A DNA stretch of 64,000 bases from Kordia periserrulae (GTDB lineage: Bacteria; Bacteroidota; Bacteroidia; Flavobacteriales; Flavobacteriaceae). Shown here piece after piece: positions 1-64,000 of the stretch. How positions within the stretch are numbered: position 1 is the first letter of the stretch; every line of letters starts with the position of its first letter. Under the pieces are notes generated by a model. The model saw nothing but the letters and a program-made list of their open reading frames with translations. It was not told where the DNA came from and ran no database searches. The stretch covers positions 806,001-870,000 of the forward strand of contig NZ_QBKT01000001.1 in assembly GCF_003054265.1 (NCBI RefSeq). The letters run 5' to 3'. The translations under genes and the position numbers were made by a program.

Positions 1-1
1 T

Positions 2-3000
2 GAGGAAGCCTTTGGTTTATGGAACTGTGAATCGGATGTGAATTTTACGTTTAGTGGCACAACAACTACAGATGAGTCAGTAAATGATGGTATCAACATT
101 GTTCGATTTGATAACGGAAGTGAATTGGCAACAGGAGTCTTAGGGCAAGTAACCACACGTTTTTTAGGAACCTGTTCCACCACTAACAGAGCTATTGTTA
201 GCGAAATGGACATTACTTGGAATGATAGCACCAATTGGTACTATGGTAACGGAACACCATCATCTTCTCAATACGATTTTAAAAGTGTTGCCTTACACGA
301 ATTGGGGCACGCTCATCAATTGGGTCATGTAATAGACAGCAATGTGATTATGCATTATAACATTGGTACTGGTGTGAGCAAATATTCGCTAGATCAAAAC
401 GATATTGATGGTGCCAATTATACCATGGGCTTATTTACGCAATCTGCTGGTTGTGGTGTTTCGGCAATGACTGACAATATACAGTGTTGCGATGCAATGG
501 CTATAACAACCCAACCACAAAGCACAACGGTTGAAGCAAATAATGGTACAGCTCAATTTACAATTGTAGCTGAAAATTATGATACTGTGCAATGGGAAGA
601 ATCGGGTGATGGTGGCGATACCTGGTTTACCATTTCAGACAATACCATATATTCTGGAACAACGACAACAACTTTGTCGGTTACAGATGTACCTGAGACC
701 AGTGATTTGTATTATAGGGCTATTTTGAGTAATGTCTGCGGAGATAGTCTTACTTCAAGTGACGCTAATTTGATGTCTATTCAATATACACAAATCCCAG
801 ACTCTAATTTTGAAGCTGCTTTAGAGGCATTGGGTTATGATGATATCTCTGGTGACAATAAAGTGCCTACAGCAAATATTGAAAACCTAACCAGTTTAAT
901 CGTTACTAATGCAAGTATAACGGACTTATCTGGAATTGAGGATTTTCGGGATTTAGAGACACTTAATTATAGTAATAATTCAGTTACAACTGTAGATTTA
1001 AGCAACAATTCAGCACTTAAAAATATAGCTGCTCGTTACAACGGAATTACAACAACCATTGATGTAAGTGCCAACACAGCTTTAGAAAAATTATTTTTAG
1101 AAAATAATAGTGTTACTAGTATTGACTTATCTAATAATCCAAACTTAATTGCTGCATGGTTTCAAAATAACAATCTGACTTCAATAGATGTAAGTAATAA
1201 TCCAGCATTAACTGCACTTGGGATTCAAGGAAATTCAATTACAAGTTTAGATGTTTCTAATAACACATTGCTTGCCCAACTTTATGCTGGAAGTAATTCT
1301 ATTACAAGTGTTGATTTAAGTAACAACCCTGACCTATTTGTTGTTGGGTTAAACGCAAACGATTTATCAAGTTTAAATATTCAAAATGGAAATAACACAG
1401 CTATTACCACATTTTCGTTAGCAGATAACCCGAACTTGACTTGTATCTTAGTAGATGATGCCACTTATTCTACAGTAAACTGGACAAGTATAGATGCTCA
1501 AACTTCATTTAGTGATACAGTGTGTTATACTGAATACACCTCAATACCAGACACTAATTTTGAAGCAGCGTTAGAGGCTTTGGGATATGATGATATTTCT
1601 GGCGATGGACAAGTACCTACAGCATTAATTGAAACCCTTACTTCTTTGTATGTTTCAACACAAAACATTTCAGACCTTACAGGAATAGAAGATTTTACAC
1701 TACTTCAAGAACTAGGAGTAAGTGAAAATAATTTAACTTCTCTTGATTTGTCATCAAATACAAATATGATGTTTTTAGTAGCTGATGATAATCAACTGAA
1801 TTCAATAAACGTATCGAATCTCGCTAACTTAAGTTTATTAAATATTCACACTAATCAATTAACTTCACTTGACTTGACTAGTAATACCTCACTAACCGAG
1901 GTATATATATACAATAACGATTTACAAGTATTGGATATAAGAAATGGAAACAATACAAGCATCACAAATTTTGAGGCCACAAACAATACAAATCTTGATT
2001 GTATTTCTGTGGATGATGCAACTTATAGCGCAACAAATTGGACAAACATAGATGCCCAAACCAGTTTTTCAGAAACCGCCTATTGTGGTTACACCCAAAT
2101 TCCTGATGCTAATTTTGAAGCTGCTCTTGAAGCCTTAGGTTATGATGATATTTCTAGTGATGGGCAAGTACCTACAACATTTATTGAAACAGTAACCTCA
2201 TTAAATGTTAATAGTGAAAGTATTTCTGATATTACAGGAATAGAAGATTTTGCAGCACTAGAAGAATTGTACATAAATAACAATCAACTTATCAGTATAG
2301 ACTTAAGCAGCTTATCTAATTTAAGAAAGCTTTGGAGCGTGAATAACAATTTTACAAGCTTAGATTTCTCTAACAATCCATTGATGCAGGATATACGGGT
2401 AGAAGGGAATGATTTAACCACACTAAATGTTAGTGGGTTAACTAACTTAACGATACTACAAGCCAATAACAATCAATTAGAAACAATCGATTTGAGCAGC
2501 AGTGATTTATTGTTCAGACTTAGATTGTATGGCAATAATATACAGACATTGGATTTGTCAAATAACATTGCTTTGACAGAATTACAATTACAATATAATG
2601 CACTAACGTATTTGAATCTGAAAAATGGAAATAATACAAATTTAAGTCTTGTTAAATTAGATAATAACCCAGAATTGTATTGTATTCTCGTAGATGACGC
2701 AACATATAGTGCTACAAACTGGACATCTGTGGATGCTCAAGTGGTATTTAATGATGGTGTGTATTGTGATTATACCCAAATACCAGATGCAAATTTCGAA
2801 CTCCAACTGGAAGTTCTAGGTTATGATGATATTTCAGGTGACGGACAAGTACCAACCATACTTATTGAAAGTATTACCTCATTGGCAATAATTGACGAAA
2901 ACATTACAGATTTTACAGGGATACAAGATTTTATTTCCCTTGAATATCTTGAAATTAGGGACAACCCGATAGTAGTTCTAGATTTAAGTCAAAATTTAGC

Positions 3001-5590
3001 ACTTCAGCATCTGAACATCAATGATTGTGGTATGACTTCAATTGACCTCACAAATAATACGGCCTTAACATACTTAGATGCAGATGGTAATGATTTTACT
3101 ACGATTGATTTGGTTAACAACACATCATTGCAAACCCTATTGCTAAGTCGTAATTTTTTAAGTGAATTAGAATTAGTGAACCAAACTGCGCTTGTTGTAC
3201 TGGACCTGTCTGATAATATCTTAACAAGTTTAAATCTCCAAAATGGTAATAATTCGAACATAACAGCAATTGACTTAACGGATAATACAAATTTACAATG
3301 TGTTAAAGTGGATGATGCAAATTACAGTACAACCAATTGGACTAATATTGATGTTCAGACCAGTTTCAGTAATATGTATTGTACTTATACACAGATACCA
3401 GATGCTAATTTCGAAGCCGAATTAGAAGCATTGGGCTATGATGATATTTCTGCGGATGGACAAGTACCTACAGCGCTAATTGAAGTAGTTACAAGTTTGA
3501 GTATGGTGAATAAAAATATTTCAGATATTACTGGTATTGAAGATTTTATTTCACTTGAAGAATTATACATAAGCAACAATAATATCTCAACTATTGATTT
3601 ATCGACACTTACAAATCTTGAGAAATTTTGGGGTTTACTTAACAACTTTGTTTCTTTAGATTTTAGTAATAATCCATTGATTCGTGATATACGAGTTGAA
3701 TTAAACAACCTAAGCTCAATAAATCTTTCACAAGCGAGTCAGTTGACCATCTTACAGGCCGATAGAAATTATCTTACAGAAATAGATTTAAGCAACTCTC
3801 CGCTTTTAACGCGTGCAAGGTTAGATCAAAATGATTTGACCTCTCTAGATGTATCAAATAATCCACTATTATCTGAATTAAGAGTTCAGCTGAACCAGCT
3901 TAATTATTTAAACGTACAAAGTGGTGGTAATACTGCAATCAATAATTTTAATGCTACAAACAATTCAGAACTTGCTTGTATCTTAGTTGATGATGCAGCT
4001 TATAGCACAACCAATTGGACTAACATTGATGCTCAAACGAGTTTTAGTGATACGTATTGCGAATACACCCAAATTCCAGATGCTAATTTTGAGGCTGCTT
4101 TAGAGGCTTTAGGTTATGATGATATTTCTGCAGATGGTCAAGTACCTACCGAATTAATTGAAAGTATTACTACCTTATCAGTAGGCAATAAGAATATATC
4201 AGATTTTACAGGAATTGAAGATTTTACAAGCATTCAAAGCTTGTATGTACACGATAACCCGATAACAACAATCGATTTAAGTAATAATTTGAATTTATCA
4301 AATTTCAGAGCACTACGTTGTAATTTATCATCTTTAGACCTTAGTACTAATACTTCTTTAAGTTATTTAGATATCACAGACAACGACCTTACAGAATTAA
4401 ATTTAGCTAATAATATAGCATTAACTACTTTGATTTGTCCTGATAACCTATTGAGTTCCTTAGATGTAAGCAATATAACCGTTTTAGAAGAATTAGAAGC
4501 AAATAATAATCTATTAACTTCTTTAACTTTAGGAACACATGATGATTTGGTATCATTACTGTTAGATAATAATGAACTAACTGAGTTAGATCTTTCAGCA
4601 TATCCAAACTTAGAATATGTAGTGTTAAACGACAACAATCTAACTGCTTTAAATCTTCAAAGTGGTAGTAATCAATATATTTTCGATTTTGATATTACTA
4701 ACAACCCTGATCTAATCTGTGTATTGGTAGATGATGCTACCTATAGCACAACCAACTGGACAAGTATTGATTCTCAAACCAGTTTTAATGAAACAACTTG
4801 CGATTACATAATGGTTGATATTGATGTTTTCCTTCAAGGCGCATTGTTAAACCCTTATACTGGTGAAGAAAGTTTAATGAGAGATGATTTGAGAGCAAGT
4901 GCCATGATTAATGCCAATTCACCTTATTCTGATGGTCAGGTTATTACTGAAACGATAAACCTTGATGATAATGGTTCAGATTCAATGGTAGATTGGATTT
5001 GGGTGGAACTTCGTGATGCTACAGATCCTACATTAGTCATAACAGGACAATCTGCTATTTTACAGCGAGATGGAGATGTTGTATCAAATGTCAGCGATTT
5101 GGCAACTGCACTTACATTCAACGTAACGCCTGGTGACTATTATATTGTTGTTTCACATAGAAATCATCTCGGAATAATAACAGCAAATGCCATAACATTA
5201 AATCAATCTACAACAACTGTCGATTTTACAGATGCTAACAACCAAATTACTTACGGCAGTAATGCACAGGCCACTTTTGGTATGCCAACAGATACTGTTG
5301 CTATGTGGGCTGGTGACGTTAATGGAGATGGTATTGTACAATATTCAGGTACTAGTCCTGATACACCAGATATTTTATCTGAAGTATTGAACGATTCGGG
5401 AAATTTCTTGAATTTTCCAACATATACAATCAATGGTTACAACAACTACGATACCAATTTAGACGGGGAAACTCAATATTCAGGGACTAACCCAGATGTA
5501 CCTTACATACTACAGAATGTATTAGCACATCCAGGGAATTTCCTAAACTTTAGCACCTATCAAATTACAGAACAACTACCATCAAATTAA
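2..5590 (+). CDS. Giant secreted matrixin-like / LRR protein with dockerin-like C-terminus (5' partial)
   Basis: The reading frame is open to the left edge, so the N-terminus and any signal peptide are outside the window. Domains in order: a metzincin/matrixin-like protease domain with HELGHAHQLGH (nt 296-328, the HExxHxxGxxH zinc signature) and a Met-turn-like VIMHY; an Ig-like domain (about nt 500-780); six large modules, each opening with YTQIPD/YTSIPD and filled with DLSNN-type leucine-rich repeats like internalin-type LRRs (nt 785-4804); then a C-terminal domain with two calcium-loop-like segments, GDVNGDGIVQYSG and a second DTNLDG copy. No T9SS sorting domain is visible, although the protein looks extracellular. 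The frame ends 27 bases before the next gene, which does carry one. The protease motif is certain as sequence. Protease activity is inferred, and the substrate or ligand is unknown. Confidence 0.85.
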   Translation, partial: EEAFGLWNCESDVNFTFSGTTTTDESVNDGINIVRFDNGSELATGVLGQVTTRFLGTCSTTNRAIVSEMDITWNDSTNWYYGNGTPSSSQYDFKSVALHELGHAHQLGHVIDSNVIMHYNIGTGVSKYSLDQNDIDGANYTMGLFTQSAGCGVSAMTDNIQCCDAMAITTQPQSTTVEANNGTAQFTIVAENYDTVQWEESGDGGDTWFTISDNTIYSGTTTTTLSVTDVPETSDLYYRAILSNVCGDSLTSSDANLMSIQYTQIPDSNFEAALEALGYDDISGDNKVPTANIENLTSLIVTNASITDLSGIEDFRDLETLNYSNNSVTTVDLSNNSALKNIAARYNGITTTIDVSANTALEKLFLENNSVTSIDLSNNPNLIAAWFQNNNLTSIDVSNNPALTALGIQGNSITSLDVSNNTLLAQLYAGSNSITSVDLSNNPDLFVVGLNANDLSSLNIQNGNNTAITTFSLADNPNLTCILVDDATYSTVNWTSIDAQTSFSDTVCYTEYTSIPDTNFEAALEALGYDDISGDGQVPTALIETLTSLYVSTQNISDLTGIEDFTLLQELGVSENNLTSLDLSSNTNMMFLVADDNQLNSINVSNLANLSLLNIHTNQLTSLDLTSNTSLTEVYIYNNDLQVLDIRNGNNTSITNFEATNNTNLDCISVDDATYSATNWTNIDAQTSFSETAYCGYTQIPDANFEAALEALGYDDISSDGQVPTTFIETVTSLNVNSESISDITGIEDFAALEELYINNNQLISIDLSSLSNLRKLWSVNNNFTSLDFSNNPLMQDIRVEGNDLTTLNVSGLTNLTILQANNNQLETIDLSSSDLLFRLRLYGNNIQTLDLSNNIALTELQLQYNALTYLNLKNGNNTNLSLVKLDNNPELYCILVDDATYSATNWTSVDAQVVFNDGVYCDYTQIPDANFELQLEVLGYDDISGDGQVPTILIESITSLAIIDENITDFTGIQDFISLEYLEIRDNPIVVLDLSQNLALQHLNINDCGMTSIDLTNNTALTYLDADGNDFTTIDLVNNTSLQTLLLSRNFLSELELVNQTALVVLDLSDNILTSLNLQNGNNSNITAIDLTDNTNLQCVKVDDANYSTTNWTNIDVQTSFSNMYCTYTQIPDANFEAELEALGYDDISADGQVPTALIEVVTSLSMVNKNISDITGIEDFISLEELYISNNNISTIDLSTLTNLEKFWGLLNNFVSLDFSNNPLIRDIRVELNNLSSINLSQASQLTILQADRNYLTEIDLSNSPLLTRARLDQNDLTSLDVSNNPLLSELRVQLNQLNYLNVQSGGNTAINNFNATNNSELACILVDDAAYSTTNWTNIDAQTSFSDTYCEYTQIPDANFEAALEALGYDDISADGQVPTELIESITTLSVGNKNISDFTGIEDFTSIQSLYVHDNPITTIDLSNNLNLSNFRALRCNLSSLDLSTNTSLSYLDITDNDLTELNLANNIALTTLICPDNLLSSLDVSNITVLEELEANNNLLTSLTLGTHDDLVSLLLDNNELTELDLSAYPNLEYVVLNDNNLTALNLQSGSNQYIFDFDITNNPDLICVLVDDATYSTTNWTSIDSQTSFNETTCDYIMVDIDVFLQGALLNPYTGEESLMRDDLRASAMINANSPYSDGQVITETINLDDNGSDSMVDWIWVELRDATDPTLVITGQSAILQRDGDVVSNVSDLATALTFNVTPGDYYIVVSHRNHLGIITANAITLNQSTTTVDFTDANNQITYGSNAQATFGMPTDTVAMWAGDVNGDGIVQYSGTSPDTPDILSEVLNDSGNFLNFPTYTINGYNNYDTNLDGETQYSGTNPDVPYILQNVLAHPGNFLNFSTYQITEQLPSN
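785..4804 (+). repeat. Six tandem LRR modules within the giant protein
   Basis: Modules begin at nt 785, 1535, 2090, 2771, 3386 and 4064, with spacings of 750, 555, 681, 615, 678 and about 740 bp. Each has an opening IPDxNFEAALEALGYDDIS-like segment, a variable number of LRR units, and a closing NGNNT ... CIxVDDATYS ... NWTxIDAQTSF segment. The length differences suggest gain and loss of about 21-residue LRR units. They read as coding repeats, not as a mobile array. Confidence 0.9.
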
Positions 5591-5617
5591 TTTACATAAC
5601 CTAGTTAAAACAATAAA

Positions 5618-6436
5618 ATGAAAGCAATTAACTTAACTTCAATATTACTATTTGTGTTGTGCATTTTCTCAAATAAATTAAAAGCTCAAGATGGTTATAC
5701 ATACACCTTGCAGCATGATGGAGGTTATGATTTTACAATTCAAGCAGTTCCAAATTCTAGTTCCAATACCTTTGCCACTTCAGTACAGAGTTATGGTTTT
5801 ACAATTATTTTACCAGATGGTATTACAGCTACAATAACATCATCTTTAGGAAATGGAGCAAGTGCTACGTTTTTCAACGGATCGGATGTTGGCGATTCAT
5901 CTATTGACGGTTACTTAGTAACTGAAGCCTTAGGAAGCCCTATTTCTTTACCAGCACCATCACTTGCAACAAATTCAGATATGGTTAGTTTTACTGTCAA
6001 TGGAAATCCTTCTTCAGGAACATTATATATACTTGAAAATAATTCAAGTATAGCAACAGCAGTAACCCCTTTAAAATCGTTTATGGCTGCAGATATGGTT
6101 GATGACGGAATGGCTGTGTTTCCAAATGTTGTTGATGAATTTACTTCGGCTGTATCTGGAATGAGCTCATTTAGCTTTACAACTTTAGGAATCAACACTA
6201 ATGAACTTTCTATTACTTCCATGTACCCAAACCCAACGGATGGAATAGTCAATATATCTGGAGTTCATAATTTAGAACGTATTGAAATTTATAACCTTAA
6301 TGGCCAATTGATACAATTGTTTTCAAAGAATGGTAATATGCAACAAATTGATGTCACAGAGCTTCAATCTGGAGTATACTTAGTGAATGTTCAATCTAAG
6401 TCTGCCAGTAAAACATTTAAACTCATTAAGCGCTAA
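5618..6436 (+). CDS. Secreted beta-sandwich protein with T9SS type A sorting domain
   Basis: A 272-residue protein. An N-terminal signal peptide (MKAINLTSILLFVLCIFS, cleavage probably after KA) is followed by a beta-rich domain of about 170 residues (YTYTLQHDGGYDFTIQAVPN onward). The C-terminal ~75 residues match a type IX secretion sorting domain: YPNPTDG, then IYNLNGQLI, then LQSGVYLVNV, ending in KTFKLIKR. It lies 27 bases downstream of the giant LRR gene and is probably co-transcribed with it. The central domain has the length and hydrophobic alternation of a cohesin-like sandwich, which would fit the dockerin-like loops of its neighbour, but I cannot show that homology by eye. Export by T9SS is well supported. 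The binding role is an inference. Confidence 0.85.
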   Translation: MKAINLTSILLFVLCIFSNKLKAQDGYTYTLQHDGGYDFTIQAVPNSSSNTFATSVQSYGFTIILPDGITATITSSLGNGASATFFNGSDVGDSSIDGYLVTEALGSPISLPAPSLATNSDMVSFTVNGNPSSGTLYILENNSSIATAVTPLKSFMAADMVDDGMAVFPNVVDEFTSAVSGMSSFSFTTLGINTNELSITSMYPNPTDGIVNISGVHNLERIEIYNLNGQLIQLFSKNGNMQQIDVTELQSGVYLVNVQSKSASKTFKLIKR

Positions 6437-6526
6437 TATTATTTTTAAATACAAATCAATACTTAACTAACTTATTGATTTGTAAAAAAAGATGCTGGAT
6501 TCATAACAAGCACATTATGACAATTA

Positions 6527-6560
6527 AAGCCACTTCAATTATTAGAAGTGGCTTTTTTTT
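6527..6560 (+). terminator. Rho-independent terminator
   Basis: A 10-bp perfect stem (AAGCCACTTC / GAAGTGGCTT) with an 8-base loop is followed by a run of eight T. It lies about 90 bases after the T9SS-sorted gene and just before the insertion element. Confidence 0.85.
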
Positions 6561-6609
6561 ATACTTTGTGTCTCGTCCTGAAATAGCGTTACACTAAACT
6601 TTAAGTGTA

Positions 6610-6996
6610 ATGAAAACAAATTATATAAAGCGAACACAGAAAGATTATTCATTATCTTTTAAACTCCAAGTAGTTCAAGAGATAGAGCAAGGAGAACTTA
6701 CTCGATCTCAAGCAGCATTAAAGTATGGCATTCAAGCAAAATCTACCATTAGGACTTGGTTGCAAAAATATGGTAACTTTGATTGGCAAAACCAAACTTC
6801 ACAAGCCATGCCTAAAACTCCCGAGCAAAAGATTTTAGAATTAGAAGAAAAAATCAAATTATTAGAAAAGCAGAAAGCACGAGCAGAACACTTAGCTGAA
6901 CGAGCTGATAAGAAAGCTATTTTGTTCGATATGATGATTGATTTGGCTGAAAAAGAATTTAATATTCCCATCAGAAAAAACTCCAAACCCAAGTAA
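6610..6996 (+). CDS. IS3-family transposase OrfA
   Basis: A 128-residue protein with an N-terminal helix-turn-helix (DYSLSFKLQVVQEIEQGELT, then SQAALKYGIQAKSTIRTWLQKYG) that would bind the element's terminal repeats. A leucine-zipper-like coiled coil follows (ILELEEKIKLLEKQKARAEHLAERA). OrfA normally works as part of an OrfAB fusion made by -1 frameshifting and as a regulator on its own. The slippery heptamer is present near its 3' end. Intact by length. Transposition is doubtful because the element has lost its right end. Confidence 0.9.
   Translation: MKTNYIKRTQKDYSLSFKLQVVQEIEQGELTRSQAALKYGIQAKSTIRTWLQKYGNFDWQNQTSQAMPKTPEQKILELEEKIKLLEKQKARAEHLAERADKKAILFDMMIDLAEKEFNIPIRKNSKPK
6975..6981 (+). 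other. Probable programmed -1 frameshift site (A_AAA_AAC)
   Basis: The heptamer A AAA AAC sits in the orfA frame (codons AGA AAA AAC, residues 122-124). OrfB is in the -1 frame, and that frame is open across the overlap, so slippage here would give a continuous OrfAB protein. This is the standard expression mode of IS3-family elements. No downstream stimulatory structure was assessed. Confidence 0.7.
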
Positions 6997-7001
6997 TTGA
7001 T

Positions 7002-7823
7002 ATGTTCAAAATACACTACAGAGAAAGTATCTCATCCACTTGTGAGTTACTTGGGTTAAGCAGGCAAGTATATTATCGAGCTATACGTTCCAAAGAGAAA
7101 CGACAATCCATTGCTAATGATGTGATTGATTTAGTACAATCCATCAGAATGGATCAACCGCGTATTGGCACAAGAAAATTATATCATATTTTACAAGATT
7201 CTTTACGTAGTTTAGGTGTTGGCAGAGATCGTTTGTTCGCGATTTTAAAAGCAAATCATCTATTGATTAAGCCTAAGCGAAGCTATCATATTACTACCAA
7301 CTCTCATCATCGTTTTAGAAAACATAAAAACTTGATTGAGAATTTAGATATCAACAGACCAGAGCAAGTTTGGGTAAGCGATATCACTTATGTAGGTAAT
7401 AGAAGTAATCCGATATATTTATCGCTTGTTACAGATGCATATTCTAAAATGATAGTTGGATATTATTTATCAAATACTTTGGCGGTAGATAGTTCTATAA
7501 AAGCACTAAAGCAAGCCGTTAAAAACAGAAAATATCCCAAAGAAACACTAATACATCATTCTGATAGAGGATTGCAATATTGCAGCAATCAGTATCAAAG
7601 AATACTACAAAGACATACTATCAAATGTAGTATGACAGAATCTTACGACCCGTATCAAAATGCAGTAGCTGAGCGAATCAATGGAATCTTAAAGCAAGAG
7701 TTTTTAATCAATACTGACAAAATTAATATCAAGATGATGAAAACTATCGTGCAACAAAGTATTGAAATTTACAACAACAAAAGACCGCATTTATCATGTC
7801 ATAATTTTATGAAGAAGCCGTAA
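7002..7823 (+). CDS. IS3-family transposase OrfB (rve integrase), C-terminally truncated
   Basis: A 273-residue protein with an N-terminal HTH_21-like segment (IRMDQPRIGTRKLYHIL) and an rve/DDE integrase core. The catalytic acidic residues lie in WVSDITYV, HHSDRGLQY and NAVAERINGILKQEF. IS3 OrfB proteins normally continue past RPHLS with about 15 further residues (commonly a TPxxxH motif). Here RPHLSCH is followed by NFMKKP and a stop, so the tail appears to come from flanking DNA. The last 17 bases overlap the 3' end of the convergent sensor gene. It is probably translated mainly as an OrfAB fusion, and the ATG at 7002 may not be used. Confidence 0.85.
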   Translation: MFKIHYRESISSTCELLGLSRQVYYRAIRSKEKRQSIANDVIDLVQSIRMDQPRIGTRKLYHILQDSLRSLGVGRDRLFAILKANHLLIKPKRSYHITTNSHHRFRKHKNLIENLDINRPEQVWVSDITYVGNRSNPIYLSLVTDAYSKMIVGYYLSNTLAVDSSIKALKQAVKNRKYPKETLIHHSDRGLQYCSNQYQRILQRHTIKCSMTESYDPYQNAVAERINGILKQEFLINTDKINIKMMKTIVQQSIEIYNNKRPHLSCHNFMKKP

Positions 7824-10716
7824 AATACGTTGCTGGATGCTTTCCAAAACGCTCTATATACAACTTACTAAAACGGGTACTGTTATGAATACCCACTGAA
7901 ATAGCAACTGCTTTTACATTGCTATACGTGTCTTCTTCTAGCAAGGTTCTCGCTTTTAAGAGCTGAATTTCTTGTTGAAATTTCTTCGGACTCAGTCCTG
8001 TAATGAGTTTTATTTTTCTGCGTAATTGACGTTCACTTACATAAACTTTCTCCGTAAGATCAGTTAACTTAAAATCAGGATTATCAATATTTTGCGCAAT
8101 AATCTCAGCCACTTTGTCAATCAATAGTTTGTCTGATTTTTTTATAATTGCTTTTTCCTCAGCAATGGTAGTAAGTTGTTCCGTAAAAGCTTCTGATACT
8201 TCTTCTTCATGTTCAACAGTTTGTGTACTCTCTTCTAAAAACTGTTTTCTACTTTCAGAACGCATGAGCAAATTGTAAACTCGTGCCAGTAATTCTGCCG
8301 CGACAAAAGGTTTACTCAAATAATCATCTACTCCAAAAGTCAATGCTTTGATTTTATATTTTATATCAGATAATGCCGTTAGCATGATGACAGGAATATT
8401 GCAATAGACTTCCGATGCTTTCAATGTTTCTAACAAGGTAAAGCCGTCCATAGCAGGCATCATTACATCAGAAACAATCAAGTCTACAGCAGTATTTTGT
8501 AGCTTATCCATTGCCTCTTTTCCGTTGTTTACCAATAATACACGATACTCTTTTTGCAAAATAGAAGCGATAAATTGTTGCATGTCTCTATGATCTTCCA
8601 CAATTAAAATTGTGTGTTCTTTCAACGTTTTATCCATATGTTGTAGCATGGAAGCAAACGTGTCTACAGAAGGTTTTATCTCATCTACTTGCGAACTTTG
8701 GTGTTTGTTAGTGTCCACATTTTCCAACGGAAGTTTAACTACAAACTGACTTCCTTTTTTTACTTCACTTTGTACGTGTATGGTACCATTCATAAACTCC
8801 ACCAATTCTTTTACCAACGACAAGCCAATTCCGTAACCACCTTCCAGTGGTTTTGAAGCATCATTGCTTTGAAAATACCGCTCAAATACATGTGGAATAT
8901 CTGTGGCAGGAATGCCAATGCCAGTATCTTTTACGGTGAGAATGAGTTGTTCGTCTTCCAATTTTCCACATACTTTAATAGTGCCATTTGCTGGTGTATA
9001 TTTAATAGCGTTGGAAAGTAAATTATTTAGAATTTTTTCCAGTTTTTTGGTGTCTACTATGGCAGTGTAGCTTTCCAAATCCTTAAAACAATAGTTAAAA
9101 TGTAGTTTCTTTTGCTTCATTATAGCGGTAAACTTTCGCATCGTTGTATTTAAAAAGGTATCCAAATCGACATTTTCTCGTTTCAACACCAACTCTTTGG
9201 CTTCTAGTTTGGACAAGTCTAGCATGTCATTCACCATCGTTTTTAAGGAATCTGTATTATTCATTGCCATCTGAATCTTTGCTTTTGTTGAAGCATCTAG
9301 ACTTTTATGATTTTCTTCTAACGCAAGTTCCAACGGACCTTTTATCAACGTCAACGGTGTTTGTAGCTCGTGCGTAATATTTGAAAAGAAATTTGATTTT
9401 ATCTTATCCAATTGCTCTAACTGCATATTTTTTTTGGCAATTTCTCGCGCAAGTTTGCTTTTCTTTTTCCAATCTTTATAAATATAAATCATACTAAAAA
9501 TACCTACTGCTAATAGCAACGCAATCCAAAAAATAATTTTATTCATCTTTTCACTTTTTGCTTCGGCAAGTTCAATATTCTTATCTCGTCGTTGTATTTC
9601 TATAAATGCTGTTTTTTTAAGTTCCTCTTTATTGGACATCTTTTTTTCAATAGCTACAATTTTTTCCAATAATAAATTTGCCTTCTCAAAAAAGCCCTTT
9701 TCTTTGTAGGCATCGTACAATAGATTTCCTGTAGCAATCTGTCTGTCTGAAAGTTTTTCATTTTCTAAAAGCGCAAATGCTTTTTCAGCATGGTACAACT
9801 TATCTGATACATTGTTATTTTTTTTACCAATAACTGCTTTCAAATAATGGTATTTAGACAATAAGCTTAAATATTGCTTATCTTCCTTTAGTATTAAATG
9901 CGCCTTATCTAAATAGAGAGTTGCGTTGGCAATGCTATTAATATCTACATAAATATGCGCCAACTCCAAATACGACATCGCTGTTCGTACGGACATACTA
10001 TTTCTTACAGAAGTAGCAATAGCTTTATAGGCATATACTAATGCGTCATCTATATTGCCCGCCTGTCTATTAAACCGAGCACAACGCAGATAAACAATAG
10101 ACGAAATTTTTGAAACATCTATTTGATTTTTTTCGACATAAGCAAACAATGAATGGTAGTGACTCAATGCAAGCTTGTAATTTTTTTGAAAGGCAAAAAT
10201 TTCAGCAATTTCTGTTGTTGCAGCTTGTCTTTGATGGTAAAAATAATCAGGATTGGTAGTATGCTCTGTTTTGGAAATAATGTCATTGAAAAAGTCCAAC
10301 GCCTTTGAAAAATCTCCTAAACTTTTATATACTGTTCCTTTAAAACGCAGTGCATGAAGCTTTAGTTTTAGACTTTCATCAGATTGTGTATTACTAGTGA
10401 GTGCTATAATCTTAGTACTATACTGTAATATATCCTCGTAACGAGGAACTTTTAAATAATAAGCAGAACTGTAATATACAAAACAGATATTGGTGTAAGC
10501 TTTTGCAGAATCAATAGCAGTTGTAGCTTTTTGAAGCATTTCCAAATTATCATTCAATTTCTTTTGATGCGTAGGTAATAAGTTTGATTGTAAATTATCA
10601 TCTTTAAATTCTGCTGTATTTTTATTCAGACCATAAGTTAAAAAAGAATACAGCAGTAGTATCCATAATGGGCTGTATTTTAGTGAATTTGGGCGATATT
10701 TTATAACAAAAAGCAT
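7807..10716 (-). CDS. Hybrid two-component sensor kinase / response regulator with AraC-type output
   Basis: A 969-residue one-piece signalling protein. The N-terminal region (about 40-380) looks like TPR helices in the periplasm, after a hydrophobic N-terminal segment. A transmembrane helix lies at about 391-412. The HisKA phospho-acceptor is H449 (NITHELQTP). The HATPase_c has N, G1 and G2 boxes (NNLLSNAIKYTP, DTGIGIP, GYGIGLSLVKELVE). The receiver domain has acceptor D750 (VSDVMMPAMDG) and K in DYLSKPF. The C-terminal HTH_18/AraC domain (about 870-969) ends almost at the stop codon. Such hybrids usually regulate neighbouring transport or catabolic genes, but no such locus is adjacent here. 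Its 3' end abuts the truncated insertion sequence. The ligand is unknown. Confidence 0.92.
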   Translation of the reverse strand: MLFVIKYRPNSLKYSPLWILLLYSFLTYGLNKNTAEFKDDNLQSNLLPTHQKKLNDNLEMLQKATTAIDSAKAYTNICFVYYSSAYYLKVPRYEDILQYSTKIIALTSNTQSDESLKLKLHALRFKGTVYKSLGDFSKALDFFNDIISKTEHTTNPDYFYHQRQAATTEIAEIFAFQKNYKLALSHYHSLFAYVEKNQIDVSKISSIVYLRCARFNRQAGNIDDALVYAYKAIATSVRNSMSVRTAMSYLELAHIYVDINSIANATLYLDKAHLILKEDKQYLSLLSKYHYLKAVIGKKNNNVSDKLYHAEKAFALLENEKLSDRQIATGNLLYDAYKEKGFFEKANLLLEKIVAIEKKMSNKEELKKTAFIEIQRRDKNIELAEAKSEKMNKIIFWIALLLAVGIFSMIYIYKDWKKKSKLAREIAKKNMQLEQLDKIKSNFFSNITHELQTPLTLIKGPLELALEENHKSLDASTKAKIQMAMNNTDSLKTMVNDMLDLSKLEAKELVLKRENVDLDTFLNTTMRKFTAIMKQKKLHFNYCFKDLESYTAIVDTKKLEKILNNLLSNAIKYTPANGTIKVCGKLEDEQLILTVKDTGIGIPATDIPHVFERYFQSNDASKPLEGGYGIGLSLVKELVEFMNGTIHVQSEVKKGSQFVVKLPLENVDTNKHQSSQVDEIKPSVDTFASMLQHMDKTLKEHTILIVEDHRDMQQFIASILQKEYRVLLVNNGKEAMDKLQNTAVDLIVSDVMMPAMDGFTLLETLKASEVYCNIPVIMLTALSDIKYKIKALTFGVDDYLSKPFVAAELLARVYNLLMRSESRKQFLEESTQTVEHEEEVSEAFTEQLTTIAEEKAIIKKSDKLLIDKVAEIIAQNIDNPDFKLTDLTEKVYVSERQLRRKIKLITGLSPKKFQQEIQLLKARTLLEEDTYSNVKAVAISVGIHNSTRFSKLYIERFGKHPATYFTASS

Positions 10717-11214
10717 AGGTAGGTTTTTACTAAATATAGGAAGTTTCAGCAGAAAAACGCAATTTTATTGGTTGAAAATTCTTTCTAAAATAAGTAAATG
10801 ACTACGAAAAAACCGTAAAATGTAATACGGGTTAAAAAAATTACGCAATCGTTGTAGTTTTTTGTTTAAGGGTTTTGAGTAGTTATCAAAAAAACCTTAA
10901 ACAAAAAAACGAGTGATTCATTATAAATCATTTAAAAAAAGGGAAAACCATAAACTTTTTACTGTTGCCAAATTTTTTAAAATGCATGGAAAAAAGAAAG
11001 AATAGTATTACAAAATACATTTTTTAGTACAAGAAATACGTAGTTCTTAAGTTAAAAACATGTTCAATTTGAGCAATTTACGATGAAAAATAGCTAAGGT
11101 GTGACACTTCAAACCCCATTTGCGACACTTCAACAAAAATGACTCGTATCAAACCTCAAAAAGTAACATCTTTGAAGCATCAAACAAAAAACGAACACTT
11201 AAAATTAAAATCTT
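10717..11214. other. Divergent intergenic region, 498 bp
   Basis: An AT-rich region between the divergent hybrid sensor and the ABA4-like operon. I see no coding capacity. It contains a spaced direct repeat (11103-11133, separate entry) and a weak -7-like box CATCTTTG at 11167-11174, one mismatch from TAnnTTTG, about 40 bases before the rightward start codon. Confidence 0.6.
11103..11133 (+). promoter_or_regulatory. Direct repeat GACACTTCAA x2, 21-bp period: candidate LytTR operator
   Basis: GACACTTCAA occurs at 11103-11112 and again at 11124-11133, exactly two helical turns apart and about 33 bases upstream of the -7-like box of the operon that encodes a LytTR regulator. LytTR proteins typically bind two direct repeats about 21 bp apart just upstream of a promoter. 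The pairing with the regulator at 13510-14280 is inferred. Confidence 0.45.
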
Positions 11215-11643
11215 ATGACACCAGCAGAAGTTTTTAAAATTGTAGGCGCACTAGCCTTACCGATGTGGGTTTTACTCGTATTTCTTCCCAAATGGAACGT
11301 CACCCGATTTCTAATCGATTACAAAATCATTCCTATTGTACTTTCAGTAATTTACGCTATATACATTACCAAAGCACTCATAGCTGGCGGTATGATGGAT
11401 TTCGGAAGTCTAGAATCTGTAATGCAACTCTTCACCGTAGAAAATGCAGTAGTAGCGGGCTGGATTCACTATTTAGCCTTCGATTTATTGGTCGGAATGT
11501 GGATTGTAAATCAAAATCGTAGTCTGCAAATTCATCCTGCAATCATTGCACCGTGTTTGCTGGGAACGTTCATGTTTGGACCTGTTGGCTTTTTAATTTT
11601 TATGATGATTCGTAGTGTGAAACTCAAAAAGACAAACTCATGA
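11215..11643 (+). CDS. ABA4-like membrane protein (DUF4281 family)
   Basis: A 142-residue integral membrane protein with about four hydrophobic helices. The segment GWIHYLAFDLLVGMWI matches the conserved Hxx(A/F)DLxVGxW signature of the ABA4-like family, named after a plant protein needed for neoxanthin formation. The role of bacterial members is not settled. The next gene overlaps by 4 bases (ATGA), which indicates translational coupling. First gene of an apparent four-gene operon that ends with a sensor/regulator pair. Confidence 0.7.
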   Translation: MTPAEVFKIVGALALPMWVLLVFLPKWNVTRFLIDYKIIPIVLSVIYAIYITKALIAGGMMDFGSLESVMQLFTVENAVVAGWIHYLAFDLLVGMWIVNQNRSLQIHPAIIAPCLLGTFMFGPVGFLIFMMIRSVKLKKTNS

Positions 11644-12437
11644 AACTACTAAATCACGTCCTCAATACCGTTAAAAAAGAAAGTCCAATATTATACACTA
11701 TTGTACTCATACATGTAGTATTTGCTATAATTTGTGTTGGCGGAATGCTGATAGACGAACGTACGCTTGGCGGCATCAGCGTATGGATAAAACCACTAAA
11801 ATTCTGGATTTCGGGCGGAATTTACATCTTAACATTAGGTTTCTTCATTACCAAATATCCGTATTCCCTAAAAAAGAAAAACATCCTCAGAAACATTGTT
11901 TCGTGGACACTATTACTTGAAACAGGCATCATATTTTATCAAGCAGTTCGTGGCGTGCGCTCGCATTACAATCAAGATTCACTATTTGATGGAATGCTAT
12001 TTACCGCAATGGGAATACTCATCGGAATCAATGTACTTATTATGATCCTATTAGCATTTGACGCCGCACGCTTAAAACTTAAAGTCGCAAAACCTATTCA
12101 AGTGGCAATCTGTATTGGTTGGATTGTGGTTATTGTTGGAAGTTGGGTTGGTGGACACATGATTGGTCAACTAGCACACAATGTTGGTGTAGCCGATGGC
12201 GGCGAAGGATTGCCCATTTTAAACTGGAGTACCGTTGGTGGCGATTTGCGTGTAGCACACTTTGTCGGATTGCATGGTATTCAAATAATTCCGTTATTCG
12301 CATGGATACTTGTCAAAAAATGGCATACCACCACACGCAACAAAGTCATTGCTGTATTAATATTCGGATTGCTATTTACAGCGTGTATCGCGTACGTATT
12401 CTATCAAGCAATGCAAGGAATTCCATTCATTAAATAA
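11640..12437 (+). CDS. Conserved-looking polytopic membrane protein, unknown function
   Basis: A 265-residue protein with about seven predicted transmembrane helices and no signal peptide. I recognise no family. Notable features are clustered polar and glycine residues inside otherwise hydrophobic stretches (VGSWVGGHMIGQLAHNVGVAD; HFVGLHGIQIIPLFAW), with several histidines that could lie in or near the membrane. It overlaps the ABA4-like gene by 4 bases and is followed 5 bases later by the kinase gene. The tight packing suggests it is either a target or a signal-sensing partner of the LytS/LytTR pair. Confidence 0.6.
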   Translation: MKLLNHVLNTVKKESPILYTIVLIHVVFAIICVGGMLIDERTLGGISVWIKPLKFWISGGIYILTLGFFITKYPYSLKKKNILRNIVSWTLLLETGIIFYQAVRGVRSHYNQDSLFDGMLFTAMGILIGINVLIMILLAFDAARLKLKVAKPIQVAICIGWIVVIVGSWVGGHMIGQLAHNVGVADGGEGLPILNWSTVGGDLRVAHFVGLHGIQIIPLFAWILVKKWHTTTRNKVIAVLIFGLLFTACIAYVFYQAMQGIPFIK

Positions 12438-12442
12438 TATAG

Positions 12443-13513
12443 ATGAAGATTTTCAACAAAGAAAAAAGATTACAATACATCGGATTCAATGATGTCTGGT
12501 TCATGATTATCGGAATCATTATTCTTGGTTTTGTGACCGATTATCTATTCAACAATTCATTTGCACGGTATCCTTTTTGGAAAGCGGTATCACATTGGAG
12601 CATTTCGTTATGTTTTTCTATAGTCAATTGGTGTGTGATGCGAACCTATTTTATCTACTTGCGAAAAAAACTTCCCAACGTTGCACAAGTAGGCAAACGC
12701 GCTCTTATTTTATTCTTTGCCATTGTGATTTCTGTGACTACGATTGACGCTATTGGCGGAACCATAATAGCCTATTTTTTAGATGCAAAATATTACTTTT
12801 CGGAACGTATTCGAGTGCTACTGCCTATCATCATTATCAGTGTGATGGTGATGGCAATTTACGAAGCAATTTACTATTACATCCAACTCAAAAAATCGAT
12901 TCGCGAAGAAGAGCAAGCCAAACAAGTCGTTGTTTTAGCACAGTTAGATGCCTTACGGAATCAGGCGCAGCCGCACTTTTTCTTTAACAGTCTAAATACC
13001 TTGCGCGATATCATTGATCAAAACTCCAAAGAAGACGCCAAAAAATTTGTAGACAAACTTTCGGATGTATATCGGTATATTTTAGATGCGAGCAATGCCA
13101 ATATCATTCCGCTTCGCGATGAGCTCAAATTTGCCAATGCCTACGTGCACATTCAAAAAGAACGTTTTGGTGCCAATTTGCAACTCAATTTGCAATTGCC
13201 AGAAACTATATTAGATGCTTTCATTGTGCCAATAAGTTTGCAATTACTGCTCGAAAATGCCATCAAACATAATGTCATTTCGCGCTCCAAACCGTTGACG
13301 ATTAATGTAAATTATAAAGATGATTATTTGGTGGTCAACAATACAATTCAAGCAAAATCAACACAATTACCCTCTACAAAATTAGGATTGGTCAATATGC
13401 AAAAACGCCACGATTTGATTGCTGAAAAACGTCCAAAAATTGAAAACAATGGTAAAGAATTTACGGTATTTGTTCCTTTATTAAAACCTTCTGACTTAAA
13501 ACATTCGTTATGA
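12443..13513 (+). CDS. LytS/YpdA-type sensor histidine kinase
   Basis: A 356-residue kinase. Four transmembrane helices occupy the first ~155 residues, followed by a short coiled coil and a His_kinase (PF06580-type) domain. The phospho-acceptor is H178 in QPHFFFNSLNTL, and a C-terminal HATPase-like N-box is present (LLLENAIKHNV). Kinases of this class phosphorylate LytTR regulators. The partner gene starts 4 bases before this one ends (ATGA overlap), so the two are translationally coupled. There is no separate extracellular sensor domain, so the signal probably acts in the membrane or through the upstream membrane proteins. Confidence 0.9.
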   Translation: MKIFNKEKRLQYIGFNDVWFMIIGIIILGFVTDYLFNNSFARYPFWKAVSHWSISLCFSIVNWCVMRTYFIYLRKKLPNVAQVGKRALILFFAIVISVTTIDAIGGTIIAYFLDAKYYFSERIRVLLPIIIISVMVMAIYEAIYYYIQLKKSIREEEQAKQVVVLAQLDALRNQAQPHFFFNSLNTLRDIIDQNSKEDAKKFVDKLSDVYRYILDASNANIIPLRDELKFANAYVHIQKERFGANLQLNLQLPETILDAFIVPISLQLLLENAIKHNVISRSKPLTINVNYKDDYLVVNNTIQAKSTQLPSTKLGLVNMQKRHDLIAEKRPKIENNGKEFTVFVPLLKPSDLKHSL

Positions 13514-14280
13514 ACATACTCATCATAGAAGACGAATTTCGCGCGGCAAATCAGTTGCAAAACATGTTGCAGAAATGTGGTTTTTCGTACAATTTATTAG
13601 ACACAATTGATACGGTAGAAGATGCCGTGCAATGGTTTCAAACCAACCCACTGCCCGATTTGGTGTTTATGGACATTCAACTGGCAGATGGTTTGAGCTT
13701 TGAAATCTTTCAAAAAGTGGAAGTAGATGCACCGATTATTTTCACCACAGCGTTTGACCAATATGCGATTCAGGCGTTTAAAGTCAACAGTGTCGATTAT
13801 CTCTTAAAACCTATTCAGCAAGAAGATTTGCAAAAAGCCTTGGATAAGTTCAACAAATCCAATCAATCGCAACATATTGAAGCTTCTGTATTAAAACAAT
13901 TATTAACAAGCATACAATCGCAAACCGAACTCAAAAACACCAAACAACGGCAAGGATTGCTGGTCAAAGAAGGCGCAGGTTTTGTGCAAATCAACATCGC
14001 AGATTTGTGTTATATGTATTCGGAAGACAGCGTTACGTTTGGCGTTACCGAAACCAAACGCTACGTTATTGACGAAACCATTGATCAATTATTCAGCACG
14101 CTCAATCATGAGGATTTTTACAAAATCAATCGTGGACAAATTGTAGCAAAGCGCGCCATTCTAAAAATACATCCATACTTCAATCACCGTGTAAAACTGT
14201 CCATGCAAAACGAACGCAATCAAGAATTCATCGTCAGCCGACAAAAAACAAGTGATTTTAAAGCGTGGTTGAATTGGTAG
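13510..14280 (+). CDS. LytTR-family response regulator
   Basis: A 256-residue regulator. The receiver domain covers residues 1-120, with acidic residues in IIEDE, phospho-acceptor D55 (VFMDIQLADG), a switch Thr in IIFTTAFDQYAI and the conserved Lys in DYLLKPI. A linker of about 30 residues is followed by a LytTR DNA-binding domain (about 150-256; HEDFYKINRGQIV is characteristic). Partner of the adjacent kinase. The 21-bp-period direct repeat in front of the operon is a plausible autoregulatory site. Confidence 0.92.
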   Translation: MNILIIEDEFRAANQLQNMLQKCGFSYNLLDTIDTVEDAVQWFQTNPLPDLVFMDIQLADGLSFEIFQKVEVDAPIIFTTAFDQYAIQAFKVNSVDYLLKPIQQEDLQKALDKFNKSNQSQHIEASVLKQLLTSIQSQTELKNTKQRQGLLVKEGAGFVQINIADLCYMYSEDSVTFGVTETKRYVIDETIDQLFSTLNHEDFYKINRGQIVAKRAILKIHPYFNHRVKLSMQNERNQEFIVSRQKTSDFKAWLNW

Positions 14281-14326
14281 TATTCATTTATAACTATCTT
14301 GTAGTGAAAAATTAAAAAAATAGAAC

Positions 14327-14941
14327 ATGAGTCAATTAAATTTTGGTGTTTTTAATGATTTTTGGGATAAAAATCCTAATCACTTGCCATTTTTAAGTTT
14401 GCACTATTTACCTAATATTTCAGAAGGTTGGGGTTTGTATCAAAGTATCGAAAAGCTTGATGTAATTATTGAAGAAAATGACTTATCTGGAATAATAGAA
14501 GGGATAAAACTTTTATTAAAAAGTGAAAATTGGCGACCGCATTTGGTAGCTTCATTAGCGATTTTAAAAATAAAAAAAGACGAGCAAATAAAACTTAAAT
14601 CGTTATTGTGGGAACGAATAAGAAAAGGTTCATGGGTAAGTCCTCAAATACTTGTTATTTTGTCAATTATCGATATTGACTTTAAAAAAATTGCGAAAGA
14701 AATATACGAAAATGGATTCCAAATAGTCTATTCAAAAATGTCATCTGTAGAACATCATTCAGCAAGAGGTCCAGCAGGGTTGCATGTTGATAATCAAAAG
14801 GTCATTGCTTCGGTAGAATATTTATTGCATGGTACAATTAATGACTCATTTGAAAATGATTGTGGCGGTTCAATTACAAAATCATGGAAAAAGAATTTAA
14901 TGGATTTAATAGAAAATAATAAGTTTACAATAAAGTCATGA
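14327..14941 (+). CDS. Hypothetical protein, HEAT-like helical
   Basis: A 204-residue protein, predominantly alpha-helical by residue pattern, with an ADxL-like middle (HLVASLAILKIKKDEQIKLKSLL as a helix pair; given here only as a feature, not a family match). No signal peptide or membrane segment. I do not recognise the family. The coding sequence looks more AT-rich than the flanking kinase and hydrolase genes, like the orphan at 16099-16674. It begins 46 bases after the response regulator but is probably not functionally part of that operon. Confidence 0.55.
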   Translation: MSQLNFGVFNDFWDKNPNHLPFLSLHYLPNISEGWGLYQSIEKLDVIIEENDLSGIIEGIKLLLKSENWRPHLVASLAILKIKKDEQIKLKSLLWERIRKGSWVSPQILVILSIIDIDFKKIAKEIYENGFQIVYSKMSSVEHHSARGPAGLHVDNQKVIASVEYLLHGTINDSFENDCGGSITKSWKKNLMDLIENNKFTIKS

Positions 14942-15013
14942 TGAGTTCAATAGTAGATAATAATTAAACTTCATTGTTCAATCAAATTATAAAACCCTAT
15001 TTTCGTCTCCATC

Positions 15014-16102
15014 ATGCCAAAAAAACTAAAACTCATCCTTATCAACCTATTGGTTCTTGTGATTGGAATTCTAATCATAGAACTCAGTTTTGGCGGTTGG
15101 TTGAGCAGTAGCAATCAGTTGAGCAACTTAGGAATTATCAAAGATGCCAAATTCGAATTTGAAGTTGGTGATTTGTACATGACCAAAACGCCTACAATAA
15201 CCTACACACGTGATGCATACGGATTGCGCGGCATCGCAACGTTTAATCAACCTGAAAAAATAGACATTTTAACCGTTGGCGGAAGCACGACCGATCAACG
15301 CTATCTGGACGATTCGCAAACTTGGCAAGAAGCGTTGCAACGTGAATTTCAAAAAAACGGAAAAGACATCTATGTTTCCAACGCTGGCGTTGACGGACAA
15401 TCAACCTACGGACATTTAAAAAGTACGGAAATTTGGTTTCCGAAAATTGAAAACTTGCAGCCTAAAGTCATTCTATATTATGTCGGAATCAACGATTTTT
15501 ACAGAGTCAATAGCGATGCCAAATACGATGACATTCAGCAAGTGAACAGCGGCGGATTCAAACAAAAAATCAAAGACAATTCTGCGTTGTATAGTGTATA
15601 TCGAAAGCTTCGAGGCATGCAACAAGCAACCAAATTTGAAGTCGGACATCGCAATATTGATTTTTCACGCGTGCATTACACCAAAGAAGAAATTTTAAAT
15701 GAAAAACTGCTAGAAATCTATGATGAAACCAATCTCAAAGCGTTTAAAACCCGCATTCAAAAACTAATAGACTACGCAAAAGGAATCAACGCAATTCCAA
15801 TATTCGTTACGCAACCAACCATGCATTACAAAATCAGAAATGGTGTGATTTTCGGAACGGAATCGACTAACTATTTAGAAGAAAAATACGCGTACAATGG
15901 TGTTGGGTATTTAACACTTCTCAACAAACTCAATCAAGCCATGAAAGAAGTCGCAGGCGAAGCGTCAGTCATCGATTTAACCAACGACGAAGACTGGAAT
16001 ATTATGGACTTTTACGATTATTTTCACAATACTCCAACAGGTGCCAAAAAAGTTGGGCAGAAAATGTATGAGAAACTTTTCCAACTCGGAGTTTTAAAGT
16101 GA
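15014..16102 (+). CDS. Membrane-anchored SGNH/GDSL-family hydrolase
   Basis: A 362-residue protein with an N-terminal hydrophobic anchor (LILINLLVLVIGILIIELSF). The SGNH blocks are in order: nucleophile Ser in TVGGSTTD, a Gly block around NAGVDGQSTYGHL, the GxND block YYVGIND, and the catalytic Asp/His pair in FYDYFHNTPTG near the C-terminus. Such enzymes are usually esterases, for example acetyl-hydrolases acting on glycans or lipids. The following glycosyltransferase-type genes suggest a cell-envelope glycan substrate, which is inference. The stop codon overlaps the GTG start of the next gene. Confidence 0.85.
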   Translation: MPKKLKLILINLLVLVIGILIIELSFGGWLSSSNQLSNLGIIKDAKFEFEVGDLYMTKTPTITYTRDAYGLRGIATFNQPEKIDILTVGGSTTDQRYLDDSQTWQEALQREFQKNGKDIYVSNAGVDGQSTYGHLKSTEIWFPKIENLQPKVILYYVGINDFYRVNSDAKYDDIQQVNSGGFKQKIKDNSALYSVYRKLRGMQQATKFEVGHRNIDFSRVHYTKEEILNEKLLEIYDETNLKAFKTRIQKLIDYAKGINAIPIFVTQPTMHYKIRNGVIFGTESTNYLEEKYAYNGVGYLTLLNKLNQAMKEVAGEASVIDLTNDEDWNIMDFYDYFHNTPTGAKKVGQKMYEKLFQLGVLK

Positions 16103-16674
16103 AGAATAGCAAAGAAATACCAAAGTTTAAAAGTGCTTTTCCTAGAACTTTACTTGTAGAAATTGAAGGGATAATTTCAAATATTAATATTACAACAAAA
16201 CATGTAGCGTCTAGGGATTTTACAATCTTTCTTAAAGGAGAAAAAATTGAAATACCTTATCGAATTTATTGGGAAGTATCAACATTATCTGAAGATACAT
16301 TGAATGATATTCAAAAGTTAATACTTGCCTGTATCCTAACACGGCATCACAATGGATTTATACGTGAAGAAAATCTAAACAAATTATTTTCATCTGATGC
16401 ATATTGGACAATTCCTTTTATTATACAACTTACAGGAGAATACGTTGTTGAAATACTTGAATTCATTTTTGAGAATTTTGATTTGCTTGATAAACAAAAC
16501 GTTCTCCGATTTATTCTAGAAAATAAATCATATTGGCAGAAAACAAAACAAAGAATAGCTAGTTATTGGAATTGTTACTATCGTTATGGTAAAAACTCAA
16601 AAAAGGGTAATTACGTAGGATTCAGGTTGATAGAAAAAATAGAAAGTTTGGAAGTTGAAAATATTGAATTTTAA
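16099..16674 (+). CDS. Hypothetical protein, GTG start overlapping the hydrolase stop
   Basis: A 191-residue soluble protein of unknown function. The GTG start at 16099 overlaps the TGA stop of the hydrolase gene, suggesting coupled translation; a later in-frame start cannot be excluded. The second half looks helical (WTIPFIIQL, YVVEILEFIFENFDLL). The C-terminus is rich in Lys, Tyr and Trp. It appears more AT-rich than the hydrolase it follows. I see no catalytic motif. Confidence 0.5.
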   Translation: MKNSKEIPKFKSAFPRTLLVEIEGIISNINITTKHVASRDFTIFLKGEKIEIPYRIYWEVSTLSEDTLNDIQKLILACILTRHHNGFIREENLNKLFSSDAYWTIPFIIQLTGEYVVEILEFIFENFDLLDKQNVLRFILENKSYWQKTKQRIASYWNCYYRYGKNSKKGNYVGFRLIEKIESLEVENIEF

Positions 16675-16944
16675 ATGCTGAATTAAAACATTGGTACACT
16701 TTCAAATTATCAAATTTACACATTAAAACAAACCGTCACTTCGAGTGAAATCTTGAAAAGATTTTGTATCGAGAAGTACTAGGAAACTAAATGTTTTCAA
16801 AGTATTTCTCGATACTTTTTTCTTTCATTTCGACAGGCTCAATGTGAAGAAAAACATTCGAAGTGACGTTTTGTACAACTTAATCGCCAACATTGAAAAC
16901 CAACTCAACAGCCAAAACCAAAAAAATTAAATACTTTTACCAAA
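16675..16944. other. Intergenic region with dispersed repeat
   Basis: No gene is seen. It contains a dispersed A/T-rich motif starting ACATTGGTACACTTTC (about 16687-16732) followed by an inverted-repeat element (16734-16868, separate entry). Confidence 0.6.
16734..16868. repeat. Dispersed palindromic repeat, about 135 bp
   Basis: The ends are inverted copies, CGTCACTTCGAGTG at the left and CATTCGAAGTGACG at the right. A nested TATCGAGAAGTACT / AGTATTTCTCGATAC inverted pair lies inside. Related copies occur at 43566-43678 and, as half-elements, at 51677-51720 and 51802-51857. No protein is encoded. Confidence 0.75.
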
Positions 16945-18234
16945 ATGAAAACAGTGAAGTGGTTTCAACAAAAAAGTAATCTGACAATAGGAATTGTATT
17001 CCTCGCGGCTTTTATATGGGTACTTTTACAGCCTGTTGTGCACTATCCAGATTCGGCAGGTTATCTTGAAATGCACATCATTCGCACGCCTGGTTATCCG
17101 CTATTTCTTCAAATTATACAAAGCGTATTTGGTGAACATTATGAAATTGGGATTGTTAGCATTCAGTTTTTATTCGGTTGTTTTGGGATATATTATTTCA
17201 TTCAAAAATTACGATTATACAAGATAATTAATGGTTTTTTTAGCATCTGTTTGGCAATTGTGTTGTTGCTTCCTTATGTTACAGGATTAAAAATTGCAAA
17301 CAATATACTTACAGAATCCATTTCGTATAGTTTATACCTAATTATTGTGGCGAAATTCATTTCGTTCTTTCTCTCAAAAAACACAAAAGAACTGTATTTT
17401 TCGCTTCCAATTTTGGCTTTGTTGCTCATCACGCGCTATCAATTTATCTACTTAATTCCGATTGCCTTGGGATTGCTATTTTGGGTAAGTTACGTTCAAA
17501 AAACACTTAAAAAACAGTTGCTTTTAATAGCATTATATATCACGCTTCCGCTGATGACTTCTCTCATCGACAGAACGTATCACAAAGCAGTTCACGGACA
17601 TTTTGTAAGTACACCGTGGACGGGAATGAACATGATAACGCTGCCTTTTTTTGTGTCGGATGCGGAAGATGCAACACTTTTTGACGATTCCACCGAAAAA
17701 AAATTTTTCCAAAATACCCATCACGATTTGGTGGCTTCACAAATGAATATCAACAATTTTGATACTACTGTTTTTCCGAATCCAACACAATTTTACATAG
17801 GACGATTTGCTGATATTACGATGGGACCGATTTACAAAAATGGTGTCGCAGTTTTGGATAAAACACTTTCGGAAAACGAAAAATTCATCGCATTGGATCA
17901 AATGACGTCCAAAATGACCAAGCCATTGTTGTTGGAAAATTTTTCAAAGTGGAAACGTATCTACATCAAAAATGCGATACACGGTTTTGGCGGTTTCAAA
18001 TACATGTTGTTATATCTGCTGATATCATTTTACAGCATATATATGTTGTTAAAACGCAATGAAAATAGTTATAAAGTCTTAGGACTGCTTTCGGGGTTGC
18101 TCATTGCGAATGTGCTTATTGTTGCGATTGGCATGCACGCCGTGGTTCGCTTTACTTTTTACAACGATTGGGTATTATTCCTCACGATTTTTGTATTATT
18201 GACTTCGCTTAACAAAAAACGGTATGAATCCTGA
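16945..18234 (+). CDS. Polytopic membrane protein, probable GT-C-type glycosyltransferase
   Basis: A 429-residue protein with about ten transmembrane helices. Near the N-terminus YPDSAGYLEM followed by RTPGYPLFLQ matches the acidic first-loop motif and R-x-PGYP of polyprenyl-phosphate-sugar-dependent GT-C enzymes. A long periplasmic loop (about 205-340) precedes the last helices. It is not assignable to a defined GT family by eye. The 3' end overlaps the start of the GT2 gene by 11 bases, so the two are likely co-expressed: the GT2 could charge a lipid carrier and this protein transfer the sugar. That division of labour is inference. Confidence 0.6.
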   Translation: MKTVKWFQQKSNLTIGIVFLAAFIWVLLQPVVHYPDSAGYLEMHIIRTPGYPLFLQIIQSVFGEHYEIGIVSIQFLFGCFGIYYFIQKLRLYKIINGFFSICLAIVLLLPYVTGLKIANNILTESISYSLYLIIVAKFISFFLSKNTKELYFSLPILALLLITRYQFIYLIPIALGLLFWVSYVQKTLKKQLLLIALYITLPLMTSLIDRTYHKAVHGHFVSTPWTGMNMITLPFFVSDAEDATLFDDSTEKKFFQNTHHDLVASQMNINNFDTTVFPNPTQFYIGRFADITMGPIYKNGVAVLDKTLSENEKFIALDQMTSKMTKPLLLENFSKWKRIYIKNAIHGFGGFKYMLLYLLISFYSIYMLLKRNENSYKVLGLLSGLLIANVLIVAIGMHAVVRFTFYNDWVLFLTIFVLLTSLNKKRYES

Positions 18235-19387
18235 ATTATCTGTCGTAATGCCTTGCCTAAATGAAGCAGAAACTTTGGAAATCTGCATCAAAAAAGCACA
18301 CGATTTCTTTGAAAAACATCAAGTTGCTGGAGAAGTGGTGATTGCTGATAATGGAAGCACCGATGGCTCTCAGGAAATTGCAAAACGATTGAACGCTCGT
18401 GTCGTTCCAGTAGCCGAAAAAGGCTATGGAAACGCACTCAAAGGCGGCATCAAAGCAGCGAAAGGAACCTATATTATTATGGGCGATGCGGATGACAGTT
18501 ACGATTTTTCGAAGTTGGAATTGTTCTTAGAAAAGCTTCGCGAAGGTTACGACTTAGTGATGGGAAATCGTTTTAAAGGCGGCGTTAAAAAAGGAGCGAT
18601 GCCTTTTTTGCATAAATACTTAGGAAATCCGGTATTGTCGTTTATTGGACGGTTGTTTTTTAATATTAAAATTGGTGATTTCCACTGCGGATTGCGAGGC
18701 TTTTCCAAAGAAGCCTTCTACAAAATGGAGGTCAATACCACAGGAATGGAATTTGCCTCAGAAATGATAGTAAAATCCAAACTCAACGGATTGACGATTA
18801 CGGAAGTTCCCACCATTTTACATCCAGATGGACGTTCGCGTCCGCCACACTTAAACACTTGGCGCGATGGTTGGCGACACCTACGGTTTTTACTGCTCTA
18901 CAGTCCGCGTTGGCTGTTTTTATATCCTGCATTTTTGTTAATCATTGTAGGAACTATTGTATCTGCACTTTTAATTGTAAAACCACTTCAATTCAACGGA
19001 ATCATCTTTGATGTACACACGCTTTTATACACAGCAAGTGCGGTCATCATCGGATTTCAATTTTTGATGTTTTACGGATTGACGAAGATTTTTGCGGTAG
19101 AAAACGGCTTGCTTCCCAAAAGCAATCGCTACACCAAATTGTTCAAGTTTTTTACCCTAGAAAAAGGATTGATTGTCGGTTTTCTAACCTTTGCGTTGGG
19201 AATCTATTTGAGTATTTCAGGATTTTTAGATTGGAAAGCGACAAGTTTTAGCGATTTAAAACCAGCGGAAACTTTACGCATTATTGTTCCTGCGGTGTTT
19301 ACCATCATGCTGGGATTGCAAATCATACTCTTTAGTTTCTTCTTTAGTATTTTGGGATTGAAGCAGCATATTAAAGAAGATAGCTAA
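18224..19387 (+). CDS. Family 2 glycosyltransferase, DPM1/dolichol-P-mannose-synthase-like, with membrane tail
   Basis: A 387-residue protein. The N-terminal GT-A domain (about 1-230) begins LSVVMPCLNEAETLE, continues with VIADNGSTDGS, and has the DxD-type motif MGDADDSYDF. MGNRFKGG and HCGLRGF are typical of the undecaprenyl/dolichyl-phosphate sugar synthase branch. About four C-terminal transmembrane helices follow (about 235-385). It presumably transfers a sugar from a nucleotide donor to polyprenyl phosphate at the inner face of the membrane. It overlaps the upstream GT-C-like gene. The sugar is not predictable. Confidence 0.85.
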   Translation: MNPELSVVMPCLNEAETLEICIKKAHDFFEKHQVAGEVVIADNGSTDGSQEIAKRLNARVVPVAEKGYGNALKGGIKAAKGTYIIMGDADDSYDFSKLELFLEKLREGYDLVMGNRFKGGVKKGAMPFLHKYLGNPVLSFIGRLFFNIKIGDFHCGLRGFSKEAFYKMEVNTTGMEFASEMIVKSKLNGLTITEVPTILHPDGRSRPPHLNTWRDGWRHLRFLLLYSPRWLFLYPAFLLIIVGTIVSALLIVKPLQFNGIIFDVHTLLYTASAVIIGFQFLMFYGLTKIFAVENGLLPKSNRYTKLFKFFTLEKGLIVGFLTFALGIYLSISGFLDWKATSFSDLKPAETLRIIVPAVFTIMLGLQIILFSFFFSILGLKQHIKEDS

Positions 19388-19482
19388 TAACCTTTATTTG
19401 CCATAATTTCTACTAAATGTGATTAAGTAAAAGAATTTAGTATAGATGCTAAATTCGTGAATCGATACACTAGCGAGTAAAG

Positions 19483-20157
19483 TTATATGGTTTTTGTTTG
19501 TATCACACTCACAAACTGATACTTTCCTTTAAAAATATACTTCACCAATGGTAAATGATTGTACAAATAGATTGGACAAATACGTTTGACTTCTTGCAAT
19601 TGTTGGTTCTCTAAAATAGCTTGAAAACTTTTTTGGGTAAAATAGCGCTTCGGAATGGAAACACCGTAGCCGTAATTCCCGATGATGTCTGCCAATTGGA
19701 GCAACGTTCTGGAGAAAAAACCGTATTCGAAATGATCTTTAATAATGATAAAATTGGCCACACGTTTCGCTTCTTGCAACAACCGATTTCTATTTTCGAC
19801 ATCGTGATGCAAAACATCGCTAAACAAAACCACATGAAAAGAAGCATCTGGAAAAGGCAGCGTTTTTCCATCAAAAGCAACATAATTTTTCCAATCTTTT
19901 GTGTTTGGGTAAATATCTACGCCAGTACCTTCAATATTGTGTCCTTTTTCAGAAATAATAGTGGTGATGGTCATATCGCCACAACCAATATCCAATAAAC
20001 GAATAGGACTTTTAGCAGCAACAGGCAACTGTTCAATTTCTTCTATAAAAAGCGAACTTAAAAGCGTAATTCGATGGCTGTGCGATGTTTTTTTATGAAA
20101 TCGAATCAGCAACTTATCGAAGAAACTTTTTTTATCTTTTGCTAGTGGAGAACTCAT
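19483..20157 (-). CDS. SAM-dependent class I methyltransferase
   Basis: The methyltransferase core has LLDIGCGDMTITT (motif I), a GVDIYP acidic post-I strand, LPFPDASFHVVLFSDVLHH (motifs II-III) and EAKRVANFIIIKDH. I start it at 20157 (MSSPLAKDKKSFF, giving about 224 residues). The open frame extends upstream to 20271, but those 38 residues look non-conserved and start inside AT-rich DNA. The substrate is unknown. It is convergent with the GT2 gene and divergent from the peptide-modification locus at 20673, so it could belong to either neighbourhood or to neither. Confidence 0.8.
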   Translation of the reverse strand: MSSPLAKDKKSFFDKLLIRFHKKTSHSHRITLLSSLFIEEIEQLPVAAKSPIRLLDIGCGDMTITTIISEKGHNIEGTGVDIYPNTKDWKNYVAFDGKTLPFPDASFHVVLFSDVLHHDVENRNRLLQEAKRVANFIIIKDHFEYGFFSRTLLQLADIIGNYGYGVSIPKRYFTQKSFQAILENQQLQEVKRICPIYLYNHLPLVKYIFKGKYQFVSVIQTKTI

Positions 20158-20672
20158 GAATGTGTCAATAAGCAGTAAAGGTACTAAATCTGTACTAGAG
20201 ATGTTCAAATCACACAAAAAGTAAGATATGAGTGTAAGGTTGTATTTATTTTTGCGACAAAATGCATCCAATTTTTTTCTTCACTAGAATCTTGCCTTTG
20301 AAATAACAAGAAAAAACACATAAAACAAGTTGTAATATCTTAAAAAACTTAGCATTACTTCACGTTTTTTTGATATCTTTTTTATAAAAAAATCATAAAT
20401 TTTCAAAAATTATTTCTTACAAATACAAGTCGTAAAATATGTTAAAATTTAAGAATGTTTGTCAGCAAAAAATCACCTATTTGTGCATAATTCAGCAGTT
20501 TGACAGAAAAATACGTCGTTAAAATTTTAATAAGATTGTATGTAAATGTTATAAAAAATATGTGAAAATTTTTGGATTATTTCAGTAAAATCGTTAAACA
20601 CTTAAAATAAATGTAGGATTTTTGTGTTATTGTTAGTAATATAGTATTGAACAAATTACACTATAAAATCGT
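20158..20672. other. AT-rich upstream region of the peptide locus
   Basis: About 515 bp between divergent genes. It is strongly AT-rich, with several T-tracts and only near-matches to TAnnTTTG (for example AATGTTTG near 20454 and AATTTTTG near 20567). I find no convincing gene. A 28-codon frame from about 20439 looks random. It presumably carries the promoter of the 20673 gene. Confidence 0.5.
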
Positions 20673-21809
20673 ATGGCTGAGTTATTAGAAAAAGACGCAA
20701 TCATTTCAGATATCAATGAAAAAATCAATACGGTAAAGATTTTACTGTATAAAGAAGCGCCGCATATTTTTGAGAAAATCGACTTTGACAACGATGAAAT
20801 TTTCTGTAGCCCTTTGTTATTTGCTTTTTTTAGACATAAAGTAATTAATACGTTTACGCCTGAAGAAGAAAAAGCGTTGCTAGAAGAATTTATGCAAGGC
20901 TATTATGTAGAAAAGCCTGAAACCTATAGCATAACACATTTATACAACGAAGAAGGAATTGCCTATATGCCAAGTGTTGGCTATTTTAAAAAGGGAGAAA
21001 ACACACCTTTTGCACCAACGGCATACGTTAAAGATTCTTCCGTAAAAATTCTGCGCTGTGCTACACCTTTTTTAAAAGTTATTTTAGACATACCGCTTGA
21101 AGATCAACAATGGGATGACGAATTGTACAACAATCGTATTGGGCAATTGAACAACGCAATGGATTTGATCCGAAAAAATGTTCCAGACCAATACAAATTG
21201 ATTGACCAATGTTGCGAGTATATTTATTTGTTCAACACAGATCCAAACAATTCCAATTCGTTTGCTAGTGGAAATGCGCTTGGATTGGCTTTTTTTAATG
21301 TTTATCAAGAAGAATACAACGAAATATTTTTCATCGACGACATTGCGCATCAAACAGGACATGTGATTATGAACAACTTGATGTTTAGCAAACCTACGTT
21401 CTACAAAATTGACCAAACGCAAGCTGTAGAAGAAATTCTGGGCAGACCAGATCATCGAAATGTCAACATCTTAATTCACGCTTTATACACATATTACACC
21501 ACATTTTATTGCTTAGACGAATGCATCACTGCAAATAGTTTTGAGGGAAAACTATACAAAGAAGCAGTGGCACGTATCGGATTTTACCAACGAAAGTGTC
21601 ACACCGATTTGCAAATACTGGATGTAGTCATTAAACATTTTGGCGGACTCGAAAATATGTTGACTGATAAAGGATTGAAGGTAATGAAATCCATTACCAA
21701 CAAATTTGAAGAAATTACACAAAAATGGGGAGAAACTATCAACGCGTACGATTTCTCGAACCAAACTTACAATTTCAGTTTCAAACTATTTGAAGAACTG
21801 AATCCATGA
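20673..21809 (+). CDS. Putative RiPP-modifying protein, HQTGH variant of the HEXXH peptide-modification family
   Basis: A 378-residue soluble protein without signal peptide. The motif H226-Q-T-G-H230 lies in IDDIAHQTGHVIMNN, and R258-P-D260-H-R262 lies in ILGRPDHRNVNIL, about 28 residues later. An HxxxH helix followed by RxDxR and a hydrophobic helix is the pattern I associate with the HEXXH motif putative peptide-modification domain found beside RiPP precursors. The usual Glu is Gln here. I recall reports that relatives are 2-oxoglutarate-dependent peptide beta-hydroxylases, unverified here. It is paralogous to the protein at 22206-23345 along the whole length and lies 103 bases before the GG-leader precursor. 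Enzyme assignment is moderate; involvement with the precursor is strongly suggested by context. Confidence 0.65.
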   Translation: MAELLEKDAIISDINEKINTVKILLYKEAPHIFEKIDFDNDEIFCSPLLFAFFRHKVINTFTPEEEKALLEEFMQGYYVEKPETYSITHLYNEEGIAYMPSVGYFKKGENTPFAPTAYVKDSSVKILRCATPFLKVILDIPLEDQQWDDELYNNRIGQLNNAMDLIRKNVPDQYKLIDQCCEYIYLFNTDPNNSNSFASGNALGLAFFNVYQEEYNEIFFIDDIAHQTGHVIMNNLMFSKPTFYKIDQTQAVEEILGRPDHRNVNILIHALYTYYTTFYCLDECITANSFEGKLYKEAVARIGFYQRKCHTDLQILDVVIKHFGGLENMLTDKGLKVMKSITNKFEEITQKWGETINAYDFSNQTYNFSFKLFEELNP

Positions 21810-21838
21810 AAAAAATAAGATTGAAAAATCTGAAAAAC

Positions 21839-21854
21839 ATTTGTGCGCACAAAT
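21839..21854. promoter_or_regulatory. Perfect 16-bp palindrome before the precursor gene
   Basis: ATTTGTGC GCACAAAT is a perfect palindrome, 29 bases after the stop of the HQTGH gene and 58 bases before the precursor ATG. It could be an operator for an independent precursor promoter or an mRNA hairpin marking a processing site. No T-run follows, so it is not a terminator. Confidence 0.5.
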
Positions 21855-21912
21855 AGGCGAAAACCGAAAAGCCTTAGAAAGAGTAGGTAAAACAACCTTT
21901 AAATTTAATATT

Positions 21913-22089
21913 ATGAGTAAATTATCATTCGCAGAATTAGCAAAAAAAGCTGATGCAATCGTATCAAACGAATTGTTAAACACTATTGCTGGAGGTGTAT
22001 CAGAACCATTTAGTGATTGTCATACTGACGACTGCCACTACGCTGTAGCTTCTGCACCATCTAGTCCATTAGACACAAGAAGCAAGTAA
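21913..22089 (+). CDS. GG-leader precursor peptide (candidate RiPP)
   Basis: 58 residues. The leader is MSKLSFAELAKKADAIVSNE followed by LLNTIAGG (residues 1-28), the amphipathic leader with double-Gly end typical of Bacteroidota natural-product precursors exported or cleaved after GG. The predicted core (residues 29-58) is short, acidic and His-containing, with a DCH-TD-DCH near-repeat giving Cys36 and Cys41, then a Ser/Pro/Ala tail. I chose the ATG at 21913. The frame runs 24 codons further upstream, but those residues are charged, lack leader character and include the palindrome. It is flanked by two paralogous modification-type proteins, and a strong terminator follows at once. No transporter is nearby. 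Product chemistry is unknown. Confidence 0.8.
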   Translation: MSKLSFAELAKKADAIVSNELLNTIAGGVSEPFSDCHTDDCHYAVASAPSSPLDTRSK

Positions 22090-22125
22090 TAATTTTTTAG
22101 TTGTATAACTAAAATTAAACTACAA

Positions 22126-22176
22126 AAGCAGAGATTTGATACACACTTTAGTGTTATCAATCTCTGCTTATTTTTC
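22126..22176 (+). terminator. Terminator/attenuator between precursor and second paralog
   Basis: A long stem (AAGCAGAGATTTGATA paired with TATCAATCTCTGCTT, interrupted by one bulge) with a short ACACACTTTAGTGT-type tip is followed by ATTTTTCT. It ends 30 bases before the next start codon. Such an element would let the precursor be made in excess over the downstream genes. Confidence 0.75.
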
Positions 22177-22205
22177 TACCAAAATTGATCTCGTAATACA
22201 AAAAT

Positions 22206-23345
22206 ATGCTTACCAAATTACTACCCATAAAACAAAATGCACTAGCGGATATTGTTAGAATTCTCATCTACAAAGAAGATGCTTCGCTGCTAACAAAAGT
22301 CAATCTGGAAGACGACCACGTGTTTTTAGAACCCTTGCTCATGGCGTATTTTAACAAAGCACAAACTGAAAAATCCTTTCCAGAAGGAATGTTGCCCGCG
22401 CTATTACAAGGATTTTTTTTGGAAGCAGAAATCATTGCTACGGATGTACTTTGCAATACAAATGATATCGCGTATGTTCCCGAAAAAGGATATTATAAAA
22501 AAGGAGCAACTTCACCATTTGAAGGTGTTCACATTATTCCAGAAACGACGGTTGAAGTCTTAAAATATGAAGTGCCGCTGCTGCGGAATGTGATTCATAT
22601 TGTGTCCAAACGCGATCCTATTGCAGAAAACGATTTGGTGATGAATACTTCGCTATTTGATCATAACATTACGCCGTTAACCAATGCTTTTCAACATCTA
22701 AAAAAGAACAATTCAGATTTTTATAATTTGATAGATTTGTGTGTGAAAAAATGTGCGTTCTACAAACTCATCGGTCGCTACAGTCGCTCGTTTGCTTCCA
22801 TCAACGCCAATGGCACTATTTATTTTGCGATTCCCGATGGAAAAGATGCAGAAGACGAAGTCTATTTTTTAGACATGATAGGATTTTTTACGGGGAAAAT
22901 GCTGCATACCACCTTATTTCACAAGCAAGAAGAACTCTTTAAAATCAATCACCGAACGCGAACTACCGAAATTGTGGAAACAGAAGAGCATCGCAATATA
23001 TATACGTTGTACAACAATACATTTTGCAATGTGATGGCGTGTGTAAGTTTGGAAAGTTGTGTAACATCCGATACATTTTCAGAACAGCAGCAGCAAGATG
23101 CAAAAGCACGTATGGCGTTGTATCTTAAAAAATACCAAGTAGACAGTCAAAAATTGGAAGCAGTCATTGCACATTTTTCAGGAATCGAAAATGTATTTGT
23201 AAAAGATGGCATTCAGATTTATCATTTTATGACCAATCATGCAAACCGAATTTTGGAAAACCATGAAGATATACTTGATGATTTTGATTTTTCAAATTTT
23301 CACTATCGAATGGAATATCCTGAATTCTCAAAAATAAATTCATAA
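22206..23345 (+). CDS. Paralog of the HQTGH protein lacking both metal-ligand histidines
   Basis: 379 residues, collinear with the protein at 20673-21809. Shared landmarks include xGYxKKGxxxPF near residue 100, FxxLDMI / FFIDDI, EHRNIYTLYNN opposite DHRNVNILIHA, and a common C-terminal segment IxHFxGxENxxxxxG. At the metal site I-A-H-Q-T-G-H becomes I-G-F-F-T-G-K: F227 and K231 replace both histidines, and the RxDxR arginine and Asp are E-x-E-H-R here. It is therefore probably non-catalytic, acting as a substrate-binding or scaffold partner. Degenerate metallohydrolase-like domains are known in RiPP enzymes such as FxsB. It is followed closely by a lipoprotein gene. Confidence 0.7.
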   Translation: MLTKLLPIKQNALADIVRILIYKEDASLLTKVNLEDDHVFLEPLLMAYFNKAQTEKSFPEGMLPALLQGFFLEAEIIATDVLCNTNDIAYVPEKGYYKKGATSPFEGVHIIPETTVEVLKYEVPLLRNVIHIVSKRDPIAENDLVMNTSLFDHNITPLTNAFQHLKKNNSDFYNLIDLCVKKCAFYKLIGRYSRSFASINANGTIYFAIPDGKDAEDEVYFLDMIGFFTGKMLHTTLFHKQEELFKINHRTRTTEIVETEEHRNIYTLYNNTFCNVMACVSLESCVTSDTFSEQQQQDAKARMALYLKKYQVDSQKLEAVIAHFSGIENVFVKDGIQIYHFMTNHANRILENHEDILDDFDFSNFHYRMEYPEFSKINS

Positions 23346-23373
23346 CATTCGTAAAATACCTGCCAAAACAACC

Positions 23374-23889
23374 ATGAAAGCGAACAAAACCTACATATAT
23401 ATAGCGCTACTTTTGGTGTTTCTGAGTTGTAATTCCAAAAAAGAAACAGAAGTCACGCAAAAACCTGAATATCTAGACGATATTGGCGACACCACATTCA
23501 ATCCAGCACTTGACAACGCCAATTTCAAATTTTGCGATTCCACCAACGTACTTCATAAAAGAGCTAGCGTTGCCTACACAGGTGGCATTACAGCCATGGA
23601 AAAAGAATTGATAAAAAAGTATAAAAAACAACCTGCATTTGAATCGTTTACAGGCTACTTTTTTATTCGTTTTGCGGTAAACTGTAACAATGAATCTGGA
23701 CGATTCCGTTGGGAAATCGTTGATGAAGAATTTAAAGAAACAAGCTGCCCCAAAGCGCTGGAAGAGGAAATCATTTCTACCGTTAAAAGTCTACAGCAGT
23801 GGAATTACCCAATTTACAGAGGAAAAAGTTACGACGGATATACGTTTATCATTGTAAAACTAAAAAACGGAAACATTCTACGCTCATGA
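23374..23889 (+). CDS. Lipoprotein with TonB-C-like domain, first member of a duplicated pair
   Basis: 171 residues. The lipoprotein signal has its lipobox at VFLSC. The C-terminal half (FFIRFAVNCNNESGRFRWEI ... LQQWNYPIYRGKSYDGYTFI) resembles the beta-alpha-beta fold of TonB C-terminal-like domains, but there is no energy-transducing TM or Pro-rich region. It overlaps the downstream TPR gene by 4 bases (ATGA). The same pair order recurs at 54501-55953, where the lipoprotein has the matching segment IRFVINCKGEAGRY. The function is unknown. It lies 28 bases after the pseudoenzyme gene, so it may be co-transcribed with the peptide locus. Confidence 0.7.
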   Translation: MKANKTYIYIALLLVFLSCNSKKETEVTQKPEYLDDIGDTTFNPALDNANFKFCDSTNVLHKRASVAYTGGITAMEKELIKKYKKQPAFESFTGYFFIRFAVNCNNESGRFRWEIVDEEFKETSCPKALEEEIISTVKSLQQWNYPIYRGKSYDGYTFIIVKLKNGNILRS

Positions 23890-24704
23890 AAAAAATACTC
23901 TTTACACTAGGATGCTTTTGCACGACTTTACTATTCAGTCAAGGAAATTGTTTATTATATCCTGAAGGAAGCGACGCGCGAAAAGCATGTGAACTTGCCT
24001 ATGAAGGGAAAAGTTTAAAACAAGGCAGCAGAGAATCGCAAGAAATGTTTGATTCCATTCTCAAACTCAATCCGGAATACGATTGGGCATACATGGAAAA
24101 ATCGGTAGCGTATTTAAAACGCGGACTTATTGTAGAAGGGTTGGAATTGCTCGACAAAGCTGTGGAATTGGAACCGAGATACAATCTTCCGTACAGAGCC
24201 TATTGGCACTTTCAAAACAGAAACTACAAACTTTGCATTCGCGATTTGGAACGCTATTACAAACTGCCAAACGCATTTATATACGAACTCACACCAGGTG
24301 GCGATAAAGACATGCGACTCTTATTAGCGATGTCGTATGCCAAAGAAGGAAATCTGCAAAAAGGCATAGAAACGGTGCAAAACTGTCTTAAAAGTTACAA
24401 ACGCGAATCTGATTTTGGCTTGGTCGATTATCATATTTTAGGCATGCTGTACGTAAAAAATAAGCAATACAAAAAAGCGTTGGAAGCATTTGACAAACAA
24501 CTCAAAATGACGGAAGATTATCCCGATTCCTATTACTATATGGGATTGGCGTACAAAGCGTTAAACAAACCAAAAGAAGCCAAAATGCATTTCGAAAAAG
24601 CCAAAGATAAATTCTTAGACGATTCTCATATTCGTAACGGATATTTATGTTATAAAGTGTATTATTCGGATGTGCTTGATGAAATTGACGCGCTTTCGGA
24701 GTAA
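23886..24704 (+). CDS. Secreted TPR protein, second member of the duplicated pair
   Basis: I start it at the ATG at 23886 (MKKILFTLGCFCTTLLFSQ, a clear signal peptide; 272 residues). The open frame begins at 23799, but the extra N-terminus would bury the signal peptide. At least four TPR-like units follow: AYLKRGLIVEGLELLDKAVELEPRY-type (about residues 65-95), IETVQNCLKSYK, YVKNKQYKKALEAFDKQLKM and YYYMGLAYKALNKPKEAKMHFEKA. It probably acts in the periplasm or at the surface as a protein-interaction scaffold for the lipoprotein whose gene overlaps it. Paralog at 55012-55953. Confidence 0.75.
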   Translation: MKKILFTLGCFCTTLLFSQGNCLLYPEGSDARKACELAYEGKSLKQGSRESQEMFDSILKLNPEYDWAYMEKSVAYLKRGLIVEGLELLDKAVELEPRYNLPYRAYWHFQNRNYKLCIRDLERYYKLPNAFIYELTPGGDKDMRLLLAMSYAKEGNLQKGIETVQNCLKSYKRESDFGLVDYHILGMLYVKNKQYKKALEAFDKQLKMTEDYPDSYYYMGLAYKALNKPKEAKMHFEKAKDKFLDDSHIRNGYLCYKVYYSDVLDEIDALSE

Positions 24705-24799
24705 TGCATACTTAAAAGAAGCATACTACTTCTCAACAAAAAGCTAAAGTTTATAGAAAATCAAATTCTTTTCAGAACTTTACAAAAAAAATTGTTTGT

Positions 24800-25399
24800 A
24801 TGAATTCAGCAGAAACAAAAGCGTATTGGTCGCAGCGTTACCAAGAAGAACGTACAGGTTGGGATATTGGTTCGCCTTCTACACCGTTAAAAGAATATAT
24901 TGATCAACTATCTAATAAAAACCTTAAAATTTTAATTCCAGGCGCAGGAAATGCCTATGAAGCCGAATATTTATGGCAACAAGGATTTTCAAATGTGTAT
25001 ATTTTAGATATTTCCAAACTTCCGCTAGAAGCTTTCCAACAACGAAATCCTGATTTTCCTGCGGAACAATTGCTTTGTGAAGACTTTTTTGAGCATACTG
25101 GAACCTACGATTTAATTTTAGAACAAACCTTTTTCTGTTCGTTTCCGCCATTCCCAGAAACCCGAAAAAAGTACGCAAAACACATGACGCAACTCTTAAA
25201 ACCGCAAGGGAAATTAGCAGGTTTGTGGTTTTCATTTCCGTTGACGGATGATGTGGAAAATCCACCATTTGGCGGAAGCAAAGAAGAATATCTCAACTAT
25301 TTTGAACCGTATTTTAACGTGAAGGTTTTAGAAAAAGCACACAATTCCATTCCGCCGCGCGCAGGCAACGAACTCTTTGGGATTTTTGAAAAAAGTTAA
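24800..25399 (+). CDS. TPMT-family thiol/thiopurine S-methyltransferase-like protein
   Basis: 199 residues. The N-terminus YWSQRYQEERTGWDIGSPS matches the W-xxR-Yx-gxxxWd-G-P opening of TPMT-family enzymes. Then come LIPGAGNAYEAEYLWQQGF (SAM-binding motif I variant), LDISKLPLEAF (acidic strand end), LILEQTFFCSFPPFPE and a C-terminal RAGNELFGIFEK. Bacteroidota members are usually annotated as SAM-dependent methyltransferases that detoxify small thiols or metalloids such as Te and Se, so the substrate is not assured. The gene is monocistronic in appearance. Confidence 0.8.
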   Translation: MNSAETKAYWSQRYQEERTGWDIGSPSTPLKEYIDQLSNKNLKILIPGAGNAYEAEYLWQQGFSNVYILDISKLPLEAFQQRNPDFPAEQLLCEDFFEHTGTYDLILEQTFFCSFPPFPETRKKYAKHMTQLLKPQGKLAGLWFSFPLTDDVENPPFGGSKEEYLNYFEPYFNVKVLEKAHNSIPPRAGNELFGIFEKS

Positions 25400-25483
25400 A
25401 TACTGTTAAAAAAAGAAAGGTGTTTGAATTTATTCGACAAATTCAGCAATCAAATAAAAAACTAACTTTAAGCCTTCACTGTT

Positions 25484-26290
25484 TTGAAAAAAACACTATT
25501 CTCATTTGTGCTTTGTGCACTATTTTTAAGTTTCACTTCGTGCGATTCTGAAAAGAAATCAACTCCTGAAACAACGCCAACTGTTTCTGAAACTTCTCAA
25601 AAAGAAACTCCAAAAACGGATAAAGCGTCACAAATTCTTCAAGAAACCATCAAAGCACATGGTGGCGATTTGTATGAGAATGCACACTATCAATTTGTAT
25701 TTCGAGATAAAACATATACGTTCAAAAACAACGGAAATAAGTTCACCTATACAGTAGAAAGTACGAAAGATGGTGACCAAACAATGGACGTTTTAGAAAA
25801 CGGAGTCTTTTCACGCCAAGTGAACAATCAAACCATTACACTTTCTGAAAAAAAGGAAAACAGTGCCAAAGGTGCTATCAATTCCGTGATTTATTTTGCA
25901 ACATTACCACACAAACTCAATGATGCTGCCGTAAATGTGAGTTTTATAGAAGAAACAGCTATCAAAGACAAAAAATACGATGTGTTAAAAGTGACCTTTA
26001 ATCAAAATGGCGGCGGCGAAGATTTTGAAGATGAATACCATTATTGGGTGAATCAAGAAACGAAAAAGATTGATTATTTAGCCTATAACTATCAAGTCAA
26101 TGGTGGCGGCGTTCGTTTTAGAAGTGCCTATAATGTGCGAGTTGTGGATGGAATTACCTTTCAAGATTACATCAATTACAAAGCAGAAGTTGGTACGCCA
26201 TTAACGGATTTGCCAGCGTTGTATGAGCAAGGAAAACTCAAAGAACTTTCAAAAATAGAAACAGAAAACATAACTAATTTAACTCAATAA
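25484..26290 (+). CDS. Lipoprotein, DUF6503-like
   Basis: 268 residues from a TTG start at 25484; no upstream ATG precedes the signal peptide. The lipoprotein signal is FLSFTSC, and a low-complexity Ser/Thr/Pro/Lys linker follows (to about residue 48). The rest is a beta-rich domain (AHGGDLYENAHYQFVFRD ... VDGITFQDYINYK), resembling the outer-membrane-lipoprotein-like DUF6503 proteins common in Flavobacteriia. Function unknown. Two bases separate it from the next gene, so the two form an operon. Confidence 0.7.
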   Translation: MKKTLFSFVLCALFLSFTSCDSEKKSTPETTPTVSETSQKETPKTDKASQILQETIKAHGGDLYENAHYQFVFRDKTYTFKNNGNKFTYTVESTKDGDQTMDVLENGVFSRQVNNQTITLSEKKENSAKGAINSVIYFATLPHKLNDAAVNVSFIEETAIKDKKYDVLKVTFNQNGGGEDFEDEYHYWVNQETKKIDYLAYNYQVNGGGVRFRSAYNVRVVDGITFQDYINYKAEVGTPLTDLPALYEQGKLKELSKIETENITNLTQ

Positions 26291-26292
26291 CC

Positions 26293-26868
26293 ATGAAAAA
26301 AATCATTATGATGTTGGCATTTTTTGCCGCTGTAAGTACCGTAAATGCTCAAGATTTTCCAAAAGCAGATAAAAGTCCGACCGACATTGCACATTATCCA
26401 ACAAACGCAGCCAAAAGAGCTTTTGCAAAAACAGACGCTCAGAAAAAAGCGTTGGAACCAAAAATCAGAGTCATTTATGCGCGACCTTTTAAGAAAGGAA
26501 GAAACGTTTTTGGCGAATTGTTAAAATTTGGAAAAGCATGGAGAGTCGGTGCCAACGAATCTACCGAAATTTTATTCATGACCGATGTGATGGTGGGCGA
26601 TACCAAGGTAAAAGCAGGTCGTTATTCGGTAATCATTGTTCCAAATGAAGATTCGTGGACCTTACATATAAATTCAGAAAATGACGGTTGGGGAAATTAC
26701 TCGTATGATGCTTCTAAAGACGTAGCGAGTATTACTGTACCCACACAAAAAAGCGATACCGAAATTGAGCAACTATCCATTGTACTATACGAAAAAAGCG
26801 AAAACGTAGTACACTTAAAAATCGGTTGGGACACGACTATTGCTGAGTTTCCAATTACGCTAAAATAA
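26293..26868 (+). CDS. Secreted DUF2911 protein
   Basis: 191 residues with a signal peptide (MKKIIMMLAFFAAVSTVNAQ). The core matches DUF2911: RPFKKGRNVFGELLKFGKAW, then RVGANESTEI, VKAGRYSVIIVPNEDSW, and the C-terminal IGWDTTIAEFPI. The family is frequent in Bacteroidota envelopes and has no assigned activity. Its 3' end overlaps a truncated recombinase gene on the other strand by 14 bases. Confidence 0.85.
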   Translation: MKKIIMMLAFFAAVSTVNAQDFPKADKSPTDIAHYPTNAAKRAFAKTDAQKKALEPKIRVIYARPFKKGRNVFGELLKFGKAWRVGANESTEILFMTDVMVGDTKVKAGRYSVIIVPNEDSWTLHINSENDGWGNYSYDASKDVASITVPTQKSDTEIEQLSIVLYEKSENVVHLKIGWDTTIAEFPITLK

Positions 26869-27361
26869 TACCAAAGAAGCGATTAATTATATCTAGTTTT
26901 CTCTCTTTAATTAGCATAAAGCTTACAAGATCATTCTTAACATAGTAAAACTTATTCCAAGTAGATTGTTTTAGATCAATTCCTATAAGGCTTTTAAGCT
27001 CCTCTAAGTAGCTTTCAAAACATTCTACAGTATGATATTCTTTTTCTAATTTCTCTCCTTTATAGAGCTTATAAACATCTTCAACGGTAAAATCTTTCTC
27101 TTGAATTTGGAGTATTAAAAAAGCCTGATTAATAGCATTACTAATCAGGCTTAATTGTTTGTTTGAGAACTCAGATTTTTCAAAAGAGTCTAGTATTTTC
27201 TGTTTTCTACTATTCCAATATTTAGGACTCACAAATAGTCCTGTATTAAATGCTTTTCTTTTTTTGTTATATGTTATTCTACATCTTATAGGACAGAGTC
27301 CTTTACTGTTAATTTCACCCTTGCTGAGTACAAATAATATATGGATTTTCATGGTTTTCAC
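26855..27361 (-). pseudogene. Tyrosine recombinase/integrase, N-terminal fragment
   Basis: 168 residues. The N-terminal arm-binding domain (HILFVLSKGEINSKGLCPIR, then NTGLFVSPKYWNSRKQKIL) and the start of a SAM-like core-binding domain (TVECFESYLEELKSLI ... WNKFYYVKNDL) match Bacteroidota phage-integrase-type tyrosine recombinases. The catalytic domain with the R..HxxR..Y residues, which should add about 220 residues, is absent. The frame runs into the DUF2911 gene end instead. The fragment lies about 190 bp from tRNA-Asn, a common integration target, so it looks like the remnant of an excised or decayed island. Confidence 0.8.
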
Positions 27362-27514
27362 GTTTTTTTAAAATGGGTGTCTTCTCTATTTTGATGGGTG
27401 TCTTTTTGGGTACCTTTTTTTGAATAATTATTCAGTAATATCAAAAAAAAGGAAATGCTATAAAATAGTCCAAAAAACTTGGAAAGTTGGCGAATTCACA
27501 AGAAGTATGGGCAC

Positions 27515-27543
27515 AAAAAAAGCCACCCTAATGGATGGCTTTT
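27515..27543 (-). terminator. Terminator downstream of tRNA-Asn
   Basis: On the minus strand AGCCATCC ... GGGTGGCT forms a short stem with one mismatch, followed by seven T. It begins about 10 bases after the tRNA 3' end. Confidence 0.65.
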
Positions 27544-27553
27544 GAAAGCTTTG

Positions 27554-27627
27554 CTCCCCCTCTTGGGCTCGAACCAAGGACCCTTTGATTAACAGTCAAA
27601 TGCTCTAACCAACTGAGCTAAGGAGGA
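27554..27627 (-). tRNA. tRNA-Asn (GTT)
   Basis: 74 nt, cloverleaf read by eye. The acceptor TCCTCCT pairs with AGGGGGA (one T-G wobble), discriminator G. D-arm AGCTCAGTTGGTTAGAGC, anticodon loop CTGTTAA with anticodon GTT, T-arm TTGGTTCGAGCCCAAG. The 3' CCA is not encoded, as is usual in Bacteroidota. Lies next to a truncated integrase. Confidence 0.95.
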
Positions 27628-27736
27628 GTGTTATTGCTTTTTGCGAGGGCAAATATAAGGCTATTTTTTTTTCCAACAAATAAATTTTTTAAAAAATTAA
27701 AAAACTTTTAAAATTCGTTGTGACACTTTGGTTTTA

Positions 27737-29062
27737 CTAGCCTTTTATAAGATTCCAAATGTCATTTCCGAAGATAACCACCATCAAACTCATGATGATT
27801 ACAAAGCCTACAATTTGTCCAATTTCCATCACTTTTTGCGATGGCGCTTTTCCAACGATGATTTCATACAATAAAAACATCACATGACCTCCATCTAAGG
27901 CAGGAATTGGTAGAATGTTTAAAAAGGCCAACCATACCGAAAACATTGCCATAAAGCCCCAAAAGAATTCCCAATTCCATGATGCTGGCATCATTTCAAC
28001 AATTCCAATCGGCCCTTTTACCTTTTCATATCCTTTTATGATAGGATTGAAAATTAATTTGAATTGCTTTACTTGACGTACTAATACGTTCACGGTTTCT
28101 TCTAAACCTCTCGGAATAGATTCAAAAAATCCATATTCTTTGGTGACGATTAAACGCTCTCTTGCTTCTCTACTATTCAATCCTACGCCAATAGTTGCAC
28201 TGTCGGTAACTTGTACAGGAAGCATTAATTCGCTACCATCTCTTTTTAATGTGATTGTTACTTCTTTACTAGAATTTGCTTTTATTTTTGTTACAAATTC
28301 ATCCCAAAATTGGACTTTACTACCATTTACTGCCAGAATTTCATCATTAGTTAGCAATCCAGCTTCTCTGGCATTTGTTTTTGTCGTATCTACCGTAATA
28401 ACAGGTGCAAAACGTGGTGTCACAAAGTTTCTTCCTTGACTGTCCAATGCTGCTTTTTTTCCTTCATCACTCAATGGAAATGTTACTTCTTTTCCATCAC
28501 GCAATACAGTCATTTCATCGCCTAAGAGAATATCAATAGATAAGTATTTGTCTAGTTTTTCTACTTTATCGCCGTCAATTTTTAAAATTTTATCGCCCGT
28601 ACGCAATCCAATTTTTTCACTGATTTCATCTACATAAATTCCATCCTTAATTTGGTCAACAGGAATGTACGATTCTCCATAATAATTAAATAAAGAAACA
28701 TAAATCACCCAAGCCAATAAAAAATTCACAATAACACCACCTAACATGATAATTAAGCGTTGCCAAGCTGGTTTGGAGCGGAATTCCCAAGGTTGTGGCG
28801 GTTTTTCCATTTGTTCCTTGTCCATGCTTTCATCAATCATTCCTGCAATTTTCACATATCCACCTAATGGAAGCCAGCCAATTCCGTACACAGTATCTCC
28901 TATTTTCTTTTTTACGATAGAAAACCAAGGATCAAAAAATAAGTAGAATTTTTCAACTTTCGTTTTAAAAAGTTTTGCTGGTATAAAATGCCCCAATTCG
29001 TGAAGAATCACTAAAATCGATATGATTAGAACAAACGATGTAATCTGAATAAATACTCCCAT
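27737..29062 (-). CDS. rseP: RIP metalloprotease RseP (site-2 protease)
   Basis: 441-residue M50 intramembrane protease. The zinc motif H21-E-L-G-H25 lies in the first TM helix, and the second catalytic segment NILPIPALDGGH is in a C-terminal helix. Two PDZ-like domains lie between (SEKIGLRTGDKILKIDGDKV and NAREAGLLTNDEILAVNGSKV). RseP cleaves membrane anti-sigma factors and leftover signal peptides in the plasma membrane. Length and architecture are normal, and it appears monocistronic. The adjacent regions hold no anti-sigma gene, as is typical for Bacteroidota. Confidence 0.95.
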   Translation of the reverse strand: MGVFIQITSFVLIISILVILHELGHFIPAKLFKTKVEKFYLFFDPWFSIVKKKIGDTVYGIGWLPLGGYVKIAGMIDESMDKEQMEKPPQPWEFRSKPAWQRLIIMLGGVIVNFLLAWVIYVSLFNYYGESYIPVDQIKDGIYVDEISEKIGLRTGDKILKIDGDKVEKLDKYLSIDILLGDEMTVLRDGKEVTFPLSDEGKKAALDSQGRNFVTPRFAPVITVDTTKTNAREAGLLTNDEILAVNGSKVQFWDEFVTKIKANSSKEVTITLKRDGSELMLPVQVTDSATIGVGLNSREARERLIVTKEYGFFESIPRGLEETVNVLVRQVKQFKLIFNPIIKGYEKVKGPIGIVEMMPASWNWEFFWGFMAMFSVWLAFLNILPIPALDGGHVMFLLYEIIVGKAPSQKVMEIGQIVGFVIIMSLMVVIFGNDIWNLIKG

Positions 29063-29226
29063 TTATAGTATAAAATGTTTATAGAACGCACAAAAGTAAG
29101 GTTTTATGATTACTTAAAAAAGGCAGCAGCAAGCTAAAAAACAGATTTAACGATATTTACTGAATAATCAAGATATTCTTGTACAGGAGCTTTACTTTAA
29201 ATGGTAGCTATAAGGATAAGAAATTA

Positions 29227-30981
29227 TTATTTTTCTAACGTTAGTAAGGTGGTTTTGTTTGCAGTATTTTTGAGAGAAGATTGTTCCTCTAGTTCGGCAA
29301 TAGCTTCAATATCAACACTAATAGTATTGTTTTTAGAAATGATGTCAAATTTTGGATCGAAGATGATGTCAGAGATTTCAAAATCTACAGCAACAGAAAA
29401 TTCTTCACCGTTCATTACATTCTCTAAAGCTATGTACTTCTCTTCTCCGTTTGTTCCCATCACCAAAAACGGAACGTTCATTTCAAAGAAAGCTACTTTT
29501 TTACTGGATTGTGATTGATTCAAACGAATAATCAATTCATTTCTGTTTGCTTGATGCCAAGCTACATCATACATTGGATAGCCTTCACCATAAATCCAAT
29601 CGTTAAAAAACTCCTGTAAATCTTGACCGCTTTCTTTTTCTAAATGAGCTTGTAAATGATTGGTGTTTGCAAATCCGTATGCCAATTCTTCATCATTTAA
29701 ATAATTGCGAATCGATTTGAAGAAAATGTCGTCACCCAATTTTTGACGCAACATGTGTAATACCATGGCACCTTTGTTATAGGTCAATCGTGAACTGAAA
29801 ATACGACCTATATTATCTAGTTTTTCATCTTTTATATATACTGAACCTGCTCTTGAAGTTGTGATATCTGCAATTTTTCCACGTTTCCAATTGGTGAAAT
29901 CAGCTTCTCCGTCAAAATGATGTTCTACCAATCCAGACAAATAGGTTGCAAAACCTTCATTCAGCCAAATATGATTCCAAGAATCGCAGGTTACTTTATT
30001 TCCAAACCATTGGTGAGCCAATTCGTGCGCAATTAACGAGCGACTAAAATTCCCCATAAACGAAATGGTAGAATGCTCCATGCCGCCACCATATTCAAAC
30101 TCTGCATGGCCATATTTTTCATCTTTATAAGGATATTCTCCAAGTAAATCTTGAAACAAATTCATAATTTCAACTGTCACTTGTGTGTATTCCTCAGCCT
30201 TATCTCTCGATTCTGGGTACACATAATTTACGATATCAAAACTATGTCCGTTAGCATCTACAGTTTGTGAAAACACTTCATAATCGGTTACCGCAATTCC
30301 AATTAAATACGTCGAAATTGGATAGTTGTGTTGCCAATGCGTCGTCATCATAGCTCCTTGTTGAGTTTCTGATATTACCATTCCGTTGGAAACAGCTTTG
30401 TACGCTGCAGGAGCCGTGATGATGACGTCAATTTGATCAATTTTATCGTTCAAATCTTGCTTACATGGCCACCATTCGCTAGAACCATACGGCTCAGATA
30501 ACGTGTATAATGATGGTGTGTTGTTGTGTGTTGTTGTTACGAAACCATCACCGTCAGGGTTTTTGTTTGGAACACCTTCGTAAGCAATGGTAAATGTATA
30601 GGTTGAAGCTTCGCAAAAATCATTTTCGAATGAAATGGTAAGCTCGTTATTTTCGTGTGTAAAAGGTAATGTTGCATCTTCTGAAGTCACAGAAGCTACT
30701 TGTAAGTTATCCGACAAATCGAAAACGATGAAATCGGTATTTTCTGTAACACGAAGCTCTGTGGTAACTTTTCCTTTAATATAATGAATGGCAGGATCAA
30801 CTTCTAGTTCAAGTTTATGAGATAATAAATCGTAAGAAGCTGTTTTTTCGTTTGCCTGAAAATCTTGAAGTTTAGCCGCCTTTGTGTACTCTCCTCTAGC
30901 CACATCAATCAACTCTTGATCTGTTTGGCTAAAAGCGACGAAGGTCCATAAAAAACCAATGGCAAGGATGGTTTTTCTCAT
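29227..30981 (-). CDS. Secreted M1-family aminopeptidase
   Basis: 584 residues with a signal peptide (MRKTILAIGFLWTFVAFSQ). The N-terminal beta domain is followed by a gluzincin core: GGGMEHSTISF (equivalent of the GxMEN exopeptidase motif, with His for Asn) and HELAHQWFGN ... NEGFATYL (HExxH-x18-E zinc site). It lacks the long C-terminal helical domain of classical aminopeptidase N and has no T9SS tail, so it is probably periplasmic. Likely role: trimming of peptides for nutrition. The G-x-M-E-H variant is seen in many Bacteroidota M1 enzymes. Confidence 0.9.
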   Translation of the reverse strand: MRKTILAIGFLWTFVAFSQTDQELIDVARGEYTKAAKLQDFQANEKTASYDLLSHKLELEVDPAIHYIKGKVTTELRVTENTDFIVFDLSDNLQVASVTSEDATLPFTHENNELTISFENDFCEASTYTFTIAYEGVPNKNPDGDGFVTTTHNNTPSLYTLSEPYGSSEWWPCKQDLNDKIDQIDVIITAPAAYKAVSNGMVISETQQGAMMTTHWQHNYPISTYLIGIAVTDYEVFSQTVDANGHSFDIVNYVYPESRDKAEEYTQVTVEIMNLFQDLLGEYPYKDEKYGHAEFEYGGGMEHSTISFMGNFSRSLIAHELAHQWFGNKVTCDSWNHIWLNEGFATYLSGLVEHHFDGEADFTNWKRGKIADITTSRAGSVYIKDEKLDNIGRIFSSRLTYNKGAMVLHMLRQKLGDDIFFKSIRNYLNDEELAYGFANTNHLQAHLEKESGQDLQEFFNDWIYGEGYPMYDVAWHQANRNELIIRLNQSQSSKKVAFFEMNVPFLVMGTNGEEKYIALENVMNGEEFSVAVDFEISDIIFDPKFDIISKNNTISVDIEAIAELEEQSSLKNTANKTTLLTLEK

Positions 30982-31041
30982 AGTTAAGCTAGATTTGGGA
31001 CTAACAATATAGGAATTTTTCCCTATGAAATTTTAAAATCG

Positions 31042-31049
31042 TAAATTTG
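31042..31049 (+). promoter_or_regulatory. -7 box TAAATTTG upstream of the SCO-like gene
   Basis: A perfect match to the Bacteroidota TAnnTTTG box, about 70 bases before the SCO start codon. No clear -33 TTG element is seen at the expected spacing. Confidence 0.5.
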
Positions 31050-31120
31050 CACCGTGTTTTTTCGACAAACACCCTAAATTTTATCGACGAACTGTAAATT
31101 TATCCGCTAAACAACACTCA

Positions 31121-31789
31121 ATGATTTCATTTTTTAAAAAATATAAACTTTTCGTGATAGTAATGAGCTGTTTATCAGCGATTATCATGACCACTTTCTA
31201 TTTTGCCTTGCGCGATGCAAAAGTGCTTCCTATATATCAACCTGAAAACTTTAATGTAGAATTGGTCGATCCGTCTATACAACACGTGCGAAAGTATCAT
31301 ACTATTAGCGATTTTAAATTAATCAATCAAAACGGCGATACCATCACGCAAGAAGATTATAAAGACAAAATTTACGTGGCGGATTTTTTCTTCACCACAT
31401 GTCAAACCATTTGTCCAGTCATGACCAAAAACATGGCAACCATTCAAAAAGAAATTCTCAATGATGATGAAGTCATGCTGTTATCGCACACAGTAACACC
31501 CGAAATTGACACGGTGGCACAATTAAAACGATATGCGATTGAAAAAGGTGTCAACGATAAAAAATGGAATTTGGTAACAGGCGACAAAAAACAAATCTAC
31601 GACTTGGCTCGAAAATCATATTTGGCGGTAAAATCTACTGGAGATGATAATTACGGCATGGTTCACACGGAAAATTTTATTCTAATCGACAAAGAAAAAA
31701 GAGTACGCGGTACGTATGATGGCACTAACGAAGAAGAAATAAAAGAGCTCCTAGAAGACATTAAAATTTTAAAAGCTTCCTACAAATAA
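31121..31789 (+). CDS. SCO1/SenC/PrrC-family copper chaperone or thiol protein
   Basis: 222 residues with an N-terminal membrane anchor (LFVIVMSCLSAIIMTTFYFAL) and a thioredoxin-like domain. The copper/redox motif is TCQTICP (CxxxC), and the conserved distal His lies in MVHTENFILID. SCO proteins deliver copper to the CuA site of cytochrome c oxidase or act as thiol reductants in the periplasm. No oxidase genes are nearby. The downstream feo genes begin about 100 bases later and have their own -7 box. Confidence 0.88.
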   Translation: MISFFKKYKLFVIVMSCLSAIIMTTFYFALRDAKVLPIYQPENFNVELVDPSIQHVRKYHTISDFKLINQNGDTITQEDYKDKIYVADFFFTTCQTICPVMTKNMATIQKEILNDDEVMLLSHTVTPEIDTVAQLKRYAIEKGVNDKKWNLVTGDKKQIYDLARKSYLAVKSTGDDNYGMVHTENFILIDKEKRVRGTYDGTNEEEIKELLEDIKILKASYK

Positions 31790-31854
31790 AAGTCGTTTAA
31801 ATCACTTCACAAAAAAAGCCATTGAAAGAAGTTTTCTAATTGAACTTTTTGGTG

Positions 31855-31862
31855 TATTTTTG
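31855..31862 (+). promoter_or_regulatory. -7 box TATTTTTG upstream of feoA
   Basis: A perfect TAnnTTTG match 28 bases before the feoA GTG start. A well-spaced -33 element is not obvious. Confidence 0.5.
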
Positions 31863-31889
31863 CTTCTTTAAATTTAATCTAAATAAGAA

Positions 31890-32117
31890 GTGTCAACGAT
31901 TGCCGATTTAAAAAAAGGAGAAAAAGCGATTATTCTCGATTTTCCTGTAGATAGTATTCCTCTTAAATTAATTGAAATGGGTTGCTTGCCTGGCAATGAA
32001 ATTTCTTTGGTACAAACTACACTATTCAATGGTCCTTTATTTTTAACGATTAACGAAAGTAATATCGCCATCCGAAAAGACACTGCCGCAAAAATTCAAA
32101 TTGAAAAAGTTTTGTAA
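31890..32117 (+). CDS. feoA: FeoA-family protein
   Basis: A 75-residue cytosolic SH3-like domain from a GTG start. The conserved core is LKLIEMGCLPGNEISLVQ, then NGPLFLTINESNIAIRKDTA. FeoA assists ferrous iron transport by FeoB, whose gene starts 12 bases later. Length and sequence are typical. Confidence 0.9.
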   Translation: MSTIADLKKGEKAIILDFPVDSIPLKLIEMGCLPGNEISLVQTTLFNGPLFLTINESNIAIRKDTAAKIQIEKVL

Positions 32118-32129
32118 TCCCATCAGGTA

Positions 32130-34286
32130 ATGAGTGATGCACCCATACAAGTAGCGTTAATAGGAAATCCGAATACCGGAAAAACATCGTTGTTCAATCA
32201 TTTGACAGGATTGAACCAAAAAGTGGGGAATTATCCTGGAATTACAGTAGATAAGAAAACAGGAACGTGCAAATTATCGCCGACACAAAAAGCTACGATT
32301 TTAGATTTACCAGGAACGTATAGCTTAAATGCTTCTTCTGTAGATGAAAAAATTGCAATTGACATCTTGAACGATACTGATAACGAATTGCATCCTGATG
32401 TTGCTATTGTCGTTGCCGATGTGGAGCAATTAAAACGTAATTTGCTCATTTTTACACAAGTAAAAGATTTAGAAATTCCTACGATTCTAGTCATAAACAT
32501 GGCAGATCGGATGCAATTGAAAGGAATTTCAGTAGATATTGAGCAATTAGAAGCCGATTTACAAACGAAAGTAGTCATCATCAGTTCCAAGCAAAAAACA
32601 GGAATTGACGATGTAAAAAAAGCCATTTTAGCGTACAAATCACTTTCTACAGAGCGTTGCATCTCGAAAGAAAAAATTAAACAAAATACCATTACCGATA
32701 CTTCGTTGCTAACATCATTGTCGGCAAGTGAATTGAAAAAAGTACAACATCGGGAAACGATTGTACGCTATCAATTTATCAATGATGTGTTGAAAAAATC
32801 GTATGTGGTCGATCGTTCCAAAGCTTCGGACACACAAGCAAAACTCGATCGAATTTTTACACATAAAATTTTTGGATACGTCATTTTTGGACTTTTATTA
32901 TTGCTAATTTTTCAAGTAATTTTTGAGTGGAGTTCAGTTCCAATGGAATTGATTGATGGCGCGTTTGGTTCGTTTGCCGAATGGACAAAGGAAGTGTTGC
33001 CGAAAGGCATGTTGACCAATTTACTCGCCGACGGAATCATTGCTGGTTTGGGCGGAATTGTCATTTTTATTCCGCAAATTGCCTTTCTATTTCTTTTTAT
33101 TTCCATTTTAGAAGAAAGTGGCTATATGAGTCGCGTTGTATTTTTGATGGACAAAATCATGCGCCGATTCGGATTGAGCGGAAAAAGTATTGTTCCGTTA
33201 ATTTCAGGAGCTGCCTGTGCCATTCCTGCTATCATGGCGACTCGAAATATTGAAAGTTGGAAAGAACGACTGATTACTATTTTAGTCACGCCATTTATTA
33301 CGTGTTCAGCGCGTTTGCCTGTATATGCTATTTTAATTTCTCTCATTATTCCAAATGAGCGTGTATTTTGGTTTTTTAACTGGCAAGGAATTACATTGAT
33401 GCTTTTATACCTTATCGGATTTGCCATTGCGTTGATTTCTGCCTTTATTTTACACAAAACACTCAAGATTCAAAGCAAATCGTATTTTGTGGTGGAATTG
33501 CCAAAATACAAAGTCCCGCTGGTAAAAAATGTAGCCTATACTGTGTTGGAAAAGACCAAAACGTTTGTGTTTGAGGCAGGAAAAATTATTTTAGCGATTT
33601 CGATTATTTTATGGGTGTTGGGTTCAGTTGGTGTGAACGATAAATTTCATAATGCAGAAACGATTGTGCAACAAGCCATTGAGAAAAATGGGTTTACTGA
33701 AATTCAAGAAATTGCACTAGAAAATAAAATTATTCGCTATACAGAGAGTGTACGTGAAGAAGCCGAAGCAGCAGGAAAAACAGTAAATGTTCAAGAAATG
33801 GATGCGGAAGTTGCGGAAAAAATACCAGAGTTTAGAGAAGCTGTGATTGAAGATGAAATTGAAGGTATGCGCTTGGAAAATTCTATCCTTGGTGTGATTG
33901 GAAAAACCATAGAACCTGTGATACAACCTTTGGGTTACGACTGGAAAATAGGCATTGCACTCGTAAGTTCATTTGCAGCGCGTGAAGTATTTATAGGAAC
34001 TTTGGCAACTATTTATAGTGTAGGCAGCGAAGGCGATGATGAAGCAGGAAATACCATCAAAGCGAAAATGCAAGCGGAAGTACACGCCAGTAGCGGAAAA
34101 AAGGTATTCAACTTTGCTTCTGGAATTTCACTTTTATTATTTTATGCCTTTGCGATGCAATGCATGAGTACGTTGGCAATTGTAAAACGAGAAACCAAAG
34201 GCTGGAAATGGCCAATGGTGCAATTATTCTCCATGACGATTATTGCGTATGTAGCGGCGTTGATAGCCTATCAATTTTTAAAATAA
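32130..34286 (+). CDS. feoB: Ferrous iron transporter FeoB
   Basis: 718 residues. The N-terminal G domain has G1 GNPNTGKTS (residues 11-19), G2/G3 around GITVDKK and DLPGTYSL, and G4 NMAD. Two Gate repeats with TM helices follow (SGAACAIPAIMATR in the first, ASFAAREVF-type IGTLATIYS region in the second). A charged loop of about 75 residues before the second Gate (NAETIVQQAIEKNG onward) is longer than in E. coli but common in Bacteroidota. It imports Fe(II) across the inner membrane. The operon is feoA-feoB-Cys-rich mini-protein. Confidence 0.95.
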   Translation: MSDAPIQVALIGNPNTGKTSLFNHLTGLNQKVGNYPGITVDKKTGTCKLSPTQKATILDLPGTYSLNASSVDEKIAIDILNDTDNELHPDVAIVVADVEQLKRNLLIFTQVKDLEIPTILVINMADRMQLKGISVDIEQLEADLQTKVVIISSKQKTGIDDVKKAILAYKSLSTERCISKEKIKQNTITDTSLLTSLSASELKKVQHRETIVRYQFINDVLKKSYVVDRSKASDTQAKLDRIFTHKIFGYVIFGLLLLLIFQVIFEWSSVPMELIDGAFGSFAEWTKEVLPKGMLTNLLADGIIAGLGGIVIFIPQIAFLFLFISILEESGYMSRVVFLMDKIMRRFGLSGKSIVPLISGAACAIPAIMATRNIESWKERLITILVTPFITCSARLPVYAILISLIIPNERVFWFFNWQGITLMLLYLIGFAIALISAFILHKTLKIQSKSYFVVELPKYKVPLVKNVAYTVLEKTKTFVFEAGKIILAISIILWVLGSVGVNDKFHNAETIVQQAIEKNGFTEIQEIALENKIIRYTESVREEAEAAGKTVNVQEMDAEVAEKIPEFREAVIEDEIEGMRLENSILGVIGKTIEPVIQPLGYDWKIGIALVSSFAAREVFIGTLATIYSVGSEGDDEAGNTIKAKMQAEVHASSGKKVFNFASGISLLLFYAFAMQCMSTLAIVKRETKGWKWPMVQLFSMTIIAYVAALIAYQFLK

Positions 34287-34290
34287 ACAA

Positions 34291-34413
34291 ATGATTCAAA
34301 AAATACTTGTCGGCATCTTATTTTTAGCAGCGATAGGATTTATCGTAAAGAAGTTTTTTTGGAAAAAGAACACCGCAAAAGCTTGCGGAGAAGACAATTG
34401 CGGTTGTTCGTAA
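34291..34413 (+). CDS. FeoB-associated Cys-rich membrane mini-protein
   Basis: 40 residues, immediately after feoB (4-base gap). A single TM helix (ILVGILFLAAIGFIVKKFFW) is followed by a short cytosolic tail ending ACGEDNCGCS, with three Cys near the C-terminus. This is the typical size, position and composition of the FeoB-associated Cys-rich membrane protein family. Its exact role is undefined; iron handling or FeoC-like assistance is presumed. Confidence 0.85.
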   Translation: MIQKILVGILFLAAIGFIVKKFFWKKNTAKACGEDNCGCS

Positions 34414-34431
34414 ATATTGTATGTATTATTC

Positions 34432-35079
34432 TTAAAAATAATAACTCAATCCGAAGAATAAATTTGTTGAATTTAAAGAAAGACCAAAATTATTAAAGTC
34501 CGTTTCTGTTCCTGTAGCTTCATCATCAACATTAGAAGAAGTATATCCTAAATCACCAAAAGTTGCTTCCAATCCAAAATTATCACTCAACATAAATACA
34601 ATTCCTGGTCGCACACCTACAAAAAAGGTATTTGTTTTTCTAGGGTTGGCATTATCTACTTCTGCTTTAGAGTGTCTGTAACGCGTTTCTCCTTGCAAGA
34701 AAAAACCAAATCGTTTGCCTACACCTTTGTAATAACGCACGAAAGGAAATATCGAAAATGAATTGGTAGTATTTTCACCGGCGTCCATTCCGTTTAATTC
34801 AATATCTCTGCTATTGAATCCAATTCCTGCGCCCAATCCTAAAAAAAGATTGTCGCTCACCGCATAACTATACGAGGGATTGAAGGATATGCCAAAATTT
34901 TTAATCTCTTGGTTTTGTGTTGGAGCTTCCACATCTGTATTGCCTGTAGTAAGGGAGAAATTGATATTGAGAAACTGAGTTCCTTTAGCAAAATTGAGCG
35001 TGCTTGAAGCAGTATCGTCATTTTGTGCGTGCAAACACATCATAGCAAATACACATGCGAAAAATGTAATTTTTTTCAT
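34432..35079 (-). CDS. Outer-membrane beta-barrel protein
   Basis: 215 residues with a signal peptide (MKKITFFACVFAMMCLHAQ). Alternating hydrophobic/aromatic strands include FLNINFSLTTGN, FGISFNPSYSYAVSDNLFLG, FFLQGETRYRHS and a terminal FGLSYYF with C-terminal Phe, the outer-membrane insertion signature. OmpX/porin-family type barrel. It is convergent with the feo operon, 18 bases apart. Specific role unknown. Confidence 0.85.
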   Translation of the reverse strand: MKKITFFACVFAMMCLHAQNDDTASSTLNFAKGTQFLNINFSLTTGNTDVEAPTQNQEIKNFGISFNPSYSYAVSDNLFLGLGAGIGFNSRDIELNGMDAGENTTNSFSIFPFVRYYKGVGKRFGFFLQGETRYRHSKAEVDNANPRKTNTFFVGVRPGIVFMLSDNFGLEATFGDLGYTSSNVDDEATGTETDFNNFGLSLNSTNLFFGLSYYF

Positions 35080-35486
35080 AACTAATCGATTTTATAATTT
35101 ATAGGTTTCAAAACTACTGAACAGAAATTAAAACACCGTAGATTTAACACATTTTTACTAAACGTGATAAAAACTAAATATCGACGAATTGAGGTGAGGA
35201 AAATATAAGGCATAAAAAAAGAGAGTGTTAAGCCTCACTCTCTTTCCTTAACAAACAGTTGCTGTTAATTAATGTCTTAAGTTAAAACAACTAAATGATT
35301 TCTAAAATTACTCATTACGAATGTACGTTCTTTATGTATGCGATGATTAATATTTAGGTTAATGCACAAAGTTCATCGATAAATGTACTTTTTTATTCGA
35401 TAAACGGTAATAGTTATTTTTTATAAGTAACTGAAAACCAATTAGCTAACATTTGTTAGTTGTTTTCTTTCAAAAAAAGAAAGAAG
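35080..35486. other. Intergenic region, about 400 bp, with one terminator
   Basis: It holds the upstream region of the outer-membrane barrel gene and the 3' flank of the C39 lipoprotein gene. One hairpin terminator is seen (35212-35245). Between it and 35486 I recognise no gene; a short stable transcript running into the terminator is possible but unsupported. Confidence 0.5.
35212..35245 (-). terminator. Terminator of the metal-uptake operon (minus strand)
   Basis: Stem AAAGAGAGTG / CACTCTCTTT with an 8-base loop. Reading the minus strand it is followed by seven T. It lies about 240 bases after the last gene of the leftward metal operon. Confidence 0.7.
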
Positions 35487-36101
35487 TCATCTTTCGTAAG
35501 CATCTTTTTGAGAAGTTGATTTCTCTTTTTTATTTTTTTCAATTCTACTTTGCGTAAGCACTTTAATTTTAGTTCTTGCATCAAAAAAGGCTTCTGTGGT
35601 CTCCATTAATAACGCATATCCTTCTTGCAAATTTGAAGTAGAGTCTTTTACAATCCAGTGTGGTAGAAATTCCTCTTTTGTATATGTCATGTAACCTTTT
35701 GCAGGATCAGCTATCCAAATAGAATCTTTATCCATGTTATAAACGACAACAAAATGATTTCCGTCCCAATGCAACATGGCAGGATACGGCACTTCATCTA
35801 ACAACAACTGGTAATCAATTTTAACCGCTAAATTGTATAATCCTATGAGTTCGGCAGCATCTGCAATATTTCCCATAGAAGTTCCTTCGTACGGTTTCAT
35901 TTGAGAAATAAGCGCCAATGTTTCAATACTATAATCGCTCCCAAAAAAGTCACTAATCATTTTTAAACATGCAGGACCGCATTCTGATGGTGTTTTTTGT
36001 AAATACAAAGGAAACTCTGGTTTTTCCTTTTGAGCTGTTTTGCAAGCAGAAAACAGTAATAGTACGCAAAGTAATTTCAATGTAAATTTCATAGTAAACA
36101 T
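35487..36101 (-). CDS. Lipoprotein with a stand-alone peptidase C39 domain
   Basis: 204 residues from ATG 36101 (an ATG at 36092 is equally possible). The lipoprotein signal has lipobox LLFSAC. A C39-like papain-fold domain follows: QKTPSECGPACLKMISDFFG with the catalytic Cys in the family's D/E-C-G-x-A-C-L context, HWDGNHFVVVYNMD (catalytic His) and WIADPAKGYMTY (third residue Asp). The C39 fold usually sits on the N-terminus of bacteriocin ABC exporters and cleaves GG leaders in the cytosol. Here it is alone and predicted to be lipid-anchored outside the cytoplasm, after a signal peptide. It is the last gene of the metal-uptake operon, 2 bases after the permease. The substrate is unknown. 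Confidence 0.8.
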   Translation of the reverse strand: MFTMKFTLKLLCVLLLFSACKTAQKEKPEFPLYLQKTPSECGPACLKMISDFFGSDYSIETLALISQMKPYEGTSMGNIADAAELIGLYNLAVKIDYQLLLDEVPYPAMLHWDGNHFVVVYNMDKDSIWIADPAKGYMTYTKEEFLPHWIVKDSTSNLQEGYALLMETTEAFFDARTKIKVLTQSRIEKNKKEKSTSQKDAYER

Positions 36102-36103
36102 TA

Positions 36104-37498
36104 TTATCCTCGAAACAAAAAGAAATCATCTTTCATTTCTTCAATTTCTGTGTCTTTATTTGTGATGATATAATCGATGGCTTTTTCGGTAAAATCGGCA
36201 CCTTTTTCAGTTAATGAAATGATATTATCAGCAGAAACGGTCACCATGTTATTCTTCTTTGCCAAATCCACAATGGATTGCGAGCGCAAGCGTTGCCAAT
36301 TGATATGTTCGTTCAAATGTTTTACATGACGTTCACTTTCTTCAGCATGATTTCGAATGTGCAATAAAAACACCAACAACATGATTTCAGTTTTTTGCTG
36401 TCGCACTTTGTAATATCCATAAATTAACCCTCTTTTCGGTAAAATATAGATTAAGAATGCTGCCATAACAACTGCAATTCCCAAAATGTATACATAATCT
36501 AAAAAGACAAATTTTGAAAAGATATACGTAAGCTTTTCACCCAACTGATAACCTTCAAAACTAACACCACCTAAGATTGCAGCATCGTAATATTGATACA
36601 ATACCATTCCAATTCCAACAATACTACTCACTATAATAGACGTAATAATCGGTTCGTATACCAACAAGAAAAGAATGGCCAAAACAGTGGTCATAGAACC
36701 TGAAATAGACGCATCTAAAATATGTGCCAACCAAAACCCTGCAATGGAAGCTACCACGCCAAAAAAGCAGGAAAGTAAAAGCATTCTCTTTAAATCTTTG
36801 GTAAATAAATATGCGGTTGCTGCAGGAGCAATCATCAAAGCGACGACCAAAATTGGACCTACGGCATCAAAAGCACCCACAATGGTGACGGAAGAAACCG
36901 TCATCAATCCGTAATGCATGATTACTGGCGAAAATCCAAGTGCCGCTGCCAAACCAGCATCAAACGTACTTACTTTTAATTCTTTAAAAAAGGCAATCAA
37001 CAATGTCAAGGTTACCAACAAAATGATTCCAATTACCCAAATGGCTTTGGGACCTAAATTGATACACGAATCGGCAATACCTTCTTGACAATTGATAAGT
37101 AACGGATCAAATGGTGCTAGACTCAAATCCCCAACCATTACCGAATCAATATCTAAATGAACGTCATTAGCATTTTTGGAAATAAGAATGACGCCAATAC
37201 TAAACAACGCAGGAAACACGAGTCCAATAGCAGTATCTTCTTTGACCAAGCCTGTTTTTTGAATGAATTCGACCAAAATGACGGTAACAATTCCTGTCAA
37301 CGCTGCTAAAAAAATCAACAACGGAGACGACGTATCTTCCACAATAAAAAATCCAATCACAATTCCCAACAGGATAGAATGACTGATAGCATCACTGATG
37401 AGCGACATTTTACGCAACACCAAAAACGTTCCTGGAATGGCGCAGGCAATGGCAACGAGCGTGACAATAATTTGTATGGAGATTTGCGCGCTATTCAT
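36104..37498 (-). CDS. Metal ABC transporter permease (TroD/ZnuB/MntB family) with C-terminal winged-helix-like tail
   Basis: 464 residues. The N-terminal ABC-3-type permease (about 1-360; RKMSLISDAISHSILLGI early, AFDAVGPILVVALMIAPAATAYL centrally) has about eight to nine TM helices and an inserted segment with two Cys (NCQEGIADSCINLG). A cytosolic tail of about 100 residues (MLLVFLLHIRNHAEESERHV ... ISLTEKGADFTEKAID) looks like the DtxR-type winged-helix/dimerisation region. It overlaps the upstream permease gene by 8 bases. The two permeases probably form a heterodimer with the ATPase. The metal could be Mn, Zn or Fe(II). Confidence 0.9.
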   Translation of the reverse strand: MNSAQISIQIIVTLVAIACAIPGTFLVLRKMSLISDAISHSILLGIVIGFFIVEDTSSPLLIFLAALTGIVTVILVEFIQKTGLVKEDTAIGLVFPALFSIGVILISKNANDVHLDIDSVMVGDLSLAPFDPLLINCQEGIADSCINLGPKAIWVIGIILLVTLTLLIAFFKELKVSTFDAGLAAALGFSPVIMHYGLMTVSSVTIVGAFDAVGPILVVALMIAPAATAYLFTKDLKRMLLLSCFFGVVASIAGFWLAHILDASISGSMTTVLAILFLLVYEPIITSIIVSSIVGIGMVLYQYYDAAILGGVSFEGYQLGEKLTYIFSKFVFLDYVYILGIAVVMAAFLIYILPKRGLIYGYYKVRQQKTEIMLLVFLLHIRNHAEESERHVKHLNEHINWQRLRSQSIVDLAKKNNMVTVSADNIISLTEKGADFTEKAIDYIITNKDTEIEEMKDDFFLFRG

Positions 37499-38567
37499 GT
37501 GAGTTTTCTACTTGTTGATTGTATAAATTGGCAGCAGTCATAAAGCCTTTTTGCGTCATTGACCATTGTTGTCCGTCGATTTCTACATAATTCAAATCGA
37601 CGAGTTTTTGCAGCGAACGTTTCGAAAATCCTTGAAAACCATTTAAAATTTTGATGGCGTGCGGATGCGAAATATTTTCATGCGTTTTGGCAATTCCGTA
37701 CATGAATGCTAAGGTTTTTTGCATTTTGATGTCGTTTCTATTTTTTCGGAAGCGGATTTCTCTAAATAATAAGCCTCTTTTGGGTGAAAATATAAACGAA
37801 AGCAACACAATTCCCGCAGCAACCAACACTATCACTGGACCTGTAGAAAGATTTCCAGAAACCGAACTGATTCCTGTACCGACAACTCCTGAAAACGACC
37901 CAAAAATAGCTGCTAAAATGACCATTTTTTCCAAACTATTTGTCCATTGTCGCGCTGCTGCTGCTGGCGCTAGCAATATTGCACTCATCAAAATAACACC
38001 AACGGTTTGCAAACCTAATACGATTGTGATGACAATAAAGGTGGTGATTAAAATGTCGATAAAACGTGTGTTGAAACCAAGCGTTTTGGTGTAATCTTCG
38101 TCAAAAAGTAAAATTTTAAATTCCTTCCAAAAAATGAGTAAAATCAACAGTGCAATGCCTGCAACGATGGCAATGAGCCAAACGTCTTTTTCTAACAATG
38201 TCGCTGCCTGACCGAATAAATACGTGTCTAATCCAGCTTGACTGGCATTGGGTTGTTTTTGAATAAAGGTTAAGAGCAACATTCCAAATCCGAAAAATAA
38301 CGACAGCGTTAAGCCCAAAGCAGTATCCGATTTTAAGTGTGTTTTTTTCGTAATGCTTCGTATCCAAAACGTTCCAACCAATCCACTAATTAATGCGCCC
38401 AACAAAAATAAATTACTGTCTTTAACACCTGTGATGAGAAACGCAATCGCAATTCCTGGCAATGCAGCATGCGAAATGGCATCGCCCAAGAGACTTTGTT
38501 TTCGCAATACGGCGAAACTTCCCAACATGCCACAGATAGCTCCCAAAATGGCAGTTCCCAACATCAC
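37491..38567 (-). CDS. Metal ABC transporter permease (TroC/ZnuB family) with short C-terminal helical tail
   Basis: 358 residues. ABC-3-type permease, with the family's RKQSLLGDAISHAALPGIAI near the N-terminus and LQTVGVILMSAILLAPAAAARQ in the core. A ~75-residue cytosolic tail (FMYGIAKTHENISHPHAIKIL ... QWSMTQKGFMTAANLYN) again resembles a winged-helix domain. It overlaps the second permease gene by 8 bases and lies 73 bases after the ATPase gene. Its own start region overlaps nothing. The transport role follows from family and operon. Confidence 0.9.
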   Translation of the reverse strand: MMLGTAILGAICGMLGSFAVLRKQSLLGDAISHAALPGIAIAFLITGVKDSNLFLLGALISGLVGTFWIRSITKKTHLKSDTALGLTLSLFFGFGMLLLTFIQKQPNASQAGLDTYLFGQAATLLEKDVWLIAIVAGIALLILLIFWKEFKILLFDEDYTKTLGFNTRFIDILITTFIVITIVLGLQTVGVILMSAILLAPAAAARQWTNSLEKMVILAAIFGSFSGVVGTGISSVSGNLSTGPVIVLVAAGIVLLSFIFSPKRGLLFREIRFRKNRNDIKMQKTLAFMYGIAKTHENISHPHAIKILNGFQGFSKRSLQKLVDLNYVEIDGQQWSMTQKGFMTAANLYNQQVENSHE

Positions 38568-38640
38568 GATTCGTGCAGTATAATTGGAGAAAATAAGTTC
38601 TATGTAATCTTGAAAGTCGATGGTTGTTTAGTTTAGAGAA

Positions 38641-39378
38641 TTATTCTTGCACACTTACTTTATAGTTAATTCCGTAGGTTTTGGTCAAATTGTCATCGTT
38701 GAAGATATCTTTTACAGGACCTGTCGCGATTTTTTTCACGTTGAGAAACGTTACCCAATCAAAATATTCGGGAACAGTTTGCAAATCGTGATGCACGACT
38801 ACTACTGTTTTCCCTGCTTTTCGGAGTTCTTTTAAAATATTGATGATGGCTTTTTCTGTAGTCGCATCCACACCTTGAAACGGTTCGTCCATAAAGTAAA
38901 TAGTAGCATTTTGCACCAAAGCTCTGGCTAAGAAAATTCGCTGTTGCTGTCCGCCCGAAAGCTGACTAATTTGTCGATTTTTAAAAGGCAACATTCCCAC
39001 TTTTTCCAAAGCTTCTAAGGCAGCTTTCTTTTCTTTTTGTCCTGGACGTTTTATCCAGCCAAGACTTCCGTACGTTCCCATCATCACCACATCCAAGGCA
39101 GTCGTTGGAAAATCCCAATCAACACTCCCTTTTTGTGGCACATATGCTACTAATGAACGTTGTTTTGCGTACGATTTTCCAAAAACAGAAACCGTTCCCG
39201 CAATTGGTTTGATGATGCCCAAAATGGCTTTTATCAACGTAGATTTTCCTGCGCCGTTTGGCCCCACAATACACATCAATACACCTTCTGGAATTGCCAA
39301 ATCAATATCCCAAAGTACTGGTTTATAATTGTAAGCAACCGTAAGGTCATCTACTGTGATTGCGTATTTTTCTTCCAT
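38641..39378 (-). CDS. Metal ABC transporter ATP-binding protein
   Basis: 245 residues. Walker [11 protein letters not shown]-loop [10 protein letters not shown], signature QLSGGQQQR, Walker B IYFMDEP followed by FQGVD, and switch His in VVVHHD. It belongs to the Mn/Zn/Fe-type (MntA/ZnuC/TroB) group by its Q-loop context and operon. It energises the two permeases encoded downstream on the same strand. Confidence 0.93.
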
Positions 39379-39453
39379 TATTTTTTAGGTGTTGGGTTTT
39401 AGGTTTTAGGTTTTCTTTGAAAAATCTCAATACTCAATTCTCCTAACTCACTA

Positions 39454-40368
39454 TTATTTCAGCGCTTCCACAATCGTTTTTACATTGTATCGATACATTC
39501 CAACATACGTTCCTTCTTTGGTTCCTGCATCGCCGAGCGCATCTGAATATAGTGTTCCGCCAATTGCAACTTCATGTCCGCTCGCTTTTACGGATGCTTG
39601 TAATGCTTCAATGGTTCGTTTTGGCACGGAGCTTTCTACGAAAATGGCTTTGACATTGTTCTCTATAATAAATGTAGCTAATTTTTGTACATCTTGTACG
39701 CCAGCCTCTGTCGCTGTTGATAATCCTTGTAAACCAACGACTTCGAAATTGTGTAGCTTTCCGAAGTAATTAAATGCATCGTGTGCCGTAACTAAAATTC
39801 GTTTTTCTATTGGCAATACAGTAATTTCATCTGAAATTTCAGCAGCAAGCGTATCAAGTTTTGCTAGATAGACCTGTCCGTTTTTCTCAAAAGTTGCTGC
39901 ATTTTTAGCGTCTATTTTTTTGAGTTCGTCAATGACAAATTGCGTTGCTTGTTTCCAATAACCGATATGAAACCAAATGTGCGGATCGTAACTTGAAGCA
40001 AAATATTCCGAGCCAATCAAACCGCTTTTATCAATAGCATTTGCTACGGCGATGGTTTGTTTTTGTTGCTTGCGCATTTTTTCAAAAACATCTTCCAGTT
40101 TTCCTTCCAAATGCAATCCGTTGTAAATAATCACATCGGCGTTAAAAAGTTTGCTCACATCGCCTTCACTCGCTTTGTACAAATGCGGATCCACACCACT
40201 TCCCATCAAGCCTTTTACCTCTACAACATCGCCGCCAATATTTTTAACCATATCGGTAATCATGGTCGTCGTAGTGACAATTTGCAGTTTTCCATTTTGC
40301 TTTTTGGTTGCTGTAGTGCAACTTGTTACAATGCTTACAAGAAAAAGTATATATATGTATTTTTTCAT
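39454..40368 (-). CDS. Metal-binding lipoprotein of ABC transporter (ZnuA/MntA/TroA family)
   Basis: 304 residues with a lipoprotein signal (YILFLVSIVTSC). The metal ligands expected for cluster A-I proteins are visible: His in GVDPHLYKAS, His in YDPHIWFH, Glu in IFVESSVPKR and Asp in GGTLYSDALG. No His-rich loop is present, which favours Mn/Fe-type over high-capacity Zn-type proteins, though specificity is uncertain. It is preceded by the regulator gene and followed by the ATPase. Confidence 0.92.
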   Translation of the reverse strand: MKKYIYILFLVSIVTSCTTATKKQNGKLQIVTTTTMITDMVKNIGGDVVEVKGLMGSGVDPHLYKASEGDVSKLFNADVIIYNGLHLEGKLEDVFEKMRKQQKQTIAVANAIDKSGLIGSEYFASSYDPHIWFHIGYWKQATQFVIDELKKIDAKNAATFEKNGQVYLAKLDTLAAEISDEITVLPIEKRILVTAHDAFNYFGKLHNFEVVGLQGLSTATEAGVQDVQKLATFIIENNVKAIFVESSVPKRTIEALQASVKASGHEVAIGGTLYSDALGDAGTKEGTYVGMYRYNVKTIVEALK

Positions 40369-40435
40369 TTGTTTGGGTGTTGGGTTTTAGGTGTTGGTTT
40401 TTTTCACTGACAATTGACAACTGATAACAAAACTT

Positions 40436-41101
40436 CTACGCTTCTGGACTCAATTTCACATAAATATTATTCGCGATTTGTTGTGAAATCATAAATTCTT
40501 CTTTTTTGATGCGAATTTTCATGGAATTGTCAAACGGCTCTTTGTCTAATACTTTTATTTTTTTGCCTAATGCAATTCCTTGCTTGTCTAAATATTTTAA
40601 GAATGAGGACGAAGAATCTTTTACGCCGACAATTATTCCTCTATCATTTTTATTAAGCGTAATTAAAAGTTTACCCAATTTATTGGAAACGTTTCCGTCT
40701 TTGTCTGGAATTGGATCGCCATGCGGATCGTGCTTTGGAAATCCTAAAAACGCGTCTAACTCATTGATAAGTTTTTCAGATTTTATATGCTCCAACTGCT
40801 CGGCAACATCATGCACTTCATCCCAAGTAAAATTGAGTTTTTCCACCAAAAAGACTTCCCACAAACGATGTTTTCTAATGATATTGGCAGCGACCAACGT
40901 TCCTTTTTCCGTCAATTCAGAACCTTTGTAACGCTTGTAATGCACTAAGCCTTTTTCAGATAATTTTTTAATCATATCTGTCACAGAAGAAGCTTTGGTA
41001 TTCATTTGTTCTGCAATCGCATTTGTGCTAATTCCACCATCGTGAACGTCGCCTAAATGATAGATAGCTTTTAGATAATTTTCTTCTGAAAGTGTCATCA
41101 T
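40436..41101 (-). CDS. DtxR/MntR-family metal-dependent repressor with FeoA-like domain
   Basis: I start it at the ATG pair at 41101/41098 (MMTLSEENYLKAIY), dropping ten non-conserved residues of the longer frame; about 221 residues. Winged helix (about 1-65: IAEQMNTKASSVTDMIKKL, LVHYKRYKGSELTEKG), metal-binding/dimerisation region (HRLWEVFLVEKLNFTWDEVHDVAEQLEHI with the characteristic E-x-x-E/H pattern), and a C-terminal SH3/FeoA-like domain (about 150-220). It probably represses this transport operon and the divergent TonB receptor when metal is plentiful. A matching palindrome is visible between the two genes. Confidence 0.9.
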   Translation of the reverse strand: MMTLSEENYLKAIYHLGDVHDGGISTNAIAEQMNTKASSVTDMIKKLSEKGLVHYKRYKGSELTEKGTLVAANIIRKHRLWEVFLVEKLNFTWDEVHDVAEQLEHIKSEKLINELDAFLGFPKHDPHGDPIPDKDGNVSNKLGKLLITLNKNDRGIIVGVKDSSSSFLKYLDKQGIALGKKIKVLDKEPFDNSMKIRIKKEEFMISQQIANNIYVKLSPEA

Positions 41102-41153
41102 AATTTTGTACTTAACTATGCAAATATACAATTTTTACTTTTATGTAATTAAA

Positions 41154-41173
41154 TTTTTAGTCTAAGCTAAAAA
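41154..41173. promoter_or_regulatory. DtxR/MntR-type operator palindrome
   Basis: TTTTTAGTCTAAGCTAAAAA is a 20-bp imperfect palindrome with TTTTTAG / CTAAAAA arms. It resembles DtxR-class boxes (TTAGG-N-TA-N-CTAA type). It lies 7 bases upstream of a perfect -7 box of the TonB receptor gene and 53 bases from the regulator's start, so a bound repressor would cover both divergent promoters. Confidence 0.65.
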
Positions 41174-41180
41174 TAAAATA

Positions 41181-41188
41181 TATCTTTG
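41181..41188 (+). promoter_or_regulatory. -7 box TATCTTTG of the TonB receptor gene
   Basis: A perfect TAnnTTTG match 17 bases before the receptor ATG. The palindrome at 41154-41173 occupies the -33 region. Confidence 0.65.
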
Positions 41189-41204
41189 CTAAAAATTTAT
41201 TGAA

Positions 41205-43478
41205 ATGAATCTCAAAGTTTGTGTTATAACATGCTTATTTTTCTTTGCAGGATTTTCTCAAAGTGTTGAAATTAAAGGTATTGTCACGCAAAAAAACAAT
41301 CCCATTCCATTTGTAAATGTGTATGTAAAAAGCCAAAACAAAGGAACAATGACGGATGAAAATGGGCAGTATTCTTTCAATATACAAAGCGGAACATATA
41401 CGCTAATTGTTCAATCCATCGGTTATAAAACTATAGAAAGAAAAGTTACGGTTACAGATGAAAGCTTGACTATTAATTTTAATTTAGAAGAAGATCCACT
41501 CGGATTGGATCAAGTAGTCGTTTCGGCAACTCGAACTGCTTTGAACCGACGAGAAGCACCTGTTTTAGTAACTGTGACCAACGCTGAATCTTTACAAAAA
41601 GTACAAGCTACCACACTGTTTGAAGGCTTGAATTTTCAACCTGGACTGCGTACCGAAGTCAATTGTCAAAATTGCGGGTTTAGTCAAATTAGAATCAATG
41701 GTTTGGATGGTGCGTATTCACAGATTTTAGTCAACAGTCGTCCCGTTTTTGGTTCGTTGAACGGAATTTACGGTTTGGAGCAAATTCCAACAAACATGAT
41801 TGAACAAATTGAAGTCACGCGCGGTGGTGGTTCTGCTATTTTTGGCTCGAATGCGATTGCAGGAACTATCAATATTATTACCAAAGACCCAATAGAAAAC
41901 CTGTTTCAAGTCGCTTCAAAAATTGGGCTGATTGACGGCGAACGTACCGATGCGGTGACGACGTTTAATTCTACGTTTGTTTCTGATGATTTAGATAAAG
42001 GAATTACCTTTTTTGGCATGTACCGCAATCGTGAAGGCTATGATGCTAATGATGATAGTTTTACAGAAATCACCAAACTGCGCAACCTAAATTTTGGCTT
42101 CAAGTCGTTTTATAATTTTGATTTTAGACGAAAGCTTACGCTAGATTTTAATACGTCTCACGAATATCGTCGCGGTGGTGATTTGTTAGATAAATCGCCT
42201 TTAGTTACTAATATAGCGGAAGAAATTACGAGTACTATTGTCGGTGGCGGATTGACCTTTGACTATTTTTCAGAGAATTATTTGCAAAAGTTTTCTACTT
42301 ATGGAAATATGCAACATACACATTCAGACAATTATTACGGCACAAACCAAGACCCGAATGGTTTTGGTGTTACCAAAGATTTTGTCACTGTGGCTGGAGT
42401 TCAGCATACTGCAAAGTTTACCGACTTTTTTAACGGAGCGATGGACTTGACTTCAGGTGTGGAACATCGTTTTAATCGCATTACAGAGCGCAGGGAAAAT
42501 CCGTTGGTCATTCCTATCACACAAAACACGAATACACTTGGAATTTACACACAACTCGACTGGAAAGTTTTAGAAAATTTAAAACTATTGACAGGCGTAC
42601 GCGGAGAATTGTTTACTTCAAATTTGACCGATGAATCGCTTTTTATTGTGAATCCGCGCGTAAGCGTTTTATACAATATCACCAAAACCATTAGCTTTCG
42701 AACTGGCTATTCGCAAGGATTTAGAGCACCGCAATTTTATTCGGAAGATGTGCATTCGGAGATTATTACGGGCGAAGTGCGTCGTGTGCGTTTGTCAGAT
42801 GATTTGAAAGAAGAGTTATCGCATAGTTTTATTGGTTCGTTAGAATATTCACATCAGCATGAAGATCATCAATTGGTATTGACTTTGGAAGGTTTTTACA
42901 CCACAATCAACAATCCGTTTGTGTATGAAGCGCGTGGCGAAGTTGGTGGTTTGGAGATTAAAGAAAAGATTAACGGCGATAATGCCATTGTGAATGGTTT
43001 TAATGTGGAAGCGCGTTACAGTCCAAATCCGAAGTTTTTAATTCAGTTGGGCGGAACCTTTCAGAACAGTTATTTTGAAAAATCGTACGCGCCAGAACAA
43101 GGAATTGTAACGAATAAAATTACGCGAACGCCCAATGTATATGGAAATATGCTATGTAATTATTCTCCCAATGAGCGTTGGGATTTTAATGTAAGCGGAA
43201 TTTACACGGGCAGAATGTTTGTACCACATGTAGCAGGTTTTATTCCAGAAACTGTCTTGGAAGAAACGCCTGATTTACTCGAAATTGGATTCAATGCAAG
43301 CAAGACTTTTGCGATTTCAGATAATTATAACTTGGAAATTAATGGTGGTGTAAAAAATATTTTCAACGCGTACCAAGATGATTTTGATAAAACTATTGAC
43401 CGAGATCCAAACTACATTTACGGCCCTGCACAACCGAGAACAATTTTTGTGGGATTGCGTTTTGGAAGTGGATTTTGA
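41205..43478 (+). CDS. TonB-dependent outer-membrane receptor, probably for a metal
   Basis: 757 residues with a signal peptide (to about FSQ, residue 20). A CarboxypepD_reg-like beta domain (about 20-105: IKGIVTQKNNPIPFVNVYVK) precedes the plug (about 115-225: NRREAPVLVTVTNAESLQKV, then RINGLDGAYSQILVNSRPVF and IEVTRGGGSAIFGSNAIAGT) and a 22-strand-type barrel ending ...TIFVGLRFGSGF with C-terminal Phe. The plug has a CQNCGF CxxC motif, seen in a Bacteroidota subgroup of receptors. Position opposite the metalloregulator, with a shared operator, argues that it takes up the same metal, free or chelated. Confidence 0.9.
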   Translation: MNLKVCVITCLFFFAGFSQSVEIKGIVTQKNNPIPFVNVYVKSQNKGTMTDENGQYSFNIQSGTYTLIVQSIGYKTIERKVTVTDESLTINFNLEEDPLGLDQVVVSATRTALNRREAPVLVTVTNAESLQKVQATTLFEGLNFQPGLRTEVNCQNCGFSQIRINGLDGAYSQILVNSRPVFGSLNGIYGLEQIPTNMIEQIEVTRGGGSAIFGSNAIAGTINIITKDPIENLFQVASKIGLIDGERTDAVTTFNSTFVSDDLDKGITFFGMYRNREGYDANDDSFTEITKLRNLNFGFKSFYNFDFRRKLTLDFNTSHEYRRGGDLLDKSPLVTNIAEEITSTIVGGGLTFDYFSENYLQKFSTYGNMQHTHSDNYYGTNQDPNGFGVTKDFVTVAGVQHTAKFTDFFNGAMDLTSGVEHRFNRITERRENPLVIPITQNTNTLGIYTQLDWKVLENLKLLTGVRGELFTSNLTDESLFIVNPRVSVLYNITKTISFRTGYSQGFRAPQFYSEDVHSEIITGEVRRVRLSDDLKEELSHSFIGSLEYSHQHEDHQLVLTLEGFYTTINNPFVYEARGEVGGLEIKEKINGDNAIVNGFNVEARYSPNPKFLIQLGGTFQNSYFEKSYAPEQGIVTNKITRTPNVYGNMLCNYSPNERWDFNVSGIYTGRMFVPHVAGFIPETVLEETPDLLEIGFNASKTFAISDNYNLEINGGVKNIFNAYQDDFDKTIDRDPNYIYGPAQPRTIFVGLRFGSGF

Positions 43479-43565
43479 TTTGTTTGGTTGTTGGTTGCTA
43501 GTTGCTGGTTGTTAGCTTTTTTTGATTTGTTTATTCATTGTTTATTATCAAGTCGCTGTTCACAA

Positions 43566-43678
43566 CGTCTGTTCGAGTGATTTTTGCAATGAAATGAAGA
43601 AAATTGTATCGAGAACTACTTGGGAATTCAAAGTGCTTCTCGATACAAATTTGTTGCACAAATTCACTCGAAGTGACG
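43566..43678. repeat. Dispersed palindromic repeat, about 113 bp
   Basis: CGTCTGTTCGAGTGA at the left and TTCACTCGAAGTGACG at the right are inverted. The nested pair TATCGAGAACTAC / GTGCTTCTCGATAC matches the copy at 16734-16868. The surrounding 43479-43772 region has no gene. It also contains GTTGGTTG-rich sequence and a GGTGTTGGGTTTTGGG-type tract on the minus strand at 43753-43773. Confidence 0.75.
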
Positions 43679-43772
43679 ATTTCAGTAATTATAGTTAAGG
43701 TCTCATAACAGTAAGAAAAAATCTCACTACAAAACCCAAAAGCGAAGCGACCGAACACCCAAAACCCAACAC

Positions 43773-44747
43773 CTATACTGTTCTATTCATCAAATATTCT
43801 CCAAAAGCTTGTAATTGCTGCTTTTCGGAATCGCCTACATTCAAAGTTTCTAGCAGTTTAAAAGCCTTTTGTGTATAGTTTGAAATCGCATTTTTCATTA
43901 TTTCAGGAATGCCTGCTTTGTCGAAAATTGCCTTTACTGTTGCTACTTTTTCTGCGGGATTTGCTGATTTTTCAGAGAACAATTGTACCAACTTTTCCTT
44001 GTCTTCTTGCGAACTATTTTCGAGTGCTTTTAAATATAAATAGGTTTTTTTATTTTCGATAATATCACCGCCAACTTGCTTTCCAAACGTTTCCGGATTG
44101 CCATACGCATCCAAATAATCATCTTGCAATTGAAAGGCTATTCCCAAAAAACGTCCAAAATCATAAATAACTGCTGCATCTTTTTCGCTCGTTTCTGCAA
44201 TGATAGCGCCCATTTTCATCGCTGCGCCAACCAAAACAGCGGTTTTATATTCAATCATTTTTAAATATTCGGGAATCGTCACATCGCTTCGCGTTTCAAA
44301 ATCGACATCGTATTGCTGACCTTCACATACTTCAATTGCCGTTTTGCTAAACAATTCTGCCAAGGCTTTAAAAATTGAACCCTCGTAATTTTCAAACAAT
44401 TGATAGGCCAAAATCAGCATTGCATCGCCCGACAAAATTCCCGTATTGATATCCCACTTTTCATGTACGGTGGCTTTGCCTCTTCGCAGCGGTGCTTGGT
44501 CCATAATATCATCATGTACCAACGAAAAGTTGTGAAAAACTTCTACTGCCAGTGCCGCATCTAAGGCTTTTTTATGAGAAGTTCCGAAAATTTCTGCGGT
44601 CATTAAGGTCAACACAGGACGCAGGCGTTTTCCGCCCAATTGGAGAATGTACACAATTGGCTCATAGAGGTTTTTGGGTTCAGCTAACACTACTTTTTCA
44701 TCTAAATACTGTATAAAGGTTTCTCTGTACTGAGCAATTTGTATCAT
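43773..44747 (-). CDS. Trans-polyprenyl diphosphate synthase
   Basis: 324 residues. First aspartate-rich motif LVHDDIMD followed by RRGKATVH, second motif FQLQDDYLD, and the GGKRLRP substrate-binding block near residue 35. It condenses isopentenyl units to a linear prenyl diphosphate; chain length (GGPP to octaprenyl, for carotenoid or menaquinone) cannot be fixed by eye. Dxs, which supplies precursors, is encoded about 15 kb away. Monocistronic, with a poly-prenyl family-typical length. Confidence 0.9.
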   Translation of the reverse strand: MIQIAQYRETFIQYLDEKVVLAEPKNLYEPIVYILQLGGKRLRPVLTLMTAEIFGTSHKKALDAALAVEVFHNFSLVHDDIMDQAPLRRGKATVHEKWDINTGILSGDAMLILAYQLFENYEGSIFKALAELFSKTAIEVCEGQQYDVDFETRSDVTIPEYLKMIEYKTAVLVGAAMKMGAIIAETSEKDAAVIYDFGRFLGIAFQLQDDYLDAYGNPETFGKQVGGDIIENKKTYLYLKALENSSQEDKEKLVQLFSEKSANPAEKVATVKAIFDKAGIPEIMKNAISNYTQKAFKLLETLNVGDSEKQQLQAFGEYLMNRTV

Positions 44748-44876
44748 TTATAAAAAATTTATGTAAAAATACCATATTTCAGAATTATGCAAATTAAAAT
44801 CATTTGTTAAATAATTGTAAAAACTTAGGAAACTTTTTTGGTTTTTAAAGTTTCCATTCTATTTTTGTTGTTACTT

Positions 44877-45485
44877 ATGAAAGAGAAAATTAAAAATACA
44901 GCCACAGAATTGTTCTTAAACCTAGGGTTTAAGAGTGTAACCATGGACGATATTGCGCACGAAATGGGCATTTCGAAAAAGACGATTTACACGCATTTCA
45001 ACAATAAAACTGCGCTGGTAAGTGAAGTGACGAGTTCTTTATTTTGTGCAATTAGTGAAGGAATTGATGTGATTTGTTCCGTTGAAAAGAATTCGATTGA
45101 AGAATTGTACGAAATTAAACGCTTTGTATTGGAGCATTTAAAAAATGAAAAAACATCACCGTTGTATCAGCTCCAAAAGTACTATCCAAAAATTTATGCA
45201 ACCTTAAAGAAAAGACAACTGGAGTTGATGCAAGATTGTGTAGTGGAGAATTTAACTCGCGGTGTCAATTCGGGAATGTATCGTGAAAATATCAATGTCG
45301 ATTTTGTATCGCGCATTTACTTTGTAGGCGTTGTAGGCATTAAAGATAACGACCTATTTCCTACCAACAAGTTTCCAATGGATGTGCTAATGGATGAATT
45401 TTTAGAATACCACTTACGTGGAATTTGCACTCCGAAAGGACTCGAAACTTTAGAAAAATGTATAACAACAAACCAATTATCATAA
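44877..45485 (+). CDS. TetR-family regulator of the RND efflux operon
   Basis: 202 residues from the ATG at 44877; the frame extends 13 codons upstream, but those lack conservation and run into T-rich promoter-like DNA. N-terminal HTH: NTATELFLNLGFKSVTMDDI, then MGISKKTIYTHFNNK. A variable ligand-binding domain follows. It is one base from the TolC-type gene, so it is the first gene of a TetR-TolC-adaptor-RND operon and probably represses it. Confidence 0.9.
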   Translation: MKEKIKNTATELFLNLGFKSVTMDDIAHEMGISKKTIYTHFNNKTALVSEVTSSLFCAISEGIDVICSVEKNSIEELYEIKRFVLEHLKNEKTSPLYQLQKYYPKIYATLKKRQLELMQDCVVENLTRGVNSGMYRENINVDFVSRIYFVGVVGIKDNDLFPTNKFPMDVLMDEFLEYHLRGICTPKGLETLEKCITTNQLS

Positions 45486-45486
45486 C

Positions 45487-46815
45487 ATGCGTAAGCAACT
45501 CATAGTACTCTTTAGTTTATGTTTTCTGAGCATCGGACTTTCTCAGAATCAAGATATCCCCGAAAGTTTTTCCCTAGATGAAGCCATTTTGTACGCACTA
45601 GAAAATAACAGAACCGCCAAAAATGCGGTGCGTGATATTAGTGCGGCTGAAAAACAAAAATGGGAAACCACCGCAACAGGATTACCACAATTAAACGGTA
45701 ATATCGATTATTTATACAACATTAAACAGCAGTTTGAAGGTGCTGTCGATTTTGACCAAAACGGATTTATTGATTTTGGTGCCAGACAGTCTGTAACTGC
45801 CACAGCACGGTTATCACAACTTGTTTTTGACGGTTCGTATTTGGTCGGATTGCAATCGGCAAAAGTCTTTTTAGAGATTTCTAAAAATGCTAAAGAAAAA
45901 ACCGATTTGGAAATTCGTCAAGCGGTGATTAATGCGTATGGAAATGTTTTGTTAGCAGAAGAAAGTGTGGCTATTTTAGAACGAAATAAAGTCACGCTCG
46001 AAAAAAATCTCAACGAAACTCGAAAAATTTATGAAAACGGATTGACCGAAGAGGAAGATGTAGAACAGCTAGAAATTACCCTAGCAAGCATTGTGAGCAA
46101 TTTGCGCAATATGGAGCGTCTTCGCGATTTGGCGTATCAGATGTTTAATATTACGTTGGGAATTGATGTGAATACCAAAACTACGCTTACAGATACCTTA
46201 CCGACATTGACTTTTCAAAATATTACGCCATCACTTTTAGAAGCGGATGAAGATATTACAAAAACCATTGATTATCGTATTGCTGCAAACGATACACGCT
46301 CTAAAGAATTGTTGGTAAAACTAGAAAAAAGCAAAGCGTTGCCTTCGTTGAGTGGATTTTTATCAGGTTCGTATTTAGGAAACGGAGAAGATTTTGAGTT
46401 TTTCACAAACAATCAAACGTGGCTGGGAATTGCCTCTTTTGGATTCAGTTTGAAAATTCCGATTTTCAGTTCGTTACAACGAAGTGCTTCCACGCAACGT
46501 GCAAAAATCAACTTAGAAAAATCGCAAGATGATTTGATTGAAGTAGAACAGCAATTAAAATTTCAAATTGCTTCTGCTAAAAGCGATTATCAATTAGCCA
46601 TTGAAGAATATGAAACTGCAAAGAAAAATTTGAACCTTTCAGAACGTATTGAAAAGAAAAATCAAGTGAAGTTTTTTGAAGGTGTTGGTTCAAGTTTTGA
46701 ATTGCGCCAAGCACAAACTCAATTATACACGGCTCAGCAAGAATATTTACAAGCCATGCTGGACGTAATTACAAAAAAAGCAGCCTTAGAAACTATTTTG
46801 AATACAACGAATTAA
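45487..46815 (+). CDS. TolC-family outer-membrane efflux protein
   Basis: 442 residues with signal peptide (cleavage after GLSQ). It begins the mature part with SFSLDEAILYALENNRTAKN, a typical OEP motif, and shows two long coiled-coil repeats (LEIRQAVINAYGNVLLAEES; QQEYLQAMLDVITKKAALE). It forms the outer-membrane channel for the adaptor and RND pump encoded downstream. The start codon is one base after the TetR stop. Confidence 0.92.
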   Translation: MRKQLIVLFSLCFLSIGLSQNQDIPESFSLDEAILYALENNRTAKNAVRDISAAEKQKWETTATGLPQLNGNIDYLYNIKQQFEGAVDFDQNGFIDFGARQSVTATARLSQLVFDGSYLVGLQSAKVFLEISKNAKEKTDLEIRQAVINAYGNVLLAEESVAILERNKVTLEKNLNETRKIYENGLTEEEDVEQLEITLASIVSNLRNMERLRDLAYQMFNITLGIDVNTKTTLTDTLPTLTFQNITPSLLEADEDITKTIDYRIAANDTRSKELLVKLEKSKALPSLSGFLSGSYLGNGEDFEFFTNNQTWLGIASFGFSLKIPIFSSLQRSASTQRAKINLEKSQDDLIEVEQQLKFQIASAKSDYQLAIEEYETAKKNLNLSERIEKKNQVKFFEGVGSSFELRQAQTQLYTAQQEYLQAMLDVITKKAALETILNTTN

Positions 46816-46912
46816 TCTAAAGAAGTTATTGAGTCTTTGAGTAGTTGAGCACAAACACTCAAAGACCAAAACACTCATCAACTAATAAACTAAAAGAATA
46901 AAATCAATCCTA

Positions 46913-48082
46913 ATGAAAAAAATAAAATTCCTTCTTCTTCCGGTCGTTCTTATGCTTGCCGCTTGTGGTGGTGGAAAAGAGAAAGATATAGATACATTAA
47001 TTGAAGAAAAAAATGTAGAAGCCATCACAGAAAAAAAAGAAGCATTAACAGCTGAAAAAGATGCGCTTGATGCTCAAATTAAAAAACTGTCTGATGCCTT
47101 AGAGGAAATCAATCCTACTAAAAAGAAAACCTTTATCACGGTATTTTCTGCAAAAGACAGCGTGTTCAATCACTACTTAGAATTGCAAGGAAGTGTAGAT
47201 ACTAAAAAAAATATTGTCATCACACCGGAGTATAACGGAATCCTAAAACAAGTATTCGTAAAAGAAGGACAACAAGTTTCTAAAGGACAAATTTTAGCAA
47301 GAATCGATGATGGTGGCTTGGGGCAGCAAGTAGCACAATTGCAAATTCAAGCAGACTTAGCCAAAACAACCTACGAGCGACAAAAAAGATTGTGGGATCA
47401 AAAAATTGGTTCGGAAATTCAGTTTTTACAAGCAAAATCAGCGTATGAAGCACAACAAAAAGCGGTGGACCAACTAAAAACACAACTGGCAAAAACAGCC
47501 GTAAAAGCACCATTTTCAGGCGTTATTGACGATGTGATTACAGAGCAAGGTTCAGTAGTTGCTGCAGGACAATCACCGTTGATTCGTATTGTAAACTTAC
47601 GCGATATGTACATTGAAGCTGTGATTCCAGAAAAATACATCACAAGTGTAACTGAAGGAAAAGACGTGGAAGTATATTTCCCAGTATTAGGCAAAGAAAT
47701 TCCAGCAAAAATACGCCAAGCAGCTGATTTTATCGATCCAAACAATCGTACCTTCAAAGTAGAAATTGCGGTGCCTAATAAAGACGGAAACATCAAACCA
47801 AACTTAACTGCAAAGCTAAAAATCAACGATTACACCAATCCGAAAGCTATCTTGATTCCTCAAAGCGTAATTTCAGAAAATGCTGATGGCGAACAATATG
47901 TATTTGTTGCCGATTCTATTCAAGGCAAAACTGCAAAAGCAAAAATAAGAAAGATTGTCACAGGCAAAACGCAAGGCGATTATATTGAAGTAATTGACGG
48001 TTTACTTAACGGTGATGCAGTTATCAACGCAGGTGCAAGAACAGTAAATAACGGACAAGAAGTAACGATTTTAGAAAAATAA
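46913..48082 (+). CDS. RND efflux periplasmic adaptor (MFP), lipoprotein
   Basis: 389 residues with lipobox LMLAAC and then an unusual acidic/lysine-rich coiled-coil segment (about 25-65: EEKNVEAITEKKEALTAEKD). Next come the biotinyl-lipoyl half motifs (GILKQVFVKEGQQVSKGQIL, TAVKAPFSGVIDDV), an alpha-hairpin between them, and a beta-barrel domain (YIEAVIPEKYITSV; PAKIRQAADFIDPNNRTFKV). It links the RND pump to the TolC-type channel. 97 bases after the TolC gene, 5 before the pump gene. Confidence 0.92.
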   Translation: MKKIKFLLLPVVLMLAACGGGKEKDIDTLIEEKNVEAITEKKEALTAEKDALDAQIKKLSDALEEINPTKKKTFITVFSAKDSVFNHYLELQGSVDTKKNIVITPEYNGILKQVFVKEGQQVSKGQILARIDDGGLGQQVAQLQIQADLAKTTYERQKRLWDQKIGSEIQFLQAKSAYEAQQKAVDQLKTQLAKTAVKAPFSGVIDDVITEQGSVVAAGQSPLIRIVNLRDMYIEAVIPEKYITSVTEGKDVEVYFPVLGKEIPAKIRQAADFIDPNNRTFKVEIAVPNKDGNIKPNLTAKLKINDYTNPKAILIPQSVISENADGEQYVFVADSIQGKTAKAKIRKIVTGKTQGDYIEVIDGLLNGDAVINAGARTVNNGQEVTILEK

Positions 48083-48087
48083 AAACT

Positions 48088-51000
48088 ATGTCGGACAAAA
48101 ATATAAACAAGGAATTCAAACTATCCTCTTGGGCGATAGATAATCCTACCATTATCTACATCATTATGGGATTGCTGCTCGTACTCGGACTTTCCGCGTA
48201 CTTTAGCATGCCAAGGGAAAACTTTCCTGAAATCAAGGAAACCAAAATATATATCAGTACCATTTATCCAGGAAACACTGCAGAAGATATTGAAAAACTG
48301 ATTGTCGATCCACTCGAAGACCAAATCAAAAATATCAGTAATGTAGTAGAAGTTACCTCTACCTCACAAGAAGATTACGGAATCATCATTGTCGAATTTG
48401 ATGAAGATATCACGGTTGAAGAAGCCAAAACCAAAATCAAAGACAAGGTTGATACCGAAAAAGGCGGCGAAGATTGGCCAACGTTCAACGGCGCCAAAGT
48501 GGAACCGAATGTATTTGACTTAAATATTTCGGAAGAAACGCCGATTCTGAATATCAATATCAAAGGAGATTATCCTGTTGAAAAGCTCAAAGAATATGCA
48601 GAATTCTTAGAAGATGAAATTGAAGACTTAGAGCAAATCAAGCAAGTAGACATTCGTGGCGCACAAGAAAAAGAAGTAGAAGTTGCCGTTGATATCTACA
48701 AAATGATGGCAGCTAAAGTCAATTTTGACGATGTTCGAAACGCCATTGCCAACGGAAATGTCACGATTTCCGCAGGAAACATGATTACCTCAGGGCAACG
48801 ACGTACCATTCGTATTTTGGGCGAAATTGATGACCCGAAAGAATTGAACGATTTCGTGGTAAAATCTATTGACGGACCTGTGTATTTACGTGATATTGCT
48901 ACGGTTCGCTTTCAAGAAGAAGACAAAACCACTTTCGCTCGTGAATTCGGTAAAAAAGTAGTGATGCTCGACGTGAAAAAGCGTGCTGGGAAAAACATGG
49001 TCGCTGCTGCAGATGAAATCAATAAAATCGTTGATACATTTAAAGAAGACCATAAAGACTTAACCGTAACCATCACCAACGATCAATCGGAAAAAACCAT
49101 CAACCAAGTAAACGATTTGGTAAACAATATCATCTTCGGTATCATCTTAGTAGTCTTTGTATTAATGTTTTTCTTAGGATTTCGGAATGCCCTATTCGTA
49201 GGATTGGCAATTCCGATGTCCATGTTTATGTCGTTTATGATTCTAGATTTGTTAGGATATACGATGAACACTATGATTCTTTTTGCATTAATCATGGGAC
49301 TTGGAATGTTAGTAGACAACGGAATTGTAGTCGTGGAAAACGTGTATCGTTTGATGGACGAAGAAGGCATGAGTCGTATAGAAGCTGCTAAAAAAGGAAT
49401 TGGAGAAATTGCGTTTCCAATCATCATTTCTACCTTAACTACAGTAGCTGCATTTGTGCCACTCGGAATGTGGCCTGGCGTTATGGGACAATTCATGATT
49501 TACTTCCCAATCACGTTATCGGTCGTATTAGGTTCGTCACTTTTCGTGGCAATTTTTATCAACTCCATGATGGTATCACAATTTATGGAAGTTGGAGAAC
49601 GCAAACTTAAGGTACGACAATTACTAATTCTCAGCGCTGTATTGGTTTTCTTAGGAATTCTGTGCTATCTCATTGGTGGCGATGCTGTAGGATTGGGAAC
49701 CTTATTCATTTTCATCGCATTGATGTTTTGGGTGTACAAATACATACTCAAACCAATGGCGCGTTATTTCCAAAAACGAATTCTCGCTGCGCTGGAAAGA
49801 GCGTACGAACGTTTCTTGCGCTTTGCCTTAACGGGATGGAAATCGTATGCGTTTTCATTCGGAACATTTACATTACTACTAGTAACATTTATGCTATTTG
49901 GACAATCTATCCAAAGCAAACGAACAAGTGTAGAATTTTTTCCAGACAACAAACCAAATCAAATTATTGTCTACATCGAATATCCACAAGGAACCGCGAT
50001 TGAAAAAACCAATGAAATCACAAAAGACATCGAAAAACGTGTATATGATGTGCTAAATGCCGAAGAATACATGGAAGGCGACCGTAACTTCTTGGTAGAA
50101 TCTGCCGTGTCACAAGTAGGTGAAGGCGCTGGAAATCCGCAAACCGATGGAGGTTCAGCAGCAGAAATGCCACACAAAGGAAAAATTACGGCGTCCATGC
50201 GCGAATACAAATTCCGAAAAGGAAAAGACAGTGAAGTATTGCGTAAAAAAGTAACGGAAGCACTGAAAGGAATCTATCCTGGAGTTGCCATTTCGGTAGA
50301 AAAAGACGCGGTTGGTCCGCCAGTAGGTTATCCAATCAACATCGAATTGGAAGGAAACGATTATACCGAACTTATCACAGAAGCTGAGCGTTTGCGCGAT
50401 TTAATCAACTCTAAAAATATTGCAGGAATTGAAGAACTCAAAATTGACGTCAACAAAGGAAAACCTGCAATGCAAGTAGTTGTAGACCGTGAAAAAGCGG
50501 GTGAACTAGGTGTTTCGGCAGGACAAGTTGGGCAGCAATTGCGAAACTCGTTATTTGGTGTCAAAGCAGCGGTGTACAAAGAAGACGGAGAAGATTATGA
50601 CATCTATGTGCGTTTCAACGAAGAAAACCGTTACAACAAAAGCTCGTTGTTCAATCAAAAATTGATTTTTAGAAATCAAATGGGGCAACTCAAGGAAATT
50701 CCTGTCTCTGCAGTAACAACGGAACGAAACACTTCTGGATTTAGCGCCATCAAACACAACGATTACAAACGTGTGGTTACGGTGTATTCAGGATTGGCAC
50801 CAGGCTACACGGATGCTGGAGCCATTGTCGATCAAATCAAAAAAGAAATCGGAAACGAATTCAAACCTGAAGGCATTAAAGTAGATTACACAGGACAAAT
50901 TGAAGAACAAACAAAGCAAATGATATTCTTAATGAGCGCCTTTTTTGCTGGTTTAGGGTTGATTATGTTGATTTTAATTTTCCAATTTAGTTCCATCTCA

Positions 51001-51621
51001 AAACCGACTATCATCATGATTGCCATCTTTTTAAGTTTGATTGGTGTTTTTGGTGGATTACTAATCACAGGAGCTTCTTTCGTAATTATGATGACCATGA
51101 TGGGAATTATCTCCTTGGCGGGAATTGTGGTGAATAACGGAGTTGTATTATTAGATTACACACAACTCTTGATAGACCGTAAGAAGCACGAAATGAAAAT
51201 TCCGAAGGAAACCTATTTGCCAATACCACAAGTATATGAAGCAGTTGTAAAAGCAGGAAAAGCACGTTTGCGTCCTGTATTACTAACGGCAATTACGACG
51301 GTTTTAGGATTAATTCCACTCGCAATTGGTTTCAATATTGACTTTTTCTCACTCTTTAGCGAATTTGATCCAAAAATATACTTAGGAGGAGACAACGTAA
51401 TCTTTTGGGGACCATTAGCTTGGACGGTAATCTACGGATTAATCATTGCGACATTCTTGACCTTGATTATTGTTCCAATATTGTTCTATCTCATCACGAA
51501 GTTTAAATTCTGGTTGTTCAAAAGCAAGCGACCAATAGAATACAGCTCGTTCATCAATGATAATGACGACGATGAAGATATTGATATCAACGAAGTGGAT
51601 TTACCGATAGAAACGGTGTAG
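48088..51621 (+). CDS. RND-family efflux transporter (AcrB-like)
   Basis: 1177 residues with 12 TM helices in two halves. TM1 begins after an N-terminal SSWAIDNPTIIYIIMG. The RND landmark GLGMLVDNGIVVVENVYR in TM4 has the proton-relay Asp, the second-half counterpart is GIVVNNGVVLLDYTQ, and large porter domains lie after TM1 and TM7. The C-terminus has an acidic NDNDDDEDIDINEVD tail, about 100-130 residues longer in total than E. coli AcrB. It exports hydrophobic compounds or metals; HAE-type by motif. Regulated presumably by the upstream TetR. Confidence 0.93.
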   Translation: MSDKNINKEFKLSSWAIDNPTIIYIIMGLLLVLGLSAYFSMPRENFPEIKETKIYISTIYPGNTAEDIEKLIVDPLEDQIKNISNVVEVTSTSQEDYGIIIVEFDEDITVEEAKTKIKDKVDTEKGGEDWPTFNGAKVEPNVFDLNISEETPILNINIKGDYPVEKLKEYAEFLEDEIEDLEQIKQVDIRGAQEKEVEVAVDIYKMMAAKVNFDDVRNAIANGNVTISAGNMITSGQRRTIRILGEIDDPKELNDFVVKSIDGPVYLRDIATVRFQEEDKTTFAREFGKKVVMLDVKKRAGKNMVAAADEINKIVDTFKEDHKDLTVTITNDQSEKTINQVNDLVNNIIFGIILVVFVLMFFLGFRNALFVGLAIPMSMFMSFMILDLLGYTMNTMILFALIMGLGMLVDNGIVVVENVYRLMDEEGMSRIEAAKKGIGEIAFPIIISTLTTVAAFVPLGMWPGVMGQFMIYFPITLSVVLGSSLFVAIFINSMMVSQFMEVGERKLKVRQLLILSAVLVFLGILCYLIGGDAVGLGTLFIFIALMFWVYKYILKPMARYFQKRILAALERAYERFLRFALTGWKSYAFSFGTFTLLLVTFMLFGQSIQSKRTSVEFFPDNKPNQIIVYIEYPQGTAIEKTNEITKDIEKRVYDVLNAEEYMEGDRNFLVESAVSQVGEGAGNPQTDGGSAAEMPHKGKITASMREYKFRKGKDSEVLRKKVTEALKGIYPGVAISVEKDAVGPPVGYPINIELEGNDYTELITEAERLRDLINSKNIAGIEELKIDVNKGKPAMQVVVDREKAGELGVSAGQVGQQLRNSLFGVKAAVYKEDGEDYDIYVRFNEENRYNKSSLFNQKLIFRNQMGQLKEIPVSAVTTERNTSGFSAIKHNDYKRVVTVYSGLAPGYTDAGAIVDQIKKEIGNEFKPEGIKVDYTGQIEEQTKQMIFLMSAFFAGLGLIMLILIFQFSSISKPTIIMIAIFLSLIGVFGGLLITGASFVIMMTMMGIISLAGIVVNNGVVLLDYTQLLIDRKKHEMKIPKETYLPIPQVYEAVVKAGKARLRPVLLTAITTVLGLIPLAIGFNIDFFSLFSEFDPKIYLGGDNVIFWGPLAWTVIYGLIIATFLTLIIVPILFYLITKFKFWLFKSKRPIEYSSFINDNDDDEDIDINEVDLPIETV

Positions 51622-51676
51622 TGAAACTGAAAGTGAATTTGAAGTTGAACTCGAAGTTGAAATTGAAAATCATAGC

Positions 51677-51720
51677 TGTTCTCGATACATTTTTCCTTCG
51701 GAAAAACACACGAACTGACG
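51677..51720. repeat. Half-copy (right arm) of dispersed palindromic repeat
   Basis: TGTTCTCGATAC ... CGAACTGACG matches the right arm of the 16734 and 43566 copies; the left arm is not beside it. Confidence 0.6.
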
Positions 51721-51801
51721 GTTTGTGTTTTGAATTTAAAGGTTAAATAATCATAACAAAAGAAACATTGATACATTATCAAATTATCACACTAATCAAA
51801 G

Positions 51802-51857
51802 CGTCACTTCGAGTGAAATTCTGAAAGAATTTTGTATCGAGAAGTGCTTGGAAACTT
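51802..51857. repeat. Half-copy (left arm) of dispersed palindromic repeat
   Basis: CGTCACTTCGAGTGAAATTC, then TATCGAGAAGTGCTTGG matches the left half of the copy at 16734 almost base for base. The right arm is missing downstream; a right arm lies instead 82 bases upstream. Confidence 0.65.
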
Positions 51858-51930
51858 AAAGTTTTAAATGCTGAATTTTGAATTATTTTCAAAACGTAAA
51901 CTCATAAACTTTTAAACCTATAAACTCAAC

Positions 51931-51969
51931 AAAAAAATCCCGAAATCGTATCGATTTCGGGATTTTTTT
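51931..51969. terminator. Bidirectional terminator between RND gene and MORN-like gene
   Basis: A perfect long hairpin, AAAAAAATCCCGAAATCG paired with CGATTTCGGGATTTTTTT around TAT. A-run and T-run on both sides let it work for both convergent transcripts. Confidence 0.9.
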
Positions 51970-51987
51970 GTCGTTATAAAAGTTCTT

Positions 51988-52347
51988 TTACTTATTACTT
52001 ACCACAGAAGTATTTCGTTTCCAAACATTTACGTCTTTAATTTTACTTTTCTTATAATCTACTTCACTCAGTTGGTCAGCATTCCAAAAGAACCACTTCC
52101 CTACTTTTTTTCCGTTCTCATAATTTCCAACGGCTGTTTTCTTTCCTTTTGCGTTAAATGATTTCCATTCTCCTTGTAATTTTCCGTCCAACGTAAAAAA
52201 TCCTGTTTGTGCTACGACTCCATTATCATGGAAATACGTCGCTTTAATCAAATCTCCTTTTTTCTCTAATGTTGGCTTATCACTGCTTTGTGCAAACGCA
52301 GTTGCTCCGAAAACTAAGCAAACTGCTACAAAAAATAACTTCTTCAT
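51988..52347 (-). CDS. Secreted MORN-repeat-like protein
   Basis: 119 residues with a signal peptide (MKKLFFVAVCLVFGATAFAQ). Short repeats of the MORN_2 (toxin-antitoxin YwqK-like) type: FHDNGVVAQTGFF, LQGEWKSFNAKGKKTAVGNY, ENGKKVGKWFFWN. These are common secreted proteins in Flavobacteriia with no assigned role. Ends about 19 bases from the shared terminator. Confidence 0.8.
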   Translation of the reverse strand: MKKLFFVAVCLVFGATAFAQSSDKPTLEKKGDLIKATYFHDNGVVAQTGFFTLDGKLQGEWKSFNAKGKKTAVGNYENGKKVGKWFFWNADQLSEVDYKKSKIKDVNVWKRNTSVVSNK

Positions 52348-52660
52348 ATCTATATATTTTTAATGATTTGGGACTTCTATTAATATTTACATTACAAACT
52401 TAACGTTTTTTTTACTTTCACACAACATTTACATAACATTAAATTAACATTGAAGCTGTAAAGCACTTATTTTCATACACTTACTATTGTTAATTTTGGT
52501 AACATTACACATAAAAAGAAGCTTCTCTGCGTCTAAATTTTGGTAAAAAAGGGAATTTCATTCCTAAAATTCGAAGAAAGAAAATCCACAAAATATTTCC
52601 ATTCTCACAAGCTTCATCCACTAAAAACCATTAAATTTGCGCTTTTAAAATCGCATACAC
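52348..52660. other. Divergent intergenic region before aspS, 313 bp
   Basis: AT-rich with no gene. It contains a perfect -7 box for aspS (52632-52639, separate entry) and a second TAATTTTG at 52491-52498 with no obvious partner element. Confidence 0.55.
52632..52639 (+). promoter_or_regulatory. -7 box TAAATTTG upstream of aspS
   Basis: Perfect TAnnTTTG match 21 bases before the aspS ATG. The -33 element is not clear. Confidence 0.55.
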
Positions 52661-54409
52661 ATGTACAGATCACATAGTTGTGGTGAATTAAGAGCATCAC
52701 ACGTTTCACAAGAAGTTACCTTAGCAGGTTGGGTTCAAAAATCAAGAGATAAAGGATTTATGATTTGGGTAGATCTTCGCGATCGCTACGGAATCACACA
52801 ACTTATTTTTGATGAAGAACGCACACCAGCCAACGTTTTTGAAAAAGCAAAAACCCTTGGACGCGAATTCGTGATTCAAGTAACAGGAAACGTTATTGAA
52901 CGTGAAGCCAAAAACGCTAAAATTCCAACAGGAGATATTGAAATTCTAGTCACAGAACTAACAATTTTGAATGCTTCATTGTTACCGCCTTTTACCATTG
53001 AAGATGCAACCGACGGCGGAGAAGACATCCGAATGAAATATCGCTACTTAGACATTCGTCGAAATCCTGTAAAAAACAGCTTAATCTTCCGCCACAAAGT
53101 AACAATGGAAGTGCGCAAATACTTGTCTTCACAAGAATTTATCGAAGTGGAAACGCCGTATTTAATCAAATCTACGCCAGAAGGTGCGCGCGATTTTGTA
53201 GTGCCTTCTCGTATGAATGAAGGACAATTTTACGCATTGCCACAATCGCCACAAACTTTCAAACAATTATTGATGGTGGGCGGAATGGACAAATATTTTC
53301 AAATTGTAAAATGCTTCCGCGATGAAGATTTACGTGCCGACAGACAACCAGAATTCACGCAAATTGACTGCGAAATGGCGTTTGTAGAGCAAGAAGATAT
53401 TTTAAATGTATTTGAAGGACTCACACGTCACTTACTCAAAGAAATCAAAGGAATTGACGTAGAAAAATTCCCAAGAATGACCTTTGACCACGCCATGAAA
53501 ACCTATGGAAACGACAAACCAGACATTCGTTTTGGGATGGAGTTTGGCGAATTGAACGATGTAGCACAACACAAAGATTTTAACGTATTCAATTCGGCAG
53601 AATTGGTTGTCGGAATTGCAGTGCCTGGCGCGGCAAGCTTTACACGTAAAGAAATAGACAAACTGATTGACTGGGTAAAACGTCCACAAATTGGCGCGCT
53701 CGGAATGGTATACGTAAAATACAATGAAGATGGAAGCTTCAAATCATCGGTTGATAAATTCTACGACCAAGAGGATTTGGCAAAATGGGCAGAAAAAACA
53801 GGTGCAAAACCAGGTGATTTAATCTGTGTACTATCAGGAGCAACGAATAAAGTGCGTGCGCAACTCAGTGCGTTGCGTATGGAAATGGCAGAGCGTTTAG
53901 GTTTGCGTAATCCGGAAGAATTTGCGCCTTTGTGGGTTGTAGATTTTCCTTTGTTAGAATTGGACGAGGAAACAGGACACTATCACGCCATGCACCATCC
54001 ATTTACGTCACCAAAACCTGGACAATTGGAATTGCTAGACACCAATCCTAGCGATGTAAAAGCAAACGCGTACGATTTGGTCTTAAACGGAAACGAAATT
54101 GGCGGCGGTTCTATTCGTATTCACGATAAGCAAATGCAAGCCATCATGTTCAAACATTTAGGCTTTACAGAAGAAGAAGCCAAAGCACAGTTTGGATTCT
54201 TAATGGACGCTTTCCAATACGGCGCGCCACCACACGGCGGATTGGCTTTCGGATTGGACCGATTGGTGGCTATTTTGGGCGGACAAGAAACGATTCGTGA
54301 CTTTATTGCCTTCCCGAAAAACAACTCTGGTCGCGATGTCATGATTGATGCGCCTGCACCAATTGACGATGAACAATTGAAAGAACTCAGTATCAAGCTT
54401 GATATGTAG
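52661..54409 (+). CDS. aspS: Aspartyl-tRNA synthetase
   Basis: 582 residues, bacterial-type AspRS. N-terminal OB-fold anticodon-binding domain ([20 protein letters not shown]), class II motif 1 region near [16 protein letters not shown], motif 2 [18 protein letters not shown], a GAD insertion domain and motif 3 [15 protein letters not shown]. It charges tRNA-Asp. Full length; a terminator follows. Confidence 0.97.
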
Positions 54410-54457
54410 TTTGTACTGAACTATAAAACACGCATACAATTAACTTCGTATTATATT

Positions 54458-54486
54458 AAAAACCCTGCAATTTGTAGGGTTTTTTT
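54458..54486 (+). terminator. Terminator downstream of aspS
   Basis: AAAACCCT paired with AGGGTTTT, with inner GCAA/TTGT pairing, then a T-run. It lies 15 bases before the next start, separating aspS from the lipoprotein gene. Confidence 0.85.
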
Positions 54487-54500
54487 AGTAGTTTTAGATA

Positions 54501-55040
54501 ATGAAAACAATCAAAAGTTATAGTTTCTTCTGTCTAATCATCATATTAGCAACCTGTAGTATTTCTTGCGAAAAATTACCGAATGAAGAAACTTATATTC
54601 CAACAGAAAACGCCTTCACCGCAGATGCACATTATATCAATCCTGAAACGGCATTGTTAAGTGACGGATTTGAAGTGTGTGACGAAAATTTCATTCTTCA
54701 ATATTACAATCCCGAACGTGCCACGTATAGCAAAGGCAAAAACGGATTGCGAAATTTTATACTTTCCAATTATAAAAACAACAACTATACAGATGCTGGC
54801 TATCTCAACATTCGTTTTGTGATTAATTGCAAAGGCGAAGCGGGTCGTTATGTCATTCATGAAAATAATTTGGAGTTAGAACCAATCACTTTTACTGAAG
54901 GATTAAAAGACCAATTGTTTGAATTGACAACACAATTACAAGAATGGAATCCAAATTTTGTACGTGGTGCGTATCGCGATACCTATATGTACATCTCATA
55001 CCGAATAGAACATGGAAACATTACCGAAATACTTCCTTAG
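54501..55040 (+). CDS. Lipoprotein with TonB-C-like domain, second copy of the pair
   Basis: 179 residues with a lipoprotein signal (IILATCSISC). The C-terminal domain contains YLNIRFVINCKGEAGRYVIH ... LQEWNPNFVRGAYRDTYMYI, which aligns to the lipoprotein at 23374-23889 (FIRFAVNCNNESGRF ... LQQWNYPIYRGKSYDGYTFI). It has a longer N-terminal half. It overlaps the following TPR gene by 29 bases. Function unknown; the repeated pairing suggests a two-component envelope complex. Confidence 0.7.
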   Translation: MKTIKSYSFFCLIIILATCSISCEKLPNEETYIPTENAFTADAHYINPETALLSDGFEVCDENFILQYYNPERATYSKGKNGLRNFILSNYKNNNYTDAGYLNIRFVINCKGEAGRYVIHENNLELEPITFTEGLKDQLFELTTQLQEWNPNFVRGAYRDTYMYISYRIEHGNITEILP

Positions 55041-55953
55041 TTTAGCAATCGTTTTGTGTTTGTTTTCGTGCGAAGACGAAATCGACCGAAAAAAACGTGC
55101 GTTGGACAGTTTTCACTACGGAATGCAGCACTATCAAGGAACCGAAGAAAGCATCAACGCGTTTGCAAGAGCCGTAGAACTCGATCCGACACATGCAGAA
55201 TCGTGGCGCGAATTGTCGATTCCGTTCTTAAAAAGAGGCATGCCACACTTGTGGAAACCGTATATAGACAAAGCGGTGGAACTCGATCCAATTACGTGGC
55301 AAGGCTATCGCGGATATAATTATTTGTGGTTTTATCGCGATTATAAAAGTGCCATTGCTGATTTTGATGCAACAGATACCTTAACGCCAAATTTTACTGA
55401 TGCGCCGCAAGGTCACAGCGTCGATTATTGGCGTGGTATTGCGTATTTAGGCTTGAAAGAGTATGACAATTGTATTGCCTATTTTGACAAACACATTCAA
55501 AAAGAAACCGAAGAAACTGGCGAAGATTGGGTAGAACATGAAGCGTTTCTGTATCGTGGTATTGCGCATTATGAAAAAAATAAAACACAGTTTCATTCCA
55601 TTTACAATCCGAAAATTTTTGAAGCTGCGTTAAACGATTTTAACACGATTTTGAAATACAATTCAGATTTTGCGGATGCAAACTATTACAAGGCACTGAC
55701 ATTGTTTGAAGAATGCAAACTGTTACAAAAAGAAATAAAAATAAACAGTTTTCGCGACAGTAATTTGTTACACAGCCCAACTCCTCAAGAAATCTTAGCA
55801 AAGAAAAAATCAGAAGCGGTCAAAACCATTCAAAAAGGCTTGGAAAACTTTCAAAATGGCTATTCGGTTCGGCGTCCGTATGTAGAAACCATTCGTCAAT
55901 TGTATTTGGAAGATTTTATAAACCTGCAAGCGAAATTGGAATCGATGCATTAG
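55012..55953 (+). CDS. TPR lipoprotein, second copy of the pair
   Basis: 313 residues with lipobox CLFSC at about residue 20. TPR units: GTEESINAFARAVELDPTHAES-like, FLKRGMPHLWKPYIDKAVELDPI, YRDYKSAIADFDATDTL, YLGLKEYDNCIAYFDKHI and a C-terminal unit with FADANYYKALTLFEECK. It shares the FLKRG-x-DKAVELDP block and overall unit order with the TPR protein at 23886-24704, but is lipid-anchored rather than simply secreted. Overlaps the preceding gene. Confidence 0.75.
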   Translation: METLPKYFLSLAIVLCLFSCEDEIDRKKRALDSFHYGMQHYQGTEESINAFARAVELDPTHAESWRELSIPFLKRGMPHLWKPYIDKAVELDPITWQGYRGYNYLWFYRDYKSAIADFDATDTLTPNFTDAPQGHSVDYWRGIAYLGLKEYDNCIAYFDKHIQKETEETGEDWVEHEAFLYRGIAHYEKNKTQFHSIYNPKIFEAALNDFNTILKYNSDFADANYYKALTLFEECKLLQKEIKINSFRDSNLLHSPTPQEILAKKKSEAVKTIQKGLENFQNGYSVRRPYVETIRQLYLEDFINLQAKLESMH

Positions 55954-55983
55954 ATTTGTATTTTTAAAAGATACAATCGCAAC

Positions 55984-57762
55984 ATGCCAACGAGCAAAAA
56001 ATCACGTTTTACACGTTTTCTGATTTGGAGATACAAACATATTTCCAACAAAAACTTTGTATATATCTTAGGCGTGTTGGTAGGTTTGAGCTCTGGTTTG
56101 GTGGCGGTAACCATAAAAAACATTACCTTTTCCATAGAAGCATTGCTAGAAAACGGCATTATCTTTTCTAAAAATCAACTCTACTTTATTCTGCCAACTA
56201 TCGGATTGTTTTTAGTATATATTTTATTGCGATATGTATTTAAAAAAGAAACAGAACATGCCATTTCGTCCATTTTGTACGCGCTTTCCAAGCGAACGGG
56301 CATTATGGAAAATCATAAAATTTACATTCCACTCATTACGGCACCACTCACAGTAGGTTTTGGTGGTTCGGTCGGATTGTTAGGACCAGCCGTTGCTTCG
56401 GGTTCGGCAATTAGTTCTAGCATCAGTAAGTTATTTCATATTGATAACAAAACACGCATGTTGTTGATTGGTTGTGCGGCAGCAGGCGCTATTTCGTCCA
56501 TCTTTAAATCGCCCGTAGCGGCTATTATTTTTGCCATTGAAGTATTCAGTCTCGATTTAACCTTAACTTCGTTAATTCCCTTATTATTGGCGTCGGTTTC
56601 AGCAGTGGTGACTTCATATTTTTTCTTGGGAAATGAAAACTTGTTCAATTTCAATCTGACAGAACAGTTTCAACTCGGCGACATTCCTTTTTATATTTTG
56701 CTTGGCGTCGGAACTGCTTTTGCGTCTATTTACTTTACCAAAATGCATTTTGCCATTACGAAATTTTTTGGGCGCTTTCGCGAGAAAAAACATAGACTCA
56801 TTATTGGCGGATTGACTATTGGTGTGATGCTCTATTTCATTCCACCACTGTATGGAGAAGGTTTCGGATTCATTACAGATTTGTTAGATGGCAATCACAT
56901 CAAAGCACTTGGAACAACGCCGCTAGATGCCTATATTGACAATATTTGGGTAGTCATTGTGCTACTGATTGGTATCACCATTTTTAAAGCCATTGCCATG
57001 ACCACCACTTTTGCCGCTGGCGGTTCGGGTGGAATTTTCATTCCGACACTAGTGATGGGAAGCGCGCTGGGAAATGTCGTTGCCAAAGTCATCAATCAGT
57101 TTGGATTTAACGTTTCAGAGTCCAATTTTACCTTAGTCGGCATGGCTGGATTGATTGCTGGAGTTATTCATGCACCACTAACCGCTATTTTCTTAATTGC
57201 GGAAATTACGGGCGGCTACGATTTGTTTGTACCGTTGATGTTAACCTGCGCGATTTCGTTTTTATTCACCAAAAACATCTTACATTATACCATTTACACG
57301 CGCGAATTGGCAGCTACAGGCGATTTACTCACGCATAACAAAGACGAAACTGTATTGACGTTGATGGCATTGGACAGTGTTATTGAGAAAAACTTTAGTG
57401 TCATTCATCCCGAAATGAGTTTGCGAACCATGTTGCATGAAGCGGTTGCAAAATCGAAGCGCAATTTGTTTCCTGTAGTAGATGACGATGATAATTTGGT
57501 GGGAATTATTTTGTTGGATGATATTCGCGAGTTTATGTTTGATACCGCATTGTACGATTCGCTTCACGTAGATGACATCATGCACAACGCGCCCGATTAT
57601 ATCATTTACGAAGAAGACAATATGAAATCTGTAATGAAAAAGTTTCAAGACAGTAGCGCTTGGAATTTGCCAGTATTAAAAGATGATAAATATTACGGAT
57701 TCGTCTCAAAATCTAAACTATTAACCGCATATCGCCGAAAGTTGATTACTTTTACGAGATAA
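55984..57762 (+). CDS. ClC-family chloride channel/transporter with C-terminal CBS pair, gating Glu absent
   Basis: 592 residues. The ClC membrane domain (about 30-430) carries KSPVAAIIFAIEVFSLDLTLTSLIP, GGSGGIFIPTLVMGS (the GxFxP motif) and a C-terminal HAPLTAIFLIAEITGGYDL. The first filter motif reads GGSVGLLGPAV, where L133 replaces the usual gating Glu of GxEGP. Loss of that Glu would be expected to abolish proton coupling, so it probably acts as an uncoupled channel. Two CBS domains follow (about 455-590). Substrate presumably chloride. Confidence 0.88.
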   Translation: MPTSKKSRFTRFLIWRYKHISNKNFVYILGVLVGLSSGLVAVTIKNITFSIEALLENGIIFSKNQLYFILPTIGLFLVYILLRYVFKKETEHAISSILYALSKRTGIMENHKIYIPLITAPLTVGFGGSVGLLGPAVASGSAISSSISKLFHIDNKTRMLLIGCAAAGAISSIFKSPVAAIIFAIEVFSLDLTLTSLIPLLLASVSAVVTSYFFLGNENLFNFNLTEQFQLGDIPFYILLGVGTAFASIYFTKMHFAITKFFGRFREKKHRLIIGGLTIGVMLYFIPPLYGEGFGFITDLLDGNHIKALGTTPLDAYIDNIWVVIVLLIGITIFKAIAMTTTFAAGGSGGIFIPTLVMGSALGNVVAKVINQFGFNVSESNFTLVGMAGLIAGVIHAPLTAIFLIAEITGGYDLFVPLMLTCAISFLFTKNILHYTIYTRELAATGDLLTHNKDETVLTLMALDSVIEKNFSVIHPEMSLRTMLHEAVAKSKRNLFPVVDDDDNLVGIILLDDIREFMFDTALYDSLHVDDIMHNAPDYIIYEEDNMKSVMKKFQDSSAWNLPVLKDDKYYGFVSKSKLLTAYRRKLITFTR

Positions 57763-57797
57763 TTAATAAGGTCGAAAGCATTTTAAATTCTATTAAA

Positions 57798-58052
57798 GTG
57801 AGTAATACAATTATAAAATACATTTTAATCGTTCTTATCATCGCACTTTTAGGTGTGGGAATCTTTGCCTATACGTACGAATTTGCCGAAGAAGACTTCG
57901 ATAAAAAAGTCATGGGCATCTGTATTTTAATCTTTTCTTTTATTTGGATGCCGCTCTTTATTTACTATCGTTATAAAGATAAAAAGAAGGAAGATTTTAT
58001 ACTTTCCAATGAAAAATTGAAAGAAATGAACGACTACGGACGAAAAGAATAA
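57798..58052 (+). CDS. Small membrane protein, two TM helices
   Basis: 84 residues from a GTG start at 57798; no ATG precedes the first helix. TM1 YILIVLIIALLGVGIFAYTY, TM2 VMGICILIFSFIWMPLFIYY, then a charged C-terminal tail (YKDKKKEDFILSNEKLKEMN). Family not recognised. Small proteins of this kind are common in Flavobacteriaceae; role unknown. It starts 36 bases after the ClC gene. Confidence 0.6.
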   Translation: MSNTIIKYILIVLIIALLGVGIFAYTYEFAEEDFDKKVMGICILIFSFIWMPLFIYYRYKDKKKEDFILSNEKLKEMNDYGRKE

Positions 58053-58134
58053 CACAAAAAACACCAGCGATTTGCATCAGTTGTCCTTGAAAAATGTTAA
58101 CTTAGGTATCTATTAATTTTATTTTATTTCACAA

Positions 58135-58329
58135 ATGACTGGTACAGTTAAATTTTTCAATGAAGACAAGGGCTTTGGATTCATTACCAACGACGACACA
58201 GGAAGAGACATTTTTGTTCATGTTTCCAACTTAAATGGCTTAGTATTAAATTCGGATGACAGAGTTTCGTATGAAGAAGAAGAAGGCCGAAAAGGGATGG
58301 TTGCAGTTCAGGTACAAATTATTGAATAA
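58135..58329 (+). CDS. Cold-shock-domain protein (CspA family)
   Basis: 64 residues. RNP1 KGFGFI and RNP2 DIFVHV lie in the right order after MTGTVKFFNED, the hallmark of a cold-shock domain that binds single-stranded RNA or DNA. Slightly short but complete. Followed by a strong terminator. Confidence 0.93.
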   Translation: MTGTVKFFNEDKGFGFITNDDTGRDIFVHVSNLNGLVLNSDDRVSYEEEEGRKGMVAVQVQIIE

Positions 58330-58360
58330 ATTTTTTGAACAACCCACTTAAAAAGCTATG

Positions 58361-58387
58361 CGCGCAATATGAATTGCGCGTTTTTTT
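58361..58387 (+). terminator. Terminator of the cold-shock gene
   Basis: CGCGCAAT / ATTGCGCG perfect 8-bp stem, 4-base loop ATGA, then seven T. Confidence 0.88.
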
Positions 58388-58396
58388 ATTAATTTT

Positions 58397-58594
58397 TTAA
58401 CGTGAGTTCGATATAACTATTTTATTATGTAGCAGATTATCAATAGATTACATTCAATGTCAAATCGAGCGCAGTCGAGATTCCTTTGAAGTTATTAATT
58501 CTTAGCTGTTCTCGACTGCGCTCGAACTGACAATTAGTTATTTCTCAGTGAATTATGAATTACATAGTGATTTCTTAGGTAGAACTCACGTTAA
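58397..58594. repeat. MITE-like palindromic element, 198 bp, copy 1
   Basis: Terminal inverted repeats TTAACGTGAGTTC / GAACTCACGTTAA bound a 75-bp inner palindrome (58458-58532, TGTCAAATCGAGCGCAGTC, then inverted near GACTGCGCTCGAACTGACA). The inner palindrome starts 61 bp from the left end and stops 62 bp from the right end. A second copy with identical spacing is at 61763-61968. No coding capacity. Its right end supplies the stop codon of the leftward deaminase gene. Confidence 0.85.
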
Positions 58595-59046
58595 TTTAGA
58601 TTTCGCTTTTGAATAAAAAACCTTTTAAGCAATTGTGAAGCTTCTTCTGCTAGTACGCCACCTTTCATAACTGTTTTCGGATGCAGTTTTGTTTGCAAAT
58701 TGATGCATCCGCGTTCCGTATCGCGCGCGCCATACACAATGTTTGAAATCTGACTCCAATACAACGCACCTGCACACATTTGACACGGTTCAAGTGTTAC
58801 ATATAAGGTACATCTTTTAAGGTATTTTCCACCTAAAAAATTTGCGGCTGCCGTAATGGCTTGCATTTCAGCATGAGCCGTCACGTCGTTTAGTGTTTCT
58901 GTTAAATTATGTCCTCGGGCAATCACTCTATTGTCAATCACAATCACCGCGCCTACGGGAACTTCTCCTTTTTCAAAGGCAAATTCGGCTTCTTGCAGCG
59001 CTTTTTTCATAAAATAGGTATCGTCAAAGATGTTTTCGAGTTGCAT
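58591..59046 (-). CDS. TadA/CDA-family nucleoside deaminase (tRNA-adenosine deaminase type)
   Basis: I start it at 59046 (MQLENIFDDTYFMKKAL, about 151 residues); seven further residues are possible up to 59067. Zinc/active-site motifs are HAEMQAI (HAE) and EPCQMC (PCxxC), in the TadA context GHNLTETLNDVTAHAE. TadA converts the wobble adenosine of tRNA-Arg to inosine; a guanine-deaminase-like role cannot be excluded. The stop codon lies within the right TIR of the MITE-like element, so the last codon or two derive from it. Confidence 0.85.
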   Translation of the reverse strand: MQLENIFDDTYFMKKALQEAEFAFEKGEVPVGAVIVIDNRVIARGHNLTETLNDVTAHAEMQAITAAANFLGGKYLKRCTLYVTLEPCQMCAGALYWSQISNIVYGARDTERGCINLQTKLHPKTVMKGGVLAEEASQLLKRFFIQKRNLN

Positions 59047-59129
59047 ACTAAAAAAATTGTATTGCAAAACTACTAAGTTTTTAGTGAACCCAATTCTAAA
59101 ATCGTAATTTTACCATTCTAAATGCGTCC

Positions 59130-60896
59130 ATGAAAAAATTACTTTCACATATCAATTCGCCCAAAGATTTGCGAAAACTTTCCAAAGAAGCGTTGCCACA
59201 AGTAGCGAAAGAATTGCGTGAGTTTATTATTGATATTGTGGCTGTAAAAGAAGGACATTTAGGCGCTAGTTTGGGTGTGGTGGAATTGACAATCGCCTTG
59301 CATTATGTGTTTAATACGCCCAATGATTTGCTGGTTTGGGATGTAGGACACCAAGCATACGGACATAAAATTTTAACGGAACGACGCGACATTTTTCATA
59401 CCAATCGTCAAAAAGAAGGTATTTCAGGCTTCCCAAAACGTAGTGAAAGTATGTATGATACGTTTGGCGTGGGACATTCGTCCACGGCGATTTCTGCGGC
59501 GTTGGGAATGGCGATTGCTTCCAAACTACAAAACAACTTTTCAAAACAACATATCGCCGTGGTTGGCGATGCTTCCATTGCCAGCGGAATGGCGTTTGAA
59601 GCGATGAATCACGCAGGTGTTACGGATACTAATATTTTGATAATTCTGAATGATAACGCGATTGGAATTGACCCAAGTGTGGGTGCATTAAAGATGTATC
59701 TGACGAATGTCAAAAAAGGCATACAAAAACAAGACAATATTTTTGAAGCGTTGAATTTTAACTATTCTGGACCAATTGACGGACATGATATTGCGGCTGT
59801 TGTTGCTGAATTGGAACGCTTAAAATCAGTCAGTGGTCCTAAATTTCTGCATGTAATTACAACAAAAGGAAAAGGATTGCAAAAAGCAGAAGAAGACCAA
59901 GTAAAATATCATGCACCTGGAAAGTTTGATAAACTTACAGGCGAATTGGCTCCGAAAAACACGTCACATTTACCGCCGAAATTTCAAGATGTGTTTGGAC
60001 ATACGATTGTGGAATTGGCCCGTAAAAACGGAAAAATTATCGGAATTACACCTGCGATGCCCACGGGAAGTTCCTTAAAGTTTATGATGGAAGCAATTCC
60101 TGAACGTGCCTTTGATGTCGGAATTGCTGAGCAACACGCAGTCACGTTAGCTGCAGGAATGGCAACACAAGGACTGATTCCGTTTTGCAATGTGTATTCT
60201 ACGTTTTTGCAACGCGCGTACGATCAAGTGATTCATGATGTGGCATTGCAAAATTTACCTGTGATTTTTTGTTTGGATAGAGCAGGTTTGGTTGGTCAAG
60301 ATGGTGCTACGCATCACGGTGTGTTCGATTTGGCATATTTGCGATGTATTCCAAACCTCATCATTTTTGCGCCGTTGGATGAAATTGCCTTACGAAACAT
60401 TATGTATACAGCACAAATTGGTTTGGAACATCCGATTGCGATTCGTTATCCGAGAGGTCGCGGAAGTTTGACCGATTGGAAACAACCGTTTTCGAAAATA
60501 GAAATAGGAAAAGGTCGCTGTTTGCGAAAAGGTTCAAAAGTTGCGGTGTTGAGTATTGGTCATATTGGAAATCAGCTGCAACCTATTTTAGAAACTATTG
60601 ATACCGACGCACAGATTGGTTGGTACGATATGCAGTTTGTAAAACCATTAGATGCAACATTACTTCATGAAGTGTTTGCAAGTTATGATACGATTGTCAC
60701 GCTGGAAGATGGTGTCATTAAAGGCGGATTTGGAAGTGCTGTGGCAGAATTCGCATCACAATATCAATATAAAAATACTTTACATTTTCGAGGAATTCCT
60801 GATGCGTTTATTGAACATGGAACGATGGAAGAGTTGTATGAGGAATGTGGTATTTCAGAGCGTAAAATAACGGAATTTTTGAGTTCACTATTATAA
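59130..60896 (+). CDS. dxs: 1-deoxy-D-xylulose-5-phosphate synthase
   Basis: 588 residues. Thiamin diphosphate-binding GDASIASGMAFEAMNHA with downstream NDN (LNDNAIGIDP), substrate-binding HVITTKGKG, the pyrimidine-domain DVGIAEQHAVTLAAGMA with the catalytic Glu, DRAGLVGQDGATHHG and a C-terminal transketolase domain. It catalyses the first step of the MEP isoprenoid route. Slightly shorter than E. coli Dxs, as usual in Bacteroidota. Confidence 0.95.
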   Translation: MKKLLSHINSPKDLRKLSKEALPQVAKELREFIIDIVAVKEGHLGASLGVVELTIALHYVFNTPNDLLVWDVGHQAYGHKILTERRDIFHTNRQKEGISGFPKRSESMYDTFGVGHSSTAISAALGMAIASKLQNNFSKQHIAVVGDASIASGMAFEAMNHAGVTDTNILIILNDNAIGIDPSVGALKMYLTNVKKGIQKQDNIFEALNFNYSGPIDGHDIAAVVAELERLKSVSGPKFLHVITTKGKGLQKAEEDQVKYHAPGKFDKLTGELAPKNTSHLPPKFQDVFGHTIVELARKNGKIIGITPAMPTGSSLKFMMEAIPERAFDVGIAEQHAVTLAAGMATQGLIPFCNVYSTFLQRAYDQVIHDVALQNLPVIFCLDRAGLVGQDGATHHGVFDLAYLRCIPNLIIFAPLDEIALRNIMYTAQIGLEHPIAIRYPRGRGSLTDWKQPFSKIEIGKGRCLRKGSKVAVLSIGHIGNQLQPILETIDTDAQIGWYDMQFVKPLDATLLHEVFASYDTIVTLEDGVIKGGFGSAVAEFASQYQYKNTLHFRGIPDAFIEHGTMEELYEECGISERKITEFLSSLL

Positions 60897-61047
60897 TGTA
60901 AGACTATTTTTAGATTTTTTAGACTCGCTTTGCTTTAGATTTTTAGACGATTTTCAAAAAATAGCATCTTGCGAAAGCAAAACAACTAAAAGCGAAGCTT
61001 TTAAAGACATTGATACATTTTCAAATTAACACATTGCTACATTAAAA

Positions 61048-61458
61048 TCACCGTTCCCAACGGTCACTTTTTTCAATGAGTTGTTTTAAGATATCCATGT
61101 TTACGTCTTCTAGTTTTTTGATATACAAACACCCTTTTCCAATTGAGTATTTCCCTAGATTTTCCAATAATTCGGCTTCGGTTTTTACATCGTACATCAT
61201 GTATAAGGATAAGTGTGCTTTTCCAGGCGAAAATCCTGTGTTGAACCACTCAAATTCGTCTCCATTTTTTCGTTGATATGAATATTTTCCGTAACCAATG
61301 ATACTCGTTCCCCAAATTTTAGGTTCTTTTCCTGTGACTTCTTTAAATACTTCGAGCAATACCTTTGCATCTGCTTTGCGCTTTTCGTTGGAAATAGCTT
61401 CTACAAAAGCATATACATCTTTGTCTGTTTGAGAATTTACCAATGTTTTCTTTGCCAT
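61048..61458 (-). CDS. DUF1801 domain protein
   Basis: 136 residues. The YdhG/DUF1801 pattern is visible: W-GTSIIGYGKYSY-type centre, then EWFNTGFSPGKAHLSLYMM and IGKGCLYIKKLEDV. No signal peptide. Family function unknown. Monocistronic on the minus strand, with the small membrane protein just upstream. Confidence 0.8.
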   Translation of the reverse strand: MAKKTLVNSQTDKDVYAFVEAISNEKRKADAKVLLEVFKEVTGKEPKIWGTSIIGYGKYSYQRKNGDEFEWFNTGFSPGKAHLSLYMMYDVKTEAELLENLGKYSIGKGCLYIKKLEDVNMDILKQLIEKSDRWER

Positions 61459-61498
61459 GATTGAAAAGGTTTACAATGATTTGTATGCCACTTGTAAC

Positions 61499-61636
61499 TT
61501 AATTTTCGTTTTGAGTGGCTTCTGTTTTTAGTTTTTCTTGTTGTGCTTCTTTTTTCTTTTTACTGCTAATAATATAGCCAATTATGGCAAGAAATAATAA
61601 AATATAGATGACTCTTCTTCTTTTGGTTGCGTTCAT
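61499..61636 (-). CDS. Small single-pass membrane protein, 45 residues
   Basis: Read directly from the minus strand: starts MNATKRRR, one hydrophobic helix VIYILLFLAIIGYIIS, then a Lys/Gln/Glu-rich tail to EATQNEN. The positive-inside N-terminus is clear. Family not recognised; conservation must decide whether it is real. It lies 41 bases upstream of the DUF1801 gene on the same strand. Confidence 0.5.
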   Translation of the reverse strand: MNATKRRRVIYILLFLAIIGYIISSKKKKEAQQEKLKTEATQNEN

Positions 61637-61691
61637 GATTGTAAAATCTATGATGTATTTGTTGTGAAGTTACTGTTTTTTGGAAAACGAA

Positions 61692-61740
61692 AAAAGACTG
61701 TTTCGGGAGACATAAAATTATATCTTTTGAAACAGTCTTT
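61692..61740 (-). terminator. Probable terminator for the leftward T9SS-protein gene
   Basis: AAAGACTGTTTC / GAAACAGTCTTT perfect 12-bp stem with a 24-base loop. On the minus strand it is followed by six T. It is separated from the stop codon of the 61970 gene by the MITE-like element. Confidence 0.7.
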
Positions 61741-61762
61741 AAATTATAATATTGCTGACTAT

Positions 61763-61968
61763 TTAACGTGAGTTCGGTATAAGTAATCTTATATTTAACT
61801 GACTTTCAAATACTTGCAATAAATGTCAAATCGAGCATTATCGTAGATACCGAGATTCGATTGAAAAGCACCGTTTTCTAGTGTTCTCGACTGCGCTCGA
61901 AGTGACAAAGAGTTATTTATCAGTAAATTACGAACAACATGACGATTTCTTACGTCGAATTCACGTTA
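61763..61968. repeat. MITE-like palindromic element, about 206 bp, copy 2
   Basis: TTAACGTGAGTTCG at the left and CGAATTCACGTTA at the right are inverted. The inner palindrome runs 61824-61907 (TGTCAAATCGAGCATTATC to CTCGACTGCGCTCGAAGTGA). Arm lengths are 61 and 61 bp, as in copy 1. It ends one base before the stop codon of the leftward T9SS-sorted gene. Confidence 0.85.
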
Positions 61969-61969
61969 T

Positions 61970-64000
61970 TTACTGAATCACTATTTTTTGTGTTTTAAGT
62001 TTATTGTTTTGTTGAATTTTCAAAATATAAACACCTGTTGCCAATTCCGATAGGTTCAAGCTTGATGGTGAATTTCTACTCAAATCCAATTGCTTTACGC
62101 TGGCTTGTTGTCCTGCAATCGTATATGCCGTAATAGTTGTTTTTCCACTATCGTTAGCTTTGATGGTCATGTTTCCATTCGAAATTGTCGGATAGATAGA
62201 AAAATTATTGTCCGCCGTAAATTCTTCTGTACTTAATACGCCAGGCAAGAATTGTCCTGTAAAGAATCCTCTTCCGTGCGTAGTTGCCAATACGGTATTG
62301 TCTATGGTTCGTAAATCCAAATCTAACACAGGCACAGAACGCATTCCATTATCTGAGCGTACCCACGTTGGGTTTGCCGTATTAAAGTTTGACGATCTCC
62401 AAACACCTAATTCGGTTCCGATGATAACCTCAGCGCCGTTTGCTACTAATGGATTGACTAGAATCGCTTTTACGGGAATGTCTGGCAAGTTTCCATCTTT
62501 TTGTTCCCACGTAACACCAGCATCTGGAGAATACCATACGTTGTTTACGCCGTAGTTATGGAACGTTACGTATAAATCATCTTCCGTTTCTCCGAATTCA
62601 ATATCAGAGATGCTTCCTACAAAACCAGCATCTTGAATGTTTGACCAAATTCGAATCGTAGTTAATGCCGCTTCAATTTTTAACAAACGTCCGTTGCGAA
62701 GTCCTGCATACAGTGTTTGTCCGTCTGCAGAGGTTTTAAAAGCAGTTGGACTGCTATTGAGTAAAGCGTTCGTCAAATCTGTTCGTACAACGTTAGAACC
62801 GCCGTTAGTAATGTTTGTAAACTGACCGATTCTAGCTGTTCCGCCCAGCGTAGTATTGGCATAAAATGTATTGGTATTTTTGTCCAATTCTGCCACATTG
62901 ATAAAACCTCCTTCATTTGCATTGGCAATAAAATACGCGCCTGAAAAGTTCAATGTAGGATATGGAATAAATGCGTGACTTAAAAATGGAAAAGACGCAA
63001 TCATATAACCGTCGTTAAAATCAATGGCTGTGTAGGCTCCGTCACCTCCTAAAAATTCTGATAAACTGTTGACACCAGCATTCGCATCAAGTGCGATTAA
63101 ACTTCCGTTGTCTTGCGTTCCTCCTGCAAAATCATCACCATCAGCAATATCGCCATCAGCAATATCTCCGTAGTAAAACTGTGTGACATTGTAGTTTAAA
63201 TTTCTTGGCACAATGGCATTGGCGTTTCCTGCGGAGTTGAAAATATCTGCACTGTAATACACGCCTCCATCATTTCCTATGATTGCTTGTGTATTATCGT
63301 TTGGACGGAATACAATTGCATGTTGATCGGCATGTACTAAAGACGCTGTAATATTTTGTTGTCCGCCGCCTGTTTGCCATTTTGAGAGTTGCTCCCATTC
63401 AGAATTTGTGTTGTTAAATTTGAACAAATCAATTCCTCCTACGTATAAATTGTCATTATTATCTACTTCAATAGGCAAATTGTAAAAGGCTTGTTGTCTT
63501 GTATAATCTGAAGCAGGAATTCCATTGTCAGCATCATCTGGTTCTGTGAGGAGCGTTATGGTAGCAAAACTATCGGTAGTTTGATATAAGTTTGCCTGCG
63601 ATCCACCGCCGACATCTGCTGCTACCCAAAACGTTCCCGCTGTTGTTGATGAAGGTTCTAATTCGGTACGTTGTGTATTTGGTAAAGTAAATACTGAAGT
63701 AAACGTAATTCCATCTGTAGATGTTAAAATTTCTCCTCCATTGTTTCCAAAGAAATCACTTGTGGTTGTTAACCAAATATCGTTATTGATATCCAATTCG
63801 ATATCGTTTGGATTTTTATAGGCTCCATTCCCAAACTGAATGGGAAAACGTGACCAGTTTGTACCGCCGTCATCCGATTTGTACAATCCTCTTTGGTCAA
63901 ATCCTAAGATATTGAAAGGAACTCCCGATTCTCTATACGGCGCACTTGCTATAGCGGCATAAATTTCCGTAGTTCCGTTATTGTCTCTTGCCACTACATC
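61970..64000 (-). CDS. T9SS-sorted beta-propeller protein (sortilin/BNR-like), 5' partial
   Basis: The frame is open to the right edge, so the N-terminus lies outside. Visible are about 590 residues of WD/BNR-type propeller blades with Asp-box-like turns (YKSDDGGTNW, YSPDAGVTWEQ, LTSTDGITF-type) and VPS10/sortilin-like SDDGxxW patterns. A T9SS type A domain occupies the last ~75 residues (IYPTISNGNMTIKAND ... LSELATGVYILKIQ ... KTQKIVIQ). A short in-frame tandem, DIADGDIADGD, lies at about nt 63131-63167. Probably a secreted or surface adhesin, or an exo-acting hydrolase component; no catalytic site is seen. Confidence 0.85.
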   Translation of the reverse strand, partial: DVVARDNNGTTEIYAAIASAPYRESGVPFNILGFDQRGLYKSDDGGTNWSRFPIQFGNGAYKNPNDIELDINNDIWLTTTSDFFGNNGGEILTSTDGITFTSVFTLPNTQRTELEPSSTTAGTFWVAADVGGGSQANLYQTTDSFATITLLTEPDDADNGIPASDYTRQQAFYNLPIEVDNNDNLYVGGIDLFKFNNTNSEWEQLSKWQTGGGQQNITASLVHADQHAIVFRPNDNTQAIIGNDGGVYYSADIFNSAGNANAIVPRNLNYNVTQFYYGDIADGDIADGDDFAGGTQDNGSLIALDANAGVNSLSEFLGGDGAYTAIDFNDGYMIASFPFLSHAFIPYPTLNFSGAYFIANANEGGFINVAELDKNTNTFYANTTLGGTARIGQFTNITNGGSNVVRTDLTNALLNSSPTAFKTSADGQTLYAGLRNGRLLKIEAALTTIRIWSNIQDAGFVGSISDIEFGETEDDLYVTFHNYGVNNVWYSPDAGVTWEQKDGNLPDIPVKAILVNPLVANGAEVIIGTELGVWRSSNFNTANPTWVRSDNGMRSVPVLDLDLRTIDNTVLATTHGRGFFTGQFLPGVLSTEEFTADNNFSIYPTISNGNMTIKANDSGKTTITAYTIAGQQASVKQLDLSRNSPSSLNLSELATGVYILKIQQNNKLKTQKIVIQ

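Follow-up and report, generated by a model that had tools for sequence, protein, structure and literature searches.

The 64,000-nucleotide stretch of Kordia periserrulae DNA analyzed here (the window) codes for a candidate RiPP locus, in which a predicted oxygenase (A), a small peptide with a double-Gly (GG) leader, and a degenerate paralog of A (B) follow each other in that order, as confirmed by ORF and sequence checks (Table 1). We put the probability of the account as a whole at roughly 0.6: the peptide would be ribosomally made, oxidized by A at its Cys-His core with B as a dead partner, and exported by a C39-ABC transporter. Two observations support the RiPP reading of the original prediction, namely the recurrence of the peptide at all A loci and the likeness of A to the HEXXH family of peptide-modifying enzymes.

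Table 1. Features of the locus, in window coordinates.
Feature	Coordinates	Strand	Details
Gene A, HQxxH protein, 378 aa, putative catalytic enzyme	20673..21809	+	H226, H230, H269; R262
DUF805b RNA (RF02914), cis-regulatory motif, 5' UTR of precursor	21854..21889	+	45.0 bits, gathering score 35.6
Precursor peptide, 58 aa; leader 1-28 with GG at 27-28; 30-residue core	21913..22089	+	
Stem-loop then ATTTTT between precursor and gene B, probable terminator/attenuator	22126..22169	+	fold z -5.39
Gene B, 379 aa, paralog of A, probable pseudo-enzyme partner	22206..23345	+	
Lipoprotein (by eye), 171 aa	23374..23889	+	no Pfam family
TPR protein, signal-peptide-like N-terminus (by eye), ATG at 23886	23886..24704	+	candidate immunity/periplasmic handling

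The layout foreseen in the original prediction, with a GG-leader precursor between two full-length paralogs and a lipoprotein and a TPR protein downstream, was confirmed ORF by ORF. A and B indeed align nearly end to end, with 30% identity, but the HEXXH-like motif is present in A only. A second lipoprotein/TPR pair (54501-55953) was considered as a second cluster and rejected, as it has no A homolog; no GG peptide was found near it in the list of ORFs of at least 100 aa, a limit below which short precursors would fall. Some 11 kb downstream of the locus (36104-40368) is a metal uptake operon of the ZnuA/ABC-3 type.

A GG-leader peptide with a Cys-His pair was found within 5.1 kb of A at each of 22 A loci (within 1 kb at 17), so that at every one an encoded precursor with a conserved leader and core accompanies a putative modifying enzyme. 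These loci come from 21 genomes in four families by genome label, and include one with a decayed A (L043, whose peptide ORF has a late TTG start) and one with A split over two frames (L021). They are not independent: four belong to three Kordia genomes, and the precursors of L079-L081 are identical. Left out of the 22 are two distant relatives without a GG-CH peptide (L046 and L047, the surroundings of the latter being mostly unseen because its contig has 3,413 bases) and a 46-residue fragment (L083, E 9.2e-4). Even with these three, the only ones to lack the peptide, it stands beside an A homolog at 22 of the 25 match places examined, the reverse of the mostly peptide-less distribution that the original prediction had named as counting against it.

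The window core contains two Cys-His pairs (C36-H37 and C41-H42). Across 17 aligned peptides, the rows of which were chosen by eye, only G27, G28, C36 and H37 are invariant; the core otherwise varies in composition and length, with that of L044 consisting of eight residues (ALAACHPA). The doubled form CHxxxCH is seen in the Kordia/L019 clade, while most of the aligned cores have a single Cys-His. Among 173 GG-containing small ORFs (25-110 aa) from 28 loci, 27 have CH within 14 residues after GG. Of these, 26 are leader-like peptides belonging to A loci, and the remaining one is a chance ORF of 25 aa. The same sequences reversed gave 2 in 214 small ORFs. Thus, peptides with GG and Cys-His are more frequent at A loci than expected by chance. 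A comparison of 17 precursors with NCBIfam returned no convincing family (best E 0.027, unrelated; TIGR04149 in one of the 17, at 0.11). The recurrence of this pairing in other Bacteroidota points to a peptide natural product family, and the available parts of the literature mentioning HExxH and RiPP yielded no description of these Bacteroidota clusters, of HQxxH enzymes or of peptides that combine a GG leader with Cys-His.

As predicted, one paralog, A, has HQTGH (residues 226-230) followed by RPDHR (258-262). The two His are spaced as in the HEXXH family, but the motif reads HQxxH rather than HExxH, as in 17 of 21 A copies, with HExxH in the other four. Both motif His are kept in all 21 sequences and the third His in 19, the exceptions being L019 with Asn and L082 with Tyr; the R262 position is Gly in five, namely all four HExxH copies plus L022. 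The ChlH-like set in the window A would comprise H226, H230, R262 and H269, on a column match that runs through L047, whose weak alignment to ChlH (E 0.1) brings HExxH, Arg and His-Ala into register.

Against TIGR04267, with its curated cut-off of 40 bits, the window A scored 19.6 bits (E 7.1e-4) and B had no match; overall, three of 12 A and B proteins matched. In a set of ten proteins, the scores were 54.8 bits for L047, 31.0 for L044 (E 2.3e-7), 20.9 for L045 and 11.9 for L039, with no match in six; two of these six, L041 and L042, carry a true HExxH. The distant L047 is thus the only relative over the cut-off in a comparison that had L076-L082 outside it. No protein of the window's own genome exceeds the cut-off, and the two matches in 247 genomes of the class fall in the genomes of L046 and L047. 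In a profile-profile comparison, the profile of 13 A proteins matched that of the L046/L047 proteins (97.7%, E 1.4e-12). In the structure comparison, the HExxH domain of ChlH (8s5f) took the top four places among the PDB matches of the A model, with E 1.2e-5 to 7.8e-5 and prob 1.00, in agreement with the original prediction. The next was SjiH-Ni 22ob at E 0.011 (a literature search on the name SjiH gave unrelated papers only), and metalloproteases appeared among the weak matches at E 0.039 or worse. The TM-scores of the A model matches are only 0.39-0.47, and both models, built from six Kordia sequences, are of low confidence (mean pLDDT 56.1 for A and 58.8 for the other). When the PDB was searched by sequence and profile with A, B and A/B alignments, no useful relative was recovered, and the searches with A missed ChlH. 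The predicted similarity to the HEXXH peptide-modification family therefore stands for fold and weak profile match, but not for the motif itself or a score above the cut-off. Because of the predominance of HQxxH and this sub-threshold score, we would call A a divergent sister branch of the alphaKG-HExxH family rather than a member. This branch of a young enzyme family shows a natural Glu-to-Gln change, and 25 further precursors are now mapped for it. Among viral contigs, 115 pattern matches included no relative of A, and on plasmids the L047 protein and the L042 protein each had a single partial, weak match.

The alphaKG-HExxH peptide beta-hydroxylases (TIGR04267/IPR026337: ChlH, BpmH/BipH, PflC/PosC, PesO) have in common with A the predicted fold, His pair, Arg and downstream His, and their genes likewise lie beside leader-type precursors. 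The residues hydroxylated are Asp and His for ChlH, Gln for PflC/PosC and Pro for PesO (PMC12636437, PMC13060819). In our favored account, A would be a non-haem iron, probably alpha-ketoglutarate-dependent, oxygenase that recognizes the conserved leader of the precursor and oxidizes the core at Cys-His, most likely by hydroxylation of a beta-carbon. His is the favored residue: homologs of carnosine N-methyltransferase (CARME) at seven of the 22 loci, one of which (L044) has a C-terminal PqqD domain, hint at it as the target. The A loci differ from the known systems in the prevalence of HQxxH, the low family score, GG leader, C39 exporter and Cys-His core, as well as in the degenerate B of one clade and the lack of radical SAM or MNIO proteins among 15 scanned window proteins. 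PflC/PosC of Pseudomonas are, like A, stand-alone HEXXH-family enzymes beside a precursor; however, their precursors have NHLP-type leaders with a Gln run and ARMD, in clusters with an MNIO-nitroreductase (PMC12636437), as opposed to GG leaders, Cys-His and, at some loci, a CARME methyltransferase and an aldo-keto reductase. These precursors, and the short L044 core above all, could serve chemists as compact substrates in the search for new kinds of oxidation.

In B, found in one clade, the columns aligned with the A motif read FFTGK, and its model matches the fold of A with the motif and third His gone and the Arg kept. Having lost most of the putative metal residues, B is probably a pseudo-enzyme, a catalytically dead duplicate that would act together with A, e.g., by helping to bind substrates in which the Cys-His core is doubled. 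TldD/TldE similarly comprise one paralog with the metal motif and one that has lost it (PMC12707348), but A is of a different family and a predicted oxygenase. The A/B pair could serve as a test case for a dead paralog aiding a peptide-modifying enzyme.

GG-leader RiPPs of Bacteroidota (lanthipeptides, TIGR04149-type) are exported by C39-ABC and HlyD proteins, and the A loci share the leader and both components with them: 13 of the 22 have a C39-ABC exporter and 14 HlyD. Unlike lanthipeptide-type systems, and as the original prediction had it, the window has no lanthipeptide dehydratase/cyclase or radical SAM protein (nor MNIO) among the 15 Pfam-scanned proteins (14327-29062, with 16099-16674 and small ORFs outside the scan); no dehydratase/cyclase or radical SAM protein was noticed by eye at the other A loci. 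The claimed absence of an ABC exporter is true of the window, and none was seen in the DNA flanking L021, L079-L082 or the three A+B loci of Kordia, but the minimal, exporterless layout is local rather than the rule. The own genome has related C39-ABC exporters elsewhere, among them a protein (G000:C7) with both domains confirmed and 55% identity to that of L019, in a region that also holds HlyD, a Lant_dehydr_C protein and GG peptides. Once the core is modified, such a C39-peptidase transporter would remove the leader at Gly-Gly and carry the core out of the cell, acting in trans here. Lipoprotein homologs occur at nine of the 22 A loci and TPR relatives at 19, and the exported pair might confer immunity or handle the product in the periplasm.

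The orphan RNA motif DUF805b, for which a literature search by name found nothing, scores above gathering at only seven of the 22 A loci, at the window precursor and six others; it ties peptide genes to a regulatory RNA of which little is understood. In the upstream-motif analysis of 26 peptides, the start was misplaced in two (L076 and the second of L078). The hairpin region (22090-22205), to which the z-score in Table 1 belongs, was matched in stability by none of 200 shuffles. Together, the motif and hairpin may set precursor expression.

As for product function, the modified core might bind metal, acting as a metallophore or as a buffer for copper or zinc. The analogy is with bufferins, MNIO-modified peptides that chelate excess copper (PMC12452194). 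Such a function is compatible with our best explanation, and we regard it as possible but unlikely: it fits the Cys-His at every locus, the CHxxxCH clade and the downstream uptake operon, against which a lone Cys-His is the usual state of the aligned cores and no recurrent metal-transport or regulator gene was noticed beside A in ORF lists inspected by eye. More speculatively, and with still lower odds, these loci might form a RiPP class with a modified Cys-His pharmacophore, in which the HQxxH enzyme goes beyond simple hydroxylation, e.g., joining the Cys sulfur to the neighboring His (thioether or ovothiol-like thiohistidine), CARME-type methyltransferases decorate the product at some loci, the dead paralog steers over two Cys-His repeats, and DUF805b is a switch shared with other RiPP precursors.

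Alternatively, A could be a zincin-type metalloprotease for leader removal or degradation, with B as an inactive partner, which we consider improbable. The HExxH-like motif, the zincin-like fold and the weak metalloprotease matches agree with this, but zincins need the HExxH Glu as base, which is Gln in the window and most A copies. The published precedents are the active/inactive TldD/TldE pair (PMC12707348) and the hydrolytic activity of PflC on a truncated substrate (PMC12636437). However, the oxygenase ChlH is far ahead of any protease in the fold matches, and a C39 peptidase-exporter for leader removal is already present at more than half of the loci.

There is equally little to recommend an unmodified GG-leader bacteriocin or signal, with A and B in immunity, transport or regulation. 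A GG leader with a C39 exporter is typical of unmodified class II bacteriocins, and CPBP/Rce1-like proteins, often bacteriocin-associated, occur at seven of the 22 loci. Against this, Cys-His is the only invariant pair beyond GG in an otherwise variable core, A resembles peptide-modifying oxygenases, and methyltransferases (one with PqqD) and an aldo-keto reductase are found at six to seven loci. An accidental adjacency of A/B with an orphan peptide is hardly credible: A is present in only three of 11 Kordia genomes, but the pairing holds at every locus across four families, and, in Kordia, the A-to-TPR DNA has a full-length match in the other two A-carrying genomes alone, which suggests that these genes come and go together.

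The plus-strand block in the window comprises, in order, A (a protein with an HQxxH motif), a GG-leader precursor, the paralog B, a lipoprotein and a TPR protein. This bears out the original prediction of a GG-leader peptide lodged between two paralogs (A and B are 30% identical) with a closely spaced lipoprotein and TPR pair downstream: the start of the TPR gene overlaps the end of the lipoprotein gene. At E 0.001, these two proteins are the only members of the A/B family in the Kordia periserrulae genome, and we found a single such precursor there; the sole other match (E 1.06) lies inside a 99-residue ORF and is apparently unrelated. The A copies of K. aestuariivivens and an uncultured Kordia are 88% and 82% identical to the window's A. 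A Pfam scan of ten flanking proteins (14327–29062) recovered a glycosyltransferase, methyltransferases, a lipase, unknown families, an Arm DNA-binding fragment and an M50 peptidase, and no RiPP enzyme.

Coordinates of the features discussed (window positions unless a locus is named)
Feature	Position	Strand	Details
Two adjacent ORFs	6610-7823		transposase helix-turn-helix; rve integrase core
A	20673-21809	+	378 aa
DUF805b RNA	21854-21889		RF02914, Rfam type Cis-reg; 45.0 bits (gathering 35.6)
Precursor	21913-22089	+	58 aa
B	22206-23345	+	379 aa
Lipoprotein	23374-23889	+	
TPR protein	23886-24704	+	
Arm-domain ORF	26855-27361	-	168 aa; PF17293, E 1.7e-14
tRNA	27554-27627		
C39 peptidase protein	35487-36101	-	PF03412, E 7.2e-29
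Second lipoprotein/TPR pair	54501-55953		phmmer 5e-16, 1.2e-10
CARME-PqqD protein	L044:4859-6325		
A–lipoprotein frame	L041:8186-9835		

Whole-genome searches recovered A in 5 of 299 genomes of the family, 3/11 of the genus, 7/395 of the order and 5/395 of the class (each counting the own genome), and in 10 of 173 genomes from the genus of another genome of the same order (G403); the five sets overlap. Stretches of ~14–19 kb around the matches, together with the window, gave 22 loci from 21 genomes, with A decayed at one (L043). Among small ORFs chosen by size, a GG and lack of overlap with a large ORF, one or more leader-like peptides carrying a Cys-His pair 4–9 residues after the GG are present at every one of the 22 loci (26 peptides in total). 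Thus, A homologs do not occur mostly without a GG-leader peptide, the outcome that would have spoken against the original prediction. At 17 loci the nearest such peptide lies <1 kb from A and at 21 it lies <3 kb away; the greatest distance, at L045, is 5.1 kb. Such a peptide is missing at three A matches: the distant L046 and L047 (the contig of L047 spans 3.4 kb) and L083, which is a fragment of 46 residues.

When 17 peptides of the first 15 loci are aligned, with rows picked by eye after the motif had been seen in the first ones, the only invariant columns are G27, G28, C36 and H37 (precursor numbering). The small-ORF lists also include GG ORFs without CH (e.g., L020 and L039). A CH within 14 residues after the GG occurs in 27 of 173 small GG ORFs at 28 loci, 26 being the above peptides; when the sequences of these loci are reversed, the figure is 2 of 214. 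The leaders are alike (consensus MxKLSLxxLKxxA...ExLxxIxGG), and the core is variable outside the conserved residues; at L044 the whole core is ALAACHPA.

The proposed placement of A in the HEXXH peptide-modification family held in part. A matches TIGR04267, the alphaKG-HExxH peptide beta-hydroxylase model, with E 7.1e-4, but its 19.6 bits lie under the cut-off of 40; among ten relatives, L044 reaches E 2.3e-7 and six give no match. The link is made by the distant members: L047 exceeds the cut-off (54.8 bits), a profile of eight A proteins reaches L046 (3.8e-20) and L047 (1.1e-11), and when a profile of 13 A proteins is compared with the profile of these two, the match is 97.7%. L047 itself aligns weakly with the peptide hydroxylase ChlH (PDB 8s5f; E 0.1), with the HExxH, one Arg and a His-Ala coinciding. 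The AlphaFold2 model of A is poor overall (mean pLDDT 56.1), with ~70–88 over much of residues 150–360; its four best PDB matches are, as the predicted kinship would have it, all the ChlH HExxH domain (E 1.2e-5 to 7.8e-5, with modest TM-scores of 0.39–0.47), followed by SjiH-Ni (E 0.011). Across 21 A sequences, H226 and H230 are kept in all, H269 in 19 and R262 in 16 (window A numbering); at the second motif position, 17 have Gln and four, which form one clade, have Glu. Zincin proteases need the Glu of HExxH, and its replacement by Gln argues against A being a protease. Thus, A is homologous to the alphaKG-HExxH family and probably works like it, while falling short on two of the family's defining tests.

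B is present at four loci: three belong to Kordia, and the fourth, L019, to a different genus of the family. It forms a single clade (100/100) on a long, loosely placed branch inside the A family. H230 and H269 are lost in all four copies and H226 in three, whereas R262 is kept throughout; ChlH is still the best match of the B model (E 3.5e-4), which was built on the same six sequences as that of A. Precursors with CHxxxCH occur at the same loci as B, which suggests a role for B in handling the second Cys-His pair, the coincidence being a single observation from one clade.

Neighbor families were counted with phmmer (E 1e-4) at the 22 loci: the TPR protein at 19, HlyD at 14, a C39-ABC exporter at 13 (as two split ORFs in L076), the lipoprotein at nine, a CARME methyltransferase at seven, and a second methyltransferase, an aldo-keto reductase and a CPBP/Rce1-like protein at six each (seven for the last with a Pfam match in L022). 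None was detected at L046 or L047. Hence the supposed lack of a nearby ABC exporter is true of the Kordia A+B loci but is not the rule across the 22 loci. The own genome has an exporter elsewhere (G000:C7), 55% identical to that of L019, adjoining HlyD; a lantibiotic-dehydratase C-terminal protein and GG peptides are encoded in the same region. K. aestuariivivens has a second Cys-His locus (L023) with its own exporter. The CARME protein of L044 bears a C-terminal PqqD domain, the fold by which many RiPP enzymes bind leaders, and is a candidate leader-guided histidine methyltransferase. Carnosine methyltransferases, the CARME relatives, act on His in a His-containing dipeptide, which favors His as a modification site. 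At L041, no stop codon interrupts the frame between A and an ensuing lipoprotein-like protein, a relative of the window lipoprotein at 23374-23889, making this an apparent fusion. The window's second lipoprotein/TPR pair, related to the first, adjoins an apparent aspS and lacks an A homolog. The window's stand-alone C39 domain, on a lipoprotein-like protein, adjoins a ZnuA/ABC-3 metal uptake operon, an unusual spot for a GG-leader-type peptidase.

Building on the observed gene content, homology, conservation and residue loss, we propose that A would bind iron via H226, H230 and perhaps H269, and alphaKG via R262, and oxidize the core at Cys-His; cleavage at the GG and export through a C39-ABC transporter would follow. 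Beta-hydroxylation by known relatives falls on His, Asp, Phe, Gln and Pro (PMC13060819), and PflC/PosC additionally cleave the backbone (PMC12636437). We recognized no description of these peptides in the literature searched (among it PMC12636437, PMC13060819, PMC12707348, PMC12257519, PMC12636315, PMC13252029 and PMC12452194), which mostly excludes subscription papers that might hold one; gene-cluster surveys of Flavobacteriaceae/Bacteroidetes (PMC10734526, PMC9248904) could contain such clusters unnamed. The system is read as putative RiPP biosynthesis via a sister branch of alphaKG-HExxH enzymes.

The DUF805b RNA ends 23 bases upstream of the precursor ATG. Such RNAs exceed the gathering score directly upstream of the Cys-His precursor at seven of 22 loci scanned (the window, L024, L025, L044, L079, L080 and L081), with a looser pattern at L019, L021, L023 and L082. 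The own genome has 17 over score, and each of 14 control genomes has none. Nine of 23 pattern-confirmed own-genome sites, some under score, precede small peptides with GG or AG leaders, as judged by eye; the others precede lipoprotein-like and other genes. In both groups the RNA mostly lies 15–30 bases ahead of the ATG. DUF805b may be a common switch for genes of secreted peptides. Between precursor and B, a hairpin with a trailing T-run (z −5.39) would give precursor in excess over B.

Short DUF805b-stretch matches aside, the Kordia DNA between the flanks has a full-length match only in the two other A-bearing genomes. The flank matches lie ~165 bp apart in G301 and ~94 bp in G307, which also lacks the neighboring methyltransferase, indicating an empty site; the gap is ~0.9 kb in G300 and holds ~5–7 kb of other sequence in G179, G302, G304 and G305. 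The place is thus variable. About 2 kb downstream of the A-to-TPR block, a tRNA adjoins an ORF with an Arm DNA-binding domain as in integrases, in which no catalytic domain was found; the two are a possible relic of a mobile island. Further upstream in the window, two adjacent transposase-related ORFs are IS3-type-like.
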